Assembly: GCA_003165095.1 (NCBI GenBank)
Contig: PLSH01000224.1
Coordinates: forward strand, 1 to 53,683
Direction: 5' to 3'
DNA: 53,683 nt
Source of the DNA: Acidobacteriaceae bacterium
GTDB lineage: Bacteria; Acidobacteriota; Terriglobia; Terriglobales; Acidobacteriaceae
Part shown: one piece after another, positions 1 through 53,683 of the stretch
Layout: each line of letters begins with the position of its first letter
Position numbering within the stretch: position 1 is the stretch's first letter
Made by a program: the position numbers and the translations under genes
Notes under the pieces: generated by a model
What the model was told of the DNA's origin: nothing
What the model saw: the letters and a program-made list of their open reading frames with translations, nothing else
The model's database searches: none

Positions 1-524
1 CTGAAGGCGTGGCTCCATGCGAACGGCTGAAGCCTGGCCACCAGTTCGCTGTTGAGCTGGAACTGAAGTCCCTCGGATCCAGGCACGGTGGTGTAATTGT
101 CGATGCCCAGCTCGCGAATGAATCTCACGCTGTAGTCGCGCAGATGCCAGCCGGACGAATCGCGATAGGCGGCGCGTGTGAAGGGTCTGCCGCCCAGCAC
201 CAGCAGGTTCCCGCCCCGATTCAGATAAGCAAGAATCTGCGGCCAGGAGTCTTCAGGAAAAGCCGAGCCGTAGGGCAATACCATCAGCGTGCAATCGGCC
301 TTTGAAATCGCTGCCGGCAGCTCCGCCGCTGAGACCATTTGCGCGCCCGGCAACACGGCACTCAACATCGACGCGGAAGGAACAGACGAATCAGAAGAAG
401 GAAATCCAGTCTCCTGAAGGATCACCGCATCCGGATAGGATTCCGCGTTCAGGCAGGTTGAACCCGCAATCAAAGCCACGACAAACAGAGCAATTCCGCG
501 AAGTTTCATTTTCCTCATCCTCAT
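1..524 (-). CDS. secreted protein of unknown function, 5' part only (runs off window start)
   Basis: This minus-strand reading frame stays open to the window edge, so only the N-terminal part is visible. Three in-frame ATGs (524, 518, 509) precede a signal peptide, MKLRGIALFVVALIAGSTC, with likely cleavage after LNA. The mature part contains LNRGGNLLVLGG, a Rossmann-like strand-turn of the kind seen in ThuA/glutamine-amidotransferase-like modules of large secreted glycosidases. No catalytic domain is visible. It starts about 35-50 bases after the stop of the PfkB kinase on the same strand, so it is probably the third gene of that operon. A secreted glycan-active enzyme is a guess from context only. 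The start at 509 is nearly as likely as 524. Confidence 0.7.
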   Translation of the reverse strand, partial: MRMRKMKLRGIALFVVALIAGSTCLNAESYPDAVILQETGFPSSDSSVPSASMLSAVLPGAQMVSAAELPAAISKADCTLMVLPYGSAFPEDSWPQILAYLNRGGNLLVLGGRPFTRAAYRDSSGWHLRDYSVRFIRELGIDNYTTVPGSEGLQFQLNSELVARLQPFAWSHAF

Positions 525-558
525 TTTTCTTGCGCGCGCAAGCTGAAACAGAATTAGG

Positions 559-1557
559 TTAATTCGCCGGCCGCGCCGGACCCTCAAGGTTCTCAAGCCT
601 CTCCAGCAACGAAGCTTTTTCAGGCTCCTTTAGGTTAGCCTGGAGAAACTCCGACACTTCATTGAGGGTGGGAAGTGCGTCCCATCCGCGGCGCTTTCCT
701 CCGGCCGCCCAGGCCTTGAGCGCTGCCGCTGCGGACGCAAACACCACCGCATCCTCCACCGCAAGATCCCTCGCCACAGCCAGCGCAAAGCCTCCATGAA
801 ATGTGTCGCCGCATCCGGTCGTATCAAAGACATCGACTTTGAAAGCCGGGAAATGGCGCACCACTGAAGACTGGATTGAGCTGAGATAGCAGCCGCCTGC
901 GGCATCGGTCACAACCGTCGCCAGACGCTCTGTCCGGGCCAGGTGCGCACACGCCTCGCGCGGATCAGATTCGCCGCTGGCCCAATGAGCCCACTCTCTG
1001 GGAACGATCAGGTAGTCGGTCAGAGCGGCAAGATCCTTGGCGGATTCGGAACAGCCTTCAATGTCTCCCAATATCGGTACGCCCAGGGCGTGCACCTTCT
1101 CGGCGACCCCAAGCAGGGATGGCTCAGTGATGTGATCGAGCAGAACGATGGCCGCGGACTGAATCAGCCCGCCGGGCAGATCGTCCGGGGCAACGATCCG
1201 GTAAAGCGAAGGGTCGTAGAAGACATTGCGATGTCCCGAGTTGTCGACCACGATAATGCTGTGGTACGGTCCGCCCGACGGGTCCGGAACAATATGTGAG
1301 ATATCGACTCCGTGGCGCTGAAGCACGGATTCTATAAACCTGGAGAGTTCGTTGTCGCCAAATCGCGCCACATATGCGGCGCGGCCTCCAAGCGAGCCGG
1401 CGGCGGCGATGGCCGTGCAGTTGGGTCCGCCGCCGTGGCGCGAGCTGCCTTGGATCGGCACCTTGCGATCCAGCGGCGGATAATTCGAAACATAGAGCAA
1501 ATCGTCAACTGCAGATATTCCAATTCCAAGTACGTCGTATTGCTTGTTCATATCCAT
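559..1557 (-). CDS. PfkB-family sugar kinase
   Basis: Cytoplasmic ATP-dependent carbohydrate kinase of the ribokinase/PfkB family, 332 aa, a normal length. The N-terminal Gly-rich substrate region (HGGGPNCTAIAAAGSLGG, about residues 41-58) and the PfkB signature DTTGCGDTFHGGFA are both present. D251 is the predicted catalytic base at the end of DTTGCGD. The true substrate cannot be read from sequence; fructose, xylulose or a related ketose would fit the D-lyxose/D-mannose isomerase 11 kb away. Its ATG lies 18 bases after the stop of the aldolase-like gene, so the two are almost certainly co-transcribed and may act in succession (kinase then aldolase). Start at 1557 or the in-frame ATG at 1551. 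Confidence 0.9.
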   Translation of the reverse strand: MDMNKQYDVLGIGISAVDDLLYVSNYPPLDRKVPIQGSSRHGGGPNCTAIAAAGSLGGRAAYVARFGDNELSRFIESVLQRHGVDISHIVPDPSGGPYHSIIVVDNSGHRNVFYDPSLYRIVAPDDLPGGLIQSAAIVLLDHITEPSLLGVAEKVHALGVPILGDIEGCSESAKDLAALTDYLIVPREWAHWASGESDPREACAHLARTERLATVVTDAAGGCYLSSIQSSVVRHFPAFKVDVFDTTGCGDTFHGGFALAVARDLAVEDAVVFASAAAALKAWAAGGKRRGWDALPTLNEVSEFLQANLKEPEKASLLERLENLEGPARPAN

Positions 1558-1575
1558 ATTCCGTTCAGCGCCGAT

Positions 1576-2727
1576 TTACGCGCCTGCGTAATTTGTCAAG
1601 GTTGCAGTCAGCTCCAGGTCGAGTTTCAGTGCGCGATGCGGGTTGATTCCCATTGCCTGAAGCGCCCCGTGATATGCCTTCACGGCCTCCGCGGGCAGCA
1701 GTTGATCGTCCGCCACCAGGCGCAGATATTGAACAAACGTCGGCTGCTCCTCTGCGGCGTTTATCTTTCTGCCGAACAGCGCAACCCGCGCTCCATGGCG
1801 CTTTGCCTCGTACAGAAGGGCGAATGCATCATGCGTAGTGCCTGCCGAGCCGCCCAGTATTCCAACCACCAGGGATGGATCGTATGCGCATAGTTCCTCC
1901 AGCGGCCCCGGACCGGCATAAGGGATTTTCAGAAAGCGAGGCCGGGCGGACGAGGTCACTCCGGCCAGAAGACGCACAATATGATCATTTACAAAATATG
2001 GAATCTTCTCGGGCGCGATGCCGTGGACTTTGAACGGCACGTTGGGATGAAATACCTCAAGAAAATGGCTGAATCGCTTTTCCTCGGCTTCCAGGCGGAA
2101 TTCTTTGTAGGCTTCCATGACCCTGAGGTCGTGGTCCGGGTCGTTGTTGAACGTGACAGAATAGAGACCCAGATTTGCGCCGCGACTGCGCTCCGATTCC
2201 GAACAGGGGCTCTTGCCGGCCTGAATGTGGTCGAGAGTCGCTGAAGCGAACGGACGCGACGGCGCCTGCGGGCAGCACGATTCGCGGACGATATGTATAT
2301 CCGTCGAATCGTTGGCGCGAACGGCGGGAGTGACTGGCGAAGCGTCAAAGATGCGTTCCTGAATCGTCAGTATCTCCGATGTGCTGGCGGACATGAGCAT
2401 GATATCCACCAGTCCCTGGGAGACGATTTGACGCATCTGGTCCCGATACTCTGCCAGCGAGCGCGTTCTTCCATCTCGACTCCTCCCTGGCGATGCGATG
2501 CCGAATGCCATGTCGGCATCCTTGGCATCCGCGAGGATGAAAACCCGGCTGCCCGGACTACTTTTCAACGCGGCAAGTTTTTGATCGAGAGTCTTTTCCA
2601 CGCATCTCCATGGGCAGCCAGCGGTGGCTGTGTGCGATGAGATTAAGGCCGGCGCGGCGCCCTGATGATTCCAGGCAATGCTAAATCGCGGCGTCACAGC
2701 ACCGGCCCCGGCAAGTTCAAGAGGCAT
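1576..2727 (-). CDS. aldolase-like TIM-barrel protein
   Basis: A 383-aa cytoplasmic protein. The C-terminal half carries VVGILGGSAGTTHDAFALL followed by RVALFGRKINAAE, resembling the phosphate-binding end of class I aldolase barrels (DeoC/FbaB/LacD type: Gly-rich loop, then GRN/GRK). The N-terminal half (KLAALKSSPGSRVFILADAKDADMAFGIASPG) resembles the first strands of the same fold. I did not find an unambiguous Schiff-base lysine, so the chemistry is not proven. It lies immediately upstream of the PfkB kinase on the same strand, so a role in cleaving or epimerising a phosphorylated ketose is the natural inference. It is divergent from the IclR/PBP regulator at 2900, with a 17-bp palindrome between them. 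The first ~30 residues are poorly typical and the real start may be later. Confidence 0.7.
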   Translation of the reverse strand: MPLELAGAGAVTPRFSIAWNHQGAAPALISSHTATAGCPWRCVEKTLDQKLAALKSSPGSRVFILADAKDADMAFGIASPGRSRDGRTRSLAEYRDQMRQIVSQGLVDIMLMSASTSEILTIQERIFDASPVTPAVRANDSTDIHIVRESCCPQAPSRPFASATLDHIQAGKSPCSESERSRGANLGLYSVTFNNDPDHDLRVMEAYKEFRLEAEEKRFSHFLEVFHPNVPFKVHGIAPEKIPYFVNDHIVRLLAGVTSSARPRFLKIPYAGPGPLEELCAYDPSLVVGILGGSAGTTHDAFALLYEAKRHGARVALFGRKINAAEEQPTFVQYLRLVADDQLLPAEAVKAYHGALQAMGINPHRALKLDLELTATLTNYAGA

Positions 2728-2778
2728 GATATGCGAATCCGGCGGCTGCTGATTGTGGGAAATGCGCGGACGCCGCGC

Positions 2779-2795
2779 GTTTCATGCCATGAAAC
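2779..2795. promoter_or_regulatory. 17-bp perfect palindrome, candidate operator
   Basis: GTTTCAT-GCC-ATGAAAC has 7-bp perfect arms and a 3-bp centre. It sits in the divergent space between the aldolase-like gene and the IclR/PBP-type regulator. It is about 50 bases upstream of the aldolase start and about 105 bases upstream of the regulator start. This is the usual place and shape for a dimeric regulator site controlling both directions. That the adjacent regulator is the one that binds it is inference. Confidence 0.5.
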
Positions 2796-2861
2796 CGGCG
2801 ATGCGTGGCCCGCCGATTCCAGGTTGGCATTTCCTGGCCCGGAACTCTGAATGACAGCGGC

Positions 2862-2889
2862 TTGTCAGTCCCGGCAGCCTGGATATAGT
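2862..2889 (+). promoter_or_regulatory. sigma70-type promoter of the IclR/PBP regulator
   Basis: TTGTCA (2862-2867), a 16-base spacer, then TATAGT (2884-2889). The start codon ATG is at 2900, only 10 bases after the -10 box, and no Shine-Dalgarno sequence precedes it. If this promoter is used, the transcript would be leaderless or nearly so. Confidence 0.45.
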
Positions 2890-2899
2890 ATTTCACCCC

Positions 2900-4063
2900 A
2901 TGAAGTCCAATACCATCGACGCGGGATCGCGCCCGCCCGAGAAACCGTCGTACACGGTTCGGTCGGTGGTGCGTGCGGCCGCCATACTGAAGGCGTTTTC
3001 GTCTTCGTCCGAGGTGCTTGCGCTGCGAGTCCTGGTGGAGCGTACTGGCCTCGACAAGGGAACAGTTTTTCGCCTGCTCGAAACTCTGGTTGAAACCGGC
3101 CTCGTCGACAGGGCCGGCAAGCAGGGCTACCGGTCGCGGCTGCAACCTGTCCGCACCAGAAAATTCCGCATCGGCTACGCCTCGCAAAGCAACCTGCTTC
3201 CCTTCACTGGGATCGTCACGGACAGCTTGCTGAGTGCCGCGAGCGCGGCCGACATAGACCTTGTGGTTCTGAACAACCAATTCAGTCCCCGCGTAGCCCT
3301 GGAGAACGCAAATCGATTTGTCGCGGAGAAAGTGGATTTGGTGATTGATTCCCAGATCAACGTCAATGTGGCTTCTCAGATCGGCGCCATGTTCCTGGAC
3401 GTTGGAATTCCGTTCATAGCGGTCGATATCCCGCATCCGGGCTGCTTTTATTTCGGCGCTGACAACTACAAGGCGGGGCGCATCGCCGGACGCCATTTGG
3501 CCCGGTGGGCGCTCAGAAATTGGCAAGGCGAGGTGGCGCAGGTCATCTACCTGGGAGTAGATGCCGCGGGACCGCTTTTGAATAGCAGGTTGACGGGAAT
3601 GTCCGATGGCCTCATCGAATTCATGCCCGAGATTCGGAATGCCCCATCCTGCCATTACGACACGAAGGGAGGTCAATTCGCGTTTACGCTCGATACGATA
3701 AGGAAGCACTTGCGGCGGCGCAAAGGAAAGCGGGTCCTGGTAGCGGCGGTGAACGATTCGACGGCGCTTGGCGCGCTTCAGGCGTTTCGCGATATGTGCC
3801 TGGAGAGCGAGTGCGCAATTGTAGGCCAGGATGCGAGCATCGAGGCAAGGCAGGAACTGAGAAGACCGTTTACCCGGCTCATCGGCTCGGTTGCATATTT
3901 CCCTGAAACCTACGGCAAGCAGCTGATCAAGCTGGCCATGGAAATCCTGGAGAAAAAGCGCGTGCCTCCTGCAGTTTTTACGCAACATGAACTGGTTACT
4001 CCGGAGAACGTGAACAAGATTTACCCGAATGACGCCTGGATGCATTCGGGAGCGAAGCATTGA
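2900..4063 (+). CDS. IclR-type HTH fused to sugar-binding-protein-like sensor; transcription regulator
   Basis: 387 aa with no signal peptide. Residues about 16-78 form an IclR-type winged helix (SVVRAAAILKAF, then LRVLVERTGLDKGTVFRLLETLVETGLV). Instead of the IclR effector domain, the rest (from KFRIGYASQ, about residue 88) looks like a periplasmic-binding-protein fold of the RbsB/LacI sensor type: LVVLNNQFSPRVALENANRFVAEKVDLVIDSQ, later VLVAAVNDSTALGALQAF and AIVGQDAS. It should act in the cytoplasm as a sugar-responsive repressor or activator of the divergent aldolase/PfkB operon and perhaps the pectate-lyase-like gene downstream. Both domain types are well known; the pairing is unusual. 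The start at 2900 is supported by the closely placed promoter; there is no ribosome-binding site. Confidence 0.85.
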   Translation: MKSNTIDAGSRPPEKPSYTVRSVVRAAAILKAFSSSSEVLALRVLVERTGLDKGTVFRLLETLVETGLVDRAGKQGYRSRLQPVRTRKFRIGYASQSNLLPFTGIVTDSLLSAASAADIDLVVLNNQFSPRVALENANRFVAEKVDLVIDSQINVNVASQIGAMFLDVGIPFIAVDIPHPGCFYFGADNYKAGRIAGRHLARWALRNWQGEVAQVIYLGVDAAGPLLNSRLTGMSDGLIEFMPEIRNAPSCHYDTKGGQFAFTLDTIRKHLRRRKGKRVLVAAVNDSTALGALQAFRDMCLESECAIVGQDASIEARQELRRPFTRLIGSVAYFPETYGKQLIKLAMEILEKKRVPPAVFTQHELVTPENVNKIYPNDAWMHSGAKH

Positions 4064-4153
4064 GCACCGCACATCGACAACCAGTCAGGCTGCGCTGCAG
4101 CGGCTGGTCGTGCTCCCTGATCAACTCGGTTAAACAAAGCGCGAGAGGCGAAG

Positions 4154-5485
4154 ATGAGCATTGGTGATTTGAGGTTTGCTTCACGGCGGCAGATGTTATC
4201 GCTCGGAGCTGCCGCTGGAATGATGACCCTGGCAAGTGTGCCGCAGACGGCGCACGCAACTGGGCACAGCCATGGGGAGAGCCCGCTCCCGTTCAACGTC
4301 AGGAGCTTTGGCGCCGCCGGAGATGCGGCGACTGACGACACGGCGGCTTTCCAGCACGCGTTGGATGCCGCTTTCAAGGCAGGCGGCGGCAGCGTCTATG
4401 CCCCTCCGGGACGGTACTTGCTGCGCGGTTCGCTCACCGTTCCTGATGGAGTCACGCTGCGGGGCTCGTATAGCTGCGTGCCGGCTCATACCGGGATCAG
4501 GGACAAAGGACAGGCGAAGCCGGGCGACGACGGAACCGCGTTGTACGTGACGGGGGGACGTGGAAACGAAGACGGCACACCATTTCTCACGCTGAATACC
4601 AACAGCTCCGTTGCCGGCCTCACCATCTATTATCCCGAGCAGATCGAGGATGGAACTCCGCTCGCGTACCCGTGGGCGATTGCCATGAGGGGCAAGAACC
4701 CGGCGGCATTCGATGTGGAGCTTCTCAATCCCTATCAGGGCATTGATGCCAGCCAAAACGAGCGCCACAACATAAGAAACATAAGTGGCCAGCCGCTGCG
4801 CCGCGGCATCTGGGTAGACGACATCTACGATATTGGCCGTATTGAGAACGTTCATTTCAATCCCTGGTGGAGCCTGCACACCAAGGCCTACCAGTGGCAA
4901 ATCGAGAATGGCGAAGCGTTTATCTTTGGCCGCGCTGATTGGGAGTATGTGCTGAATACCTTCTGCTACGGTTACCGCGCCGGTTACAAATTCGTCGCGA
5001 GTGCCACCGGCGTGTGCAATGGAAATTTTCTGGGCATCGGGGCGGACGACTGCAACCGCGCAGTTCTGGTGGAGCAAAGCGCTCCATTCGCGTTGCTGAT
5101 CGCCAACGCGGAGTTCACCTCGTTTCATGGAGACGATCCGACCATGGTTGAGGTACGCGAGACCAATTCGGGAGTGGTTCGCTTCAGCAACAGCGCGTTC
5201 TGGGGACCGTGCAATCAAATCGCGAAGATTGCCGGCAAGGGCACCGTGGCCTTCAGCGATTGCACGTTCGTGAAATGGGGAGAGGCGGGAGATCGCGCGG
5301 CCATCCAGGCCGCCTCGGGCAGCGTGCTCATTCGGGGATGCAATTTTCTCGAGGACAAGCAGCATATCCGGCTCGGAAAAGCCGTGAACCGCGCGGTGAT
5401 TGCAGGCAACGTGTTTACCGGCGCGGCCAAAATACAAAACGACTCAGACAAAGATGTCCAGATCGGATTGAATGCCGCCATGTAA
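4154..5485 (+). CDS. Tat-exported right-handed beta-helix (pectate-lyase-like) protein
   Basis: 443 aa. The N-terminus SRRQMLSLGAAAGMMTLAS is a twin-arginine-type signal ending near AHA. The mature start, FNVRSFGAAGDAATDDTAAF followed by GGGSVYAPPGRYLLRGSLTVPDGVTLRG, is the hallmark entry of the Pectate_lyase_3 beta-helix fold found in polygalacturonases, pectate lyases and phage tail depolymerases. Later rungs are visible as alternating V/F/N motifs (NRAVIAGNVFTGAAKIQND). I cannot identify catalytic acids, so lyase, hydrolase and epimerase all remain possible. A gap of about 90 bases follows the regulator stop on the same strand. It ends 23 bases from the convergent CocE-type gene. Confidence 0.8.
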   Translation: MSIGDLRFASRRQMLSLGAAAGMMTLASVPQTAHATGHSHGESPLPFNVRSFGAAGDAATDDTAAFQHALDAAFKAGGGSVYAPPGRYLLRGSLTVPDGVTLRGSYSCVPAHTGIRDKGQAKPGDDGTALYVTGGRGNEDGTPFLTLNTNSSVAGLTIYYPEQIEDGTPLAYPWAIAMRGKNPAAFDVELLNPYQGIDASQNERHNIRNISGQPLRRGIWVDDIYDIGRIENVHFNPWWSLHTKAYQWQIENGEAFIFGRADWEYVLNTFCYGYRAGYKFVASATGVCNGNFLGIGADDCNRAVLVEQSAPFALLIANAEFTSFHGDDPTMVEVRETNSGVVRFSNSAFWGPCNQIAKIAGKGTVAFSDCTFVKWGEAGDRAAIQAASGSVLIRGCNFLEDKQHIRLGKAVNRAVIAGNVFTGAAKIQNDSDKDVQIGLNAAM

Positions 5486-5508
5486 TCACCGCCCTGCTTT
5501 TACGCTCC

Positions 5509-7287
5509 CTATCTCGGAATTACCGGCAGTATCAGCGCGCTGGGATGAGCGTGATCGTGGTAGATGGTGTTAGTCGCCTTCAGAACTGTGGCGTCCGTGC
5601 CCGGATCCTTGCCGGTATTCAGATTGCGATCGAAGCGCGGATAGTTGCTGCTGGAGACTTCAACGCGAATCGTGTGCCCCTTCAGGAACACGTTGCTGGT
5701 GGACCACATATCAATCTTGTACTCGTAAATGCGGCCGGGAACGATAGGCCTGGCTACGCTCGTGGATTCGCGGTAGCGCCCGCGGAGTACGCCATCGGTA
5801 AGATTCCGCGCAAAGCCGTCGGGGCCCACGTCGACTAGCTTGGCGGTGAAGTCCGTATCGACGGCGGACGACGCGGCATAGAGGTCGAGAGTCACCGGTC
5901 CGGTCACTTCCAGGTCTTGTTCGAGGGGTGGCGTGGAATAGACGAGCACATCCGGACGCTGCTCCACCTGCCGCTGGTCTCTCGGACCCGGAGCAAGGTG
6001 CACCAGGTCGCAGCACAACTGGCCGCCGGTGGTGGGAACGGGATTCGCGGGGTCGTAGAGATAGCTGTCGGGCGCTTCAGTTTGCGGGGAAGCGGTGGAG
6101 AGAGAGCCGTCGCCTGACGCGGTATTCGCCTTGCCCGCCGAATGAAGCGCATAATGTGTCTCTCTTGCACGCTCCAATGGCCACGCATCTTCATTGCGCC
6201 ACTCATTTTCGCCCATTACAAAAATCCTGACCAGCTTTCCGCTGGCATATTCATTCTGCTTGCCCTGAAGCACGTAGTCGTACCAGTCGAGCATGGCTTT
6301 AGTGTCGTCGAACTTGTTCGCTTCCGGACCAAAATCCACTTCGCCGATCTTGCGGCCGGAGCCGGCGTGGCCGCCGATCGTGACCAGCAGTCTTTGCCCG
6401 TTGCGAGCCGCTTCGGAGCCGCCGTGGGCCTTGATCCCCGCGTAGTTGCGCAGCGCGCCGCCTTGAAATATGTCGTACCAGGCAGCGATGGTGAGCGCGG
6501 GAACCTGAATCGACGCAAAGTGTTCCTCGATCGACCACTGCTTCCAGTAGTCGTCATAGGCCGGATGATCGAGCCAATCGAGAAAGTAGGGAGCAAAGGC
6601 GCGGGTAAGACCTCCGCTGTCTGGAACGGACCTCGGCTTGAAGAGCGGATACTGCCTCAATGGGAATATCGACAAGTCAGTCAAGGCAGTGTTATCCGGC
6701 GCAACGGCCCGGCTGATCGTTTGCTGGGCGAGCGCGGTTGTCCATGACTCGTTGACCGCCTGCTCGAATGCACCGCCCTGGTAAACCCAGCCATCGTGGT
6801 AGTTGCTGGCGGTGACGAATGGGCAGATGCCCGCCAGATGTGGAGGATGACCGATGGCGGCGAGCATTTGAGTAGCTCCGACGTAGGAACCGCCAAACAT
6901 ACCCACCTTGCCATTGGAATATGGCAGGCCGGCTGCCCACTCAATGGTGTCGAAGCCGTCGTCGGTCTCGTGCTTGAACGGATACCATTCGCCCTCAGAA
7001 GCGCCGCGCCCGCGCACATCCTGCACCACCACCATGTAGCCGCGCGCAACTGCCTTTTGAGCTACGTCGGCCACCGGGCCTTTTCCGTAAGGCGTCCGCT
7101 GCAGCAGCACAGGAAAGTCGCCGTCGGTCGTCGGGCGGTAAATGTCCGCGCGCAGAGTGACGCCGTCGCGGGTCTTCATTTCCACGTCGTGTTCTTCCGA
7201 TGTCTTTGCGGCGGTTTGGGCCACGGCAACTGTCGATGGCAACAACGCAGCGATCAGTGCAAGCAGGCACAGCGTCTTCTTCGGCAT
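5509..7287 (-). CDS. secreted CocE/NonD-family (S15-type) acyl hydrolase
   Basis: 592 aa with a clear signal peptide (LCLLALIAALLPSTVAVAQ). The alpha/beta-hydrolase core is complete. VEMKTRDGVTLRADIYRP opens the domain. QDVRGRGASEGEWYPF is the conserved oxyanion-side motif. GGSYVG carries the predicted nucleophile S134. The C-terminal jelly-roll of X-Pro dipeptidyl-peptidase-like hydrolases follows (LEVTGPVTLDLYAASSAVDTDFTAKLVDV). It hydrolyses an ester or amide in the periplasm; the substrate is unknown. It is the last gene of the operon that begins with D-lyxose isomerase: its start lies 24 bases after the GH38 stop. Removal of acyl groups from glycans would fit, but is inference. Confidence 0.88.
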   Translation of the reverse strand: MPKKTLCLLALIAALLPSTVAVAQTAAKTSEEHDVEMKTRDGVTLRADIYRPTTDGDFPVLLQRTPYGKGPVADVAQKAVARGYMVVVQDVRGRGASEGEWYPFKHETDDGFDTIEWAAGLPYSNGKVGMFGGSYVGATQMLAAIGHPPHLAGICPFVTASNYHDGWVYQGGAFEQAVNESWTTALAQQTISRAVAPDNTALTDLSIFPLRQYPLFKPRSVPDSGGLTRAFAPYFLDWLDHPAYDDYWKQWSIEEHFASIQVPALTIAAWYDIFQGGALRNYAGIKAHGGSEAARNGQRLLVTIGGHAGSGRKIGEVDFGPEANKFDDTKAMLDWYDYVLQGKQNEYASGKLVRIFVMGENEWRNEDAWPLERARETHYALHSAGKANTASGDGSLSTASPQTEAPDSYLYDPANPVPTTGGQLCCDLVHLAPGPRDQRQVEQRPDVLVYSTPPLEQDLEVTGPVTLDLYAASSAVDTDFTAKLVDVGPDGFARNLTDGVLRGRYRESTSVARPIVPGRIYEYKIDMWSTSNVFLKGHTIRVEVSSSNYPRFDRNLNTGKDPGTDATVLKATNTIYHDHAHPSALILPVIPR

Positions 7288-7311
7288 AGGCCTTTCCTTG
7301 GCGGTTCCGAT

Positions 7312-10300
7312 TTATCTCCGCACCCCTATGGCGCGCAGCGTGACAATCTCGTGAGGGCCGATGGTGAGATTAAACCCGCCGTCCTCGTTCATTGATACGG
7401 CCTCCTGGCCGCGTTCCAGGGCATCCGTCTTCCAAACGTGGTCCAGATGCATCCATGGAATCCTGACAGACACGGTTCGTTGTGTTCCGCCAAAGTCGAG
7501 AAAGCGGAGGATCGTGCCGTCTCCGTCCTCTGCGGGCTTCCATGTTTCCAGCAGCACGCCTGGGTCGTCAATACTCAGCAGACTCTCCATCGCTCCGTTC
7601 AGGTTCTGCGCAGATTCCGGCTTCGCCGGCGAAGCAACCTGGGCCTTGTCCTGGCTGGTGATGACGTCCGCCTCCAGGGTCGAAATTTCTTCCCAACCCA
7701 TGCGGCTCAAGTCTTCCGCGTTGGTTGTGGGCGCGCTGGTCACCATGTAATGGAAGCTGAAATGTCCTCCCTGGCCGGCTCGATAATTCGTATTCCAGTA
7801 GTTGTTCATCACGTAGGAGAAAATGCTCCCAGGTCGTTTGCCAAATTGTTCCGGCCATTCACCGCGATTGATATCGCCCAATGTCACCAACGGAGCGTCA
7901 AGCGGAAACACGCTGCCCGATACGCCATCCTGCGCCGCTGAAACCCAATGTTGCGCCGAGAACCACTCGTGGCCGGCGCCGGCGTACATGTCTTTCGCAG
8001 GGTCGACAACTCCGTTTTGAACCTCGTACTGAAACTGCGGCTGGCGCATGGCAAAAGGAAACGCAAAGTAGACGGCTTCTTTGCTGTAAACCTCCTTCTT
8101 GTCGAGCTCCTCAGTGAATTCAATTCTCTTCTGGTCATTGAACAACCGAATCTCCGCTTTGATCGAAGGCGTATTCAAGTCCTCGCTTTCCATGTGTGCA
8201 ACCATTCCGTCGGGTGTGTGCGCGATGGATACAATGCGGCCGCCGTGCGCGGGGTGAATCTCCAGTTGCGGCTTGGGAAGCGCATGACTATAGACGAGAA
8301 TCGTGTTTGGACTCTTATCGCCTCCGGTCACGTAGAGATACTCTCCAAAACGATAGGGGCTTTCCTGGCTTACGAGCTCATGCTGCAGTTGCTTGTCGTA
8401 GATGCTGTGAACCGCGCCGGTCTCCGGATCCAGTTGCACTTTGTAAAACGGGCTCTCAAGCGTCGAGCCCTGTTCTGTTGCGGGGTCGGGCGCCGCCTTC
8501 TTTGCGGCTTGCACGCGATATACCCTGTAGCCAAGCGCCGGAACAGACTGGGCAGTGAATCTTGCGCGGATAAAACCGTCGCCGCTGGACACGATCTCAA
8601 AAGGAACGGTCTGGCCGGTCGGCACATCTACGATCTCATCGGTCTTATTCAGGTCCACCGTCACTGTTCCGCTTCGCTTCCAGTTCAGCGTGTTGAAAAC
8701 CACTATGCTTCCCGAACCGGCCGGGACCGCGTCCGCCAGGTTGGCCATGCTGCGCCGGGTTACAAAATCCACCTGCGCCGCGGCATTCACGGCAAACTGT
8801 TCTTTGATCTTGAGCTGATCGACGGCCTCCATGCTGGCCGGGTCTGAGACGCTGTTCCATGAGTCGAAGGTGTGCTCATCCGCCAGCACCATGTTGGTCC
8901 ACATGCGGCCCAGTTCGGCAGCATCCGTCTTGAGAAGAGGATTCACGAGCCCTGCCAGCGTGTCCAATTTCTCCGCCGTCTGACCGCGTGCTTCGCTCCA
9001 GCGCTCCATTCCCAGGTAATATGCATCGGAGGCCGCGCCATCCTCCCAATACGGCCCGCCATCGCCACGGATTGTCGGGATGGTGTCGCCAAATTGTTTT
9101 TCGATATGTTGCAAGGCCTCGTGGAATCCGGAGTACTGCAGGTGCGGAAACGCATATATGGCATTCCATTTCTCAGCAAGCTCAGCCTGCTGAGGATATA
9201 GATCCGTATTCTCTACCTGGGTGCCAAAGATGATGGTCGAATTCGCATGATAGTCCGCGCTTCCGTACATCTCGAGGAACAAGGGCAGCGTGTCATGGCC
9301 TGCCGACAGCAACGGAGGCAATCCAAACAGCATCTGCATTTGCATATAGTGCCGCGAATACCATAGCAATACCTTCTTGCCGTCGGGACCCACCCACCAT
9401 GCCGGCGCGCGTTCATTGAGACGGCCCTGGAGCAATACCGGGGCCCGGTAGTTATCGCTGCCGCTGGCCAGATAGCCAATGCCGGAGGCCGCAAGGATGG
9501 AAGCATACGACCACGAGAACGAGGGAACATCCGTGATATTCGCATAGTCCAGCGGCGTTCCGTATTTCCTGCTGAAATTGGCGCTCGGATACATGGAGCG
9601 AATCAGCGTTTCCGCGGTTGGAATGCCGGTGAGCAAATTGGCGTATTGCGCCGGGACAAACAGTTGCTTCTTTTGTATCGCCTCAATCGCGCGCTGCTGC
9701 TCAGCCTGGTTGCGCGTCTCAAGAAACTGCTGCAGGTCCCACTCCCCGTCCAGGCTGAAACGGAAATCAGGATGCTTCTGAGTCATGTCCATGGCTTCGC
9801 CGATGGTTCGGCTCTGGATAGCCGCAACCTTGGCCTGGTAATCGGAATACCCGACGTCCACATGAATATGAGGAACAACAAAGATCGTCCACTTCTTGGC
9901 AGGATCGATCGATTGGCGGTAATGCCGCGTTTGCCCATTGATTTTTGCAGTCAGTTGGGCCTCGGTCTGCGGCGGAAATTCGCGCACCGGGAATTCGACT
10001 CTCTCTTCTCCGAAGTCGCATCCGCCATGCAAGGCGGCACGATAAGTTTTCCCGGCCATAGCCAGTTCGGCCATGTTCCCCGGGTCGGTTCGCGCGGAGC
10101 AGGGGATAAAGGCTTCCACGCTTTCCATCAGTCCGCCATTTTGCTGGCGATAGAAAATGGTCGGAGTTATTTGCGCCGATGAGGCTTTGCCGGCCATGCT
10201 GCGCGCCACTCTGTCAAGCTCGATTGCGTCGTAATTCACCCCGGCTTCCGGAACCTCTTCCTCCGCCTCCTCGACCATCTGCAACGCGATTCGGTTGCTC

Positions 10301-10821
10301 CCTTGATGCAGATAGCTCCCAGGAAAATCGAACTCCACATCGGCGGAGGAATATGCCGGCGAAAACGAATCCCACTGGTCACCATTGTTGTAGTCGAGCC
10401 GCGGGTGCAGATAAAACATCCCGGTCTTGCCGTTGATCTCCACCTTGATAGCCGGCACGCTTGGGCTCTCAATCAACAGGGCAATATGAAGCCGGTAGTT
10501 GTTGGCCGACGGACCCTGCAGCGAAAATGTGATGGCCCGCGGCGCGGATGGTATGGGCGTTTCCTGGGGCTCCTGTTTCGAACCGAGCACCGCCGGTTGC
10601 GCGCCAAACCAGTCCTTCGCGGGATCGCTTTGAGTGACGATGAAATTCACATTCTGCTTCGGGCTCCCGGATGCAAACTCAGCAGAGGAACGATCGAATG
10701 TTCCGATTTGGAATACTGTGCTTTTTGTTCCTTGCGGCGAATCTGCCGCATGGAGCACTGAAGCAGCCAGAACCATCCCCAAAAGCCCCGCCAGCACGCT
10801 TCTTCTCGAGGTCAATTTCAT
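7312..10821 (-). CDS. secreted GH38-family glycosidase with N-terminal carbohydrate-binding-like domain
   Basis: 1169 aa from the ATG at 10821. This start is preceded by AAAGG at good spacing and gives the signal MKLTSRRSVLAGLLGMVLAA; the frame stays open further upstream but that extension is not protein-like. Residues about 95-205 resemble the C-terminal sugar-binding module of PL4 rhamnogalacturonan lyases (NNYRLHIALLIES to VNYDAIELD). The catalytic domain begins at KKWTIFVVPHIHVDVGY; HIHVD (318-322) is the GH38 zinc-binding HxHxD motif. The C-terminal beta domains typical of alpha-mannosidases follow. Expected to cleave alpha-mannosidic or related linkages in the periplasm. The active-site Asp context (ANITDVPSFSW) departs from classical mannosidases, so another glycoside is possible. 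Confidence 0.85.
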   Translation of the reverse strand: MKLTSRRSVLAGLLGMVLAASVLHAADSPQGTKSTVFQIGTFDRSSAEFASGSPKQNVNFIVTQSDPAKDWFGAQPAVLGSKQEPQETPIPSAPRAITFSLQGPSANNYRLHIALLIESPSVPAIKVEINGKTGMFYLHPRLDYNNGDQWDSFSPAYSSADVEFDFPGSYLHQGSNRIALQMVEEAEEEVPEAGVNYDAIELDRVARSMAGKASSAQITPTIFYRQQNGGLMESVEAFIPCSARTDPGNMAELAMAGKTYRAALHGGCDFGEERVEFPVREFPPQTEAQLTAKINGQTRHYRQSIDPAKKWTIFVVPHIHVDVGYSDYQAKVAAIQSRTIGEAMDMTQKHPDFRFSLDGEWDLQQFLETRNQAEQQRAIEAIQKKQLFVPAQYANLLTGIPTAETLIRSMYPSANFSRKYGTPLDYANITDVPSFSWSYASILAASGIGYLASGSDNYRAPVLLQGRLNERAPAWWVGPDGKKVLLWYSRHYMQMQMLFGLPPLLSAGHDTLPLFLEMYGSADYHANSTIIFGTQVENTDLYPQQAELAEKWNAIYAFPHLQYSGFHEALQHIEKQFGDTIPTIRGDGGPYWEDGAASDAYYLGMERWSEARGQTAEKLDTLAGLVNPLLKTDAAELGRMWTNMVLADEHTFDSWNSVSDPASMEAVDQLKIKEQFAVNAAAQVDFVTRRSMANLADAVPAGSGSIVVFNTLNWKRSGTVTVDLNKTDEIVDVPTGQTVPFEIVSSGDGFIRARFTAQSVPALGYRVYRVQAAKKAAPDPATEQGSTLESPFYKVQLDPETGAVHSIYDKQLQHELVSQESPYRFGEYLYVTGGDKSPNTILVYSHALPKPQLEIHPAHGGRIVSIAHTPDGMVAHMESEDLNTPSIKAEIRLFNDQKRIEFTEELDKKEVYSKEAVYFAFPFAMRQPQFQYEVQNGVVDPAKDMYAGAGHEWFSAQHWVSAAQDGVSGSVFPLDAPLVTLGDINRGEWPEQFGKRPGSIFSYVMNNYWNTNYRAGQGGHFSFHYMVTSAPTTNAEDLSRMGWEEISTLEADVITSQDKAQVASPAKPESAQNLNGAMESLLSIDDPGVLLETWKPAEDGDGTILRFLDFGGTQRTVSVRIPWMHLDHVWKTDALERGQEAVSMNEDGGFNLTIGPHEIVTLRAIGVRR

Positions 10822-10877
10822 CTTGTGCCTTTCCATTTTGCGCAAAGGAGACACGCTTCGTGACCCCTCACATTGCG

Positions 10878-12221
10878 TCAATTCCGTGCGCCGTGCTTCT
10901 TGAGTGCTTCCAGTCCAGGCCAATCGGCCAGTTCCCGGCGGTAGGCCCAGAACATATCTCCGCTTTCAACGCCTTCAATCTGGCGCAGAATGTAGCGGGT
11001 TGGTTCAACCGCGGCCGGGTTCAAATAAAATGCTCCCCATTCGCCCACCAGCATCGCCATCCGGTTCTTTTCAGAGAACTCATGGTGATGGCGGACGATC
11101 AGGTCGATGCGCTTATTGCTCATCAAGTCGAGAAGCGCCGTGTCAACCACAATGTCGTAAACATGAGGTGCATAGGCCTGCTGCGAATCGCGAATTCCCT
11201 GCTCATCGACGAGCGGAGCAATGGCGGAGCGGATGCCCAGGTTCGCCGACATCGCCGGCTCCAGAAACAGGATGTGTCTCGAATCTACCTGCCGGATCGA
11301 CTTGCGAACTCGCGCGTACATCGGCATCAACCGCGTACGGTCAAAGTTCTGCATGACAGGTGTTGCAGCCTGCAACATACCCCTGAAAAGGGTCATCTCT
11401 CCCATCCACTGCGTGATCTGCTTTCTGCCTTCCGGTGTGCCCTCCATCGAAAACAAATCCTTCGGGGACGGGTGCGGCTGGCCCGGGCGCGCGGCAAGAA
11501 GTTCGGAAAGCCGCGTCAGAGTGGCCTGTTCCATGCGCGCGGCATCCTGCCCCGGAAACGGCTCGTTCATTAGGTCGTACCCAATAACGTCCGGCTCGTT
11601 TTTGAAGCGGGCGGCGACAAACTGCCAGGCCTTCGCGTAATGGTCTTGAAGACCCACGCCATCCGGGGCCCGGCTGTTGGCCCAGAAATGATCCAGGGCG
11701 GTCTGCACAGCATCGCTCGTGTAATAGGCGTCGCTCCACTCATCGCTATTGGCAAAAGGCTTGCCATCATCGAGAGTGGCCCAGGCCGGCGCGCCGTCTG
11801 AGAACTTCACGCTGTACAGGTCCTGGTGCATGTCCAGCAGCACGTAAAGTCCCTGCTGTTTGGCGTACCCGACCAATGTTTCGATCCGCTCGAGATACGC
11901 CTCGTCAAAATGTCCAGGCTGCGGCTCAAGACCATCCCAGAAAATGCATAGCCGGACGGCATTCATTCCCCAACTTCGGATCAGAGCGAAGTCGGCCGGA
12001 GTGATGTTATCGGTATATCCCTGGTCCTTTGATTTATTAGCGACGTTAATGCCATGGAACAACAGCGGCCGGCCGGAAGCATCCTGAAAGTGCGTCTCCG
12101 AAACGGAAACGAAACCAGCAGGCGGCTGCCCGGACGGCTTCTGATTTGAAGACAGGGACTGCGCCGCTCCACAACAAGCCAGGGCGGAGAACAGGAGCGG
12201 CAACAGGCAACGAGACATCAA
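10878..12221 (-). CDS. secreted GH5 glycosidase (endoglycoceramidase-like subgroup)
   Basis: 447 aa with a signal peptide (CLLPLLFSALACCGAAQS). The GH5 (beta/alpha)8 barrel is complete: FHGINV near the start, LLDMHQDLYSVKF (residues 128-140, typical of the endoglycoceramidase-like branch), the acid/base E220 in YDLMNEPF and the nucleophile E394 in LVGEWGAF. It should hydrolyse a beta-glycosidic bond outside the cytoplasm. The subgroup includes enzymes acting on glycolipids and on short beta-glycosides, so the precise substrate is open. It lies between the D-lyxose isomerase (stop 48 bases upstream) and the GH38 gene (start 57 bases downstream), all on one strand. Confidence 0.9.
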   Translation of the reverse strand: MMSRCLLPLLFSALACCGAAQSLSSNQKPSGQPPAGFVSVSETHFQDASGRPLLFHGINVANKSKDQGYTDNITPADFALIRSWGMNAVRLCIFWDGLEPQPGHFDEAYLERIETLVGYAKQQGLYVLLDMHQDLYSVKFSDGAPAWATLDDGKPFANSDEWSDAYYTSDAVQTALDHFWANSRAPDGVGLQDHYAKAWQFVAARFKNEPDVIGYDLMNEPFPGQDAARMEQATLTRLSELLAARPGQPHPSPKDLFSMEGTPEGRKQITQWMGEMTLFRGMLQAATPVMQNFDRTRLMPMYARVRKSIRQVDSRHILFLEPAMSANLGIRSAIAPLVDEQGIRDSQQAYAPHVYDIVVDTALLDLMSNKRIDLIVRHHHEFSEKNRMAMLVGEWGAFYLNPAAVEPTRYILRQIEGVESGDMFWAYRRELADWPGLEALKKHGARN

Positions 12222-12269
12222 CCACGTCCTTTTGGCAGATTGTATCGCGGCGAATCCAGGGCGCGCAGC

Positions 12270-12950
12270 CTAAGCCTTCTGGTACTCGTTGCAGAGCAGG
12301 CGATACGGCGGCTCATCTTCAACGATCTCCGGATATCTGGGCAGCGGATCCTTGAAATGGTTGTCGTTGTCATCATCGTTTACCGAGGAAACTTCGCCGA
12401 TCAGGCCATGGCCATCCACGGCATGAAACGTGTGATAGAGATATGGAGTCAAGGTGATGGATTCGCCGGGGCCGAGGATCACAGTGCCTCCCGCCTTGAC
12501 CTGGCGTCGAATTCCATCGCAGGTCACCGTCACGGCGCTTTTCGCAAACCCTCCGTCTTCAGTTGAATTGTAGAGTCGCACCACCAACCGTCCCGTGCCT
12601 CTGCCTCCCCGGTTGATGATGTCTTCGGTCTTGCTGGAATGGAAGTGAAAGGGCGTGACCTGGTCCTGACGAACGTACATGATTTTTTCGGCGTAACTCT
12701 TGGCGGCCTTGCCGGCTGTCAAAGAACCATTGCGAAGGGTAAACAGCGTGAGTCCGAGCGACTCAAAACGCCCTGAATTGAAATCGGTGACATCCCATCC
12801 CAGCCGGCTGGCGCGGATCTCGTCGGCTTCACTGCCGCGCTGTCGCCAATCTTCTGGTGTCCAGTCACCGTAAGGCGGCAGGAAAAATCGATTCCAGGCA
12901 AGAAACGCGCTGGCTTCGACAATGGATGCGTTAATAGCAGACCTATTCAT
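12270..12950 (-). CDS. D-lyxose ketol-isomerase (D-lyxose/D-mannose isomerase family)
   Basis: 226 aa, the full length of this cupin family. The metal-binding signature FHFHSSKTEDIINRGG gives H102, H104 and E109; the fourth ligand is in YHTFHA (H173 or H176). Characterised members interconvert D-lyxose and D-xylulose, and D-mannose and D-fructose. The enzyme has no signal peptide and acts in the cytoplasm. AAGGAG lies upstream of the ATG at 12950. First gene of a minus-strand operon with GH5, GH38 and the CocE-type hydrolase, which suggests that the sugar released by the glycosidases is converted to a ketose and then handled by a kinase such as the PfkB protein at 559. Confidence 0.9.
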   Translation of the reverse strand: MNRSAINASIVEASAFLAWNRFFLPPYGDWTPEDWRQRGSEADEIRASRLGWDVTDFNSGRFESLGLTLFTLRNGSLTAGKAAKSYAEKIMYVRQDQVTPFHFHSSKTEDIINRGGRGTGRLVVRLYNSTEDGGFAKSAVTVTCDGIRRQVKAGGTVILGPGESITLTPYLYHTFHAVDGHGLIGEVSSVNDDDNDNHFKDPLPRYPEIVEDEPPYRLLCNEYQKA

Positions 12951-13145
12951 CTGACTTCTCTTCTCCTTGCGTCAGTATTGATTTCGGGGCAGCGCGGGGC
13001 GCATCCGTTGGGTTACTGAGGCGGCGCATTGCTGCCAGCGGACGCAGTCCATGGACTGCGTTCGTAGACCGGAGTTGCAGACATGCAAGCAACGAGAATT
13101 GTAAGCAGCTTGACGGTGAAAACCGACCGAATTCTATGGGCGCGA

Positions 13146-13174
13146 GAAACGTTTCGGAGGGTGAAACGGCCGTT
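13146..13174. promoter_or_regulatory. two adjacent palindromes upstream of the lyxose isomerase operon
   Basis: GAAACGTTTC (13146-13155) is a perfect 10-bp palindrome and AACGGCCGTT (13165-13174) is a second one 9 bases away. A third short one, AAGCGCTT, lies at 13240-13247. Palindromes with a CG centre and GAAAC arms are typical of LacI/GalR-type operators. They lie 200-300 bases upstream of the operon start, in a gene-free stretch of about 395 bases (12951-13345) in which I see no convincing coding region. Short palindromes arise by chance, so this is a candidate only. Confidence 0.35.
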
Positions 13175-13345
13175 GTCGGCGCGGCAGTTGCGGGAATGCC
13201 CTTCGCTCTGTTGACTAACGCAAAGCAGGACAAGAAGGAAAGCGCTTCGCGGGCCGGAGAGGAAGATATGTTGCAAAGCAAAACAATGTGCGCAGCGGGA
13301 CATTGCCGGCGTAGATGCGCTTGACCGGCTCACCGCTTCCTGAAC

Positions 13346-13945
13346 TTGCACACTGCTTACGGCGCGGAATTCAACCGAGGCCCAGTTCCTTCTGCGATTG
13401 AACCCGCCGCCAGCCGGGTGGGAATGAATTTTTTTCGTTCCCACGCAGTTTTTTGTCCATTTCCAGCAGCCGGGCCGGTGCTGCTGTCGCCGGTGGCTTC
13501 GGCAGTTAAAACGACCCGTCCATCGTTCCATTGGACCGGCGTGGCAAACGATCAAGGCTACACGCTCTACGTGGCCGATGAGCATGATCGCGAGGTTCTT
13601 ACCCGGCCCACCGGCGCCAGTACGGAGTTTTCATTTCCCCCGGATTCGCTCGGCCTGGTGTCCGGGCATACATACTCTTGGCAGGTTGAAACCACCGTGG
13701 CCGATGAACTGAGAATCGCGGATCGCGAGTCGTTCGTGATTCCGGATGCAAGTACGCTCTCGACCGTGGCCGCGCTCAAGAAACAGTTCGCCAATTCCCC
13801 AATGCTGCTGGCCGCCGTGGATGAAACCTACGGGCTATACGACGATGCGGCTGACCAACTACGCATCCTGAAGGCTCTCAATCCCAGGTCCGATTTGCCC
13901 GATAAGCTGCTGGCGGACCTGGCCGCGCGGCGTCAGAAAAAGTGA
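13346..13945 (+). pseudogene. truncated Ig/FN3-like domain protein
   Basis: The open frame (199 aa) lacks a signal peptide or credible N-terminus. From about residue 42 it reads as an FN3/Ig-like domain (GPVLLSPVASAVKTTRPSFHW, YTLYV, SFPPDSLGLVSGHTYSWQVE) followed by a TPR-like helical tail ending LKALNPRSDLPDKLLADLAA. This looks like the C-terminal part of a longer exported protein whose 5' end is gone. The point where sensible protein begins coincides with the copy of a 40-bp repeat at 13440. The stop is followed after 15 bases by the CHAT remnant with a good ribosome site (GAGGGAGAG), as expected of a former operon. Confidence 0.5.
13440..13479 (+). repeat. copy 1 of a diverged 40-bp direct repeat
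   Basis: Matches 14985-15024 at 34 of 40 positions by hand alignment; the core is TTTTTTGTCC followed by CCAGCA and CGGGCCGGT. The two copies bracket about 1.5 kb of broken genes. They may be a remnant of a repeat used in recombination. Confidence 0.5.
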
Positions 13946-13960
13946 AGAGGGAGAGAACCG

Positions 13961-14805
13961 TTGTCGAGATCGAGAATCTGCTTTTTCCTATGCGCGGCGG
14001 CACTCCTTATTGGGTTGGCTCCAGCCTCCGCCGCCCAGAATTCGGATGAGCGGGACAAGATTGAGCGCACCGCGCCAGCCGAACAGCAGTTGGCCGATGC
14101 CCTGATCGCCGCAAAGACCGCGGCCGAACGATCTGCCCTGATGGCTGCAAGGCGGGAACTGGTCACGCCCGAATTGGTCCAGATCCTCTATCGGGCAGGA
14201 AAACATGCGGCCAGCCAGGGTGATTCCAAAGAAGGACTTCGACTTTGATCGCCGGCCTCGCCAGGAAGCACCGCCTGCGCGTCGACCCGCCGCTGATCGG
14301 ATCGAAGGCTACCAAGTCAGCCATAAAAAGCGAGTGGGGCCGGTATTCGACCATCCACCTGGCAGCGCATGCATTTTATGACAATTTGAATCCACTTTAT
14401 TCGGGCATCGTGCTGGCTCAGGATTCGCCAGACAGCCCTCAGAACGGCATCCTCGAGGCCCGTGAGATACTCGATCAGGATTTGAGCGCCAATCTCGTTA
14501 TTCTTTCAGCTTGTGATACCGCGCGCGGCGCAATCTATGGTGGCGAGGGCCCGGTCGGCCTGTCGTGGGCTCTCTTTGTTGCGGGAACTCCCGCGAGTGT
14601 GGTCACGCAATGGAGGGTTGCAGACCAAAGCTCCGCAACCTTCATGCAAAGCTTTTACCGCAGATGGGGATTCGGGATGCCGGGCGCGGGGAACAAATCC
14701 AAATCGATCGCTCTGCAACTGGCGCAGGAGAATCTGTTGAAATCGACCGGCTACTCGCATCCACACTATTGGGCGCCCTTCGTAATGATTGGAGACTCAC
14801 GGTAG
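13961..14805 (+). pseudogene. CHAT-domain (caspase-like) protein gene with internal deletion
   Basis: Two fragments of one gene lie in different frames. The first (13961-14248, TTG start with GAGGGAGAG before it) has a signal peptide (RICFFLCAAALLIGLAPASA) and a start typical of exported TPR-CHAT proteins (AAERSALMAARRELVTPELV). It reaches QGDSKEGLRL, where TPR repeats should begin, and then stops. The second (to 14805) is the C-terminal part of a CHAT protease. HLAAHAFYD holds the catalytic His and LVILSACDTARG the catalytic Cys; GGEGPVGLSWALFVAGTPASVV follows. The TPRs and the first half of CHAT are missing and the frame changes at about 14240-14248. The catalytic dyad survives, but the protein is unlikely to be made whole. 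Confidence 0.75.
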
Positions 14806-14984
14806 TTTGGGGTGAGCAACAAAGCCGGCGGAAACCCGAGCGCGTCGCCGTCAAAGATCTCGATGGGGTGATATCAGGCAAGTTGCTATTCTGTCAGGAG
14901 TCTCTCAACCGATGTTTTTCGATGCCTCCGCACTTCCGTTGCCGATCGGTTCTCCTCGCCCGGAGGCTTCGCCGTTCAGGCGTC

Positions 14985-15024
14985 CCCGCGCAGATTTTTG
15001 TCCAAATCCAGCAATCGGGCCGGT
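14985..15024 (+). repeat. copy 2 of a diverged 40-bp direct repeat
   Basis: Partner of 13440-13479 in the same orientation. It lies in a gene-free stretch of about 460 bases (14806-15268) between the CHAT remnant and the Kelch protein. Confidence 0.5.
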
Positions 15025-15111
15025 TGTCTATTGCGTAACGCAACCAGCAAAACATCCGTCAGGACGATCGAGAGCCCAAACGTCCCTGGACTTCTTCAGT
15101 GTAAACGGCAA

Positions 15112-15238
15112 GGATCCTGTAATGCTGGGCGCCTTCATTACCTTCGCTGCGATGGTGAGCAGTTCGACATCGGGCGAGGGCACACCCAGCGGGCGCCTTA
15201 ATACAACAGCAGGGTCATGCGCGCTACAATCGTAAGAA
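15112..15238 (+). pseudogene. possible decayed C-terminus of a MacB/FtsX-type permease
   Basis: The plus-frame peptide FFSVNGKDPVMLGAFITFAA... ending in CALQS has the spacing of the last helix and tail of acidobacterial MacB-like permeases (LFGV..DP...AF......PARRA..DP..ALR.E). The hydrophobic helix and the ARRA motif are eroded and nothing upstream is recognisable. A weak, by-eye resemblance only. Confidence 0.2.
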
Positions 15239-15268
15239 TTCAATGTGACGTGCGGAGAGTCCGCACCA

Positions 15269-18200
15269 ATGAGAACGCGCTACCTGCTCTCATTCCGCTT
15301 GTTAGTCTGCCTGCCTGCGTTGGTTCTCATCTCTTCGTATGCCTGGGCGCAAACGCCTGCCCTCAGTGAATGGACCTGGATGGGCGGAAGCAGTACCCTC
15401 GCCAGCAGTTCTGGCAGCCCTGGAGTCTACGGCACCCTGGGAACGCCGGCTGCAGGGAATATTCCCGGAGGACGAGACAACGCCACCAGCTGGACCGACC
15501 CCGCCGGCAATCTCTGGCTCTTCGGCGGCCAGGACGTAGATGCAAACGGAGAAGGCGTCCTCTTCAATGACCTTTGGAAATTCAACCCATCAACGAACGA
15601 ATGGGTATGGATGAGTGGAAGAAGCACGGTGACTTGCTCGCCATCGTCATTTTGCGGGCAGCCAGGGGTCTACGGCACTCTGGACACGCCGGCTGCGGGA
15701 AATGTCCCTGGAGGACGCTGGTCCACTTCGAGTTGGATCGACACAAGTGGCCACCTCTGGCTCTACGGCGGTTATGGCCTTGATGCCAATGGAGTTTTGG
15801 GATTCCCCAACGACCTTTGGGAGTTCGACCCATCCGCGAACCTATGGACCTGGATGGGTGGAAGCAGCACGACCCCTGTGGGCGGCGAAGGCCAAGCCCC
15901 AGTGTATGGAACTCAGGGAGCATTTGCCGCAGGAAACAACCCTGGCGGACGCTGGAACGCTGCCGCATGGACCGATAGCAGCGGCCATTTCTGGTTATTT
16001 GGGGGTGACGGTTATTACGCGATAGGTGTTCCCGGCGCTCTAAATGATCTTTGGGAGTTCGATCCTTCCATAAACGAATGGGCGTGGATCGGTGGGAGCA
16101 ACACCGCAGGCAGCGATTGCCCAGAAGGGTTCTGTCTTCATCAAGCAGTGGACGGCACGTTGGGAACGCCCGCTTCCGGAAACAATCCCGGAAGCCGCGA
16201 TAAGGTTGCGAATTGGACCGATAGCGGCGGCCACCTGTGGCTTTTTGGGGGCTCAATTCCCGGCGTCCTTCTGACGTATCTCGACGACCTTTGGGAATAC
16301 TTTCCCTCTACAAACGAATGGGCATGGATGGGTGGGGGAAGCAGTCTCGACCCGCCCGGCGTGTATGGCATGCTCGGCGAGCCCGCAGCCGGCAACATTC
16401 CCGGAGGCCGATGCTGCATGGCCAATTGGTCAGACAGCAGCGGTCATCTCTGGCTTTTGGGGGGCCAGGGCTATGACGCCAACAGCAATCAGGGAGATTT
16501 GAACGATCTATGGCAATATGATCCTTCCACGAACCAATGGGCGTGGATGGGCGGAGAAAGTGCGCTACCCTGCGGTGGATTAGGATGTTTTGCGCCCGGC
16601 GTCTACGGCACGCTGGGAGTGCCGGCAGCCGGAAACATTCCCGGAAGCCGGGGGGACGACGCAAGCTGGACCGACAAGAATGGCAATTTCTGGCTCTTCG
16701 GAGGGGATGGCGCCGACGCCAATGACAGCTTGAGCACTCTCAACGACCTTTGGAAGTATGACTCTTCGGAATCCACCCCGCCGGCCGCGGCAACCCCGAC
16801 TTTCAATCCGCAGGCCGGAACCTACGATTCGGCGCAGTCTGTGACCATCAGCGATGCGAAGTCCGGCGCGGCCATCTACTACACAACCGACGGCACCACA
16901 CCAACCACCAGTTCCAGCGTGTACAACAGCCCGATCACTGTTGGGTCAACCGAAACGCTGGAAGCGATTGCCACGGCCGGCGGATACTCCGCCAGCCCGG
17001 TCGCAATGGCCACCTACACGATTGAGAGCACAATTTGCACCAGCGCGCCGGGGATGAACATTACCTATCTCACCGTTGCCGAAACCGATCAGGACGCCAG
17101 CCGCGCGCCCTCCGGCACCAGCTCCAACTATGTCCTGCCGGGGTTGGGGAAAGATGGCCTCCCGGTGTATAACCCCAACGCGACCGCAACCACTGGAGGC
17201 GTCTACGCTCCCTACGATCTCCTCAGCGATGGCGAGATCACGTGGTGGAATCCGGTTCTCAACAACGGTGGCCCGGGTGGAACCTCCGACGTTGTTGAGA
17301 CAGGCACCGGAACCGTTACGCTTCCCTTCGCCGACAACGCCTTCTTCCCGCCGAACGGGACCGGCCCGAATGACCTCAACGGGTTTCAGGCAGCCATCCT
17401 CTCGGGCACCCTGGTTGCACCGGCGGCGGAGACGGTGAGCTTCTCAGTCTCCTCTGACGACATGGCCTTTGTTTATCTGGATGGACAAATCGCCTGCGAT
17501 GACGGCGGCGTGCATGCAGCTGCTGCGGCTCCATGCAGTACGCCGGTAATCGCAGCCGGCGAGCATACCCTGCAACTGTTCTACATCGATCTCCATCCGG
17601 TCGGTGCGGTGCTCGATTTCAGCCTCACCACCTTGAACGTTTGCACCAACCCCATTCAGCATCAGATCACGCTTACCTGGCCAACGCCCGCGCCCATCAC
17701 CTACGGAACGCCGCTCAGCGCCACCCAGTTGGATGCCTCATCGGGCGGAGTGGCCGGAGCCTTTGCCTATAATCCCGCGGCCGGAACCGTGTTGCCGGGC
17801 GGGACTCACACGCTGGCTGTAGCCTTCACTCCAACCGACACGGCCGACTACACGAGCGCGACAGCAACCGTGCAACTGACGGTGAACCGGGCGCCGGTGA
17901 CCGTAACCCTCACGCCCAATCCGGGTTCAATAACCGCCGGCAATTCGATCACGTTCGCGGCCACCGTCCAGAGCACTACCACTGGAACTCCCACCGGGAC
18001 CGTAACCTTCTTCAACGGAACGAGCACGCTGGGCACGGCGAACCTGGTCAACGGAGTGGCCACGCTCACCGCCTCGCTCTCAACTCAGGGAACTGAAACC
18101 ATCACCGCTTCCTATCCTGGAGACACGGATTTTCTGCCCGGCGCATCCAATGCCGTTTCAGTCAACGTGCTTTCCGCGTCAACCTCGACTTTGCTGACCG

Positions 18201-18970
18201 GCTCGCCCAACCCTGCGCCCTTCGGTACTGCCGTTACCTTCTCCGCCACGGTCTCCAGCCCCGGGGGCACGCCTGCGGGTAGTATTTCCTTCTTTGATGG
18301 CGCCACCTTGCTTGGAACTTCGACCCTGACCTCCGGCGTGGCCACCTATTCCACCAGCATTCTGGCCGTCGGTTCGCATAACATCACAGCCACCTACCCA
18401 GGCACTGCGGAATTCGACGCCGGCACTTCGAACGTTCTCGTCGAGCAGATTGCGGACTTCGCCGTCTCCGTCTTGCCCGGCTCGCGTACCCTTTACTCGG
18501 GAGAAGCTGCATCCTTCGCGGTGTCCGTTACGTCCGTTTCAGGCTTTAATATTCCGGTTGCTCTCACCTGCTCCCAGTTGCCGGAAAATACAACCTGCAA
18601 TTTCTCCGCGGCCACCGTTACCGGCGCTGGCGGCAGCTCGACGCTGACCGTGCAGACCACCGCTCCCAGCCAGATCACGGCTGGCTCTGCACTCTCCGGC
18701 GGATATCGAGTGATCGCGCTGTCCGCCATCTTCCTGATCTTCATCCCCAGGCGCTGGCGCCGCCATCGCGGAGGCTGGTCACTGATTCTTGTGATTTTTG
18801 CGATTCTGGCCTCGTGGATAGCCATCACAGGATGCAGCGCGTCCAGATCCCTGGCGCCAGGAACTCCGGTGGGAATTGATACCTTCACGGTGACGGGAAC
18901 CGCGACCAATGGGTCCCAAACGCTGGCGCATGCAACGTCTGTAACTCTGAATGTCAAGTCGCTGTTCTAA
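15269..18970 (+). CDS. large exported Kelch-PA14-Ig repeat surface protein
   Basis: 1233 aa from the ATG at 15269, which has GGAGAG at 9 bases and is better than the GTG at 15245. A signal peptide ends at YAWAQ. Six Kelch-type blocks follow, each about 70-80 aa (W.WMGG.S, GVYGTLG.PAAGN.PGGR, SG.LWLFGG, NDLW.F.PSTNEW), enough for a six-bladed propeller. Then come a chitobiase-C-like strand domain (TPTFNPQAGTYDSAQSV, IYYTTDGTTPT), a PA14/fibro-slime-like domain (PGMNITYLTVAETDQD, SFSVSSDDMAFVYLDG) and three Ig-like domains. The C-terminus has an Arg-rich hairpin of two hydrophobic stretches inside the last Ig domain. Likely a cell-surface binding or adhesion protein; no enzymatic motif is seen. 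The stop overlaps the ATG of an alternative start for the next gene (TAATG). Confidence 0.85.
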   Translation: MRTRYLLSFRLLVCLPALVLISSYAWAQTPALSEWTWMGGSSTLASSSGSPGVYGTLGTPAAGNIPGGRDNATSWTDPAGNLWLFGGQDVDANGEGVLFNDLWKFNPSTNEWVWMSGRSTVTCSPSSFCGQPGVYGTLDTPAAGNVPGGRWSTSSWIDTSGHLWLYGGYGLDANGVLGFPNDLWEFDPSANLWTWMGGSSTTPVGGEGQAPVYGTQGAFAAGNNPGGRWNAAAWTDSSGHFWLFGGDGYYAIGVPGALNDLWEFDPSINEWAWIGGSNTAGSDCPEGFCLHQAVDGTLGTPASGNNPGSRDKVANWTDSGGHLWLFGGSIPGVLLTYLDDLWEYFPSTNEWAWMGGGSSLDPPGVYGMLGEPAAGNIPGGRCCMANWSDSSGHLWLLGGQGYDANSNQGDLNDLWQYDPSTNQWAWMGGESALPCGGLGCFAPGVYGTLGVPAAGNIPGSRGDDASWTDKNGNFWLFGGDGADANDSLSTLNDLWKYDSSESTPPAAATPTFNPQAGTYDSAQSVTISDAKSGAAIYYTTDGTTPTTSSSVYNSPITVGSTETLEAIATAGGYSASPVAMATYTIESTICTSAPGMNITYLTVAETDQDASRAPSGTSSNYVLPGLGKDGLPVYNPNATATTGGVYAPYDLLSDGEITWWNPVLNNGGPGGTSDVVETGTGTVTLPFADNAFFPPNGTGPNDLNGFQAAILSGTLVAPAAETVSFSVSSDDMAFVYLDGQIACDDGGVHAAAAAPCSTPVIAAGEHTLQLFYIDLHPVGAVLDFSLTTLNVCTNPIQHQITLTWPTPAPITYGTPLSATQLDASSGGVAGAFAYNPAAGTVLPGGTHTLAVAFTPTDTADYTSATATVQLTVNRAPVTVTLTPNPGSITAGNSITFAATVQSTTTGTPTGTVTFFNGTSTLGTANLVNGVATLTASLSTQGTETITASYPGDTDFLPGASNAVSVNVLSASTSTLLTGSPNPAPFGTAVTFSATVSSPGGTPAGSISFFDGATLLGTSTLTSGVATYSTSILAVGSHNITATYPGTAEFDAGTSNVLVEQIADFAVSVLPGSRTLYSGEAASFAVSVTSVSGFNIPVALTCSQLPENTTCNFSAATVTGAGGSSTLTVQTTAPSQITAGSALSGGYRVIALSAIFLIFIPRRWRRHRGGWSLILVIFAILASWIAITGCSASRSLAPGTPVGIDTFTVTGTATNGSQTLAHATSVTLNVKSLF

Positions 18971-19002
18971 TGGTTCCTAATTCAGATGTACGAGGCAAAT
19001 CG

Positions 19003-19593
19003 ATGCAGCACTCAAATCGCTCGCCCGTCTTGAAACACATCTTCTGGATGGTCGCGCTGGCGGCAGGCCTGCTTGCCAATGCAGCACAGGCCCAGGTTGT
19101 TCCGTCTGCCGAAGGCCCGGGGCGCTCGCTCTGGGCAGGCGGGGAATATCTCAATATTTATGCCGGGTTTCCATATCAGAGCAACCAGCGCCTTTGGGGA
19201 ATTGGCGCTTTCGCCGACTACCATCTGACCGGTCATATTGCCGTCGAGGCAGAGGCGCGCTTTCTCCGCTTCAACAGCTTTTACGGCGAGACGGAAGATA
19301 ACTACCTGGCTGGGCCGCGATACATGGCCAGGAGGTTCGGAAAGTTTCAGCCCTTTGCTCAATGTCTCGTCGGTTTAGGCAAGATTCAATATCCATTCAA
19401 CATCGGCAACGGAACCTACTTTGCGCTGGCGCCCGGCGCGGGAGCAAACTTTCGCATCTCCCGCAAATTCTCGATTCGCGGAGAATACGAGTACCAGCTC
19501 TGGCCGGGGTCGCCCAACTTCTCAAATGAACCCGCGCATGAGATTACGCCCAACGGCTTTCATGCCGGCATATCGTATAGAATCCTGCGTTGA
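19003..19593 (+). CDS. outer-membrane beta-barrel protein (OmpA/opacity-like)
   Basis: 196 aa from 19003 (GAGG upstream), or 207 aa from 18970, which overlaps the previous stop codon. A signal peptide (FWMVALAAGLLANAAQAQ) is followed by alternating beta-strands: LWAGGEYLNIYAGF, WGIGAFADYHLTGHIAVEAEARF, FQPFAQCLVGLGKIQYPF, FALAPGAGANFRISRKFSIRGEYEYQLWP. The last strand is GFHAGISYRILR. This is the eight-stranded small porin/opacity fold in the outer membrane. Its coupling to the Kelch-PA14 protein suggests the two work together at the surface, for example as anchor and exposed partner. Confidence 0.85.
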   Translation: MQHSNRSPVLKHIFWMVALAAGLLANAAQAQVVPSAEGPGRSLWAGGEYLNIYAGFPYQSNQRLWGIGAFADYHLTGHIAVEAEARFLRFNSFYGETEDNYLAGPRYMARRFGKFQPFAQCLVGLGKIQYPFNIGNGTYFALAPGAGANFRISRKFSIRGEYEYQLWPGSPNFSNEPAHEITPNGFHAGISYRILR

Positions 19594-19962
19594 TTTCTGC
19601 CGGACGCCTTTCTTGCACGTGCGTCCGGTCCCGGTGCGCTCCGACCCTCCCCACTCCCGCTTGCAAAGAACGCGCGTTGAGCTCCCTTCCTTCACGTTGC
19701 ATCCTTCGGCTTCCATCGCCGGCTTCAGCGCGGCCAGCACCTTGTCCATCACGTAGGGAACAACCTCGTCCATGTCTCTGCTCTCCGTGGTCGGATTCAG
19801 TTCGCTGGTCTTGGCCTCGCGCATCTCCACTTTCTTTCCGGTTCTGGTCTCCAGCACCGCAATCACGTTTCTGTATTCTGCGCGCGCCCGCTCATTGAGG
19901 AACCAATCGTTGTTGCGGAGGAGAAGGGCGCGTAGTGCCGATGGGTTGAATCCAGGATGCAG
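19522..19962 (-). pseudogene. remnant of a small conserved protein, frame runs into the opposite gene
   Basis: On the minus strand, about 19620-19960 reads FNPSALRALLLRNNDWFLNE, then VIAVLETRTGKKVEMREAKT, VVPYVMDKVLAALKPAMEAE and STRVLCKREWGGSERTG. This has normal codon and residue character for about 110 residues. There is no start before it (a stop lies at 19963-19965) and after about 19600 the frame reads antisense to the beta-barrel gene, so the natural 3' end has been lost. The function is not recognised. It occupies most of the 520-base gap between the beta-barrel and FHA/RING genes. Confidence 0.4.
19600..19628 (+). terminator. hairpin after the beta-barrel gene
   Basis: Perfect 8-bp arms CCGGACGC and GCGTCCGG with a 13-base loop, starting 7 bases after the stop at 19593. 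No T-run follows, so it may be a 3' stabilising hairpin and not a full intrinsic terminator. Confidence 0.4.
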
Positions 19963-20114
19963 TCAGTGATCGGGAGTGGCCCCCGTTGACCTGGCTCGGA
20001 ATTATCCGGCCCATTTTCAGCATCTTGCTCCCGTGTCGGAATTTAAGGGGCTGGGTGATTCTGCTCCCTGGATCAAATGCGAGATATTTTTGTGCTCGAG
20101 GCGGAGAAACAAAA

Positions 20115-20600
20115 ATGGCTCATCTCTGGATTCAGGGCCCTGGCGGATGGGATGCTCAGCGGTTGGATGGCTCAGGGTTTGACCTCGCCGCCGCTCAATT
20201 CCACTCCGCGCCGAGGGATGAGCCGGCCGCGCCGGGCAAGCCAGGGGCGGCGCTCGTGCGAGCTGAGGCGGGCGGATCAAAGGTCTGGGCGCTCATTGTT
20301 TCTGCGAACTCCAATTCCCGCGTGAACAGCCGCTTATTGCCGGCCGGTTTGTGCGTGCTCGCCGATCGCGACGAGATTCGCTTCGGCGGCGAGGTTCAAT
20401 ACTTCTCCACCGAGACACTGGCAGCCGCAGTCGATTTTCCGGGCGCGGATCGGCCGGTGTTTTGCGGCCGATGCCGCCAGCAGATCGACGCGGGCACGCC
20501 GGCCGTGTGCTGCCCGGGATGCGGTATCTGGTACAACCAGTCCGGCGAACTTCCCCAGTCCAGCGTTTTCTTGACGGCTACCGGCCCTTCTTCGAGCTGA
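20115..20600 (+). pseudogene. FHA-like plus RING/zinc-ribbon-like protein, C-terminally truncated
   Basis: The start ATG at 20115 has GGAGA 7 bases before it and opens MAHLWIQGPGGWDAQRLDGS. About residues 57-95 resemble an FHA core (VWALIVSANSNSRVNSRLLP, then VLADRDEIRFGG). A zinc-binding treble clef follows: FCGRCRQQIDAGTPAVCCPGCG, with two CxxC knuckles (long form split here: CGRC, then CPGCG). After SGELP the sequence loses character (QSSVFLTATGPSSS) because it enters the antisense strand of the Pup-ligase-like gene. In a RING-type domain more Cys/His ligands would be expected beyond this point. The reading frame may still be translated as a 161-aa protein. Function unknown; FHA and RING modules suggest a phosphopeptide-reading, ligase-like adaptor. 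Confidence 0.6.
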
Positions 20601-21538
20601 TCGAGCACCGCGCGCCAGCGGCGGCAAACGTCCGCTGCCCATGCCGGCATGGCGCCCGTGCCTGCGTGTGCCTCAGCCTGTTCCAGGTAGTGGCGCTGTA
20701 TTTCGATGGCCGTCTTGCTGCTTCCATCGGCCATTTTGAGCGGCTTCCTGCAGGTCACATCTCCGGCCACGCTGTGCAGCGCCCGCAGCGGATCGGCTAG
20801 TTGCACCGCGCTGCCCGGGGCGAGGCCGGCATCCGCCATGGCCACAATCAGCGCCGTGACGCCCACCTTGAGAAAAGTCGCGGTTTCAGAGCACAGGCTC
20901 TCTCCGCATAAAACATGGAGGCGCTCGAATCCCGCGCATAGCGACTCCGATTTCTCGTGCCATATCCCGCGCCCCGTGGTCGAGCTCTCCGTAACCAGCC
21001 GTCGAAAATGGGTCATGCGCGGAGAGAGCGTGAACTCCAGCCCCGCCGAGAAAGGATTGAAGCCTCCGGCCCCGGTGTAGATCTGCCGTGTTACGAGGTG
21101 CGGAACGATTTGAGGTTGCAGCGCCTCCTGGAAAATCCGGTGCATGTAGTTTTCATGGCATCCCCACGTCGAGTGGCTGCCGCCGTAGTCCACATTGCAG
21201 CGGAACGACATGATCGCCGCCCCGGGCCAGTTCGCGGACCCAACCAACGAAACCAGATCGAAGAGAGTCCGGTGCCCTGCCTGGATGTAGCGCACCGCGT
21301 CCCACGGGTCGGAGCACTCGGGAGTGCAAATCTCAGGATGCAAGCCGCAGTCCACGTAGAATCGGGAACCGTTCCCCAGAAAAACGCCTCCCGTGGACTG
21401 CAGGTCAGGCAAGTGGACAAGCCGGCGGCGCGCGCCCGCCACGAGATGCTGAACAATCTTGTCCCGGCACACGTCTCCACCAGGTGACAGGCCAGCGATC
21501 GCATACTCCGTTTCCAGGCCAAACAGCAACGCAGCCAT
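20396..21538 (-). pseudogene. Pup-ligase/depupylase (PafA/Dop) superfamily protein, 3' end lost
   Basis: The first ~320 residues match the carboxylate-amine ligase fold of PafA/Dop. LFGLETEYAI holds the first metal/ATP glutamates (E9, E11). GNGSRFYVDCGLHPEICTPEC holds the proposed catalytic Asp (D63) and the HPE motif. Then come SFRCNVDYGGSHSTWGCHENY, LTRQIYTGAGGF-like, SPRMTHF, and near the end EGPVAVKKTLDW. After KTLDWG (about 20551) the frame is simply the antisense of the FHA/RING gene, so the last ~100-150 residues of a normal ~480-aa protein are missing. No Pup-like tail peptide or proteasome subunit lies in the window. Expected biochemistry is ATP-dependent ligation or release of a small protein tag on lysines; the active site is mostly present, but the C-terminal domain is not. 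Confidence 0.8.
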
Positions 21539-21743
21539 CTTCGCGACATGACCTCAAAGGCCATGCTTGCATGGATGTGAGCGGGAATGAATATCACCGC
21601 GGCTTCATTCCGTTCCAAATTGCCAAAGGATTGATAAGAGAATAGTTAGAATAAATCTTCTTGATTCGCCATCACTTTCCCTCATGCGCCAGATCCATCC
21701 GTCACCCAAAGGAAATCGCCACCGCGATCGGGCGTCACACCCA

Positions 21744-22172
21744 TCAGAATTCTTCAATAGTCATCGAAGATACTCCGGCCGATATGCCGGTGCTTCTATG
21801 CCCTTTACCGCACTGGATTCCCCTCGCAAAGAGACTGGCTGCAATCTCAGTGGCTTCCTCTGCCGGCAATCCCCGTTTCGCAAATACGAAAATTCTGATC
21901 TGCCCCTCGCACTGCTCTGCTCCGCAAGGGAGAATGAGCAGATGCGACGCCAGTTCCTGGGCCACCTCCACCTGGTGGAGTCGAAGTTGTTCCCAGCGGC
22001 AATCTCCTGCCTCATACTCGAAAACAAACTTGCACGCCAGGCATGCGATGTTCCGAGCGTTGCTTCCCCACCTCCACGGACTTTGACGAGGAGCGAGCTC
22101 GGACTGGACGGGAGGCGGGAGCCAGATAGTCCGATGGCAACTTTTGCATTCCACTACGGATAGGAAGTACAT
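21744..22172 (-). CDS. small cysteine-rich zinc-ribbon-like protein
   Basis: 142 aa. The start ATG at 22172 (the fifth codon of the open frame) is chosen because GGAGGG lies 4 bases before it. Paired cysteines are spread through the chain: ECKSCHRTIWLP near the N-terminus, ACLACKFVFEY, then PCGAEQCEGQIRIFVF, and QCGKGHR near the end. This gives two probable zinc knuckles flanking a beta-rich core. No signal peptide or membrane segment. The family is not one I can name. It lies 205 bases upstream of the PafA/Dop-like gene on the same strand, so a shared role in tagging or protein handling is possible but unproven. Confidence 0.65.
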   Translation of the reverse strand: MYFLSVVECKSCHRTIWLPPPVQSELAPRQSPWRWGSNARNIACLACKFVFEYEAGDCRWEQLRLHQVEVAQELASHLLILPCGAEQCEGQIRIFVFAKRGLPAEEATEIAASLFARGIQCGKGHRSTGISAGVSSMTIEEF

Positions 22173-22320
22173 GCAACCCTCCATGCGCCAACAGGATAAA
22201 CCATGCAGGCCTTCACGGTCAGTCCAAAATCCGCATTTCCGCCGGCCTTTGAATGCGCTGCAAATCTCGTTTCAATAGAACTCTAAACTGGCGCAGGCAA
22301 ACGGACGCACCGCATGCAGT

Positions 22321-25300
22321 TCAGAACTCCAGCCGCAAAGCAAACTGAATCTCGCGCGGCGTTCCAGTCCCAATCGGCGTTGTGCTGGCTGTAGACACCT
22401 GCGGCTCAACGCTCGCCGCCGCTGTCGCCGAGGGCGGCAGCCAGATTTCTTCCAGCGGCAGGCTATATTGGGCGCGATTGACCAGGTTGAATGTCTCGCA
22501 CTTGAATTGGAGTTGGGCCCTTTCAGTCAGTGGAATGCGCTTGGCAAGTCCGAGATCGGTCTGCCACAGGCTTGGGCCACGAGCGATGTTGCGTGGCGTG
22601 TCGCCGTAGTTGTCCGGGTCGGTCACCGCGGTGAAGGCTGCGGGGTTGATCCAATTACTGTTCGTCCCGCCGATCCACCTTCCCCCGGGGGGAGTCAGAG
22701 AAACCCCGGGAACCAGATTCGGACGCTGATTGGTCGTATAACCGGTGGCGATGGACGAGCTGGAGCGGGAGTAAGTGACGTTGAGCGGGGTACCCGTGCG
22801 CGCCGCGATGATGTCAGTCAAGCTCCAGCGGCCGAGAACCGCGCTGGCGATTCCGGGACGGGAAAGAAATGCTTGGCCGGCCCCGATGGGAAGATCGTAG
22901 ACGGTATCGGCGTTCACCACATGACGAGCGTCAAAATCGCCCGAAGCGCGCTCGCACGGCATGCAGGCCGGATTCTGCGGATTGTCCGAATCCCCGCCTC
23001 CGGGTGCGTCCAGGTCGATCTGGTGCGTGTAGGCGTAGTTGGCTGAAACCAGCAGTCCACGCTTGAAGCTCCGCTGCAGGCTGGTGAAAAAACCTTGGTA
23101 GGAACTGCTGTTGCTGTTGCCACGCCACCGTACCTGGCCAAAGGCCGGATAAGGCCTCAGCCCGGTCGCTGGATTGATGAGATTTACATAAGAGGTGATC
23201 AGCAGATAAGTGCCTTTGCTTCCGGCATAGGAAATCGTTCCCACCAGGTCATGCGGAAACTCGCGCTGAATCGAAAGTCCCCATTGGGTTACATACATAT
23301 CCTTCCGCTCGCGGTAGTCGGCATTCGCTGAAAGCGTGCCGGGGCCGTTCAGAAAAGGCGTAATGGGATAAGAAAGTCCCGCGGTAGACTTCGCGCTGAG
23401 CGAGTACACTCCAACCTCGTTCTTGATGGGAACGTTCTGGTCGTCAAGCTGTCCGTCGCCATGGTAGAGACCGAAGCCGGAGCGAATCACTGTCTTGCCG
23501 CCCCCTGACGCCATGGGCAACCAGGCAAAGGAAATGCGCGGGTCGACGTCCAGCGTGTTGGGGTTGCCGAAGCTGGCGCCCACGCCACAGTAGCCAGCCG
23601 CCCCGCAGGTGGCGAAGTCGAATGGATCGGCCTTCCCGTGTACCTCGTGAAAGATGTTGTAAAACGTGTAGCGGACGCCAAGATTCAGCGTGAAATTAGG
23701 GCGGAACTTCCACTCGTCCTGAGCGTAGGAGTAAACCTCAGTCTTGCGCAGGCCATTCAACGGCAAAGAGTCATTGAAGGTGGCGGAACTGACTGAATTG
23801 GCCTGAAAGCTCGAAGCGGGAAGGTTGAGGGAGGAGTAGACCACCGTCCCGTTGGCCGTATTTCCCTGGTCGAGTTGAATGCGGCGGGCTTCCACGCCGA
23901 ATTTCAGCGTGCGCGCCCCGCGCACCATGGTCAGATTGTCGATGTAGGAGAAGGAGTTGCCCACCCCAGTCGTGAACTCGTTGTTGGCTAAGGTGGTCAG
24001 GCCTGAAACGGCGACCGAGTAAGGCAGATTTGAGAGCCCCTGATTGCTGGTGAAGACGGTGCTGCGGTTAAAACCGAACTTCAACTCATTCACCAGTCGC
24101 GTCGAATAGATGTGCAGTTCTTCCAGTTCGCCGTTCACCGGTCGTGAGGCGGTAAGCTGCCGGTCGTTTAGACCATCGGAGGGAATATCGCTGGTTGCGG
24201 CATCGAAGTTGAAGCGAAGATAGGCCGTGTCGGCCGCCGAAAAACGCTGGTCCAGGCGCACCATCGCGGAGTCTTCCTGATCCAATTGCCGTCCGGAGCC
24301 GGTAAACTCGTCGATGTCCGTGGAATAGGGCGTCAGCCCTCCCGTCGGATAGGCGGCGATGATCGGCGCCAGTTTCGGATTCGCGGCCGCCACCTGAGCA
24401 GCGAAGGCCGGGCTGGGGACGAACCCTGAGAGCGGCTGGCCGTAGCTCTGGCGCAGTCCCTCGTATGTGAGGAAGTAGAAGCTATGGTCGCGGATGAGCC
24501 GGCCGCCAAGGTCACCTCCAAACTGGTTGAGGCGAAACGGAAGTCTTTGGGCGAGAATCGGCTCGCGAGCATCGAAGATGTCATTGCGCAGGAATTCGAA
24601 CATGCCGCCATGCACGGTGTTCGAGCCGGACTTCGAGGCAACGTCGATCTGCCCACCGGGCGTACTGCCGTTTTCGGCCGTAAACAACATCGTGTCGATG
24701 CGGAACTCCTCAATTGCGTCCGTGGGAATCGCCAGCCGGACAAAGCTCTGCTGGGCCTGGTTCACGATATTGGTAGCGTCAATGCCGTCGTAAGTGAAGT
24801 TGTTGTCGTCCAGTCCGCGCCCCGCAAAGCGTATGCTTCGCTGGTTGCTGCCTCCGGTATCGACCGCGCCGGGCACAAGCGCCGTCAACGTGGACCAGTT
24901 TCTTCCGTTCAGCGGCAACTCCTTCACTTGTTCTGATTCGGTGCGCGCGCCCAGGGTTGCCGTGGTCTCATCCAGTTGAGAAGTCTGGCCGGATACAAGC
25001 ACCTGCTGTGCGACACCACCCACCGCCAGCTGGATGTCGAGCGTCTGCGCATGGCCAACCGTCAACTCCACGCCTTCAAAAACAGCCTCCTTAAACCCGG
25101 GGGCGAAACAAATTACGCGGTAAACTCCAATCGGCAATTCGGGAATGTCGTAGATCCCACTGCTGGAAGAGACTGTTTCCCGATGTAAACCCGTGGCGGG
25201 CTGCAAGGCAACAATGTGCGCCCCGGGAACTCGTGCTTCGGCGCCGTCTCTCACCGCCCCATTCAAGCCGGCGCGGTCCACCTGCGCCACGCAGCAAGCC

Positions 25301-25356
25301 GGCGCGAGAGTGAGAAAGATAATGCAGACGGCTTGAACCACTGGACGATATTTCAC
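22321..25356 (-). CDS. TonB-dependent receptor with carboxypeptidase-regulatory-like N-domain (Oar type)
   Basis: 1011 aa from a GTG start with GGAG 9 bases upstream. The signal peptide ends at CCVAQ. Residues about 28-115 form the carboxypeptidase-regulatory-like beta-sandwich (GLNGAVRDGAEARVPGAHIV, SGIYDIPELPIGVYRV). The plug domain follows (ELPLNGRNWSTLTALVPGAV, FTYDGIDATN, GGQIDVASKSGSNTVHGG), then the large barrel, ending in a C-terminal aromatic residue (FALRLEF) as expected for BAM recognition. It should import a bulky ligand across the outer membrane with TonB energy; the ligand is unknown. Nothing upstream shows how it is controlled. It precedes no gene on its own strand for about 150 bases. 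Confidence 0.92.
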   Translation of the reverse strand: MKYRPVVQAVCIIFLTLAPACCVAQVDRAGLNGAVRDGAEARVPGAHIVALQPATGLHRETVSSSSGIYDIPELPIGVYRVICFAPGFKEAVFEGVELTVGHAQTLDIQLAVGGVAQQVLVSGQTSQLDETTATLGARTESEQVKELPLNGRNWSTLTALVPGAVDTGGSNQRSIRFAGRGLDDNNFTYDGIDATNIVNQAQQSFVRLAIPTDAIEEFRIDTMLFTAENGSTPGGQIDVASKSGSNTVHGGMFEFLRNDIFDAREPILAQRLPFRLNQFGGDLGGRLIRDHSFYFLTYEGLRQSYGQPLSGFVPSPAFAAQVAAANPKLAPIIAAYPTGGLTPYSTDIDEFTGSGRQLDQEDSAMVRLDQRFSAADTAYLRFNFDAATSDIPSDGLNDRQLTASRPVNGELEELHIYSTRLVNELKFGFNRSTVFTSNQGLSNLPYSVAVSGLTTLANNEFTTGVGNSFSYIDNLTMVRGARTLKFGVEARRIQLDQGNTANGTVVYSSLNLPASSFQANSVSSATFNDSLPLNGLRKTEVYSYAQDEWKFRPNFTLNLGVRYTFYNIFHEVHGKADPFDFATCGAAGYCGVGASFGNPNTLDVDPRISFAWLPMASGGGKTVIRSGFGLYHGDGQLDDQNVPIKNEVGVYSLSAKSTAGLSYPITPFLNGPGTLSANADYRERKDMYVTQWGLSIQREFPHDLVGTISYAGSKGTYLLITSYVNLINPATGLRPYPAFGQVRWRGNSNSSSYQGFFTSLQRSFKRGLLVSANYAYTHQIDLDAPGGGDSDNPQNPACMPCERASGDFDARHVVNADTVYDLPIGAGQAFLSRPGIASAVLGRWSLTDIIAARTGTPLNVTYSRSSSSIATGYTTNQRPNLVPGVSLTPPGGRWIGGTNSNWINPAAFTAVTDPDNYGDTPRNIARGPSLWQTDLGLAKRIPLTERAQLQFKCETFNLVNRAQYSLPLEEIWLPPSATAAASVEPQVSTASTTPIGTGTPREIQFALRLEF

Positions 25357-25583
25357 TTGAAAAACTCCGCAGGCTGCATTGCACCATCTCTGGCAAAGGG
25401 TTGCAACACCAGCCGGATATTCTTACTTGAAGAAAATGAAAGAGGTCTGAGCCAGAGTGGTCTCCGCCGCGACAGCAGAACAGTAGAAGCACATCAGAGA
25501 CAGCGCGATTCGCGGGGCTCAATTCTACTCCGTTCTTCGGCCGGCCTGAAGGCATCTCGACAACAACATGCCATGAACGGATT

Positions 25584-25632
25584 GCGTGCGGCCGGCGCCC
25601 CTGCCCGATGAGCAGAGGCGCCGGCCGCACGC
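25584..25632. terminator. 16-bp perfect inverted repeat (strong hairpin)
   Basis: GCGTGCGGCCGGCGCC (25584-25599) pairs perfectly with 25617-25632 across a 17-base loop. It lies 15 bases after the stop of the phosphoesterase gene and upstream of the TonB receptor on the same strand. There is no T-run on either side. It probably ends or protects the upstream transcript. The remaining stretch between 25357 and 25583 shows nothing else. Confidence 0.55.
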
Positions 25633-25646
25633 TGGACCAAGGGTCC

Positions 25647-28600
25647 TCAGTTCTTGGCTTGCTTTAGCACCTGCGCCGGCTTTGCTTGAAGCGAGCGCCG
25701 GTACTGCGCCAGCAGCTTGTCGCGATTCTGGCTCAGGTCTTTTCCGCTGGGCCTCGCGGGATACGGCCTGTCGCCCATCTTCCCTTTCCACAGAACCCGG
25801 TTGAAGGTTTCTCCATCGACCCGATCGGCGTCGTTGAAGTCCATCCCCCTCGTCACGCGCGCCCAGTACTTCGCGTCCGGCGTCGGATCGTTGCATGGCT
25901 GGATCGGGAAGGGCAGCGGCAGTCTCGTGCAGTAGAGAATCGCCGCTGGCGTGGCCGTAAACGTCCATGCGCCCGGCTTTGAGTTGAAAATGTCGCTCAT
26001 CGGCGTGGCCAGCGCATCGTTCAGGTTCATCGGCGGTAGCCCCAGTACCTCTTCCATGGTGCGGATGTAATCCAGCGTGGTATACGCCGTGGAGACGACC
26101 GCGTTCTTTACAAACGGCCCCGCTACGTATGCCGTGGTGCGATGAGAGTCAACGTGGTCGCCGCCATCCTGCGAATCGTCTTCAACCACAAAGATCAGCG
26201 TGTTGGCGTTGTAGATCGGACTGTTGGCGATCTTTTCGACCAGCAGGCCGACCGCGTAATCGTTGTCGGCCACATCCCGGTCCGGAGTGTTCACGCCGTC
26301 GATCGCCGTGCCGAAATTTCCGGTGTGATCATGCATGAATCGCACCAGGGTCAGGTTGGGCAGCCCCCCTGTCGCGTAGTTGGCATCGAAATCCCGCTCC
26401 CACTCCGTGTACCGGTAGTAATCGGGAAACGATGGATCGAAGCCGCGGAAGTATGGATCGGTAAACGGCGTCAGAGCCACATTGCTCGAAGGCGCCACGA
26501 TCGTGTTCGTCGAGAACGGGTCGTGCGCCAGCGGGGTCTGGCACCTCGGCTCGTTGTAGCAGGTGGTATCCACGAAAAATCCGTAATCGCGAACCGTGAG
26601 GCCGGCGCGCAACGCGTTGTCCCACAGGTAGCCGGTGTTCAACTCGTCGTTCGGTCCGTCCGGCGCCGCTACGTCGGTCTGGCCCGGCAGCAGATCCTCC
26701 CCGTCCGCCGTGTTGGGCGAAAGCGCGCCACCCGGCATCAGCGGATCGGAGGCCTGGCGCTGGGCCAGGGTCGGCAAGGCAACATTCACGCTGCGATTCA
26801 GACCCTCCGTGTCCAGGCTGAGTCCCCGCTGCGCGTAATTGACCGGGAATTGGTGTTCCACCACGTCCGGGGCGCGGGCCGACGTGCTCCACGGCCAGCC
26901 GTCGTTGCTCGTTTCCGCGCTGGCGCGGAAGTTGTCCAGGGTTACGAAATCCTGCGCCAGGTTATGCTGATTGGGCGTGATCGATTGCCCAAACATGGCC
27001 AGCGCGGGATCGCCGTTGCCCCGTCCCAGGTCACCCAGAATCTGGTCGTAGGTCCGGTTCTCCTTCAGAATGTAGATCACGTGCTGGATGCCGCCATGAA
27101 CCGCCGCCATGGTTGCTGCCGCGGCCGGACTTTCGACGCTCGAGAATCGGTTATCCGTGGTCACGGCGCTGGTCAGACCCTGAATCCCGGCCAGAGCGCC
27201 GGCGATCGGAAAGCTTTGCAGTCCCGCTTTCGTCAACTGCGGATTGTACTCATTCGCCGGCATGCAGGTGGGATAGTCGGCCGGCCCATAGACGTAGCAC
27301 CAGTTCGGATTCGACCCTGTCGGCGACTTCGAATTGACCACGTAGGCCCATGTGCCGTCGCTGCTCAAGCTCACCGAGTTCGGATACCAGCCGGTCGGAA
27401 TCAGACCGATCACCTGGTCGCCCGTATTGGTTCCGGTCAGCGCCACCACCGCGATGTTATTCAGATTGCCGTTGGTTACGTAGAGATACTTCTCATCCGG
27501 CGAGAGCGTCACGCTGTTGGTGTTGGCCCCGGTGTATTGCGTCAGCGAAAACAATGCCATCTGCGCCGGCGGCGCGATCACCGGGATGGTTTCAATCACC
27601 CTGTCGAAGGTCGCGGGTTGGTTCTGGCCGGGGACGCCCACATCCTGCGGATTGAGGTCGATTACGTCCACCGTGTCTGATTCGTCCTCGGCAACATACA
27701 AAAGCGAAGGCGGCACCGCCTGGTTGAGGTGGTTCAATGTCATCTTGCTGGGCTGGCCCTTGACCGGGATGCGCGCCGTGACCGCCGGCGTCGATTTCAA
27801 AACACAACCCGGTCCGGTGGTGCCGTTGATGCAGATCTCTGCCAGGTTCACCACGTCAATCTCGCGGTCGCGAAGACTCGACACATAGGCCGTCGCGCCA
27901 GGTCCGCTGTTCCCCGCCATGACCACCCAGAATGGATACTCGCCACCCGGCGTTCCGGGAGTGGCCGAACTGGCAGCCTTGCCGGGACGCAGATCGAGTT
28001 CCGTTCCCTGGAGCATCCCCTGATGACCTTGCGCCGAGCCGGGGTCCGGCACCCACTGTTGCTGCCAGACGTTCAGGCCTCCGGTAAACACCGTGATCGA
28101 ATCGTTGTAGTAATTCGCCACCACCAGCGTCTGACCGTCGCTCGATATCGCCAGCCCGGCTGCCATGGGAGGGACATATACGGCGCTGTTGACGGACGCA
28201 AACTGGTTGTCCGGAACCGGAAGCCCGTTGCCTGACGGGTGGCCCGCAACCACTGTCTGAGCCGGGTTCTGGCTGGGAAGATTCTGGCCCAGGTCAAGTT
28301 CGGCCGAACCTGCCCAGGTTCCGTTCGTTTGTTGCGTGATGATGTGGACGTTGTCGCCGTTGTTGGGAACCGTGTAGGGAATCGGGTCGGAGCCAAAGGG
28401 AGCGTCCCCCATGCCGCCGGAGACGTAGAACGCGTGGTTGCCCGGCACCGGATCCCAGACAATTCCGTGGTATGCATTGGGAATCGGGATCGCCTGCTTG
28501 AAAATTGGCGAGTGATTGCTGATGTCGTAGAGAAACACGTACTCGCTCGAAAACAACGGGGCGAAGAACGGAAACGGCCCGTGAAAGACGCGGTTGTACC

Positions 28601-30059
28601 CGCTGGTCAGAACCGCAAGGAAATTTCCGTCCGGACTCACCGCCGTACTCACCGCCTGTCCCGCCATCCATTCCACTGGGGCCACTTGCGGATTGAACGT
28701 GTCCGTCACCACCATCCCCGTATCCAGAAACTGAAAGCTGGAACCGGGAGGTGTCAGCGGCTCAATGGACTGGGCCAGGTTGGGAACGGCTTGGGGCTGG
28801 TTATAGAGGGTGATGGTAAGCGGCGCCGTCACGCTGCCGGCAGAGTTGGTAGCCGTGACCGTGTAGGTAGCCGTAACCGGCGGAGGCGGCACAACGGCGG
28901 AGGGCGCAGCCACCGGGATTCCGCTCAACACGCCGCTGGACTCATCCAGGGTCAATCCTGTCGAAGCAAGATCGGGGCTCACGCTGTACTGGCTCGGAGT
29001 TCCGCCGAGCGGGCTGAGCGAGGGAACGTCCTGGGTGATCTGGACCCCTGCGGCATAGACCGGAGCGGGGGCGCCATAGGTCAGGCCTGCCGGCGCCACG
29101 TTCGCGGCATCCACCGCGATTGACAGCGTTGCCGTGGCGCTGCCGGCTGCATTGCTGGCCGTTACCGTGTAAGTGGTGGCTGCCGATGCAGTCGCGGGTA
29201 CTCCGCTGATGATGCCCGTCGCAGTGTCGCCGAGAGTGATCCCCGTGGTGTCGATTCTCAGGCCCGCCGGCAGCGGCGGAAAAATGCTGTAAGCCGGAAT
29301 CGCAGCTCCGGCCCCATTCACATACGCGAGCGGCGCACCGCCTGTGCTGGTCGGCACATTCTCCGGGATAGCCACTCCCACCGTGTAAGTCCCGTTGCCG
29401 GGAATATAGGCCAGACCCGCCGGGGCTGCCAGGGGCGTGGGCATCGCTGCGTTCACCGCGATCGTCAGGACCGCGGTCGCGTTTCCGCCGCTGTCGGTCG
29501 CCGTTACCGTGTACTTGATTGCGGCGCTCGCTGCTGTGGGTATTCCGCTGATCGCCCCGGAGGTCGCACTCAGGCTCAGGCCCGCTGGAAGAGCCGGGCT
29601 CACGCCGTACGAGATTACCGTGCCGCCACTGTTGGATGGGTCATTCTCCGTGATCGGCGTATCGACGATGTAGGTCGCTGTGCTCGCCGCATAGCTGAGT
29701 GCGGAGGGCGCCTGGTCATTCACCGTGAGGGTCAGGGTGGTGGCGCTGCTGCCTGCGGAAGTGTAAGCCGTTACCGCGTAGCCGGCCTTGGCAGTCACAG
29801 CCCCGGGGGTTCCGCTTATGGTTCCAGTGCCGGCGTTCAGGCTCAGTCCCGCGGGAAGTGCCGGGCTTACGGTGTACATGGCGCCCGCGCCCCCGTTGCC
29901 CGTCGGGCTGTTTGGCGTGATGGGCACGCCCTTAGTATAGACGGCCGCAGAAATCGTATAGCCGATTGCGATCGGCGTCGGCGCGGCGTTGTGTCCGCAT
30001 GCACTGAGAAAAACGAGGAATGCTGCAGAAGAAAAACCAAGCCAACGCATCGACCGCAT
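25647..30059 (-). CDS. giant lipoprotein: Ig repeats, YVTN propeller, PF04185-type phosphoesterase
   Basis: 1470 aa from the ATG at 30059, giving a lipoprotein signal (LGFSSAAFLVFLSACGHN, lipobox LSAC). The longer open frame upstream is not signal-like. Four putative Ig-like repeats follow (YTVSPALPAGLSLNAGTGTISG and variants, each about 85-100 aa). Next is a YVTN-type beta-propeller (NSVTLSPDEKYLYVTNGNLNNIAVV, NSVSLSSDGTWAYVVNS). Last is an alkaline-phosphatase-fold phosphoesterase: HVIYILKENRTYDQILGDLG near its start, then NFRASAETSNDGWPWSTS, and the metal-site region IFVVEDDSQDGGDHVDSHRT. Predicted to be anchored in the outer membrane and to cleave phosphoesters of extracellular polymers or lipids. 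First of a run of three exported phosphatase-type proteins. Confidence 0.88.
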   Translation of the reverse strand: MRSMRWLGFSSAAFLVFLSACGHNAAPTPIAIGYTISAAVYTKGVPITPNSPTGNGGAGAMYTVSPALPAGLSLNAGTGTISGTPGAVTAKAGYAVTAYTSAGSSATTLTLTVNDQAPSALSYAASTATYIVDTPITENDPSNSGGTVISYGVSPALPAGLSLSATSGAISGIPTAASAAIKYTVTATDSGGNATAVLTIAVNAAMPTPLAAPAGLAYIPGNGTYTVGVAIPENVPTSTGGAPLAYVNGAGAAIPAYSIFPPLPAGLRIDTTGITLGDTATGIISGVPATASAATTYTVTASNAAGSATATLSIAVDAANVAPAGLTYGAPAPVYAAGVQITQDVPSLSPLGGTPSQYSVSPDLASTGLTLDESSGVLSGIPVAAPSAVVPPPPVTATYTVTATNSAGSVTAPLTITLYNQPQAVPNLAQSIEPLTPPGSSFQFLDTGMVVTDTFNPQVAPVEWMAGQAVSTAVSPDGNFLAVLTSGYNRVFHGPFPFFAPLFSSEYVFLYDISNHSPIFKQAIPIPNAYHGIVWDPVPGNHAFYVSGGMGDAPFGSDPIPYTVPNNGDNVHIITQQTNGTWAGSAELDLGQNLPSQNPAQTVVAGHPSGNGLPVPDNQFASVNSAVYVPPMAAGLAISSDGQTLVVANYYNDSITVFTGGLNVWQQQWVPDPGSAQGHQGMLQGTELDLRPGKAASSATPGTPGGEYPFWVVMAGNSGPGATAYVSSLRDREIDVVNLAEICINGTTGPGCVLKSTPAVTARIPVKGQPSKMTLNHLNQAVPPSLLYVAEDESDTVDVIDLNPQDVGVPGQNQPATFDRVIETIPVIAPPAQMALFSLTQYTGANTNSVTLSPDEKYLYVTNGNLNNIAVVALTGTNTGDQVIGLIPTGWYPNSVSLSSDGTWAYVVNSKSPTGSNPNWCYVYGPADYPTCMPANEYNPQLTKAGLQSFPIAGALAGIQGLTSAVTTDNRFSSVESPAAAATMAAVHGGIQHVIYILKENRTYDQILGDLGRGNGDPALAMFGQSITPNQHNLAQDFVTLDNFRASAETSNDGWPWSTSARAPDVVEHQFPVNYAQRGLSLDTEGLNRSVNVALPTLAQRQASDPLMPGGALSPNTADGEDLLPGQTDVAAPDGPNDELNTGYLWDNALRAGLTVRDYGFFVDTTCYNEPRCQTPLAHDPFSTNTIVAPSSNVALTPFTDPYFRGFDPSFPDYYRYTEWERDFDANYATGGLPNLTLVRFMHDHTGNFGTAIDGVNTPDRDVADNDYAVGLLVEKIANSPIYNANTLIFVVEDDSQDGGDHVDSHRTTAYVAGPFVKNAVVSTAYTTLDYIRTMEEVLGLPPMNLNDALATPMSDIFNSKPGAWTFTATPAAILYCTRLPLPFPIQPCNDPTPDAKYWARVTRGMDFNDADRVDGETFNRVLWKGKMGDRPYPARPSGKDLSQNRDKLLAQYRRSLQAKPAQVLKQAKN

Positions 30060-30413
30060 GGAACCCAACCTTTCATTTACCGGATGAGACTTTACTGAGC
30101 CGCGCCCTGCCGCGAACCGGGCCCGGCCGGCTGCACAGCCAGAATCCCACCGTCTCATCGCAGTTCTTGAGAAAAGCGCGCGACTTTGTTGCGGCGGATA
30201 GGCAGACGGGACAAAGTACCGCTTTGGGAATTTGAAGCGGGAGAAGACGCTTCCCAGGCTGCGCCAAATCCGATTCGGCCCTCAGGCGCGAAAACAGGGG
30301 CGCGGCCATTCATGCCCCGGCCGCTGACGCCGATGACACCTTCGAGCGCGCGGCCCGTGTCTTTACGTATTCGCGTTTCGTCTGCGCAAATTCGCGCTTC
30401 ATGAGGGTTTCAG
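30060..30413. other. divergent intergenic region without recognisable signals
   Basis: About 354 bases between the divergently transcribed phosphoesterase and histidine-phosphatase-like genes. Both promoters must lie here, but I see no convincing -35/-10 pair, palindrome or coding sequence. Confidence 0.4.
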
Positions 30414-31886
30414 ATGACACCCGCGGTTTTTTGTTTACGTCTGCTTTTCCCGGCGCTTGTCCTGGCCCCATTGGCAGGATGCGGGGCTCCTTCAAGTCCC
30501 GCCGCGCCGGACCCCGCTCCGCTCGCCGCAGGCAACATCAACCTGATCTTCGTGGTTAGCGACGACCTGGGCTACCAGGCCTCCGGGGACGTCAATGCCG
30601 ACACCGCCAACCTCACCGCTCAAGGCCTGCAGCGAGCCCTCTTGATGGCTCCGTTCCTGCAAACCAGCGTCCTCGGAAACAACAACGTAACCGCAATCTA
30701 TGCGCTCGAACCAATGACTCATTTGCAGACCGCAAATGGTTATCCCGATATGGCGGCGCTCGAGGCCGTGCAGCAATTCGCTCTCATCAATCAGTTCACC
30801 ATGATGAGTCCCTATCCGGATACGGGATCAACCACCGGCAACAGCTTCCCCATCAACACGTCTTATCTCCCGGGATCGGAACCCCCCGGTGTCGTCACGC
30901 CTTCGCCGTCGTACCCGTGCGCAGCCTGCCAGGGGCTCGACTTCAACGATGTCAACAGCGACAACGAAAAACTGCTGACCGCCCTTGTCAGCGTCAAGGC
31001 TGCCGGATACTATGTGTTCTCCGCACCGTGGGAAACCACTTCCAGCCTGTTGGCGAGCCTCAGCGCCCTCGGACAATCCAGCCTGCAGATTCCGTCTGAT
31101 TATCATGGCCCCAATACCATCTATGCCGTCTCGATTACACCCTCGGGAAGCGCCAGCCTGACAACGTACAACAGCAATCTGAAGCCGCTGAGCACCTTCC
31201 CGGCACTCGACCCAGGGCCGGTAGCTCCCTCTCCATGCCAATTCTCAACCTTCGCCTTGAGTGCGACCGGACCGCTTTCCAACATCAACAAGAATGAAAC
31301 CCTGTACTTTATTCGCCATGCAAATGCGCATCCCTCGGATATTTTTTCTAACGGAAATTATGTTGCCGCAGGCCAATGGCGCGCCCTCGATCTTGGAAAC
31401 GCAATCCCCAGCGCGCTGCAAGGCAAACCCCAGCCCACCGACGTCTATTCGCTCGATCCAGCTCAAGTAACCCCCGACGCCGGCCTCGCCGCGTCAGGGC
31501 CAACTTCGTTTTCGCATAACACGCTTGCCTTGACCGCCGAACCCTATGCCATCGCCAAAAACCTGCCCTATTCGCTGGTGTCGCGCTTCCTGCTCACCGA
31601 CAAGAACGGTCCCCAGGAGGCAAGCAATTACTTCTTCCAGAACGGCCAGTTCACAAATCAGACCATCCTTGTGGCTTGGGAGCACACCAACATCCCCCAG
31701 ATTCTGACTGCGCTGCTTGCCGACTACAGCAGCGTGAGCACCTATCCGGCACTCGCCTGGGACGCCTATGACTACGACTCCATCTGGACCGTAACGCTTG
31801 ATGAAAACGGCAACCTGACAGCCAATAACTCGCTCTGTGAGGGCATTGATTCCAACCAACTGCCCGCCACGGCGCCTCAATTCTGA
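30414..31886 (+). CDS. lipoprotein with two histidine-phosphatase-like domains, first one degenerate
   Basis: 490 aa. A lipoprotein signal (LLFPALVLAPLAGC) is followed by a proline/alanine linker. Residues about 43-250 and 290-480 look like two copies of the histidine phosphatase fold. The second begins TLYFIRHANAHP, a normal RH motif, and continues with GQWRALDLGNAI and DVYSLDPA. The first begins LIFVVSDDLGYQ at the equivalent place and continues LTAQGLQRALLMAPFL and AIYALEPM, so its catalytic RH is replaced. The protein therefore probably has one active and one non-catalytic domain, attached to a membrane and facing the periplasm or outside. It is followed 54 bases later by the metallophosphatase on the same strand. 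Confidence 0.7.
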   Translation: MTPAVFCLRLLFPALVLAPLAGCGAPSSPAAPDPAPLAAGNINLIFVVSDDLGYQASGDVNADTANLTAQGLQRALLMAPFLQTSVLGNNNVTAIYALEPMTHLQTANGYPDMAALEAVQQFALINQFTMMSPYPDTGSTTGNSFPINTSYLPGSEPPGVVTPSPSYPCAACQGLDFNDVNSDNEKLLTALVSVKAAGYYVFSAPWETTSSLLASLSALGQSSLQIPSDYHGPNTIYAVSITPSGSASLTTYNSNLKPLSTFPALDPGPVAPSPCQFSTFALSATGPLSNINKNETLYFIRHANAHPSDIFSNGNYVAAGQWRALDLGNAIPSALQGKPQPTDVYSLDPAQVTPDAGLAASGPTSFSHNTLALTAEPYAIAKNLPYSLVSRFLLTDKNGPQEASNYFFQNGQFTNQTILVAWEHTNIPQILTALLADYSSVSTYPALAWDAYDYDSIWTVTLDENGNLTANNSLCEGIDSNQLPATAPQF

Positions 31887-31940
31887 CCGTGTCAAGAAGG
31901 CACCGTTTAACAGCAGTCTTCAAGAAGAGGAGAAATTCAA

Positions 31941-33392
31941 ATGCTACAACTATCCCGCCGCACATTCATTGAATTTGCAAGCTTGGCAAGCGCTGGCCTC
32001 ATCGGGGGATGCGGCGGAACTGCTCCGGCGAACGGTTCGAAAGACTTTCCGGTGCTCGTTTTCTCCGACGTGCATTTCCAGCCATTTATCAATCCGTTGC
32101 TGCCAAGTAATAAACCGAATCCTGCAACAGTGGTGGCCAACATAGCGCTGGTAACGCAGCTTGACGCGGCGGATGTCTCCCAGTGGCCTGCGATCTTTGG
32201 GGGCGCGGCGAATGCAACGAACAGTACCCCTTCCGCGCCTGGCACTGACACCAACTACGCGTTGCTGACCCTGGCGCTCACAAGCATCAAGCAGAACCTG
32301 GGAACGAGTCCGGCGGTCCTGTTTACAGGTGACTTTCTTGGCCACGCTATAGACCAGCTTTACCCGTTGTATTCGGCGAACAAGTCAAGCGCTGAAGCAG
32401 CTGCATTTGTCGACAAGACACTCACATTTGTCTTGCAGCAGATCAGGGCTGCCTGCGGCGATGTACCCGTCCTGTTCGCCGTGGGCAACTGCGATTCCTA
32501 TACAGGCTATGGCCCCGACAGCACTTTCCTGGCTAACAATGCGTCCCAACTCTATTCCACGCTGTTGAGTGGCGCCGCGGAAGAGCAGGATTTTCTCAGC
32601 ACCTTCACCGCCGGAGGTTACTATGCCGCCGAGCCGCTGGGAAAAAACCTGATGGTGATCTCACTCAACACCATGCCGTTCTCTCCGCTCGTGCAAGCCA
32701 GCGGAGACGCCAGTGAAACCGATGAGGCAGCCGTCGATGCAGAACTTGCCTGGTTTGACTCAAAGCTGGCTGCAGCCCAGGCCGCCGGCCAGAATGTGTG
32801 GCTCCTGATGCATGCGCCTCCGGGAGCGGATGAGGCCACCACGGCAAACAACATTACCTCCGCTGGGCACCTCGCAGCCGCCACTATGATGTGGGAGACG
32901 AACTATCAGGCTACGTTCATGCAAATACTTCAGAAGTATCCGGGAGTTATCGCAATGACGCTTGCCGGCCATACCCACATGGACGAATATCGCATCGTGC
33001 TGCCAAATACATTGCTCGAGATTACACCCGCCATAAGTCCGGTCTTTACCAACAATCCGGCTTACAAGATCTTCACTCTCGATCAAAATACACTCGCACC
33101 GGTCGACTTTATCTCCATCAATTGCGACCTCTCCATCAAACCAGCGCAGTTCAGTAATTACTACACATTCTCCACGGCATATTCGGTGACGAATACAATG
33201 CCCGCGTTTCTCACGGGGTTATATCCTGCGCTCCTCACCAGCAACCAACTCCAGACGCTTTACCGCAGTTACTATTTCTCCGGAAATAACTCCCCGAGTC
33301 CCATCACAGACCTCAAATGGCCTGCTTACTGGGCCGGAATCGGACTTATGTGGGAGCAGGATTTGACCAATGAGGTGAACGCCCTTTCATGA
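31941..33392 (+). CDS. Tat-exported acid-sphingomyelinase-like metallophosphatase
   Basis: 483 aa with GAGGAG upstream of the ATG. SRRTFIEFASLASAGLIGGC combines a twin-arginine motif with a lipobox-like Cys. The calcineurin-like metal ligands appear in order: VFSDVHF, TGDFLGH, AVGNCDSY, LLMHAPPG and LAGHTHMDEY. The arrangement and the GNCDSY motif are those of the acid sphingomyelinase-like branch, where Asn and Asp take the place of the usual GNHD; the C-terminal helical extension (residues about 395-480) is also typical of that branch. Expected to hydrolyse phosphodiesters or phosphomonoesters outside the cytoplasm using two metals. Probably co-transcribed with the histidine-phosphatase-like lipoprotein. 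Confidence 0.85.
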   Translation: MLQLSRRTFIEFASLASAGLIGGCGGTAPANGSKDFPVLVFSDVHFQPFINPLLPSNKPNPATVVANIALVTQLDAADVSQWPAIFGGAANATNSTPSAPGTDTNYALLTLALTSIKQNLGTSPAVLFTGDFLGHAIDQLYPLYSANKSSAEAAAFVDKTLTFVLQQIRAACGDVPVLFAVGNCDSYTGYGPDSTFLANNASQLYSTLLSGAAEEQDFLSTFTAGGYYAAEPLGKNLMVISLNTMPFSPLVQASGDASETDEAAVDAELAWFDSKLAAAQAAGQNVWLLMHAPPGADEATTANNITSAGHLAAATMMWETNYQATFMQILQKYPGVIAMTLAGHTHMDEYRIVLPNTLLEITPAISPVFTNNPAYKIFTLDQNTLAPVDFISINCDLSIKPAQFSNYYTFSTAYSVTNTMPAFLTGLYPALLTSNQLQTLYRSYYFSGNNSPSPITDLKWPAYWAGIGLMWEQDLTNEVNALS

Positions 33393-33661
33393 GACCCGCC
33401 ATGCAAGGACTGGTTGTTCCAGGCCTCCCATCTTCGGCACTCTTGTGGCCGGGAAGACGTGTGAGTTTGGTTCGTCAATGGTTGTGAACTTCGCCGGCGT
33501 TGGGGAGGCAACATCACGGAAGTGCAAAGTAGCTTCCATCAGCGGCGATGTGAAATCATAACCATCGACAGGCGCGAGGCGTGCTGAATTCGTGTGTTCT
33601 GAATTCCTGGCAAAGGGGCTTGGCAACAGCTGTGCTCAGGCTCCTCTTTGGCGCCTCCCGG
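33393..33661. other. convergent intergenic region
   Basis: About 270 bases between two convergent genes. A minus-strand frame (33387-33626, 79 aa) contains protein-like text (SPLMEATLHFRDVAS, FPATRVPKMGG) but no start signal, no family I know, and it overlaps the metallophosphatase end. It may be a fragment of a lost gene. No terminator is evident. Confidence 0.3.
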
Positions 33662-34855
33662 CTAATCTGCGAATTCGGTGACAACGCGATCTGCCCGGAA
33701 ACGTTCCATTGCATCCATATTCAGCTCAATCCCTAAACCGGGCTTGTGCGGCAGCGCGATTTGTCCGTCTACGAGTTCGAGTTCTTCGCGGACCAGATCG
33801 CGGCGCAGGGCGGATTCGGAGAGAGCCGAGGGCAGGAATTCGATATAGGGGCAGTGCGCGTTGGCAAAACAAAGATGAGCCGATGCGGCAATCCCAATGC
33901 CTGTCTTCCAGCAATGAGGAACAACGAGGCGTCCCCGATCGGCGGCCATATCGCAAACGCGGCGCGCTTCAGTCAGGCCGCCTACGCGGCCCACATCTGG
34001 CTGAACGACGTCGACTTTGGCTCGATCGAGCAGCTCGAGGAATTCGAACCGCGAGTTCTGCAATTCTCCGGTGGCGATGCGGATGGGCGAGTGGTCATGA
34101 AGGAATGCATAGCCGTCATGATCGTCAACCTGGAGCGGCGTTTCGACAAAAAAGACATCGTAAGGCTCAAGGCGGTTGATTGTGCGCAGGGCCTCCTTGG
34201 CATTGTTCCAGCTATAGACGGCATCGACCATGAGGGTAAAGTCGGGACCGACAGCTTTGCGGCAGGCGGCTGTAAGTTCCACCACCAGGTCATCGCTGGC
34301 CTGCAGTCCCTGATGGCTGTAAGGTCCTTTTACGCCGGCTTCGATTTTGGCGGCCCGAAATCCAAGCCGCTTGGCTTCTGTGATCTTCGCGGTCAGCGAA
34401 CTGAGAAACTCCTCCGGCGTTCCGCCCACCGGCAGCAGTGAAGCATAGGCGGTGACGTGGGTCTTTCTGGCTCCGCCCATGATTTGCCAGCAGGGCAGTC
34501 CGAGGATCTTGCCGCGAAGATCCCACAACGCCATGTCGATGGCTCCAATCGCACAGATCCCCAGGCCACGGCGCCCGGTCATGATGCTGCCGACATAGAG
34601 TTTCTCCCATATGGCTTCTACGTTCAGTGGGTCCTCGCCCAACAGCATCTCTTCCAACCCGCGGCCAAGGCTGTGCGTGCCGCGCGCGTGGATCATGGCT
34701 TGCGCCACCCAGGGATTAGTATCTGTTTCGCCGATGCCGAAAAGGCCCTCGTCCGTATGGATGATGACGACAATATCGTCCTGCGCGGAAGAGCAGGCCG
34801 CTGAATCATAGTCCGGGACCAGAAGAACGTGTGTTTCCACCCTGGCGATTTTCAT
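33662..34855 (-). CDS. enolase-superfamily dehydratase/racemase (mandelate racemase/muconate lactonising type)
   Basis: 397 aa, full length. The capping domain (MKIARVETHVLLVP) and barrel are complete. Catalytic and metal residues are present: K170 in AAKIEAG (KxE form), metal ligands D211 (LMVDAVYSW), E238 (FFVETP) and E264 (ATGELQ), and H314 in VVPHCWKTG as general acid/base. Members with Lys and His on opposite sides are usually sugar-acid dehydratases or acid/amide racemases; the exact substrate cannot be deduced. Cytoplasmic. It begins 60 bases after the M24 peptidase stop and is the third gene of the solA-like/M24/enolase operon. The GntR-family operator at 37507 probably controls it. 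Confidence 0.88.
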   Translation of the reverse strand: MKIARVETHVLLVPDYDSAACSSAQDDIVVIIHTDEGLFGIGETDTNPWVAQAMIHARGTHSLGRGLEEMLLGEDPLNVEAIWEKLYVGSIMTGRRGLGICAIGAIDMALWDLRGKILGLPCWQIMGGARKTHVTAYASLLPVGGTPEEFLSSLTAKITEAKRLGFRAAKIEAGVKGPYSHQGLQASDDLVVELTAACRKAVGPDFTLMVDAVYSWNNAKEALRTINRLEPYDVFFVETPLQVDDHDGYAFLHDHSPIRIATGELQNSRFEFLELLDRAKVDVVQPDVGRVGGLTEARRVCDMAADRGRLVVPHCWKTGIGIAASAHLCFANAHCPYIEFLPSALSESALRRDLVREELELVDGQIALPHKPGLGIELNMDAMERFRADRVVTEFAD

Positions 34856-34914
34856 GTTCCTTCTCCTTTCATGCCAATCAAGCGGTCGGGGCGAACCTGC
34901 TTTTTGTGCCGTGC

Positions 34915-36030
34915 CTAAAGTGTGTGAGCAAAGCCAGTCAGAAGCTCTGCTCCCCGCGAAGTAACTGCAACGACCGATTCCAGACGTATTCCGTATTCGT
35001 CCTTGAGATAGATGCCGGGTTCGAGGGCTATGACCATGCCTTCAACAAGAACAGCCTCGTTATAAGGAACGATCCGTGGTTCTTCATGCCAGGTGACCCC
35101 GATGCCGTGACCGGAGTGATGGGGAAAGCTGGAGCCGTCATGAGTCATCGCCAGTCGCAGAAAATGGTCGAGCTCAGAGACACGCAGTCCCGGCTTTATC
35201 CTGGCAATTGCCTCATGAAGAGCCGCAAGAACGCGTTCGAAATGCGATTCCTGTTGCTTGTTTCGAGAGCCGATGGCGAACGTGTTGCACGAGTCTCCCC
35301 AGTAGCAATCATGGCGGACAATGATGTCGACGAGAACCAGGTCCTGCCTGCAGATGGTTCGCGAGGTTGGAACGCCACCCACCAAAGCGGTGCGCGGACC
35401 GGAGAGCAAATCGGCCAGGACGGGTACGCGGCATCCGGCCTCGGCTTCGATTTCCGCGTGAATCAGGCTGAACAGCTCAATCTCCTTCATCCCCTCGCGT
35501 GCGTGCTGCTTTGCAGCGCGCTGACCGCAATCGCAGAAGCGCACAGCCCGCCGGATGCGCTCGAGCTCTGAGGGTGTCTTGATGGCTCGCAGCTCGCCCA
35601 GGGCGGCAGAAACCTCAACGAAGCGCAATTGCGGAAACGACTCGGTAAGGGCGACGAGCACGGCGGCAGGCAAACAGGCGAGCTCCACACCGATGGTTGC
35701 ATGCGCACAGGAGCCGAGCTGGGTTTCTAATGCAACAATCAAGGATTGGATGCCCGGCAACGGCTCCCGATAGACGTACCCGGCAAAGCGGACTTGATTG
35801 AAAACCGAGTCCGGAGGTGCATCTTCGCCCTCGGCAAGAAACAGCACAGGCGATTGGCCATGCAGCCAGAGCAGGGCTGCAGGGCATGGCAGCCAGGGCG
35901 CCGCTCCTGACTCAATTTGAGTTTCGTAGTCCGCAAAATATGCCAGGCTCGCGGGAGAAGTGAGCAAAACGCCATCAATGGCGTTTGCGGCCAGCGCGGG
36001 TTCGAGGCGCGAAAACGGTGTCTCAGTCAT
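34915..36030 (-). CDS. M24-family metallopeptidase (Xaa-Pro peptidase-like)
   Basis: 371 aa. The N-terminal creatinase-like domain is followed by a pita-bread catalytic domain with all five metal ligands: D235 and D246 (LVDIIVRHDCYWGDSC), H308 (HHSGHGIG), E337 (ALEPGIY) and E351 (GIRLES). This makes it a dinuclear peptidase and argues against creatinase, which lacks these ligands. No signal peptide. Its start codon overlaps the stop of the sarcosine-oxidase-like gene (ATGA at 36027-36030), so translation of the two is coupled. Together they suggest release and oxidation of imino or N-substituted amino acids. Confidence 0.88.
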   Translation of the reverse strand: MTETPFSRLEPALAANAIDGVLLTSPASLAYFADYETQIESGAAPWLPCPAALLWLHGQSPVLFLAEGEDAPPDSVFNQVRFAGYVYREPLPGIQSLIVALETQLGSCAHATIGVELACLPAAVLVALTESFPQLRFVEVSAALGELRAIKTPSELERIRRAVRFCDCGQRAAKQHAREGMKEIELFSLIHAEIEAEAGCRVPVLADLLSGPRTALVGGVPTSRTICRQDLVLVDIIVRHDCYWGDSCNTFAIGSRNKQQESHFERVLAALHEAIARIKPGLRVSELDHFLRLAMTHDGSSFPHHSGHGIGVTWHEEPRIVPYNEAVLVEGMVIALEPGIYLKDEYGIRLESVVAVTSRGAELLTGFAHTL

Positions 36031-37208
36031 CGAGGCTCGCTTTCTCGCCCGGCGCCGGAGAAGAAACGTTGGACGGAAAGGAAATCAATGGGCAATGACG
36101 TCGTGCCGTTGAGTACGAGATCGGCGAGAGCTGTGCCGATCAAAGGCGCGAACTTGAAGCCGTGGCCAGAGAAGCCTGCGCCAAAGACAACATTCCTGAA
36201 GACCGGGTGACGATCGACGATGAAGTGTTCATCGGGCGTGAGGGTGTAGAGGCAGGTCATTGAGCGGTGCAGGCGGCCCGCGGATCCGGCATACGGACCG
36301 GCGAGGCCAGGCATGTACTTCGAGGCGGTCTTGCGAATTGGATCGAGATCGCTTGCGTCTGGCGGCGCGGCGGGGCTATCGGCGTCGGGCAGGTCGATTC
36401 CGCCCATGTGCTCCGCCATCTTGACGCCGAATCCGGGCACGCTGGGAAATCCATAAAGGAAATTCTCGGGAAAAGTGAAGACGGGTACACGATCGGCGGC
36501 GAAGAGCTCGGGGACGAGCGGATCGAACCATACGAGTACCTTGCGCCGGACCGTGAGCGGCAAACCAAGATCGCGCAGCAGCTTTCCGGCCCATGCGCCG
36601 GCAGTGATCACCAGGCTTCCGGCTGTGACTGTCTCGTTTTGCAGTTCGACTCGAACGTGGCCGCCGGAGGCGCTCCAGCCTATGACCGGCTGGTCGAGAA
36701 CGCACTCCGCGCCCAGGGCGGCGGCGTGCGCGTGGCTGCTGCGGATGGAGGCGTCCACATCGATCCATCCTGCCTGCGGGTCGAAGATCCCGGCATAGTT
36801 CTCTGGAATCTGAAAAGCGGGATAACGCCGGTAGACTTCGCTTGCTGAAAGTGTCTCCACCTGCAAACGGTTGATGGATGCGCTGTCGATAACAGCCTTG
36901 AGAAATGCTTCACCAGGAGGACCCATAGAGAGCATCCCGGTGCGGTGCAGCAGTTTTGCGCCGAATTCTCCGGCTGCCTGGTCCCACAACTCGCCGGCGC
37001 GCTGCGCAAGCTTCACATAACCTGTCCCTTCGGGATAGGCAATGCGGTAGATGCGCGTGCCGCCGGAGTGGCTGCCATGGTGGTGCGGCGGCGTGAAGCG
37101 ATCGAATCCGATCACTGAGAGTCCACGGCGAGCCAGTTCGACGGCGGCGAAGCTGCCCATCGTTCCAAGCCCGATGACGGCCGCGTCGTAATGGGATCGT
37201 CTTGTCAT
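36027..37208 (-). CDS. sarcosine oxidase/N-methyltryptophan oxidase-like flavoenzyme
   Basis: 393 aa, the normal length. The FAD-binding GLGTMGSFAAVELARRG is at residues 13-29, the substrate-side GGTRIYRIAYPEG follows, and MTCLYTLTPDEHFIVD contains C319, aligned with the cysteine that covalently holds FAD in monomeric sarcosine oxidase and MTOX. The family oxidises secondary amines such as N-methyl amino acids, and in one branch fructosyl amino acids, giving an imine, then an aldehyde and H2O2. First gene of the operon with the M24 peptidase and enolase-type enzyme. RidA, which clears reactive imines, is divergent from it across a shared control region, a logical pairing. Confidence 0.88.
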   Translation of the reverse strand: MTRRSHYDAAVIGLGTMGSFAAVELARRGLSVIGFDRFTPPHHHGSHSGGTRIYRIAYPEGTGYVKLAQRAGELWDQAAGEFGAKLLHRTGMLSMGPPGEAFLKAVIDSASINRLQVETLSASEVYRRYPAFQIPENYAGIFDPQAGWIDVDASIRSSHAHAAALGAECVLDQPVIGWSASGGHVRVELQNETVTAGSLVITAGAWAGKLLRDLGLPLTVRRKVLVWFDPLVPELFAADRVPVFTFPENFLYGFPSVPGFGVKMAEHMGGIDLPDADSPAAPPDASDLDPIRKTASKYMPGLAGPYAGSAGRLHRSMTCLYTLTPDEHFIVDRHPVFRNVVFGAGFSGHGFKFAPLIGTALADLVLNGTTSLPIDFLSVQRFFSGAGRESEPR

Positions 37209-37496
37209 GTCAGCGTGTTCTGCTCCGTAAGAAGCTTTTCAGAGGTTCAACTACTGTGGGAACTCAAGGCACACACACCGGGCAATAGAATGATGAGGAC
37301 CGCAATGGCAAAAGCCGGCATGGGTACCGGCGCAAAGGGAAGGGTGCCGGCTCGGGAGCCCTGCGCAGCCCCGATCTGAGTGGAGAGTGGTCTCATGCTT
37401 CCTGTTCCCGCGCGAAACTTGACACCGGACCTGACGCACCATTCCTGCCGGAAAAGGACGATTCTTCGGGCCAGACGGATATCGATTTGTTTCGAT

Positions 37497-37527
37497 ATTA
37501 TAGCACATCATACCTGTCTGCTATGAT
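37497..37527 (-). promoter_or_regulatory. GntR-type operator A within promoter of the sarcosine-oxidase operon
   Basis: On the minus strand ACAGGTATGATGTGCTATAAT: the operator core GGTATGAT lies in the spacer upstream of a perfect TATAAT (plus-strand 37497-37502). The site also has 6-bp perfect arms ATCATA (37507-37512) and TATGAT (37522-37527). It shares its core with sites at 38489, 40273 and 47860. It sits in the 410-base region between sarcosine oxidase and RidA, which is otherwise empty; control of both directions is likely. No good -35 is seen. Confidence 0.6.
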
Positions 37528-37619
37528 CGAAAATTGAGGCCGAAAAGGCCCTCGGCCAGCCGCTTGAGGAACGAGCCTTCTTGCGCCGTCAGTCGACTTT
37601 ATTTTCGGAGGAAAATGTC

Positions 37620-38012
37620 GTGATTGAACGACTCCAGGTTCCGAATGCACCCAGGCCCGCAGGTCCCTATTCGACCGCGGTACGTGCAGGAGAGTTTCTC
37701 TTTATCTCAGGACAAGGTCCCGTGGATCCAGTCTCGGGCCAAATGCAGGCACAGGCGAGTATCGACGAGCAAACCCGGCTTGTGCTCAACAATGTGCGAA
37801 CCATCTTGAATGGCTGTGGGGCCGATCTGGAGCATGTCGTGAAATGTTCGGTTTTCCTATTAGATCCAAAGGACTTCAGCGCGATGAACGCGGTTTATGC
37901 CGAGGTTTTCGGAGGAAACAAACCAGCACGCACCACGGTGGCAACGGGGATGGTGGCCGAGGGTATGAGGATCGAGATCGATTGCGTGGCCTACGTGCCG
38001 CGTCCGTCCTAG
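37620..38012 (+). CDS. RidA/YjgF-family enamine/imine deaminase
   Basis: 130 aa from the GTG at 37620, with GGAGG 8 bases upstream. The longer frame (TTG at 37581) adds only non-conserved residues. Signature parts: RPAGPYSTAVRAGEFLFISGQ at the start, and NKPARTTVATG carrying the conserved Arg that holds the substrate carboxylate. The C-terminus is RIEIDCVAYVP. RidA proteins hydrolyse reactive 2-aminoacrylate and other enamine/imine intermediates in the cytoplasm. Divergent from the sarcosine-oxidase-like operon, whose product generates imines; a shared GntR-type operator lies between. Its stop overlaps by 4 bases the stop of the convergent truncated gene. Confidence 0.9.
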   Translation: MIERLQVPNAPRPAGPYSTAVRAGEFLFISGQGPVDPVSGQMQAQASIDEQTRLVLNNVRTILNGCGADLEHVVKCSVFLLDPKDFSAMNAVYAEVFGGNKPARTTVATGMVAEGMRIEIDCVAYVPRPS

Positions 38013-38479
38013 AAGCCGGCCATGCCTTGGGCGCCTGGATGAGGAACCCAATCGAGAGAGAGCACACTCTCCCATCGAAGAATGTTGCTCTCGCCATGAA
38101 ATGTCATTCCGGCGGCTGCCTCGGCTACCGAAGGACTGCCCCAATATGGGAAGCAGAGATCATGACCCAGGAGCCCGCTGATCAACCGCGCTTCTGCGTC
38201 CGCGCCGTAGATTGGCCCGTGAATCGCCGGGGCAAACTGGTCGGAATCAATCGTGGTGCGGTTTTGAATCCCGAGCGGATTGAGATTGCAGGCAAGTTTT
38301 GAGGCAATTTCGGCGCCGTGGCCTCCGCACTCCAGAATGATCACTCGAGTCAGTTCAGACTCGATCTGCCAGGCCTTGCGGCCGTGATAGGTGATCGTCG
38401 GAACTCCGGAGCCGGGAACAGCCGGACGAAAAGCTGGACTCATTTCAGCATTGCGCCTGAATCCCCGGAGGGATAGCAT
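38009..38479 (-). pseudogene. aldose-epimerase-like protein, C-terminally truncated
   Basis: The frame opens sensibly at TITYHGRKAWQIESELTRVIILECGGHGAEIAS and continues DQFAPAIHGPIYGADAEARLISGLLGHDLCFPYWGSPSVAEA to MTFHGESNILRWE. This is the first third of an aldose-1-epimerase-fold (galactose mutarotase-like) protein of about 350 aa. It ends after only 156 aa with non-conserved text (SVLSLDWVPHPGAQG), and its stop lies inside the RidA gene end. The loss point is near 38060. The start may be the ATG at 38443. It was presumably a sugar epimerase/mutarotase serving this catabolic block. Confidence 0.6.
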
Positions 38480-38488
38480 TCGCGCACA

Positions 38489-38505
38489 GGATACCTGTAT
38501 GATAA
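38489..38505 (+). promoter_or_regulatory. GntR-type operator B upstream of the SDR gene
   Basis: GGATACCTGTATGATAA: near-palindromic GATAC-CT-GTATGA. The TATGAT inside it (38499-38504) can serve as the -10 of a plus-strand promoter for the SDR gene at 38591, so a bound repressor would block it. It lies also upstream of the truncated epimerase gene on the other strand. Same core as sites A, C and D. Confidence 0.55.
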
Positions 38506-38590
38506 CCGGGTTAGACGCCGAGAGCCTTCCTCAGCAGGGAGGGTTTGTGCGTGTCTGACCATGCTTTATTCCGGAGATAAGAGATAGCAG

Positions 38591-39385
38591 ATGGAACGTT
38601 CTGAGAATAGTGGCCGGTTGATCGTCATCACCGGCGGGGGAAGCGGTATTGGCAAAGCCACGGGTCTTCTTTTGGCGGCGCGTGGCGATACGATCGCGAT
38701 CCTGGACAAGAATGGCGAAAGGGCAAATGAGGTGGCTCAAGAAGCTTTGGAGCGGGGAGGGTGCGGAGCCATCGCTTTGGCCTGCGACGTGTCGGACGAG
38801 CGGCAAGTGACGGAGTCATTCGCGCGCATTCACGAGCGCTTCGGAGCCCCGTACGGGATCTTCGCCAATGCCGGCATCGACATGGGCGGACTGATCCACG
38901 AGATGCCGATCGAGCGTTGGAAGTTCATCGTCGACACCAACCTTACCGGCGTTTTCCTGACTTGCAAGCATGGTCTTCAGCAGATGCTGGATGCGCACAT
39001 TGCCGGCTCGATTGTCTGTACGTCGTCGCCGGCCGGATACGTGGCCCAGGCGGCGGGCCGGGCAGGCGCTTACAGCGCTACCAAGGGCGCCATTTCTTCT
39101 CTGGTGCGCTGCATGGCGGTCGATTACGCGCCCTTCGGCATCCGGGTGAATGCCGTGGTTCCTGGGGCAACGGAAACCGGATTGTGCTGGAATAACGTTC
39201 CTGCCGATGAAGTGGAAAAGATGCGGGCGCAACTCTCGCGAGAGATTCCCCTGGGCCGTCTGGCACAGCCGGAAGATCAGTCCCCGCTGGTGGCGTGGCT
39301 TTTGTCTGACGAGGCCGGCTATGTAACGGGCGCTCACTTTGTTTGCGATGGTGGAATCCTGGCCAAGTCTTCCATCAGCGTTTAG
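38591..39385 (+). CDS. short-chain dehydrogenase/reductase (SDR)
   Basis: 264 aa, complete classical SDR. The cofactor loop TGGGSGIG (14-21) is followed by an Asp at the end of the second strand (ILDK), favouring NAD(H). NAG is at 93-95. The catalytic S145/S146 and Y161-x3-K165 (YSATK) are present, and the C-terminal GAHFVCDGG is typical. Cytoplasmic oxidation of an alcohol to a ketone, probably a sugar or sugar-acid hydroxyl given the GntR regulator and enolase-type dehydratase near by. The promoter overlaps operator B. It converges on the GntR gene with 79 bases between stops. Confidence 0.9.
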   Translation: MERSENSGRLIVITGGGSGIGKATGLLLAARGDTIAILDKNGERANEVAQEALERGGCGAIALACDVSDERQVTESFARIHERFGAPYGIFANAGIDMGGLIHEMPIERWKFIVDTNLTGVFLTCKHGLQQMLDAHIAGSIVCTSSPAGYVAQAAGRAGAYSATKGAISSLVRCMAVDYAPFGIRVNAVVPGATETGLCWNNVPADEVEKMRAQLSREIPLGRLAQPEDQSPLVAWLLSDEAGYVTGAHFVCDGGILAKSSISV

Positions 39386-39464
39386 ACCGGGCGTGCGGAA
39401 CAGGGAATCGAATCGCGCGGTTGGAAGCTGTTCAATTGGCGCCGGGAAAGCGAGTGGTTGACGG

Positions 39465-40244
39465 TCAGGCGCTCAAGACGGTTGCTTCGAGTGCTGCGTC
39501 TTCAGCTTTCTCCGTGCGCTCCAAAGCTCCTACGATCAAACTCTCGGAGTAGGAGATGTGGTCGATCATGGCCTGGCGTGACTTTTCCGGGTCGCGCTGC
39601 TTGATGACGTCGAGCAGATCCCGATGCGAGGTCAATTCGTAGTTCTTGAAGGCAGCCAGGTCTTCCACGCTGGTTTCAAGCAGCACGCCGGCCCTGGCCA
39701 TCAGGCGAGTGAACGAGCGCACCAGCTTTGCCAGCACCGGGTTGTGGCTCGCCTCCGCAAGAGCGCAGTGAAATTCGGTTGCAATGGCGGCTATGCTCTC
39801 CTGCTTCTGGATGGAGCGGTCAATCGCGATCAGGACATCTTCCATCTTCCAGAAATCTTCAGGGACGGCGCGTTCGGTTGCCAGCGCCGCGATGCTCGAC
39901 TCCACCAGCTTGCGGGCCTCGATCACATCCATCAAGGCTTCCTTTTCAAGCAGGAGTGCGAGCACATCCGCGTGGACGATATACTCCGTCGAAACGGTTT
40001 TAACGAAGCAACCCGAGCCTGGCTTGATTTCAATCAGGTTCAGAACGGCCATCATTTGAAGAGCTTCACGAATTCCGGTGCGGCTTACGCCGAAGTGATC
40101 GACGAGCTCATTCTGCGAGGGTAGCTTGTCGCCCGGCTTGAAGGTACCGTCCTTGAGCCACCCGATGAGCTGATCGAGCGTCTGAGTCGACAGGCTTTCA
40201 CGGGTCGCGCCAATATAAGTAGTGCGTGACTGTTCGATTGCCAC
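39465..40244 (-). CDS. FCD-type GntR-family transcription regulator
   Basis: 259 aa from the GTG at 40244, chosen because GAGG stands 8 bases before it; the open frame continues upstream through the promoter. The N-terminal winged helix reads LDQLIGWLKDGTFKPGDKLPSQNELVDHFGVSRTGIREALQMMAVLNLIEIKPGSGCFV. The C-terminal FCD effector domain has the usual metal/ligand residues (EARKLVESSIAALATERA, FHCALAEASHNPVLAKLV, SHRDLLDVIKQRDPEKSRQAMIDHI). Members mostly repress sugar-acid or organic-acid catabolism and release DNA when the acid binds. Operator C lies in its own promoter and three similar sites control neighbours, so it is the likely master of this block. Confidence 0.92.
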   Translation of the reverse strand: MAIEQSRTTYIGATRESLSTQTLDQLIGWLKDGTFKPGDKLPSQNELVDHFGVSRTGIREALQMMAVLNLIEIKPGSGCFVKTVSTEYIVHADVLALLLEKEALMDVIEARKLVESSIAALATERAVPEDFWKMEDVLIAIDRSIQKQESIAAIATEFHCALAEASHNPVLAKLVRSFTRLMARAGVLLETSVEDLAAFKNYELTSHRDLLDVIKQRDPEKSRQAMIDHISYSESLIVGALERTEKAEDAALEATVLSA

Positions 40245-40269
40245 GGGATATCCTCGTATAACTCCAAAC

Positions 40270-40288
40270 ATATCATACCGTACATACC
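40270..40288 (-). promoter_or_regulatory. GntR-type operator C in the regulator's own promoter
   Basis: On the minus strand GTATGTACGGTATGATATG. TATGAT inside it is a good -10 (5 of 6) with a weak -35, TTTCCG, 17 bases upstream. The start codon of the regulator follows about 25-30 bases later. The GGTATGAT core is shared with the other three sites, and a second GTATG repeat precedes it. Suggests autoregulation. Confidence 0.55.
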
Positions 40289-40411
40289 GCTCATCGGAAA
40301 GTGCCTGCGGAAAGTACCTGCTACCGGGCCGTTGCCTGACTGGGTTTGCGGGTTTCACGAGCAAAAAACGCTGAGGTAACCGCGCCCGCTTTTAGCTGTC
40401 CTTTGCTTCGA

Positions 40412-40885
40412 TCAGCTCAAAATCGCTTCTCGGCCCTCCGCCTTCGCTCGCCGCGCTTCAGTTGCGGTCGGCGGCAAAGACAGAAGCACGATGGCAATGA
40501 TGCCGCAGGCGACTCCAACCGACTGGAGCGAGGTGATGTGCTCGTGCAATACCAGGGGCGCAAGCAGTACGACCGGCAGCGGATAGAGGGCGGTAAACAC
40601 AGTAACGATAGAGGCAGATCCGCCCAGCCGCATAGCCTCGAAGATTCCCCAGGAACCGAGGTTGCTCAACAGCCCGCTCAACAGGCCGTAGAGGATAGAC
40701 CGGTGCGTGTAGATCGATAGCGACTCATGCGGCAGAACCAGTGGTTGAGTGAGAAATGTCCCGAGGACCAGGAGCACCATCAGGGATTCAGCAGAGATGC
40801 GATTGGTGGACATCTTCTGGAATATCCCCGTGACACCCCAGGTGACCAGCACGCCGAACGCGAACCAAAGCCAGGAAATATGCAG
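40412..40885 (-). CDS. half-size EamA/DMT-type membrane transporter, second of a pair
   Basis: About 157 aa with five hydrophobic segments, one EamA domain (most DMT permeases have two). The first membrane segment ISWLWFAFGVLVTWGVTGIF begins before the GTG at 40852, so translation must start earlier. No ATG, GTG or TTG is available, but CTG at 40885 has AAAGGAG 7 bases upstream, immediately after the TGA of the preceding gene. C-terminal signature: GGSASIVTVFTALYPLPVVLLAPLVLHEHIT. Inner-membrane export or import of a small metabolite. It probably dimerises with the product of the adjacent gene. The GntR regulator follows on the same strand after about 168 bases. Confidence 0.75.
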   Translation of the reverse strand: MHISWLWFAFGVLVTWGVTGIFQKMSTNRISAESLMVLLVLGTFLTQPLVLPHESLSIYTHRSILYGLLSGLLSNLGSWGIFEAMRLGGSASIVTVFTALYPLPVVLLAPLVLHEHITSLQSVGVACGIIAIVLLSLPPTATEARRAKAEGREAILS

Positions 40886-40898
40886 AAGAGTGCTCCTT

Positions 40899-41438
40899 TC
40901 AAATCGAGAATATGACGAATGCAGCTACCGCGAAAAAGAGCCCGGCTAACTGACCGCGCGTCAGTCTTTCGTGCAGAAAAATCACCGCAAGAAGGACCGT
41001 AACAAGTGGATAGAGAGAGCTGATAACCGTAACTACTGAAGTGTTTGCCGAACTGCGGTAAGCCGCGAAGAGAGCCAGTTGTCCAAGGCCGGAGAGCACT
41101 CCCACGATCAGGCCATAGGTGATTCCGGAGAAGCTTTTTTCCATACGGAAGCGGCGAAAGGCCAAAAACACAATGCCCACGGGCAAGCCGCCCCAATTGA
41201 ACAGGTACTGCATGGTTTTGGGCGGAATTTCGTTGCCGCCGATCTTGGAAAAGAAGATCCATGGCACGTAACAGACAATGCAGAAGATACAGCACCAGAA
41301 CCAGCGAGCCGTAAGTGCTTTGGGGATTCTCAGTGTTTTCTCCTCGCAGTCAAGCTCTGCCTTTTTTGAACAAACTAGCCTGCTGAACCGGGGGCCCGGC
41401 GCTGGCTTACCGGACTGGACTTGCCGTGTAGTTATCAT
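40899..41438 (-). CDS. half-size EamA/DMT-type membrane transporter, first of a pair
   Basis: Open from the ATG at 41438 (179 aa), but the first 35 residues are not membrane-like. An inner CTG at 41333 with GAGGAG 6 bases before it gives LRIPKALTARWFWCCIF, a more natural start of about 144 aa. Five hydrophobic segments follow, with the EamA end motif NTSVVTVISSLYPLVTVLLAVIFLHERLTRGQLAGL. A single-domain protein, like its neighbour, so the functional unit is probably a heterodimer, comparable to paired SMR proteins. The end is directly coupled to the next gene: the Shine-Dalgarno sequence overlaps its TGA region. Likely carries the pathway substrate or an intermediate. Confidence 0.78.
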   Translation of the reverse strand: MITTRQVQSGKPAPGPRFSRLVCSKKAELDCEEKTLRIPKALTARWFWCCIFCIVCYVPWIFFSKIGGNEIPPKTMQYLFNWGGLPVGIVFLAFRRFRMEKSFSGITYGLIVGVLSGLGQLALFAAYRSSANTSVVTVISSLYPLVTVLLAVIFLHERLTRGQLAGLFFAVAAFVIFSI

Positions 41439-41480
41439 CCGCCGAATGCGTGGTGGCGCGTGCGCCGGCGGAGGATACGG

Positions 41481-44072
41481 TCAGGGCAGCAATCTTACGG
41501 CGGCAAAACCATTGGCCGCAAGTGGAAGATGAATTTCGTGGTGCTCAATCGGCAGCGGCTCAAGATCTCGCTCCAGCAGATCGGTGCGTATCGCGCGGCT
41601 ATACCCGGCAACGAAGATGGTCAGCGGTCCCGTCTTGCCGGCGACCTCCCACAAGCGAAGCAGGTTGCCGGCGCCATCGGCCGTCTTTAGCGTGGTTGCA
41701 ATGGCTCGCGAGGAGTCTACCCGGACGGTGGGTTGCGACAACGTGGCCCGGGGCACTGTCCCAATATGCGCCAGAATCGGATTGGTAACGTTGCGGCTCC
41801 AGGGAAATATCTCCGCGCCGTCATAATCCGAATGGTGCGCGCGCAGGGAGTAACGCAACCGGAAATCGGTAGCGCCGTGCTGGTCGTGAGTCGCTTCCTT
41901 GTAGTTCTGATCGTTGCCGACGGCTTCAAAGGTAATTGGCCCCAGGTCCTGACGAATCACAAACGCATCCAATGGCGCGATCGTGACACCGCCTTGCGGA
42001 GAAGAGACATCGACGAAATTCTGAATGGCAAACTGTTTTGGGTTCGCGCCGGGCAACAGGTCGCCATCGGGCTGGGGAAAAGGCCTTTCGACGGCGCCGG
42101 TGGTCTCGATTCGCTCGACTGCGCCTTCGCGCGCAACCGGAAACGACTGAGTCAGGCGCTGCTCCTGCGTGGTGACCGGCTTGTGAATTGCGATGTCCAG
42201 GTCAACTCGGTCAAGATCCGCATAGACCGTTATCAGGCTGGTGATGGCAATCCCTTCAATTGTGCCCGAAACTTTAAGCCGCGCGAGAACCGGGCCCTGG
42301 GCAACGACTTCGGAGTGCACATCGGAAAGCAGGTGCTCATGCCCATCGAAGAATATTGACTGCCCAATGGTTTTTTGCCCCGGCATGCGCAACTCAGTGT
42401 TTGTGGATTTATCCACCAGGCTGCTGATGCCGCCGGTCTGCGGATCAATTTGCAAACGGTAATAGGGGCTCTCCAATTCGAGCGGGGCGGCGCGGAGTTT
42501 CGCTTGGCTCGGTTGTGAAGCCGAACTGGATGTGAGGTTGAGTGTTGAAAAAGAAAATCCAGGCATTTTGGGAGACACGAAATAGAGTGCGCGCTTTCCC
42601 TCTTCATCCACGATCTGCGAAGCCCGGCCGCGCACGCTGTTTACACCATCCGGAACGGGAACCGAAACCAGGTCGGCGCGCTCGATGCTGAGGCTGTTGA
42701 ACAGAGTCACCGCGGAATTCCCCGGCGTGAGCCCCGCGGCGCTCCAGCCCTGCTGCAGCAACTGGTCATCGAGTTCGACGAGCTTCAGGCCCCAGTGCTG
42801 GCGAAGATCTGCATTGACAAGCCGGTTTGCATCGCTGGCGCCGTTCCAGGCATGGTCGGCCAGCATGGCCAGGTTCCACTCCGCGCTGCGATGGGTTTCC
42901 CGCGTGGTTTCGGCAATGGAGGGATTGGCGCGGGCGGACACAGCCAGGAGCGCCTCACTGGCCAGGAATGAGCGCTCTCCCGAACGCATGCGCATGGCAT
43001 GATCGGCCAGCGTGACGGGCCAGTTATCCCAGGATTGGCCGAAGTCTCCGCTTAGAGTAGGCATGAAATGCTGCTGATCTTCCACTTTGTCCACTGCCTC
43101 AACAAATTGTGGCAGGGTTGCGTTGATGAGCTTTGCATGGGGCTTGGGACGCGCGTTGTATTGAATGATGCCGTCGGCGAATTTGGGCGTGAACTGGTCG
43201 ACTTTAGGCCCGTTGTCACCGTGGGTACCGCTGGCGAGTATGACGTGTAAAGGATAGGCAGTTCCGAATTGCTGGTAGTGCGGCAGCAATTCCTGCTGGA
43301 TCAAGTCAGGGTTCTTGAGCAGATCGCGTCCCTGGACGTAACCCCATTTTTCTGATGACCATTTGTCCATCAGCACCCGGATCTGGCTCCCGTCGGCCCC
43401 CTTCCAAACAAAAAATGGCGGATTCTCCAGCTTTGAAAAGGTCGAATCGTAATCGAGAAAGGGAATGATGAGCCATTTGAATCCACTCGCAGACAGAATT
43501 GGCTCGGCGCCCCAGGGCAATGCCGGCTCTTCAATGTGCTCAGCCGTGCGGATCGAAATACCCCATTGTTCCTCCATGCGGCGGGCCGGGTAAAGATCTC
43601 GCAGTTCGCTCTCTACGCTCTGAAAACCCCATAGATTGTTATTCAGATAGGCCCCGACCGAAATGCGCCCTTCGCGGATGCGGCGAAGAAATTCATCCTT
43701 CCGCTCGGGATAATACTCGAGGAAGACCGTGCCTTCCTGCGTAATCGAAAGATTGTAGCGATCGCGATTCTCAGGGCTCTCCTTGTCGGTCCGGTTCATC
43801 TCATCGAGATGAGAGAGGATCACGTCCGCATAGGCTTTGCGCGTCTGCTTTTCATCCCACCCCCAGGTGTAGTCCGAACAGGAATCGTTGGTGATGTAAA
43901 CCGTCCAGGCGGAAGGATCGGAAACGGCCTGTGCGAAGGCGCGCTGAGGAACCGCAATGGCGAGCGCAAAGCAGAAAAGGAAGCCCGGGATCAACCAGGC
44001 ACATTGCCGGGTAGCTTTTGGAGCCGGCGTATCCCGGCGCGTCCAGATCAGCTCGCGATTGGTTTGTAACAT
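41481..44072 (-). CDS. secreted GH38-like glycosidase, second in the window
   Basis: 863 aa with AAGGAG 7 bases before the ATG. The N-terminal membrane/signal segment (AWLIPGFLFCFALAIAVPQRAFAQ) is preceded by a positively charged stretch. The catalytic part begins YITNDSCSDYTWGWDEKQTRKAY, a variant of the GH38 metal motif in which the usual HxHxD is replaced by an Asp-rich form. The barrel core (LPWGAEPILSASGFKWLIIPFLDYDS) and the beta-rich C-terminal domains (SPYYRLQIDPQTGGISSLVDK) are those of GH38 enzymes. Periplasmic or outer-membrane glycan cleavage; specificity unknown and probably not a plain mannosidase. It follows the TonB receptor on the same strand after a hairpin and precedes the EamA pair. 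Confidence 0.78.
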   Translation of the reverse strand: MLQTNRELIWTRRDTPAPKATRQCAWLIPGFLFCFALAIAVPQRAFAQAVSDPSAWTVYITNDSCSDYTWGWDEKQTRKAYADVILSHLDEMNRTDKESPENRDRYNLSITQEGTVFLEYYPERKDEFLRRIREGRISVGAYLNNNLWGFQSVESELRDLYPARRMEEQWGISIRTAEHIEEPALPWGAEPILSASGFKWLIIPFLDYDSTFSKLENPPFFVWKGADGSQIRVLMDKWSSEKWGYVQGRDLLKNPDLIQQELLPHYQQFGTAYPLHVILASGTHGDNGPKVDQFTPKFADGIIQYNARPKPHAKLINATLPQFVEAVDKVEDQQHFMPTLSGDFGQSWDNWPVTLADHAMRMRSGERSFLASEALLAVSARANPSIAETTRETHRSAEWNLAMLADHAWNGASDANRLVNADLRQHWGLKLVELDDQLLQQGWSAAGLTPGNSAVTLFNSLSIERADLVSVPVPDGVNSVRGRASQIVDEEGKRALYFVSPKMPGFSFSTLNLTSSSASQPSQAKLRAAPLELESPYYRLQIDPQTGGISSLVDKSTNTELRMPGQKTIGQSIFFDGHEHLLSDVHSEVVAQGPVLARLKVSGTIEGIAITSLITVYADLDRVDLDIAIHKPVTTQEQRLTQSFPVAREGAVERIETTGAVERPFPQPDGDLLPGANPKQFAIQNFVDVSSPQGGVTIAPLDAFVIRQDLGPITFEAVGNDQNYKEATHDQHGATDFRLRYSLRAHHSDYDGAEIFPWSRNVTNPILAHIGTVPRATLSQPTVRVDSSRAIATTLKTADGAGNLLRLWEVAGKTGPLTIFVAGYSRAIRTDLLERDLEPLPIEHHEIHLPLAANGFAAVRLLP

Positions 44073-44168
44073 GTAAGACTCCTTCAGATCCCATCTTCGC
44101 CGGATGTTGCTTCAATCCGTGAGTACCGGGCAGTCGATGCCTGAAAAACAGCAGCCAGCCAAAATGAG

Positions 44169-44196
44169 GCGGCTGCTCACAAACTGAGCAAGCCGC
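44169..44196 (-). terminator. intrinsic terminator of the second TonB receptor
   Basis: On the minus strand GCGGCTTGCTC pairs with GAGCAGCCGC (one bulged base) around a 7-base loop and is followed by CATTTT, about 45 bases after the receptor stop. A modest Rho-independent terminator between the receptor and the GH38-like gene. Confidence 0.5.
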
Positions 44197-44240
44197 TTCA
44201 GGCCGCGATTGTGTGCAACTTCAACAACTGCGAAGCGCAC

Positions 44241-47200
44241 TTAGAACAGGAGTTTCAACGCCACCTGCATAATGCGCGGGTCGCGCGCGGATGTGACATA
44301 CCCGAATCCGCCCTGCCCCGAATTGTCGAAGTTACCCGAAGGATTGTTGAACTGGGCGTGATTGAAAATGTTGAACGCTTCTGCGCGGAACTGAATCTTG
44401 GTCGACTCCCAGATGTTGGTCGTCTTCAGCAGCGCCATGTCTGTGTTCAGAATGCCGGGTCCGGTGAAGAATCGGCGCGACACATTTCCAATCTGGCCCA
44501 TTGTCTCGGCGACAAAATAGTTGGGATTGAAATAAGGGTTGTTGAGGTTGCGGGGATTGCGGTCCACATACAGCTTGGCGCCATTGTTGGCCGCGCTGGG
44601 CGTATCGATCGGCCCGCCAAATGTTCCACTGAGCGAGTTATCGTCGCTTTCAGAGAGCTGGATTGGCTCGCCACTGGCGAAGGTCGAGATGCCTGAGATT
44701 GCCCAACCATTCGCAAGGTAACTTACGAAATCTCCGTTTCTGGTAAAGCGGTCGAAGGGCAACTGAAACGTATAGCTGACGGTAAGATCCTGGGGAAGAT
44801 CGAAGATCGACAGTCCTCGGCTCTTGGCCGGATCGTAGTTATCCACCGGGTCGGCCATGCCTGATCCGTTGTCGATAGATTTGGAGTATGTGTAAGCGAC
44901 AAGAATACTGGTGTACTTGTCGGTGTGCTTCAGGCCTGCCTGCAGGGAGTTGTAGCTGGAACTGGCAATGGTCTGAGTGAAGGGATTGCTGCCAAAGTCG
45001 TTTCCGAAGAGAGGACGGGTGCCGTTGACGACTGTTCCGTTCGCGAGGGTGTAGACGTTCTGTTCACCGAAGGGGCCGCAGACCGGTGAGCCGGGAGCCA
45101 GGTTGGCCGGGTTGCTCAACTGCAGACAGAGACCCGGATCTCCGGGGTTCGATTCAACAAAAGCGAGCATCTTCCGGCCAACGGTTCCCACGTAGCTCAC
45201 GCTCAACACCGTCCCCGCTCCCAACTGCCGCTCGACTGACAGTTCGAAATCCTGCATGTAGGGGAGCTTGTTTTTCGGATTGATGTAGTTGCCGCCGGTA
45301 AGCGGGATAACCTGCGCCCAGTTGAAACTGTTATCGGGATTGCTGGGAGACACGTTGGTGGGTGGAAAGCTAAAAGGAAACTTGATGCCTTCAAAGTGGC
45401 CGGTCGACCGATCGATGTAGGGCGAGCCCAACACCGGAGGCGTTGGCGACTGATAATACAGCCCGTAGGGAGCCGACCCGGTGGCGTAGAAATATCCCAC
45501 GTCCTCAATCGACGTGTAGAAGAGCCCATAGCCGGCACGAATGCTGGTTTGCCCCGCTCCCCCCAGAATCTTTCCAAGCAGTCCTTCCGATTCATTGGGC
45601 GTGAATGCCACTCCGAACCGGGGAGCGAAGTTGTGGTAGAGGATCGGCGACAGGGTCCTGGGCACGCCGGGGTCACCTGGGACCACGAGTCCCATGGGCG
45701 CTCCGGGAAATACCTTCGACTGTTCACCGGGTATGAGCGTCTCCAGCTTGTTTTGGGTGTCGAACCACGGTGTGCTCACTTCCCAGCGAAGACCGTAGTT
45801 CAAGGTGACGGTTGGCGTCGCGCGCCAACTGTCCTGCCCGTAGACGCCGTAGTATTTGCCGCGCGAATCCAGCACCTGGTAGCTGGCCTGGGTGAGCTGG
45901 GCGGGAGCGCCAATGATAAAGTCGGCGAAATCAAGCCCGGTTTCCTCACCGCTGAAGTTGAATTGTCCGTTGGCTGCGGGATTCAGGCGGACATTGATTT
46001 GGTCGTAGTGGAAGTTTCCGCCGAACTGAAGATTGTGGGTGCCGATGATCTTGGTGAGGTTGTCAACGACCTGGGCCGTGTTGTCGTACTGGTTCCTGCC
46101 GCTGGGCGGTAATCCAAAACTGTAATTGTTGAAGCCCATCGACGGCACCCCTTGCAGAGCGGGGTTCACGGGTCCGATGCCCCCCGTGGCGTTCCACGGC
46201 GTGTTGAAGCCCAGCGAAGCAAGGGTCACGCCCAGGCCTCCGACGGGGGTGCCGGACTCTGCGGAATTACGCAGATAAACCAGGCGGAAATCGTTGACCG
46301 TGGTGTTGTTCAAGGTGCTAGTGAGTCCCAGGTTCGCCACCTGATTCCGCGCCTTGTTCAATGCATTGAAGCCGGGAATATTGTCTGAGTAATACGGATT
46401 ATTCGACGACGGCTGGTCGAAGAAGTAGTAACCGAACAGGCCTCCTAAGTGGGTCTTGGTATCGACGCGGATCGCAGTCTTGTTTTCGGTCAGGGTCTGA
46501 TTGTATGCCGAAGTCTGATAGTACGACTGCCCCGGCACATTCGATGTGGGAATGTATTTGAGTGTGGCCACGGCCACCGGCGACCAGGCGCTGGTTGGAA
46601 TGACCGCATTGGGAAAGACGCATTGGGCGGTGGTGGTGCAACCCGGCGTGTAGTAGGCCTCGCCCGAAGTCACCGGATAATTTAATTCCTGAGACAGGAT
46701 GTTGGCCCAGTATGCGCCGTTCACGCCCGACCCTCCGTTGGCCGGGTCGGATGATGCAAAGGCCGCCGCCTGATCGATCAAGTTGCCGGTGCGGTCGTCG
46801 TTGGACGGGACCGGGAAGTATTGCGCCGCGCCTATGATCTGGCGCGTTCCCTCGAAATCGCCAAACCAGAAAATCTTGTTCCTTCTGATTGGTCCGCCCA
46901 CGGTTCCGCCAAACTGGTTCTGAATGAAGACGCCGCGGTCCGCGGAAAAGAAGTTCTTCGCGTCGAGATCGGTATTGCGCAGAAAGTCGAACAGATCGCC
47001 ATGGTACTCGTTGGTTCCGGACTTGGTGACAACGTTGACCTGGCCGCCGCTGTAGTTTCCATATTCCGCATTGAAGTTGTTGGTGATGATGCGGAATTCG
47101 GCGATCGAATCGAGATTGGGCACAATGCCGGGAGCATTCTGCATCTTCTCCTCAGCGTCCGCTCCGTTCACCATGAACCCATTCGAATTGGGCCGGCCGC

Positions 47201-47762
47201 CGTTCATCGATTGAACTCCCTCCCCGCCGCCGGTGGTGGAATTTCCCTGGTAGGGATTCACGCCGGGTTGCAGAGTGAGCAAATCAAGATAGGAGCGGCC
47301 ATTGAGAGGAGCAGACGTGATCTGCTGGCTTTCAATCACTTCACCCATCTGAGTGCTCTGCGTCTCAATCCTCAGATCTTCGCTTTTGACCGTGACCGTG
47401 TCGGTGACCGCGCCGAGTTGCAGCTTGATGTCGATGCGGATCGCGGAGTTGGCGTCGATCCTGATGCTCTTCTCGACAAAATCGCGGAAACCGGGATGTT
47501 GGACGGTTAGATCGTATGTGCCGACTGCGAGGCTAGGAAAGCTGTAAAAGCCCTTATCGTCAGACACCGCGGCGGTCTGCAATCCGGTGGCTTGCTCCGT
47601 GATAGTGACCGTTACTCCCGGCACGACAGCACCACTCTGATCCACGATCAGGCCTGAAATCATACCGGTAATGCCCGCCCATGCAACTGTCGATCCCAGG
47701 ATGGCTACTGCGACCGCGCTAGCTGCCCGGATGAGCCTTTTACACCCAATTGAACGCGTCAT
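44241..47762 (-). CDS. TonB-dependent receptor with carboxypeptidase-regulatory-like N-domain (Oar type), second
   Basis: 1173 aa from the ATG at 47762 (start of MTRSIGCKRLIRAASAVAVA, a good signal peptide ending at VAWA); the upstream open frame crosses the promoter and is not used. The carboxypeptidase-regulatory-like domain is near residues 30-120 (GMISGLIVDQSGAVVPGVTV, GFYSFPSLAVGTYDLTVQHPGF). The plug follows (SAPLNGRSYLDLLTLQPGVNP, GGQVNVVTKSGTNEYHGDLFDFLR), then a large barrel ending MQVALKLLF. It imports the starting ligand of this block across the outer membrane. A strong promoter with an embedded GntR-type operator lies about 100 bases upstream, tying it to the regulator at 39465. 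Confidence 0.93.
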   Translation of the reverse strand: MTRSIGCKRLIRAASAVAVAILGSTVAWAGITGMISGLIVDQSGAVVPGVTVTITEQATGLQTAAVSDDKGFYSFPSLAVGTYDLTVQHPGFRDFVEKSIRIDANSAIRIDIKLQLGAVTDTVTVKSEDLRIETQSTQMGEVIESQQITSAPLNGRSYLDLLTLQPGVNPYQGNSTTGGGEGVQSMNGGRPNSNGFMVNGADAEEKMQNAPGIVPNLDSIAEFRIITNNFNAEYGNYSGGQVNVVTKSGTNEYHGDLFDFLRNTDLDAKNFFSADRGVFIQNQFGGTVGGPIRRNKIFWFGDFEGTRQIIGAAQYFPVPSNDDRTGNLIDQAAAFASSDPANGGSGVNGAYWANILSQELNYPVTSGEAYYTPGCTTTAQCVFPNAVIPTSAWSPVAVATLKYIPTSNVPGQSYYQTSAYNQTLTENKTAIRVDTKTHLGGLFGYYFFDQPSSNNPYYSDNIPGFNALNKARNQVANLGLTSTLNNTTVNDFRLVYLRNSAESGTPVGGLGVTLASLGFNTPWNATGGIGPVNPALQGVPSMGFNNYSFGLPPSGRNQYDNTAQVVDNLTKIIGTHNLQFGGNFHYDQINVRLNPAANGQFNFSGEETGLDFADFIIGAPAQLTQASYQVLDSRGKYYGVYGQDSWRATPTVTLNYGLRWEVSTPWFDTQNKLETLIPGEQSKVFPGAPMGLVVPGDPGVPRTLSPILYHNFAPRFGVAFTPNESEGLLGKILGGAGQTSIRAGYGLFYTSIEDVGYFYATGSAPYGLYYQSPTPPVLGSPYIDRSTGHFEGIKFPFSFPPTNVSPSNPDNSFNWAQVIPLTGGNYINPKNKLPYMQDFELSVERQLGAGTVLSVSYVGTVGRKMLAFVESNPGDPGLCLQLSNPANLAPGSPVCGPFGEQNVYTLANGTVVNGTRPLFGNDFGSNPFTQTIASSSYNSLQAGLKHTDKYTSILVAYTYSKSIDNGSGMADPVDNYDPAKSRGLSIFDLPQDLTVSYTFQLPFDRFTRNGDFVSYLANGWAISGISTFASGEPIQLSESDDNSLSGTFGGPIDTPSAANNGAKLYVDRNPRNLNNPYFNPNYFVAETMGQIGNVSRRFFTGPGILNTDMALLKTTNIWESTKIQFRAEAFNIFNHAQFNNPSGNFDNSGQGGFGYVTSARDPRIMQVALKLLF

Positions 47763-47853
47763 ATACGAAATCCTCCCTGAAGTTTTTCCACAAACCCGGT
47801 CAAAATGGTTCACCCACTTCAATCCGCAAGTTGTTGATCGAACATTGCTGCAC

Positions 47854-47881
47854 AGCATATCATACCGGTACGCTATGTCAA
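47854..47881 (-). promoter_or_regulatory. promoter of TonB receptor with GntR-type operator D in the spacer
   Basis: On the minus strand TTGACA (plus 47876-47881), a 16-base spacer, then TATGCT (47854-47859). The spacer contains TACCGGTATGA, the clearest copy of the operator (centre TACCGGTA is palindromic). Start codon 92 bases downstream. A repressor here would occlude RNA polymerase directly. The rest of the 600-base gap (47763-48362) holds no convincing gene. Confidence 0.7.
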
Positions 47882-48293
47882 GTTGGCCGCGGTTACGGAA
47901 CTCATCGGAAGGGATTCAAAGCCAGGTTCTGGGGTCCGCCGCATAACTCTCTGTGCTGAGGGAAAAACCTGTGCTGCCGTGCTTGGCAAACGGCAACACC
48001 ATACGCAGCCGAAACCGGCCTGGGTGTTTCTGACCTTCCCCCTGGATGGCGGCAGGATGTGCCCGATTTGCCTCGAAGTTCTTGGCAATGAAAGGATGAG
48101 CTAGGGCCAGGGACAACTCGTCTTCAAATCCAAAAAAGACGGAAGCCGTTACCAGTTGTGGCTTGCCCGGAACCGGCCTCTTCGACGCCATGTTGCAACT
48201 TCATCCCCTGAGACAAACCCAACGTTCTATCCCTCATGCGAGGTATTCTGCCAAAAAACTCACCTTCTCTTGGTTACTTTCTCCTGTTATAAG

Positions 48294-48323
48294 TTGACAT
48301 TTCATAAATTGACAACTCATAAT
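48294..48323 (+). promoter_or_regulatory. sigma70-type promoter of the ATPase/DUF234 gene
   Basis: TTGACA (48294-48299), 18 bases, then CATAAT (48318-48323). The surrounding 60 bases are markedly AT-richer than the window. Transcription would begin near 48330, which rules out the in-frame ATG at 48324 and supports the start at 48363. Confidence 0.6.
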
Positions 48324-48362
48324 ATGTATTTGAAGGAATGGCCATCCAGCCGGTGCCCAGAC

Positions 48363-49868
48363 ATGACCATCAAGCCAGATCCTTTCTATAACCGAAAGCT
48401 CGAACTTGCAGCCCTAGACCGCGCATGGAAGCGCCACGGTGCAGGTGGGCAGATGCTGCTCCTGTATGGACGCAGGCGGTTGGGCAAGACGTTCCTCTTG
48501 CAGCGTTACTTCACGGCTGGCGTAGACGGAAACGAACCCGAAAAGCCACACTGCTACCTTCTAGCAGAGCAGTCCACTGCCGCCACACAGCGGCTCACCC
48601 TCGCCCGCCAATTGATCGCAGCACTTCCCGGTGAAGGCGTCTCCGCCGAAGATATTGCTGTTTCGTGGAACGCTCTTCTTCGCTACGCCTCTCAACAGGC
48701 AAAGGGGCGCAAGAAGGGGGCAGGCCGCTTTGCTCTTATCCTCGATGAATTCCCGTACTTGGTGGATCAGACTCCGGAGTTGCCTTCCATCCTGCAAGCA
48801 TGGTGGGATCGCGAAGCCGTTCATTCTCCGCTATTCATAGTCCTCTGCGGATCACAGCTCTCCGCCATGGCGGCTCTCGGGCAAGAGAGTGCTCCACTGT
48901 TCGGGCGATTCAATGCCGGAATCTTTCACCTCGACCCGCTTCACTACGAAGACGTGGCGGCCTTCTACGCAGATAGCCCCCATTACGGCGTTGTCGAGAA
49001 ACTGCTCATGTACGGCGTCTTTGGCGGAACGCCGCGCTATCACGCACTTGTCGATACGTCGCGCCCTCCTGCCGAAGAGATTGTTGCTCTGCTGATGCAG
49101 CCACGCGCAATCCTGGAAAATGAAGTACGGTTTCTGCTCGGCAGCGAACAAATCCGCGACCCGGCTCCGTACAATGCCATCCTGGCAGCGATTGCCGGCG
49201 GCGAAACGAAATTCAATGGCATTCAGCAGTTGATTGGCGTGGAGCGCGGTGCGCTTTCCGGTTCCCTGCGCACGTTGCTGGAGCTGGGCTGGATTCGGCG
49301 TGAATTTCCCTTCGGCGAAAGCTCTGAGCGAAGAGCTCTCTATCGCGTTGCCGATCCCTTTCTGAACTTCTGGTATCGCTTCGTTGCGCCGTTGGCCAGC
49401 GCCTTGCAATTCTCCGACCCGACCACTGTCTATACAGCACAGGTGGCCCCGCGACTGTCCGAATACATGGGTTGGTCGGTTTTCGAAGAGATATGCGGCC
49501 AATGGCTCCAACGGAACGCCCAACAGCGCCTCGGCCTAAACGTTCGAGAGATGGCCCGATACTGGAGCCGGGATGGCCGCACGGAGATAGACCTCATGGC
49601 TGAACTCGACGACGGAACATTTCTCTTCGGTGAGTGCAAATGGCATACAGAGACCGTTACGCGGTTAAACGACCTGAGCGTCTTGCAAGCGAAGGTCGCC
49701 AGCCTGCCCGAGGCGCGCTGGCGGAACAAACCTAGCTACATACTCTTTGCATTGGGTGGTTTCTCCCCGGAACTGCTGCAGCTCGCCGCTGATCCAGCTG
49801 AACGGCTCTATCTCGTCGCGGAGCTCGATATGCTCGGCATGCCGAATGTTAGAGCTGACTTCAATTAG
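48363..49868 (+). CDS. AAA ATPase with C-terminal DUF234/PD-(D/E)xK nuclease-like domain
   Basis: 501 aa from the ATG at 48363. ATPase_2-type core: Walker A GRRRLGKT (36-43) and Walker B FALILDEFPYL (D128, E129), with the FVLCGS-like sensor segment LFIVLCGSQLSAM. A winged-helix part follows (FNGIQQLIGVERGALSGSLRTLLELGWIRR). The DUF234-type domain near residues 403-426 has E408/D410 and E424-C-K426 (TEIDLMAELDDGTFLFGECKW), the acidic and lysine residues of a PD-(D/E)xK nuclease fold. This family spreads widely in bacteria and archaea; its biology is uncertain, but a role as mobile or defence-type element is often considered. It has its own promoter and abuts the broken S53 gene by only a few bases. 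Confidence 0.85.
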   Translation: MTIKPDPFYNRKLELAALDRAWKRHGAGGQMLLLYGRRRLGKTFLLQRYFTAGVDGNEPEKPHCYLLAEQSTAATQRLTLARQLIAALPGEGVSAEDIAVSWNALLRYASQQAKGRKKGAGRFALILDEFPYLVDQTPELPSILQAWWDREAVHSPLFIVLCGSQLSAMAALGQESAPLFGRFNAGIFHLDPLHYEDVAAFYADSPHYGVVEKLLMYGVFGGTPRYHALVDTSRPPAEEIVALLMQPRAILENEVRFLLGSEQIRDPAPYNAILAAIAGGETKFNGIQQLIGVERGALSGSLRTLLELGWIRREFPFGESSERRALYRVADPFLNFWYRFVAPLASALQFSDPTTVYTAQVAPRLSEYMGWSVFEEICGQWLQRNAQQRLGLNVREMARYWSRDGRTEIDLMAELDDGTFLFGECKWHTETVTRLNDLSVLQAKVASLPEARWRNKPSYILFALGGFSPELLQLAADPAERLYLVAELDMLGMPNVRADFN

Positions 49869-52281
49869 CGAGAACACGTTGATCAACTCGCTCTGGGAGC
49901 AGGCCGCGGCACAAGGGATTACGGTGGTCGTAGCATCGGGCGACATGGGTTCCGCCGGATGCGATGCCAGGACCAGCTCCACGGCATCGAACCGCATCGC
50001 CGTCAGCGGATATTCCACAACGCCATACAAAATCGCGGTAGGTGGCACAGACATTTACGTGCTTCGCGGCAACACCTCGGATACAAACTATGATCCCCTG
50101 AAATACATTGAGTTCTATGACAAGACCGATACCAATTATTCTGGGTCGGCGCTGGGATACATCCCGGAATCTGCCTGGAACGATTCCGTCTCCAACTACT
50201 GGAATGACTCCTCAACTGATTTGGGGCAATTAGCGCAAAACGTGCCGTTAAGCGGGGGAACCATCGGGGCGGGCGGTGGTGGAGAGAGCACTTTATACTC
50301 CACTCCGACATGGCAGCAAGCTACGGGCGGCCTAAGTCTGGCTGGTAATTCATGGCGCGATGTTCCCGATGTTTCGCTCCTGGCCGGCTCCGGAAACGAC
50401 AATGCGTCGTGGGTTCTTTGCCTCACTACGGTGTATGGCGGAAATGAATACAATTGCAATCCATCGAGTCTTTACTTCGCGAGCGCCGGTGTCACATCGG
50501 CTTCAACACCAGCCTTTGCGGGCATTCTGGCTCTGGTGAAGGAAGACAGTGGCGACCGGTTGGGCCAGGCAGTCCCCAATCTCTATTCGCTCTTCAACAA
50601 CAGCACCTACAGCAGCCAGGTGTTCCACGATGTAACCGTCGGCAACCACTCCGTGCCCTGTGGAAGCACCAGTTCAGGCTGCTCGAAAAACACTGCCGGC
50701 AATTACTTCATGAGCGGTTACAACACGGCCACTGGCTACGATATGGACACTGGCCTGGGTAGCGTGGACGCGGCCTATCTGATCCAGGACTGGCAACACT
50801 CGACGGGCGGACCCGGAAAAAAGCTGACGCCTGGGATAACAACTCCTCCTACTGCCACGACTATCAGCTACGGCCAGACGCTTGCGAGTTCGTCATTGCA
50901 GGGCGGATATGCGAGCGATCCCATCAGCGAAAACCAGGTAACAGGGAGCTTTGCGTGGGCGGATGTGGCGACAGTGCCAACGCTGGGAACAGCGAGCTAT
51001 CTTGTGGACTTTACGCCCAATGACACGACCGACTACTGGAACGCCACCGCTTCGGTGGGCGTAACGGCGACCAACGCTCCCATCGTCACCGGCATCAGCC
51101 CCAGCGTTGGGCCCGCGGCCGGGGGCACCGGCGTCACCATCACCGGAAGCAATTTCACGGGTGCAACCGCGGTCAACTTCGGCGCCACCGCGGCGACGAG
51201 TTTCACCGTCAACTCCACCACGAAGATCACCGCGATCGCGCCTGCGGGCAGCGGGGCGGTGGATATTACCGTGACTGCACCCGGCGGCACCAGCGCAACC
51301 AGCTCGGCGGACCAGTTCACCTACGACCAGGCTCCGTTCGTGACGCTGAATCCGGCGAACCAGTCCATCGGGGTGGGCACGACTGCGACGTTCACCGCGG
51401 CAGCGTCGGGCAATCCGACGCCGACAGTACAGTGGCAGGTGAGCACCAACGGCGGGACGACATTTACCAACATCGCCGGCGCGACGTCGACCACGCTGAG
51501 CTTCATCGCCCAGCTCAGCCAGAACGGCAATCTGTACCAGGCTGTCTTCACCAACTCTTGGAGCACGGCGACCACGGCCGCGGCCATGCTGACTTTGATT
51601 CAGGGCCCGTCCATCACAAGCGCGGCCGGCACGACCTTTACCGTCAACTCGCCGGGCACGTTCACAGTCACCGCCGCGGGATCTCCGTCGCCTTCGTTGA
51701 GCGAGAGCGGCGCGCTGCCCAGCGGCATCGCCTTTACCGATAACGGCAACGGAACGGCAACCTTAGCGGGCACGCCGGCGGCGGCCACGAGCGGAAGTTA
51801 CCCGATCACCATCACAGCAAGCAACGGCGCCGGCTCCAATGCCACGCAGAACTTCGCGCTGATGGTGAGCCAGTTTAACGCAGGCAGCGCCAACGTTTGC
51901 CCGTCCGGCACGACCACGCCCTCGCCGTGCAGCCAGACAAGCACGGTCTGGTTCGATATCCCGGCCAGCACCACGATCGGCTCCATCCACATTCTTACTC
52001 AGGGCTCAACGGGGCTGGACTCTACCGCAATTTCGCCGGATTCGAGCAGCACCCTGTGCAAGGCGCAAACTTACTCGAGCGAAACCACCTGCTCGGTCGA
52101 CGTGACTTTTACGCCACAGTATCCGGGCCTGCGCATGGGCGCGATGGTCATTGAGAATGAGTCAAATAATGTGATCGCCACCAGCTATGTCTACGGCACG
52201 GGCCTGGGGCCGCAGGCGGCCTTCTCGCCGGGCACGGCCAGCGTGCTGAGCTACTCCGGGCTCACCGGGCGGGACCACTAG
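49869..52281 (+). pseudogene. decapitated sedolisin-type (S53) peptidase with Ig-like repeats
   Basis: Protein-like sequence begins at ENTLINSLWEQAAAQGI, directly after the ATPase stop. The oxyanion Asp region (VVVASGDMGSAGCD) and the Ser motif (GVTSASTPAFAGILALV) of kumamolisin-type peptidases are present. The pro-domain and the catalytic Glu and Asp that precede this point are absent, so the product cannot be an active peptidase. The usual GTS before the Ser reads VTS. Ig-like domains follow (IPT/TIG: SPSVGPAAGGTGVTITGSNF; then others). A frame-breaking extra G in the run at 52267-52270 ends the frame at 52281. The long open frame beginning at 49747 overlaps the ATPase in another frame and is not a real start. 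Confidence 0.75.
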
Positions 52282-53683
52282 CGGCGGATGCAGCAGCAAC
52301 GGTCTGTGCCTGCCCCAAGGCGTGGCAGTGGATGGCGCGGGCGCCGTGTATATCGCGGACACCTTCAACAACCGCGCGGTGGAGGTTACGGCGGCTGGCG
52401 CGGCCAGCGTGCTGAGCGTCCCGGAACTGAGCGGCGGGACTACCAATTATGGATGCTCCTCCACCGGCCTGTGTAATCCCGAGGGCGCGGCGGTGGATGG
52501 CGCGGGCGATGTGTACATCGCAGACATCTTCAACAACCGCGTGGTGGAGGTGGTCCAGGCGCAGGCTGCGCCGCTGACCTTTGCCGCCACCGATGTGGGA
52601 TCGACCAGCAGCACCGGCACGCAAACGGTCGAGGTCCAGAACATCGGCAACCAGCCGCTGGACATCACGGCGCTGGCTTATCCCGTCGATTTTCCCGAAT
52701 CCGGCGGCGATACAAATGCCTGTACTGATTCGACCCGCCTGAGCGCGGGCGGGCAGTGCGATTTGCCCATCGAATTTGCTCCCCAGAATGTGGGCGCGCC
52801 GCTGACTGAAGACGTGACGCTGACCGACAACAGCCTGAACGCCGTTGCGCCCAACAACGTGCAGCAGATCGTGGTGAGGGGCACGGGCGCGGGTACGGCT
52901 CTGGCGATCGCCAGCAACAGCAGCACGAACTTTACCGTCGGCGCGGCGGGCACGTTTATGGTGACAGCCACGGGTGTGCCCAAGCCGGCGTTCAGCGAGA
53001 CCGGAGCTCTACCCAGCGGCGTCACATTCACCGATAACGGCAACGGAACAGCAACCCTGGCGGGCACACCGGCGGCGGGTTCGGAGGCAACTTATCCGAT
53101 CACCATCACGGCAAGCAACGGCATCACTCCGAACGCCACGCAGAGCTTCACGCTGACCATGAACCAGGTACCGGCCAACAGAGGCACCACGCCGCAATCG
53201 GCGACGGTTAACACGGCGTTTGCCACGCCGCTTGCGGTCACGGTGAAGGATGCGGGCAACAATCCCATGCCGAACGTGACCGTGGTGTTTGTCGCGCCCA
53301 GCAGCGGCGCCAGCGGAACCTTCTCCAACGGCGCCGACACGACTGCCGCGACGACGAATTCGAGCGGTAATGCCGGCTCCGGCACTTTTACAGCGAACGC
53401 GACCGCGGGCGGGCCGTACACGGTGACGGCGGCGGCGGCGGGTCTGACTTCTGTGAACTTCTCGCTAACCAATGTCGGCACGCAGGTCTTTGTGCTGACC
53501 ATCGCCGCCAATAACTCCGCCTACGGTGCCTTCACACCCGCCAGCGGCGGAAGCTACACGCCTGGAACCATAGTGAACATCACGGCGACGCCGAACTCCG
53601 GCTATTACTTCACCGGCTGGACGGGCAGCGCGGACATAAATTCGGAGTCGAGCGCCAGCACCACCATCACCATGAATGGCCTG
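52271..53683 (+). pseudogene. continuation of the S53-type protein after a frameshift (runs off window end)
   Basis: The frame starting GGTTSGGCSSNGLCLPQG is open to the last base with no stop. It holds two NHL-type repeats (GVAVDGAGAVYIADTFNNRAVEV and a near copy at GAAVDGAGDVYIADIFNN), an ASH-like strand region, two Ig-like domains and an InlB-B-repeat-like end (YGAFTPASGGSYTPGTIVNI, YYFTGWTGSA). Removing one G near 52269 joins it in frame to the upstream part, where the same GGTT...GLC phrase recurs. It may be a real mutation or a sequencing error; in either case it belongs to the gene above. Confidence 0.7.

Follow-up and report, generated by a model that had tools for sequence, protein, structure and literature searches.

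Four copies of a GTATGAT-centred site in the window, the 53,683-nucleotide stretch of Acidobacteriaceae DNA analysed here, are, with a probability that we put at about 0.8, operators of the FCD/GntR regulator encoded at 39465-40244 (minus strand), which would act locally as a repressor, of its own gene among others. What is established is the presence of the sites, their two-box architecture and their association with orthologues of this regulator. The candidate GntR regulon outlined in the initial annotation is supported by the clustering of sites near these orthologues and by their conservation, which suggest binding by the regulator. From its genes the regulon is best read as pathway-specific, comprising a TonB-type receptor, transporters and amino-acid or sugar-acid enzymes.

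The four words lie at the places and on the strands given in the initial annotation, 37507-37513 (minus), 38497-38503 (plus), 40272-40278 (minus) and 47859-47865 (minus), and a fifth copy that it had not listed lies within the TonB-receptor coding sequence (47659-47665, minus). The operators are larger than it had described, each consisting of a 9-bp box, GGTATGATA, and a weaker second copy; it had called B and D near-palindromic, and we find inverted repeats of about 18-22 bp in A, B and D and a tandem repeat in C. Operator A (37504-37525, minus) has its core GGTATGATG at 37506-37514 (minus) and an inverted mate scoring 6/9, the plus strand reading CACATCATACC followed by TGTCTGCTATG; it is located between the divergent oxidase operon (minus) and the RidA gene (plus), with the oxidase ORF beginning about 300 bp away and the RidA ORF 55-75 bp away. 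Operator B (38485-38506, plus) combines the core TGTATGATA (38496-38504) with an inverted mate, GGATACC (6/9), and the SDR ATG lies 85 bp downstream. Operator C (40271-40288, minus) is the tandem GGTATGTAC plus GGTATGATA with a 9-bp period (direct-repeat score 6/9 at offset -9 and 4/9 at +9), 27 bp upstream of the regulator gene's likely GTG start, a position that most likely reflects autoregulation. Operator D (47856-47877, minus) has the core GGTATGATA at 47858-47866 (minus) and an inverted mate scoring 7/9, and reads CATATCATACC followed by GGTACGCTATG on the plus strand.

Taken alone, the window is unremarkable: GTATGAT was found 5 times against a mean of 2.62 in shuffles, and GGTATGATATG, with at most two mismatches, 11 times against a mean of 5.95, which is borderline (11 was reached in 3 of 100 shuffles). 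The significance of the motif therefore comes from related genomes and not from the window by itself. A selection by eye of four 7-mer matches in 53.7 kb would agree with the GTATGAT count, since at least 5 copies occurred in 17 of 100 shuffles, but we give this explanation a negligible probability, because the same word is far above shuffles in independent loci and a matrix from other genomes puts the four sites first. This matrix, which has 27 positions and was built from 16 sites, all outside the window, ranks A (20.9 bits), D (20.7 bits), C (18.3 bits) and B (15.6 bits) as the best four places in the window, compared with 10.5 bits for the fifth GTATGAT.

The comparison set comprised six genomes (about 44 Mb) with an orthologous FCD/GntR regulator (55-78% identical), and the loci around these regulators, L001-L006, total 92,045 bases; L007, from Streptomyces (25% identical), was left out of all counts. 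Of 397 genomes sampled from the order of G001, 1 carries an orthologue, as do 1 of 40 in the order of G006 and 5 of 257 in that of G002 (two of these just 40-42% identical); 200 genomes sampled from the family of G003 yielded 2, namely G003 and G001 again. The six loci contain 15 copies of GTATGAT, compared with 4.34 ± 2.01 in 200 shuffles (maximum 11), 10 of GGTATGAT compared with 1.19, and 9 of GGTATGATA compared with 0.12; the aligned sites were picked for GTATGAT, so that their core is circular. The proposed regulon also withstood a frequency check, as 9 of the 34 GGTATGATANS matches in the six genomes fall in the 92 kb around the regulators (binomial 4e-17, for a pattern refined on these loci), and 5 of the 12 matches of G002 lie within 15.4 kb. 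One order, represented by 257 genomes, has 14 matches to ACMGGTATGATANSY, of which 5 are in two of the three orthologue genomes and 9 in the other 254, in a test that is partly circular because this pattern, like GGTATGATANS, was refined on some of the tested loci; read backwards, it gave 10 matches across all 257 genomes.

The initial annotation counted the regulator itself and the TonB receptor among the controlled genes, and in the relatives each of these holds in part. Four of the six loci carry a site ahead of the orthologous regulator, namely L002, L003, L004 and, in a degenerate form (GATATGAT, 10.2 bits), L001, whereas in L006 the 200 nt preceding the regulator lack one, and in L005 (regulator 55% identical, with the same Q, N, T, G and R residues) GTATGAT is absent from 20.7 kb. 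A window-only matrix gives 14.5 bits to its top place in L005, which is not a site, and thereby more than to the top sites in L006 (13.3 bits) and L004 (10.6 bits). A first half-site matrix from the six arms of A, B and D gave partial matches in relatives, and a 20-site alignment was used instead. A tblastn search located a TonB-type receptor in three of the six. A site precedes it in L002 and L006; in L003 a weaker variant (12.2 bits) lies about 450 bp ahead of it, and a 149-aa ORF intervenes. A site also precedes a TonB-type receptor on another contig of G004 (L065) and another G004 match an SHMT-like gene, the three G004 sites having been chosen by context; in the distant L064, a site lies between receptor and regulator. 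One L003 GTATGAT (12366) is inside an ORF, and several aligned sites fall within longest-ORF calls, or within open frames where genes begin or end.

In the site alignment, the second box adjoins the first either inverted and back-to-back, TATCATACC next to GGTATGATA, as in A, B and D, or head-to-tail with a 9-bp period, as in C. The direct second box at +9 and the inverted one at -9 were each reached by 0 of 2000 shuffles. The mean best-of-two score is 5.65 for 17 sites and 3.05 for 20 control hits, which are other genome matches with an identical core (one-sided P 1.8e-5), and a score of at least 5/9 is reached by 13/17 sites versus 4/20 controls. Tandem boxes at 9 bp are seen in C (offset -9), L002 9912, L004 124, L006 6884 and 10925, L003 4252 and L036, the others being inverted. 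All four aligned regulator promoters (C, L002 9912, L003 9910 and L004 124) lean tandem. Inverted and tandem scores are anticorrelated (Spearman -0.66, P 0.0016 for 20 sites; -0.61, P 0.009 for 17), which is absent in the 20 control hits (+0.32, P 0.16). A tentative reading, to which we give about one chance in three, is that one FCD/GntR regulator uses a single 9-bp box in two geometries, promoter by promoter, with two dimers cooperating on either; the anticorrelation would then be its sequence trace. An odd-centred palindrome, GGTATGATACC, was rejected, as positions 9 and 10 favour A/G then G, not CC.

A promoter-like position holds for part of the sites. The TTGACA-N16-TATGCT described over operator D is present in the promoter of the TonB-type receptor and scores highest among the 4 sigma-70-like matches of 33500-48200, a stretch for which shuffles give an average of 5.4 matches; the TATAAT described after A is likewise found, as TGCTATAAT on the minus strand, and the plus strand carries TGCTATGAT. 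Judging from the letters, B and C may each overlap a -10. TTGACA, with 5 or 6 of 6 bases, accompanies 5/17 sites and 0/20 control hits (P 0.014). The word could be a shared promoter element, a TATGAT -10 hexamer with GGTATGAT recurring in sigma-70 promoters and no regulator involved: the sites are promoter-like and contain TATGAT, which before the regulators could itself be the -10, and in L036 TATGAT follows a TTGACT at a distance of 16 nt, which would fit a -10. We nevertheless consider this very unlikely. A clear TTGACA-like box accompanies 7 sites, and in 6 of these it begins at -15, -16 or -17 relative to the core, leaving 11-13 nt to TATGAT, which is too short for a -10. In addition, conservation extends beyond a -10 (ACM before the core, G and T at +10 and +11), the word is concentrated near the regulator in six genomes, and second boxes are weaker in the 20 control hits.

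The regulator, 259 aa from a likely GTG, belongs by its domains to the GntR family, FadR/FCD subfamily, with 68.4 bits for Pfam GntR PF00392 (cut-off 27) and 78.6 bits for FCD PF07729 (cut-off 24.3); its longest ORF, from 40364, would extend across operator C. Database protein P0001 (259 aa) matches the whole query with 100% identity. The aligned proteins share constant residues on or next to the positions where NanR contacts DNA (Q44, T56, G57 and R59 in 23/23, N45 in 22/23), whereas the L064 regulator has a good site yet different contact residues (PSVPEL, SRTVVREAL). H159, H207 and H229 occur in 23/23, and the Asp position four before the FH of NanR is Ala or Ser in 23/23 (A155); the FCD metal site is formed by Asp and His residues, to which these positions would correspond. 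NanR binds Zn, according to passages of PMC8012715. The sites might instead serve another, unrecognised transcription factor whose regulon overlaps the cluster, a reading favoured by L005, which has the regulator without a site. It is improbable, given that sites precede the regulator's own gene in the window and in four loci (weakly in L001), that the clustering tracks the orthologue although gene order otherwise differs between genomes, and that tandem GGTAT-type boxes at 9 bp match the operator of the FCD/GntR protein NanR.

Assigned to this regulator, the sites would control the following genes, identified by domain scans. The first gene downstream of D is the TonB-type outer-membrane receptor (44241-47762, minus; CarboxypepD_reg and OMP_b-brl_4), whose start, from the translation, is likely ATG 47762, the longest ORF starting at 47858. 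On the same strand follows a glycoside hydrolase 38-like gene (41481-44072, minus), which may be co-transcribed with it; G004 has a 50.6% identical homologue at about 2 kb from a site (L067), with two opposite-strand ORFs between. Two ORFs on that strand each match an EamA half-transporter (40412-41438, minus); in L006, EamA homologues follow a weaker site (12.1 bits), and in L066 they are located two genes ahead of a site. The short-chain dehydrogenase (SDR) downstream of B (38591-39385, plus) has orthologues adjoining the regulator in L001 (77%) and L003 (67%). Downstream of A are the RidA/Rid-family deaminase (37581-38012, plus; homologues in L001, 74%, and L003, 53%) and, in the other direction, an FAD-dependent amine oxidase of the N-methyl amino acid/sarcosine oxidase type (36027-37208, minus), whose 72.5% orthologue in L001 is the second gene behind a site there. 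The M24 peptidase of creatinase/prolidase fold (34915-36030, minus; 27, 44 and 29% identical homologues in L002, L003 and L006, respectively) overlaps the oxidase ORF and presumably shares its operon, as presumably does the same-strand enolase-superfamily (MR_MLE) dehydratase-like enzyme (33662-34855, minus; L001 orthologue 90% identical). Further likely targets, absent from the initial annotation, are EamA proteins, an amino-acid permease and a PLP enzyme.

By analogy with NanR, we infer that a regulator dimer sits asymmetrically on each 9-bp box and that two dimers fill the operator. The boxes appear to overlap the -35/-10 region, so bound regulator would block RNA polymerase and probably repress rather than activate. 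The effector, a small molecule and probably a derivative of an amino acid or sugar acid, would be imported by the TonB-type receptor and free the regulator from DNA. Acidobacteriota are abundant in soil. Among the matches listed from the open-licence literature we found no GntR regulon in Acidobacteria, and among those listed for the letters GGTATGATA no bacterial gene regulation. The regulator-operator pair and its targets tie a TonB-type receptor, transporters and amino-acid or sugar-acid enzymes into a single pathway that can be tested. New relative to the initial annotation are the extra targets and the two boxes of the operator, including the NanR-like tandem form.

Among known systems, the M24 and AstE proteins of the L002 operon weakly match DoeA (M24) and DoeB (AstE) of ectoine catabolism, at 90.5 bits of 613 needed and 114.9 of 402.7; with scores so far under the cut-offs, no ectoine pathway is claimed. 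The window regulator is in the same protein subfamily as FadR, PdhR, LldR and GlcC, whose operator is given in passages of PMC4494728 as the palindrome TKGT-N3-ACMA (or N2), with NanR and BioR listed as exceptions. In contrast, the 9-bp box here is GGT-N3-ATA, the dyad is a back-to-back ACC and GGT, and the aligned core GGTATGATA has no AC where a GT-N3-AC palindrome would place it. NanR of E. coli, the FCD/GntR regulator of the sialic acid regulon, likewise has adjacent GGTAT-type boxes in promoters (both from passages of PMC8012715). The E. coli nanA operator is GGTATA-aca-GGTATA-aa-GGTATA, with spacings of 9 and 8 bp, and the tandem sites here are GGTATG-type at 9 bp. The box nevertheless differs (GGTATGATA, not GGTATA), and 3 of the 4 window sites have an inverted second box. 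The window regulator is 24% identical to NanR, has Asn45 aligned with the DNA-contact Arg59, and has an N-terminal extension of about 18 residues (from the alignment, with the start codon inferred) compared with the 32 that NanR needs for cooperativity. NanR binds Neu5Ac; no nan genes were found among the ten window proteins scanned, and membership of NanR was rejected on the score (119.4 bits against an NCBIfam cut-off of 260), the N-terminus and the contact residue. The two-box operator provides a second case, beside NanR, for possible cooperation of FCD/GntR dimers on DNA.

The four GTATGAT words on which the initial annotation built a candidate GntR regulon were read in the sequence at the places it named: A (minus strand, around 37507-37520), before the oxidase operon and RidA; B (38491-38506), before the SDR gene; C (minus strand, about 40270-40283), before the FCD/GntR regulator gene (39465-40244, minus strand); and D (minus strand, about 47857-47872), before the TonB-type receptor. 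Domain matches agree with its gene identities; the products run from the enolase superfamily protein through M24 peptidase, FAD-dependent oxidase, RidA, SDR, the FCD/GntR regulator, two EamA halves and a GH38-like enzyme to the TonB-type receptor. If the regulator were read as its longest ORF, site C would fall inside the gene; starting instead from the in-frame GTG with GAGGAT ahead of it, at 40244, gives a regulator of 259 aa to which a 259-aa database protein is identical, and we infer that this GTG is the start. For the receptor, ATG 47762 is the most likely start, which would place D about 96 bp upstream. GTATGAT occurs five times in the window against 2.62 expected, a number equalled in 17 of 100 shuffles, and this count, taken alone, proves nothing. 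The fifth copy, at 47659, lies within the receptor coding sequence in a dyad, ATACCGGTAA (47656-47677; matrix score 10.5); it is probably a chance occurrence, but might serve as an auxiliary site, some 200 bp away from D. The stretch separating operator A from RidA holds a hairpin GGCCGAGGGCCTTTTCGGCC with TCAATTTTCG after it on the minus strand (37538-37557), which can be read either as terminator-like or as a hairpin of the RidA leader; 12 such hairpin sites were found, against 15.2 in shuffles.

Orthologues of the regulator were compared in six assemblies titled Acidobacteria, Acidobacteriaceae or Bryobacterales (loci L001 to L006; 78, 72, 69, 64, 55 and 58% identity, respectively), leaving out a seventh match from Streptomyces (L007, 25% identical). 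These relatives also suggest that the window itself is acidobacterial. The 92,045 bases around the six regulators contain GTATGAT 15 times, where 200 shuffles average 4.34 and never exceed 11, with 1, 6, 4, 2, 0 and 2 copies from L001 to L006, while GGTATGAT occurs 10 times (1.19 in shuffles) and GGTATGATA nine times (0.12). The word is enriched near the regulators. In the six whole genomes, GGTATGATANS has 34 matches and the backwards pattern 18; nine of the 34 fall within the regulator loci, and 5 of the 12 in genome G002 (that of L002) lie inside 15.4 kb, although the GTATGAT count is the fairer test because GGTATGATANS was refined on those same loci. Conservation of the site before the regulator itself, which the initial annotation named as a test, extends to L002, L003, L004 and, weakly, L001; L005 has no copy of GTATGAT, and in L006 no autoregulatory site lies in the 200 nt before the regulator. 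The regulator was found in 1 of 397 genomes searched in the order of G001, 5 of 257 in the order of G002, 1 of 40 in the order of G006 and 2 of 200 in the family of G003, a patchy distribution that possibly results from frequent loss or horizontal spread.

Sites precede a TonB-type receptor in L002 (18543) and L006 (10925), and a weaker variant (12.2 bits) lies about 450 bp upstream of one in L003 (2169), with a 149-aa ORF intervening. Others stand in front of a PLP enzyme-SDR-GATase-M24-AstE run (L002 4938), an amino-acid permease (L003 4252) and the PLP enzyme divergent from it (L003 4153), a permease-oxidase-enolase run (L001 5082) whose oxidase and enolase are orthologues of the window genes (72.5 and 90% identical), a DUF4832 gene (L006 6884), a PSD1-type gene (L002 4862) and, more weakly (12.1 bits), an EamA gene (L006 9579). 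Several sites overlap longest-ORF calls, either where a gene begins or ends or in a short ORF (L002 4862, 4938, 9912 and 20233; L003 9910), so that "before a gene" hinges on where the genes really begin. The regulator contig of G004 is 3.5 kb long. Of six matches in that genome, three were picked because they carry a TTGAC box, a palindrome or a tandem box, and serve as examples only; the remaining three were used as controls. The picked sites precede a TonB-type receptor (L065) and, as a 16-bp perfect palindrome, an SHMT-like gene and FGGY kinase (L066), where a gene of the enolase superfamily and one homologous to EamA lie upstream; the third (L067) is separated by about 2 kb and two opposite-strand ORFs from a homologue of the window GH38 (50.6% identity), and so has no clear target. 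Judging by the enzymes, the effector may be an amino-acid or sugar-acid derivative.

L002 also encodes two PSD1/PSCyt2/PSCyt1 proteins (2037-4829 and 12202-14991) and a DUF1501 protein (10772-12259) downstream of regulon sites. L002 (5003-9917) and L006 (14614-18814) share a run of PLP enzyme (threonine-synthase fold), SDR, GATase1-like protein and M24 peptidase, with AstE in L002.

The initial finding holds up and can be put more sharply. We aligned 20 sites (four from the window, 12 of the 15 from L001-L006, one from L015, the locus of a homologue of about 40% identity, and three from G004), leaving out L003 12366, which is within an ORF, the adjacent second copies at L002 9921 and L004 142, and the fifth copy in the window. 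Information spans ACM-GGTATGATA-xGT, and the 9-bp core is accompanied by a weaker second box, either in tandem directly downstream (+9; mean 4.25 of 9) or inverted directly upstream (-9; mean 4.40 of 9). Neither mean was attained in 2000 flank shuffles, for which the 99.9% levels, taking the best across all offsets, were 3.60 (tandem) and 3.50 (inverted). Direct offsets of -11 (3.40) and +18 (3.30) exceed the 95% level of 3.15, and the latter would amount to a third box in register. Once the three picked sites are removed, the best-of-two mean is 5.65 for 17 sites against 3.05 for 20 same-core genome matches (P = 1.8e-5), and the second box reaches at least 5 of 9 in 13 of 17 against 4 of 20, both offsets having been selected on those sites. 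Direct and inverted scores anticorrelate (rho = -0.66, P = 0.0016 for 20 sites; -0.61, P = 0.009 for 17), and no anticorrelation is seen in the 20 control matches (rho = +0.32, P = 0.16).

It is unlikely that the word is purely a promoter element. Against this reading, 5 of the 17 sites and 0 of the 20 controls are preceded by a TTGACA-like box matching at 5 or 6 of 6 positions (P = 0.014), and TATGAT stands 11-13 nt from the -35 in six sites and 16 nt in one. With the picked sites the box is found in 7 of 20, two of them picked partly for it, and its start relative to the core is -15, -16 or -17 in six sites and -20 in the seventh, so that the operator box usually occupies the spacer and -10 region, a classical position for a repressor. 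ACMGGTATGATANSY, a pattern shaped in part on G002 and G004 sites, has 14 matches in the 257 genomes of one order (backwards control, 10): two in G002, three in G004 and none in G005, all carriers of orthologues of at least 55% identity, and nine in eight other genomes. It is absent from G532 and G615, which carry homologues of 40-42%. The nine other matches have no TTGACA box by eye, and the inverted mate scores 7 of 9 in one (L056) and 5 in four, ACM itself raising the score.

When the window is scored with a 27-column matrix trained on the 16 aligned sites from elsewhere, its four highest places are A (20.9), D (20.7), C (18.3) and B (15.6). Below them come two places overlapping an inverted arm, that of D (13.2) and that of B (11.3), then two unrelated places (11.0 and 10.9) and the fifth GTATGAT. 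Across 40 block-shuffled windows, the four top scores have means of 13.1, 11.3, 10.2 and 9.7 and maxima of 18.0, 15.7, 14.3 and 12.5; the four sites beat every shuffled window rank for rank, whereas B on its own falls inside the range of the best shuffled places. As the training sites were chosen for GTATGAT, the core is circular here and the flanks alone are independent. Conversely, a matrix from the four window sites places a true site first in L001, L002, L003, L004 and L006, and gives a non-site in L005 14.5, above the best of L006 (13.3) and L004 (10.6).

In an alignment of 23 proteins, residues at or beside the DNA contacts are constant or nearly so; the L003 regulator has Met in place of Arg55, and a distant protein (L064) differs at several of these residues, yet a good site adjoins its gene. 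Three His are kept in 23 of 23. Residue 155 is Ala or Ser in all 23; at this position, four residues ahead of FH, NanR and 6az6 have an Asp, which we take to be the metal-site Asp. The regulator is not NanR itself, as identity is 24%, the score is below the curated cut-off and the N-terminus is shorter; the NanR contact Arg59 is Asn in the window protein. In the FadR subfamily, operator sequence varies with an Arg position of the helix-turn-helix (PMC4494728), and by our own mapping this would be the position of that contact.

E. coli NanR binds as three dimers to three tandem GGTATA boxes, each dimer placing one domain on a box and its second domain on the neighbouring non-consensus DNA, and tight binding requires at least two boxes (PMC8012715); in the MG1655 nanA operator the boxes are spaced 9 and 8 bp apart. 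The conserved unit here has the 9-bp length of a FadR-type GGT-N3-ACC site, and a tandem or inverted pair of boxes could therefore accommodate two adjacent regulator dimers. The sites are probably operators of this regulator, which would make the system a new regulon of an established type whose operator is somewhat unusual.
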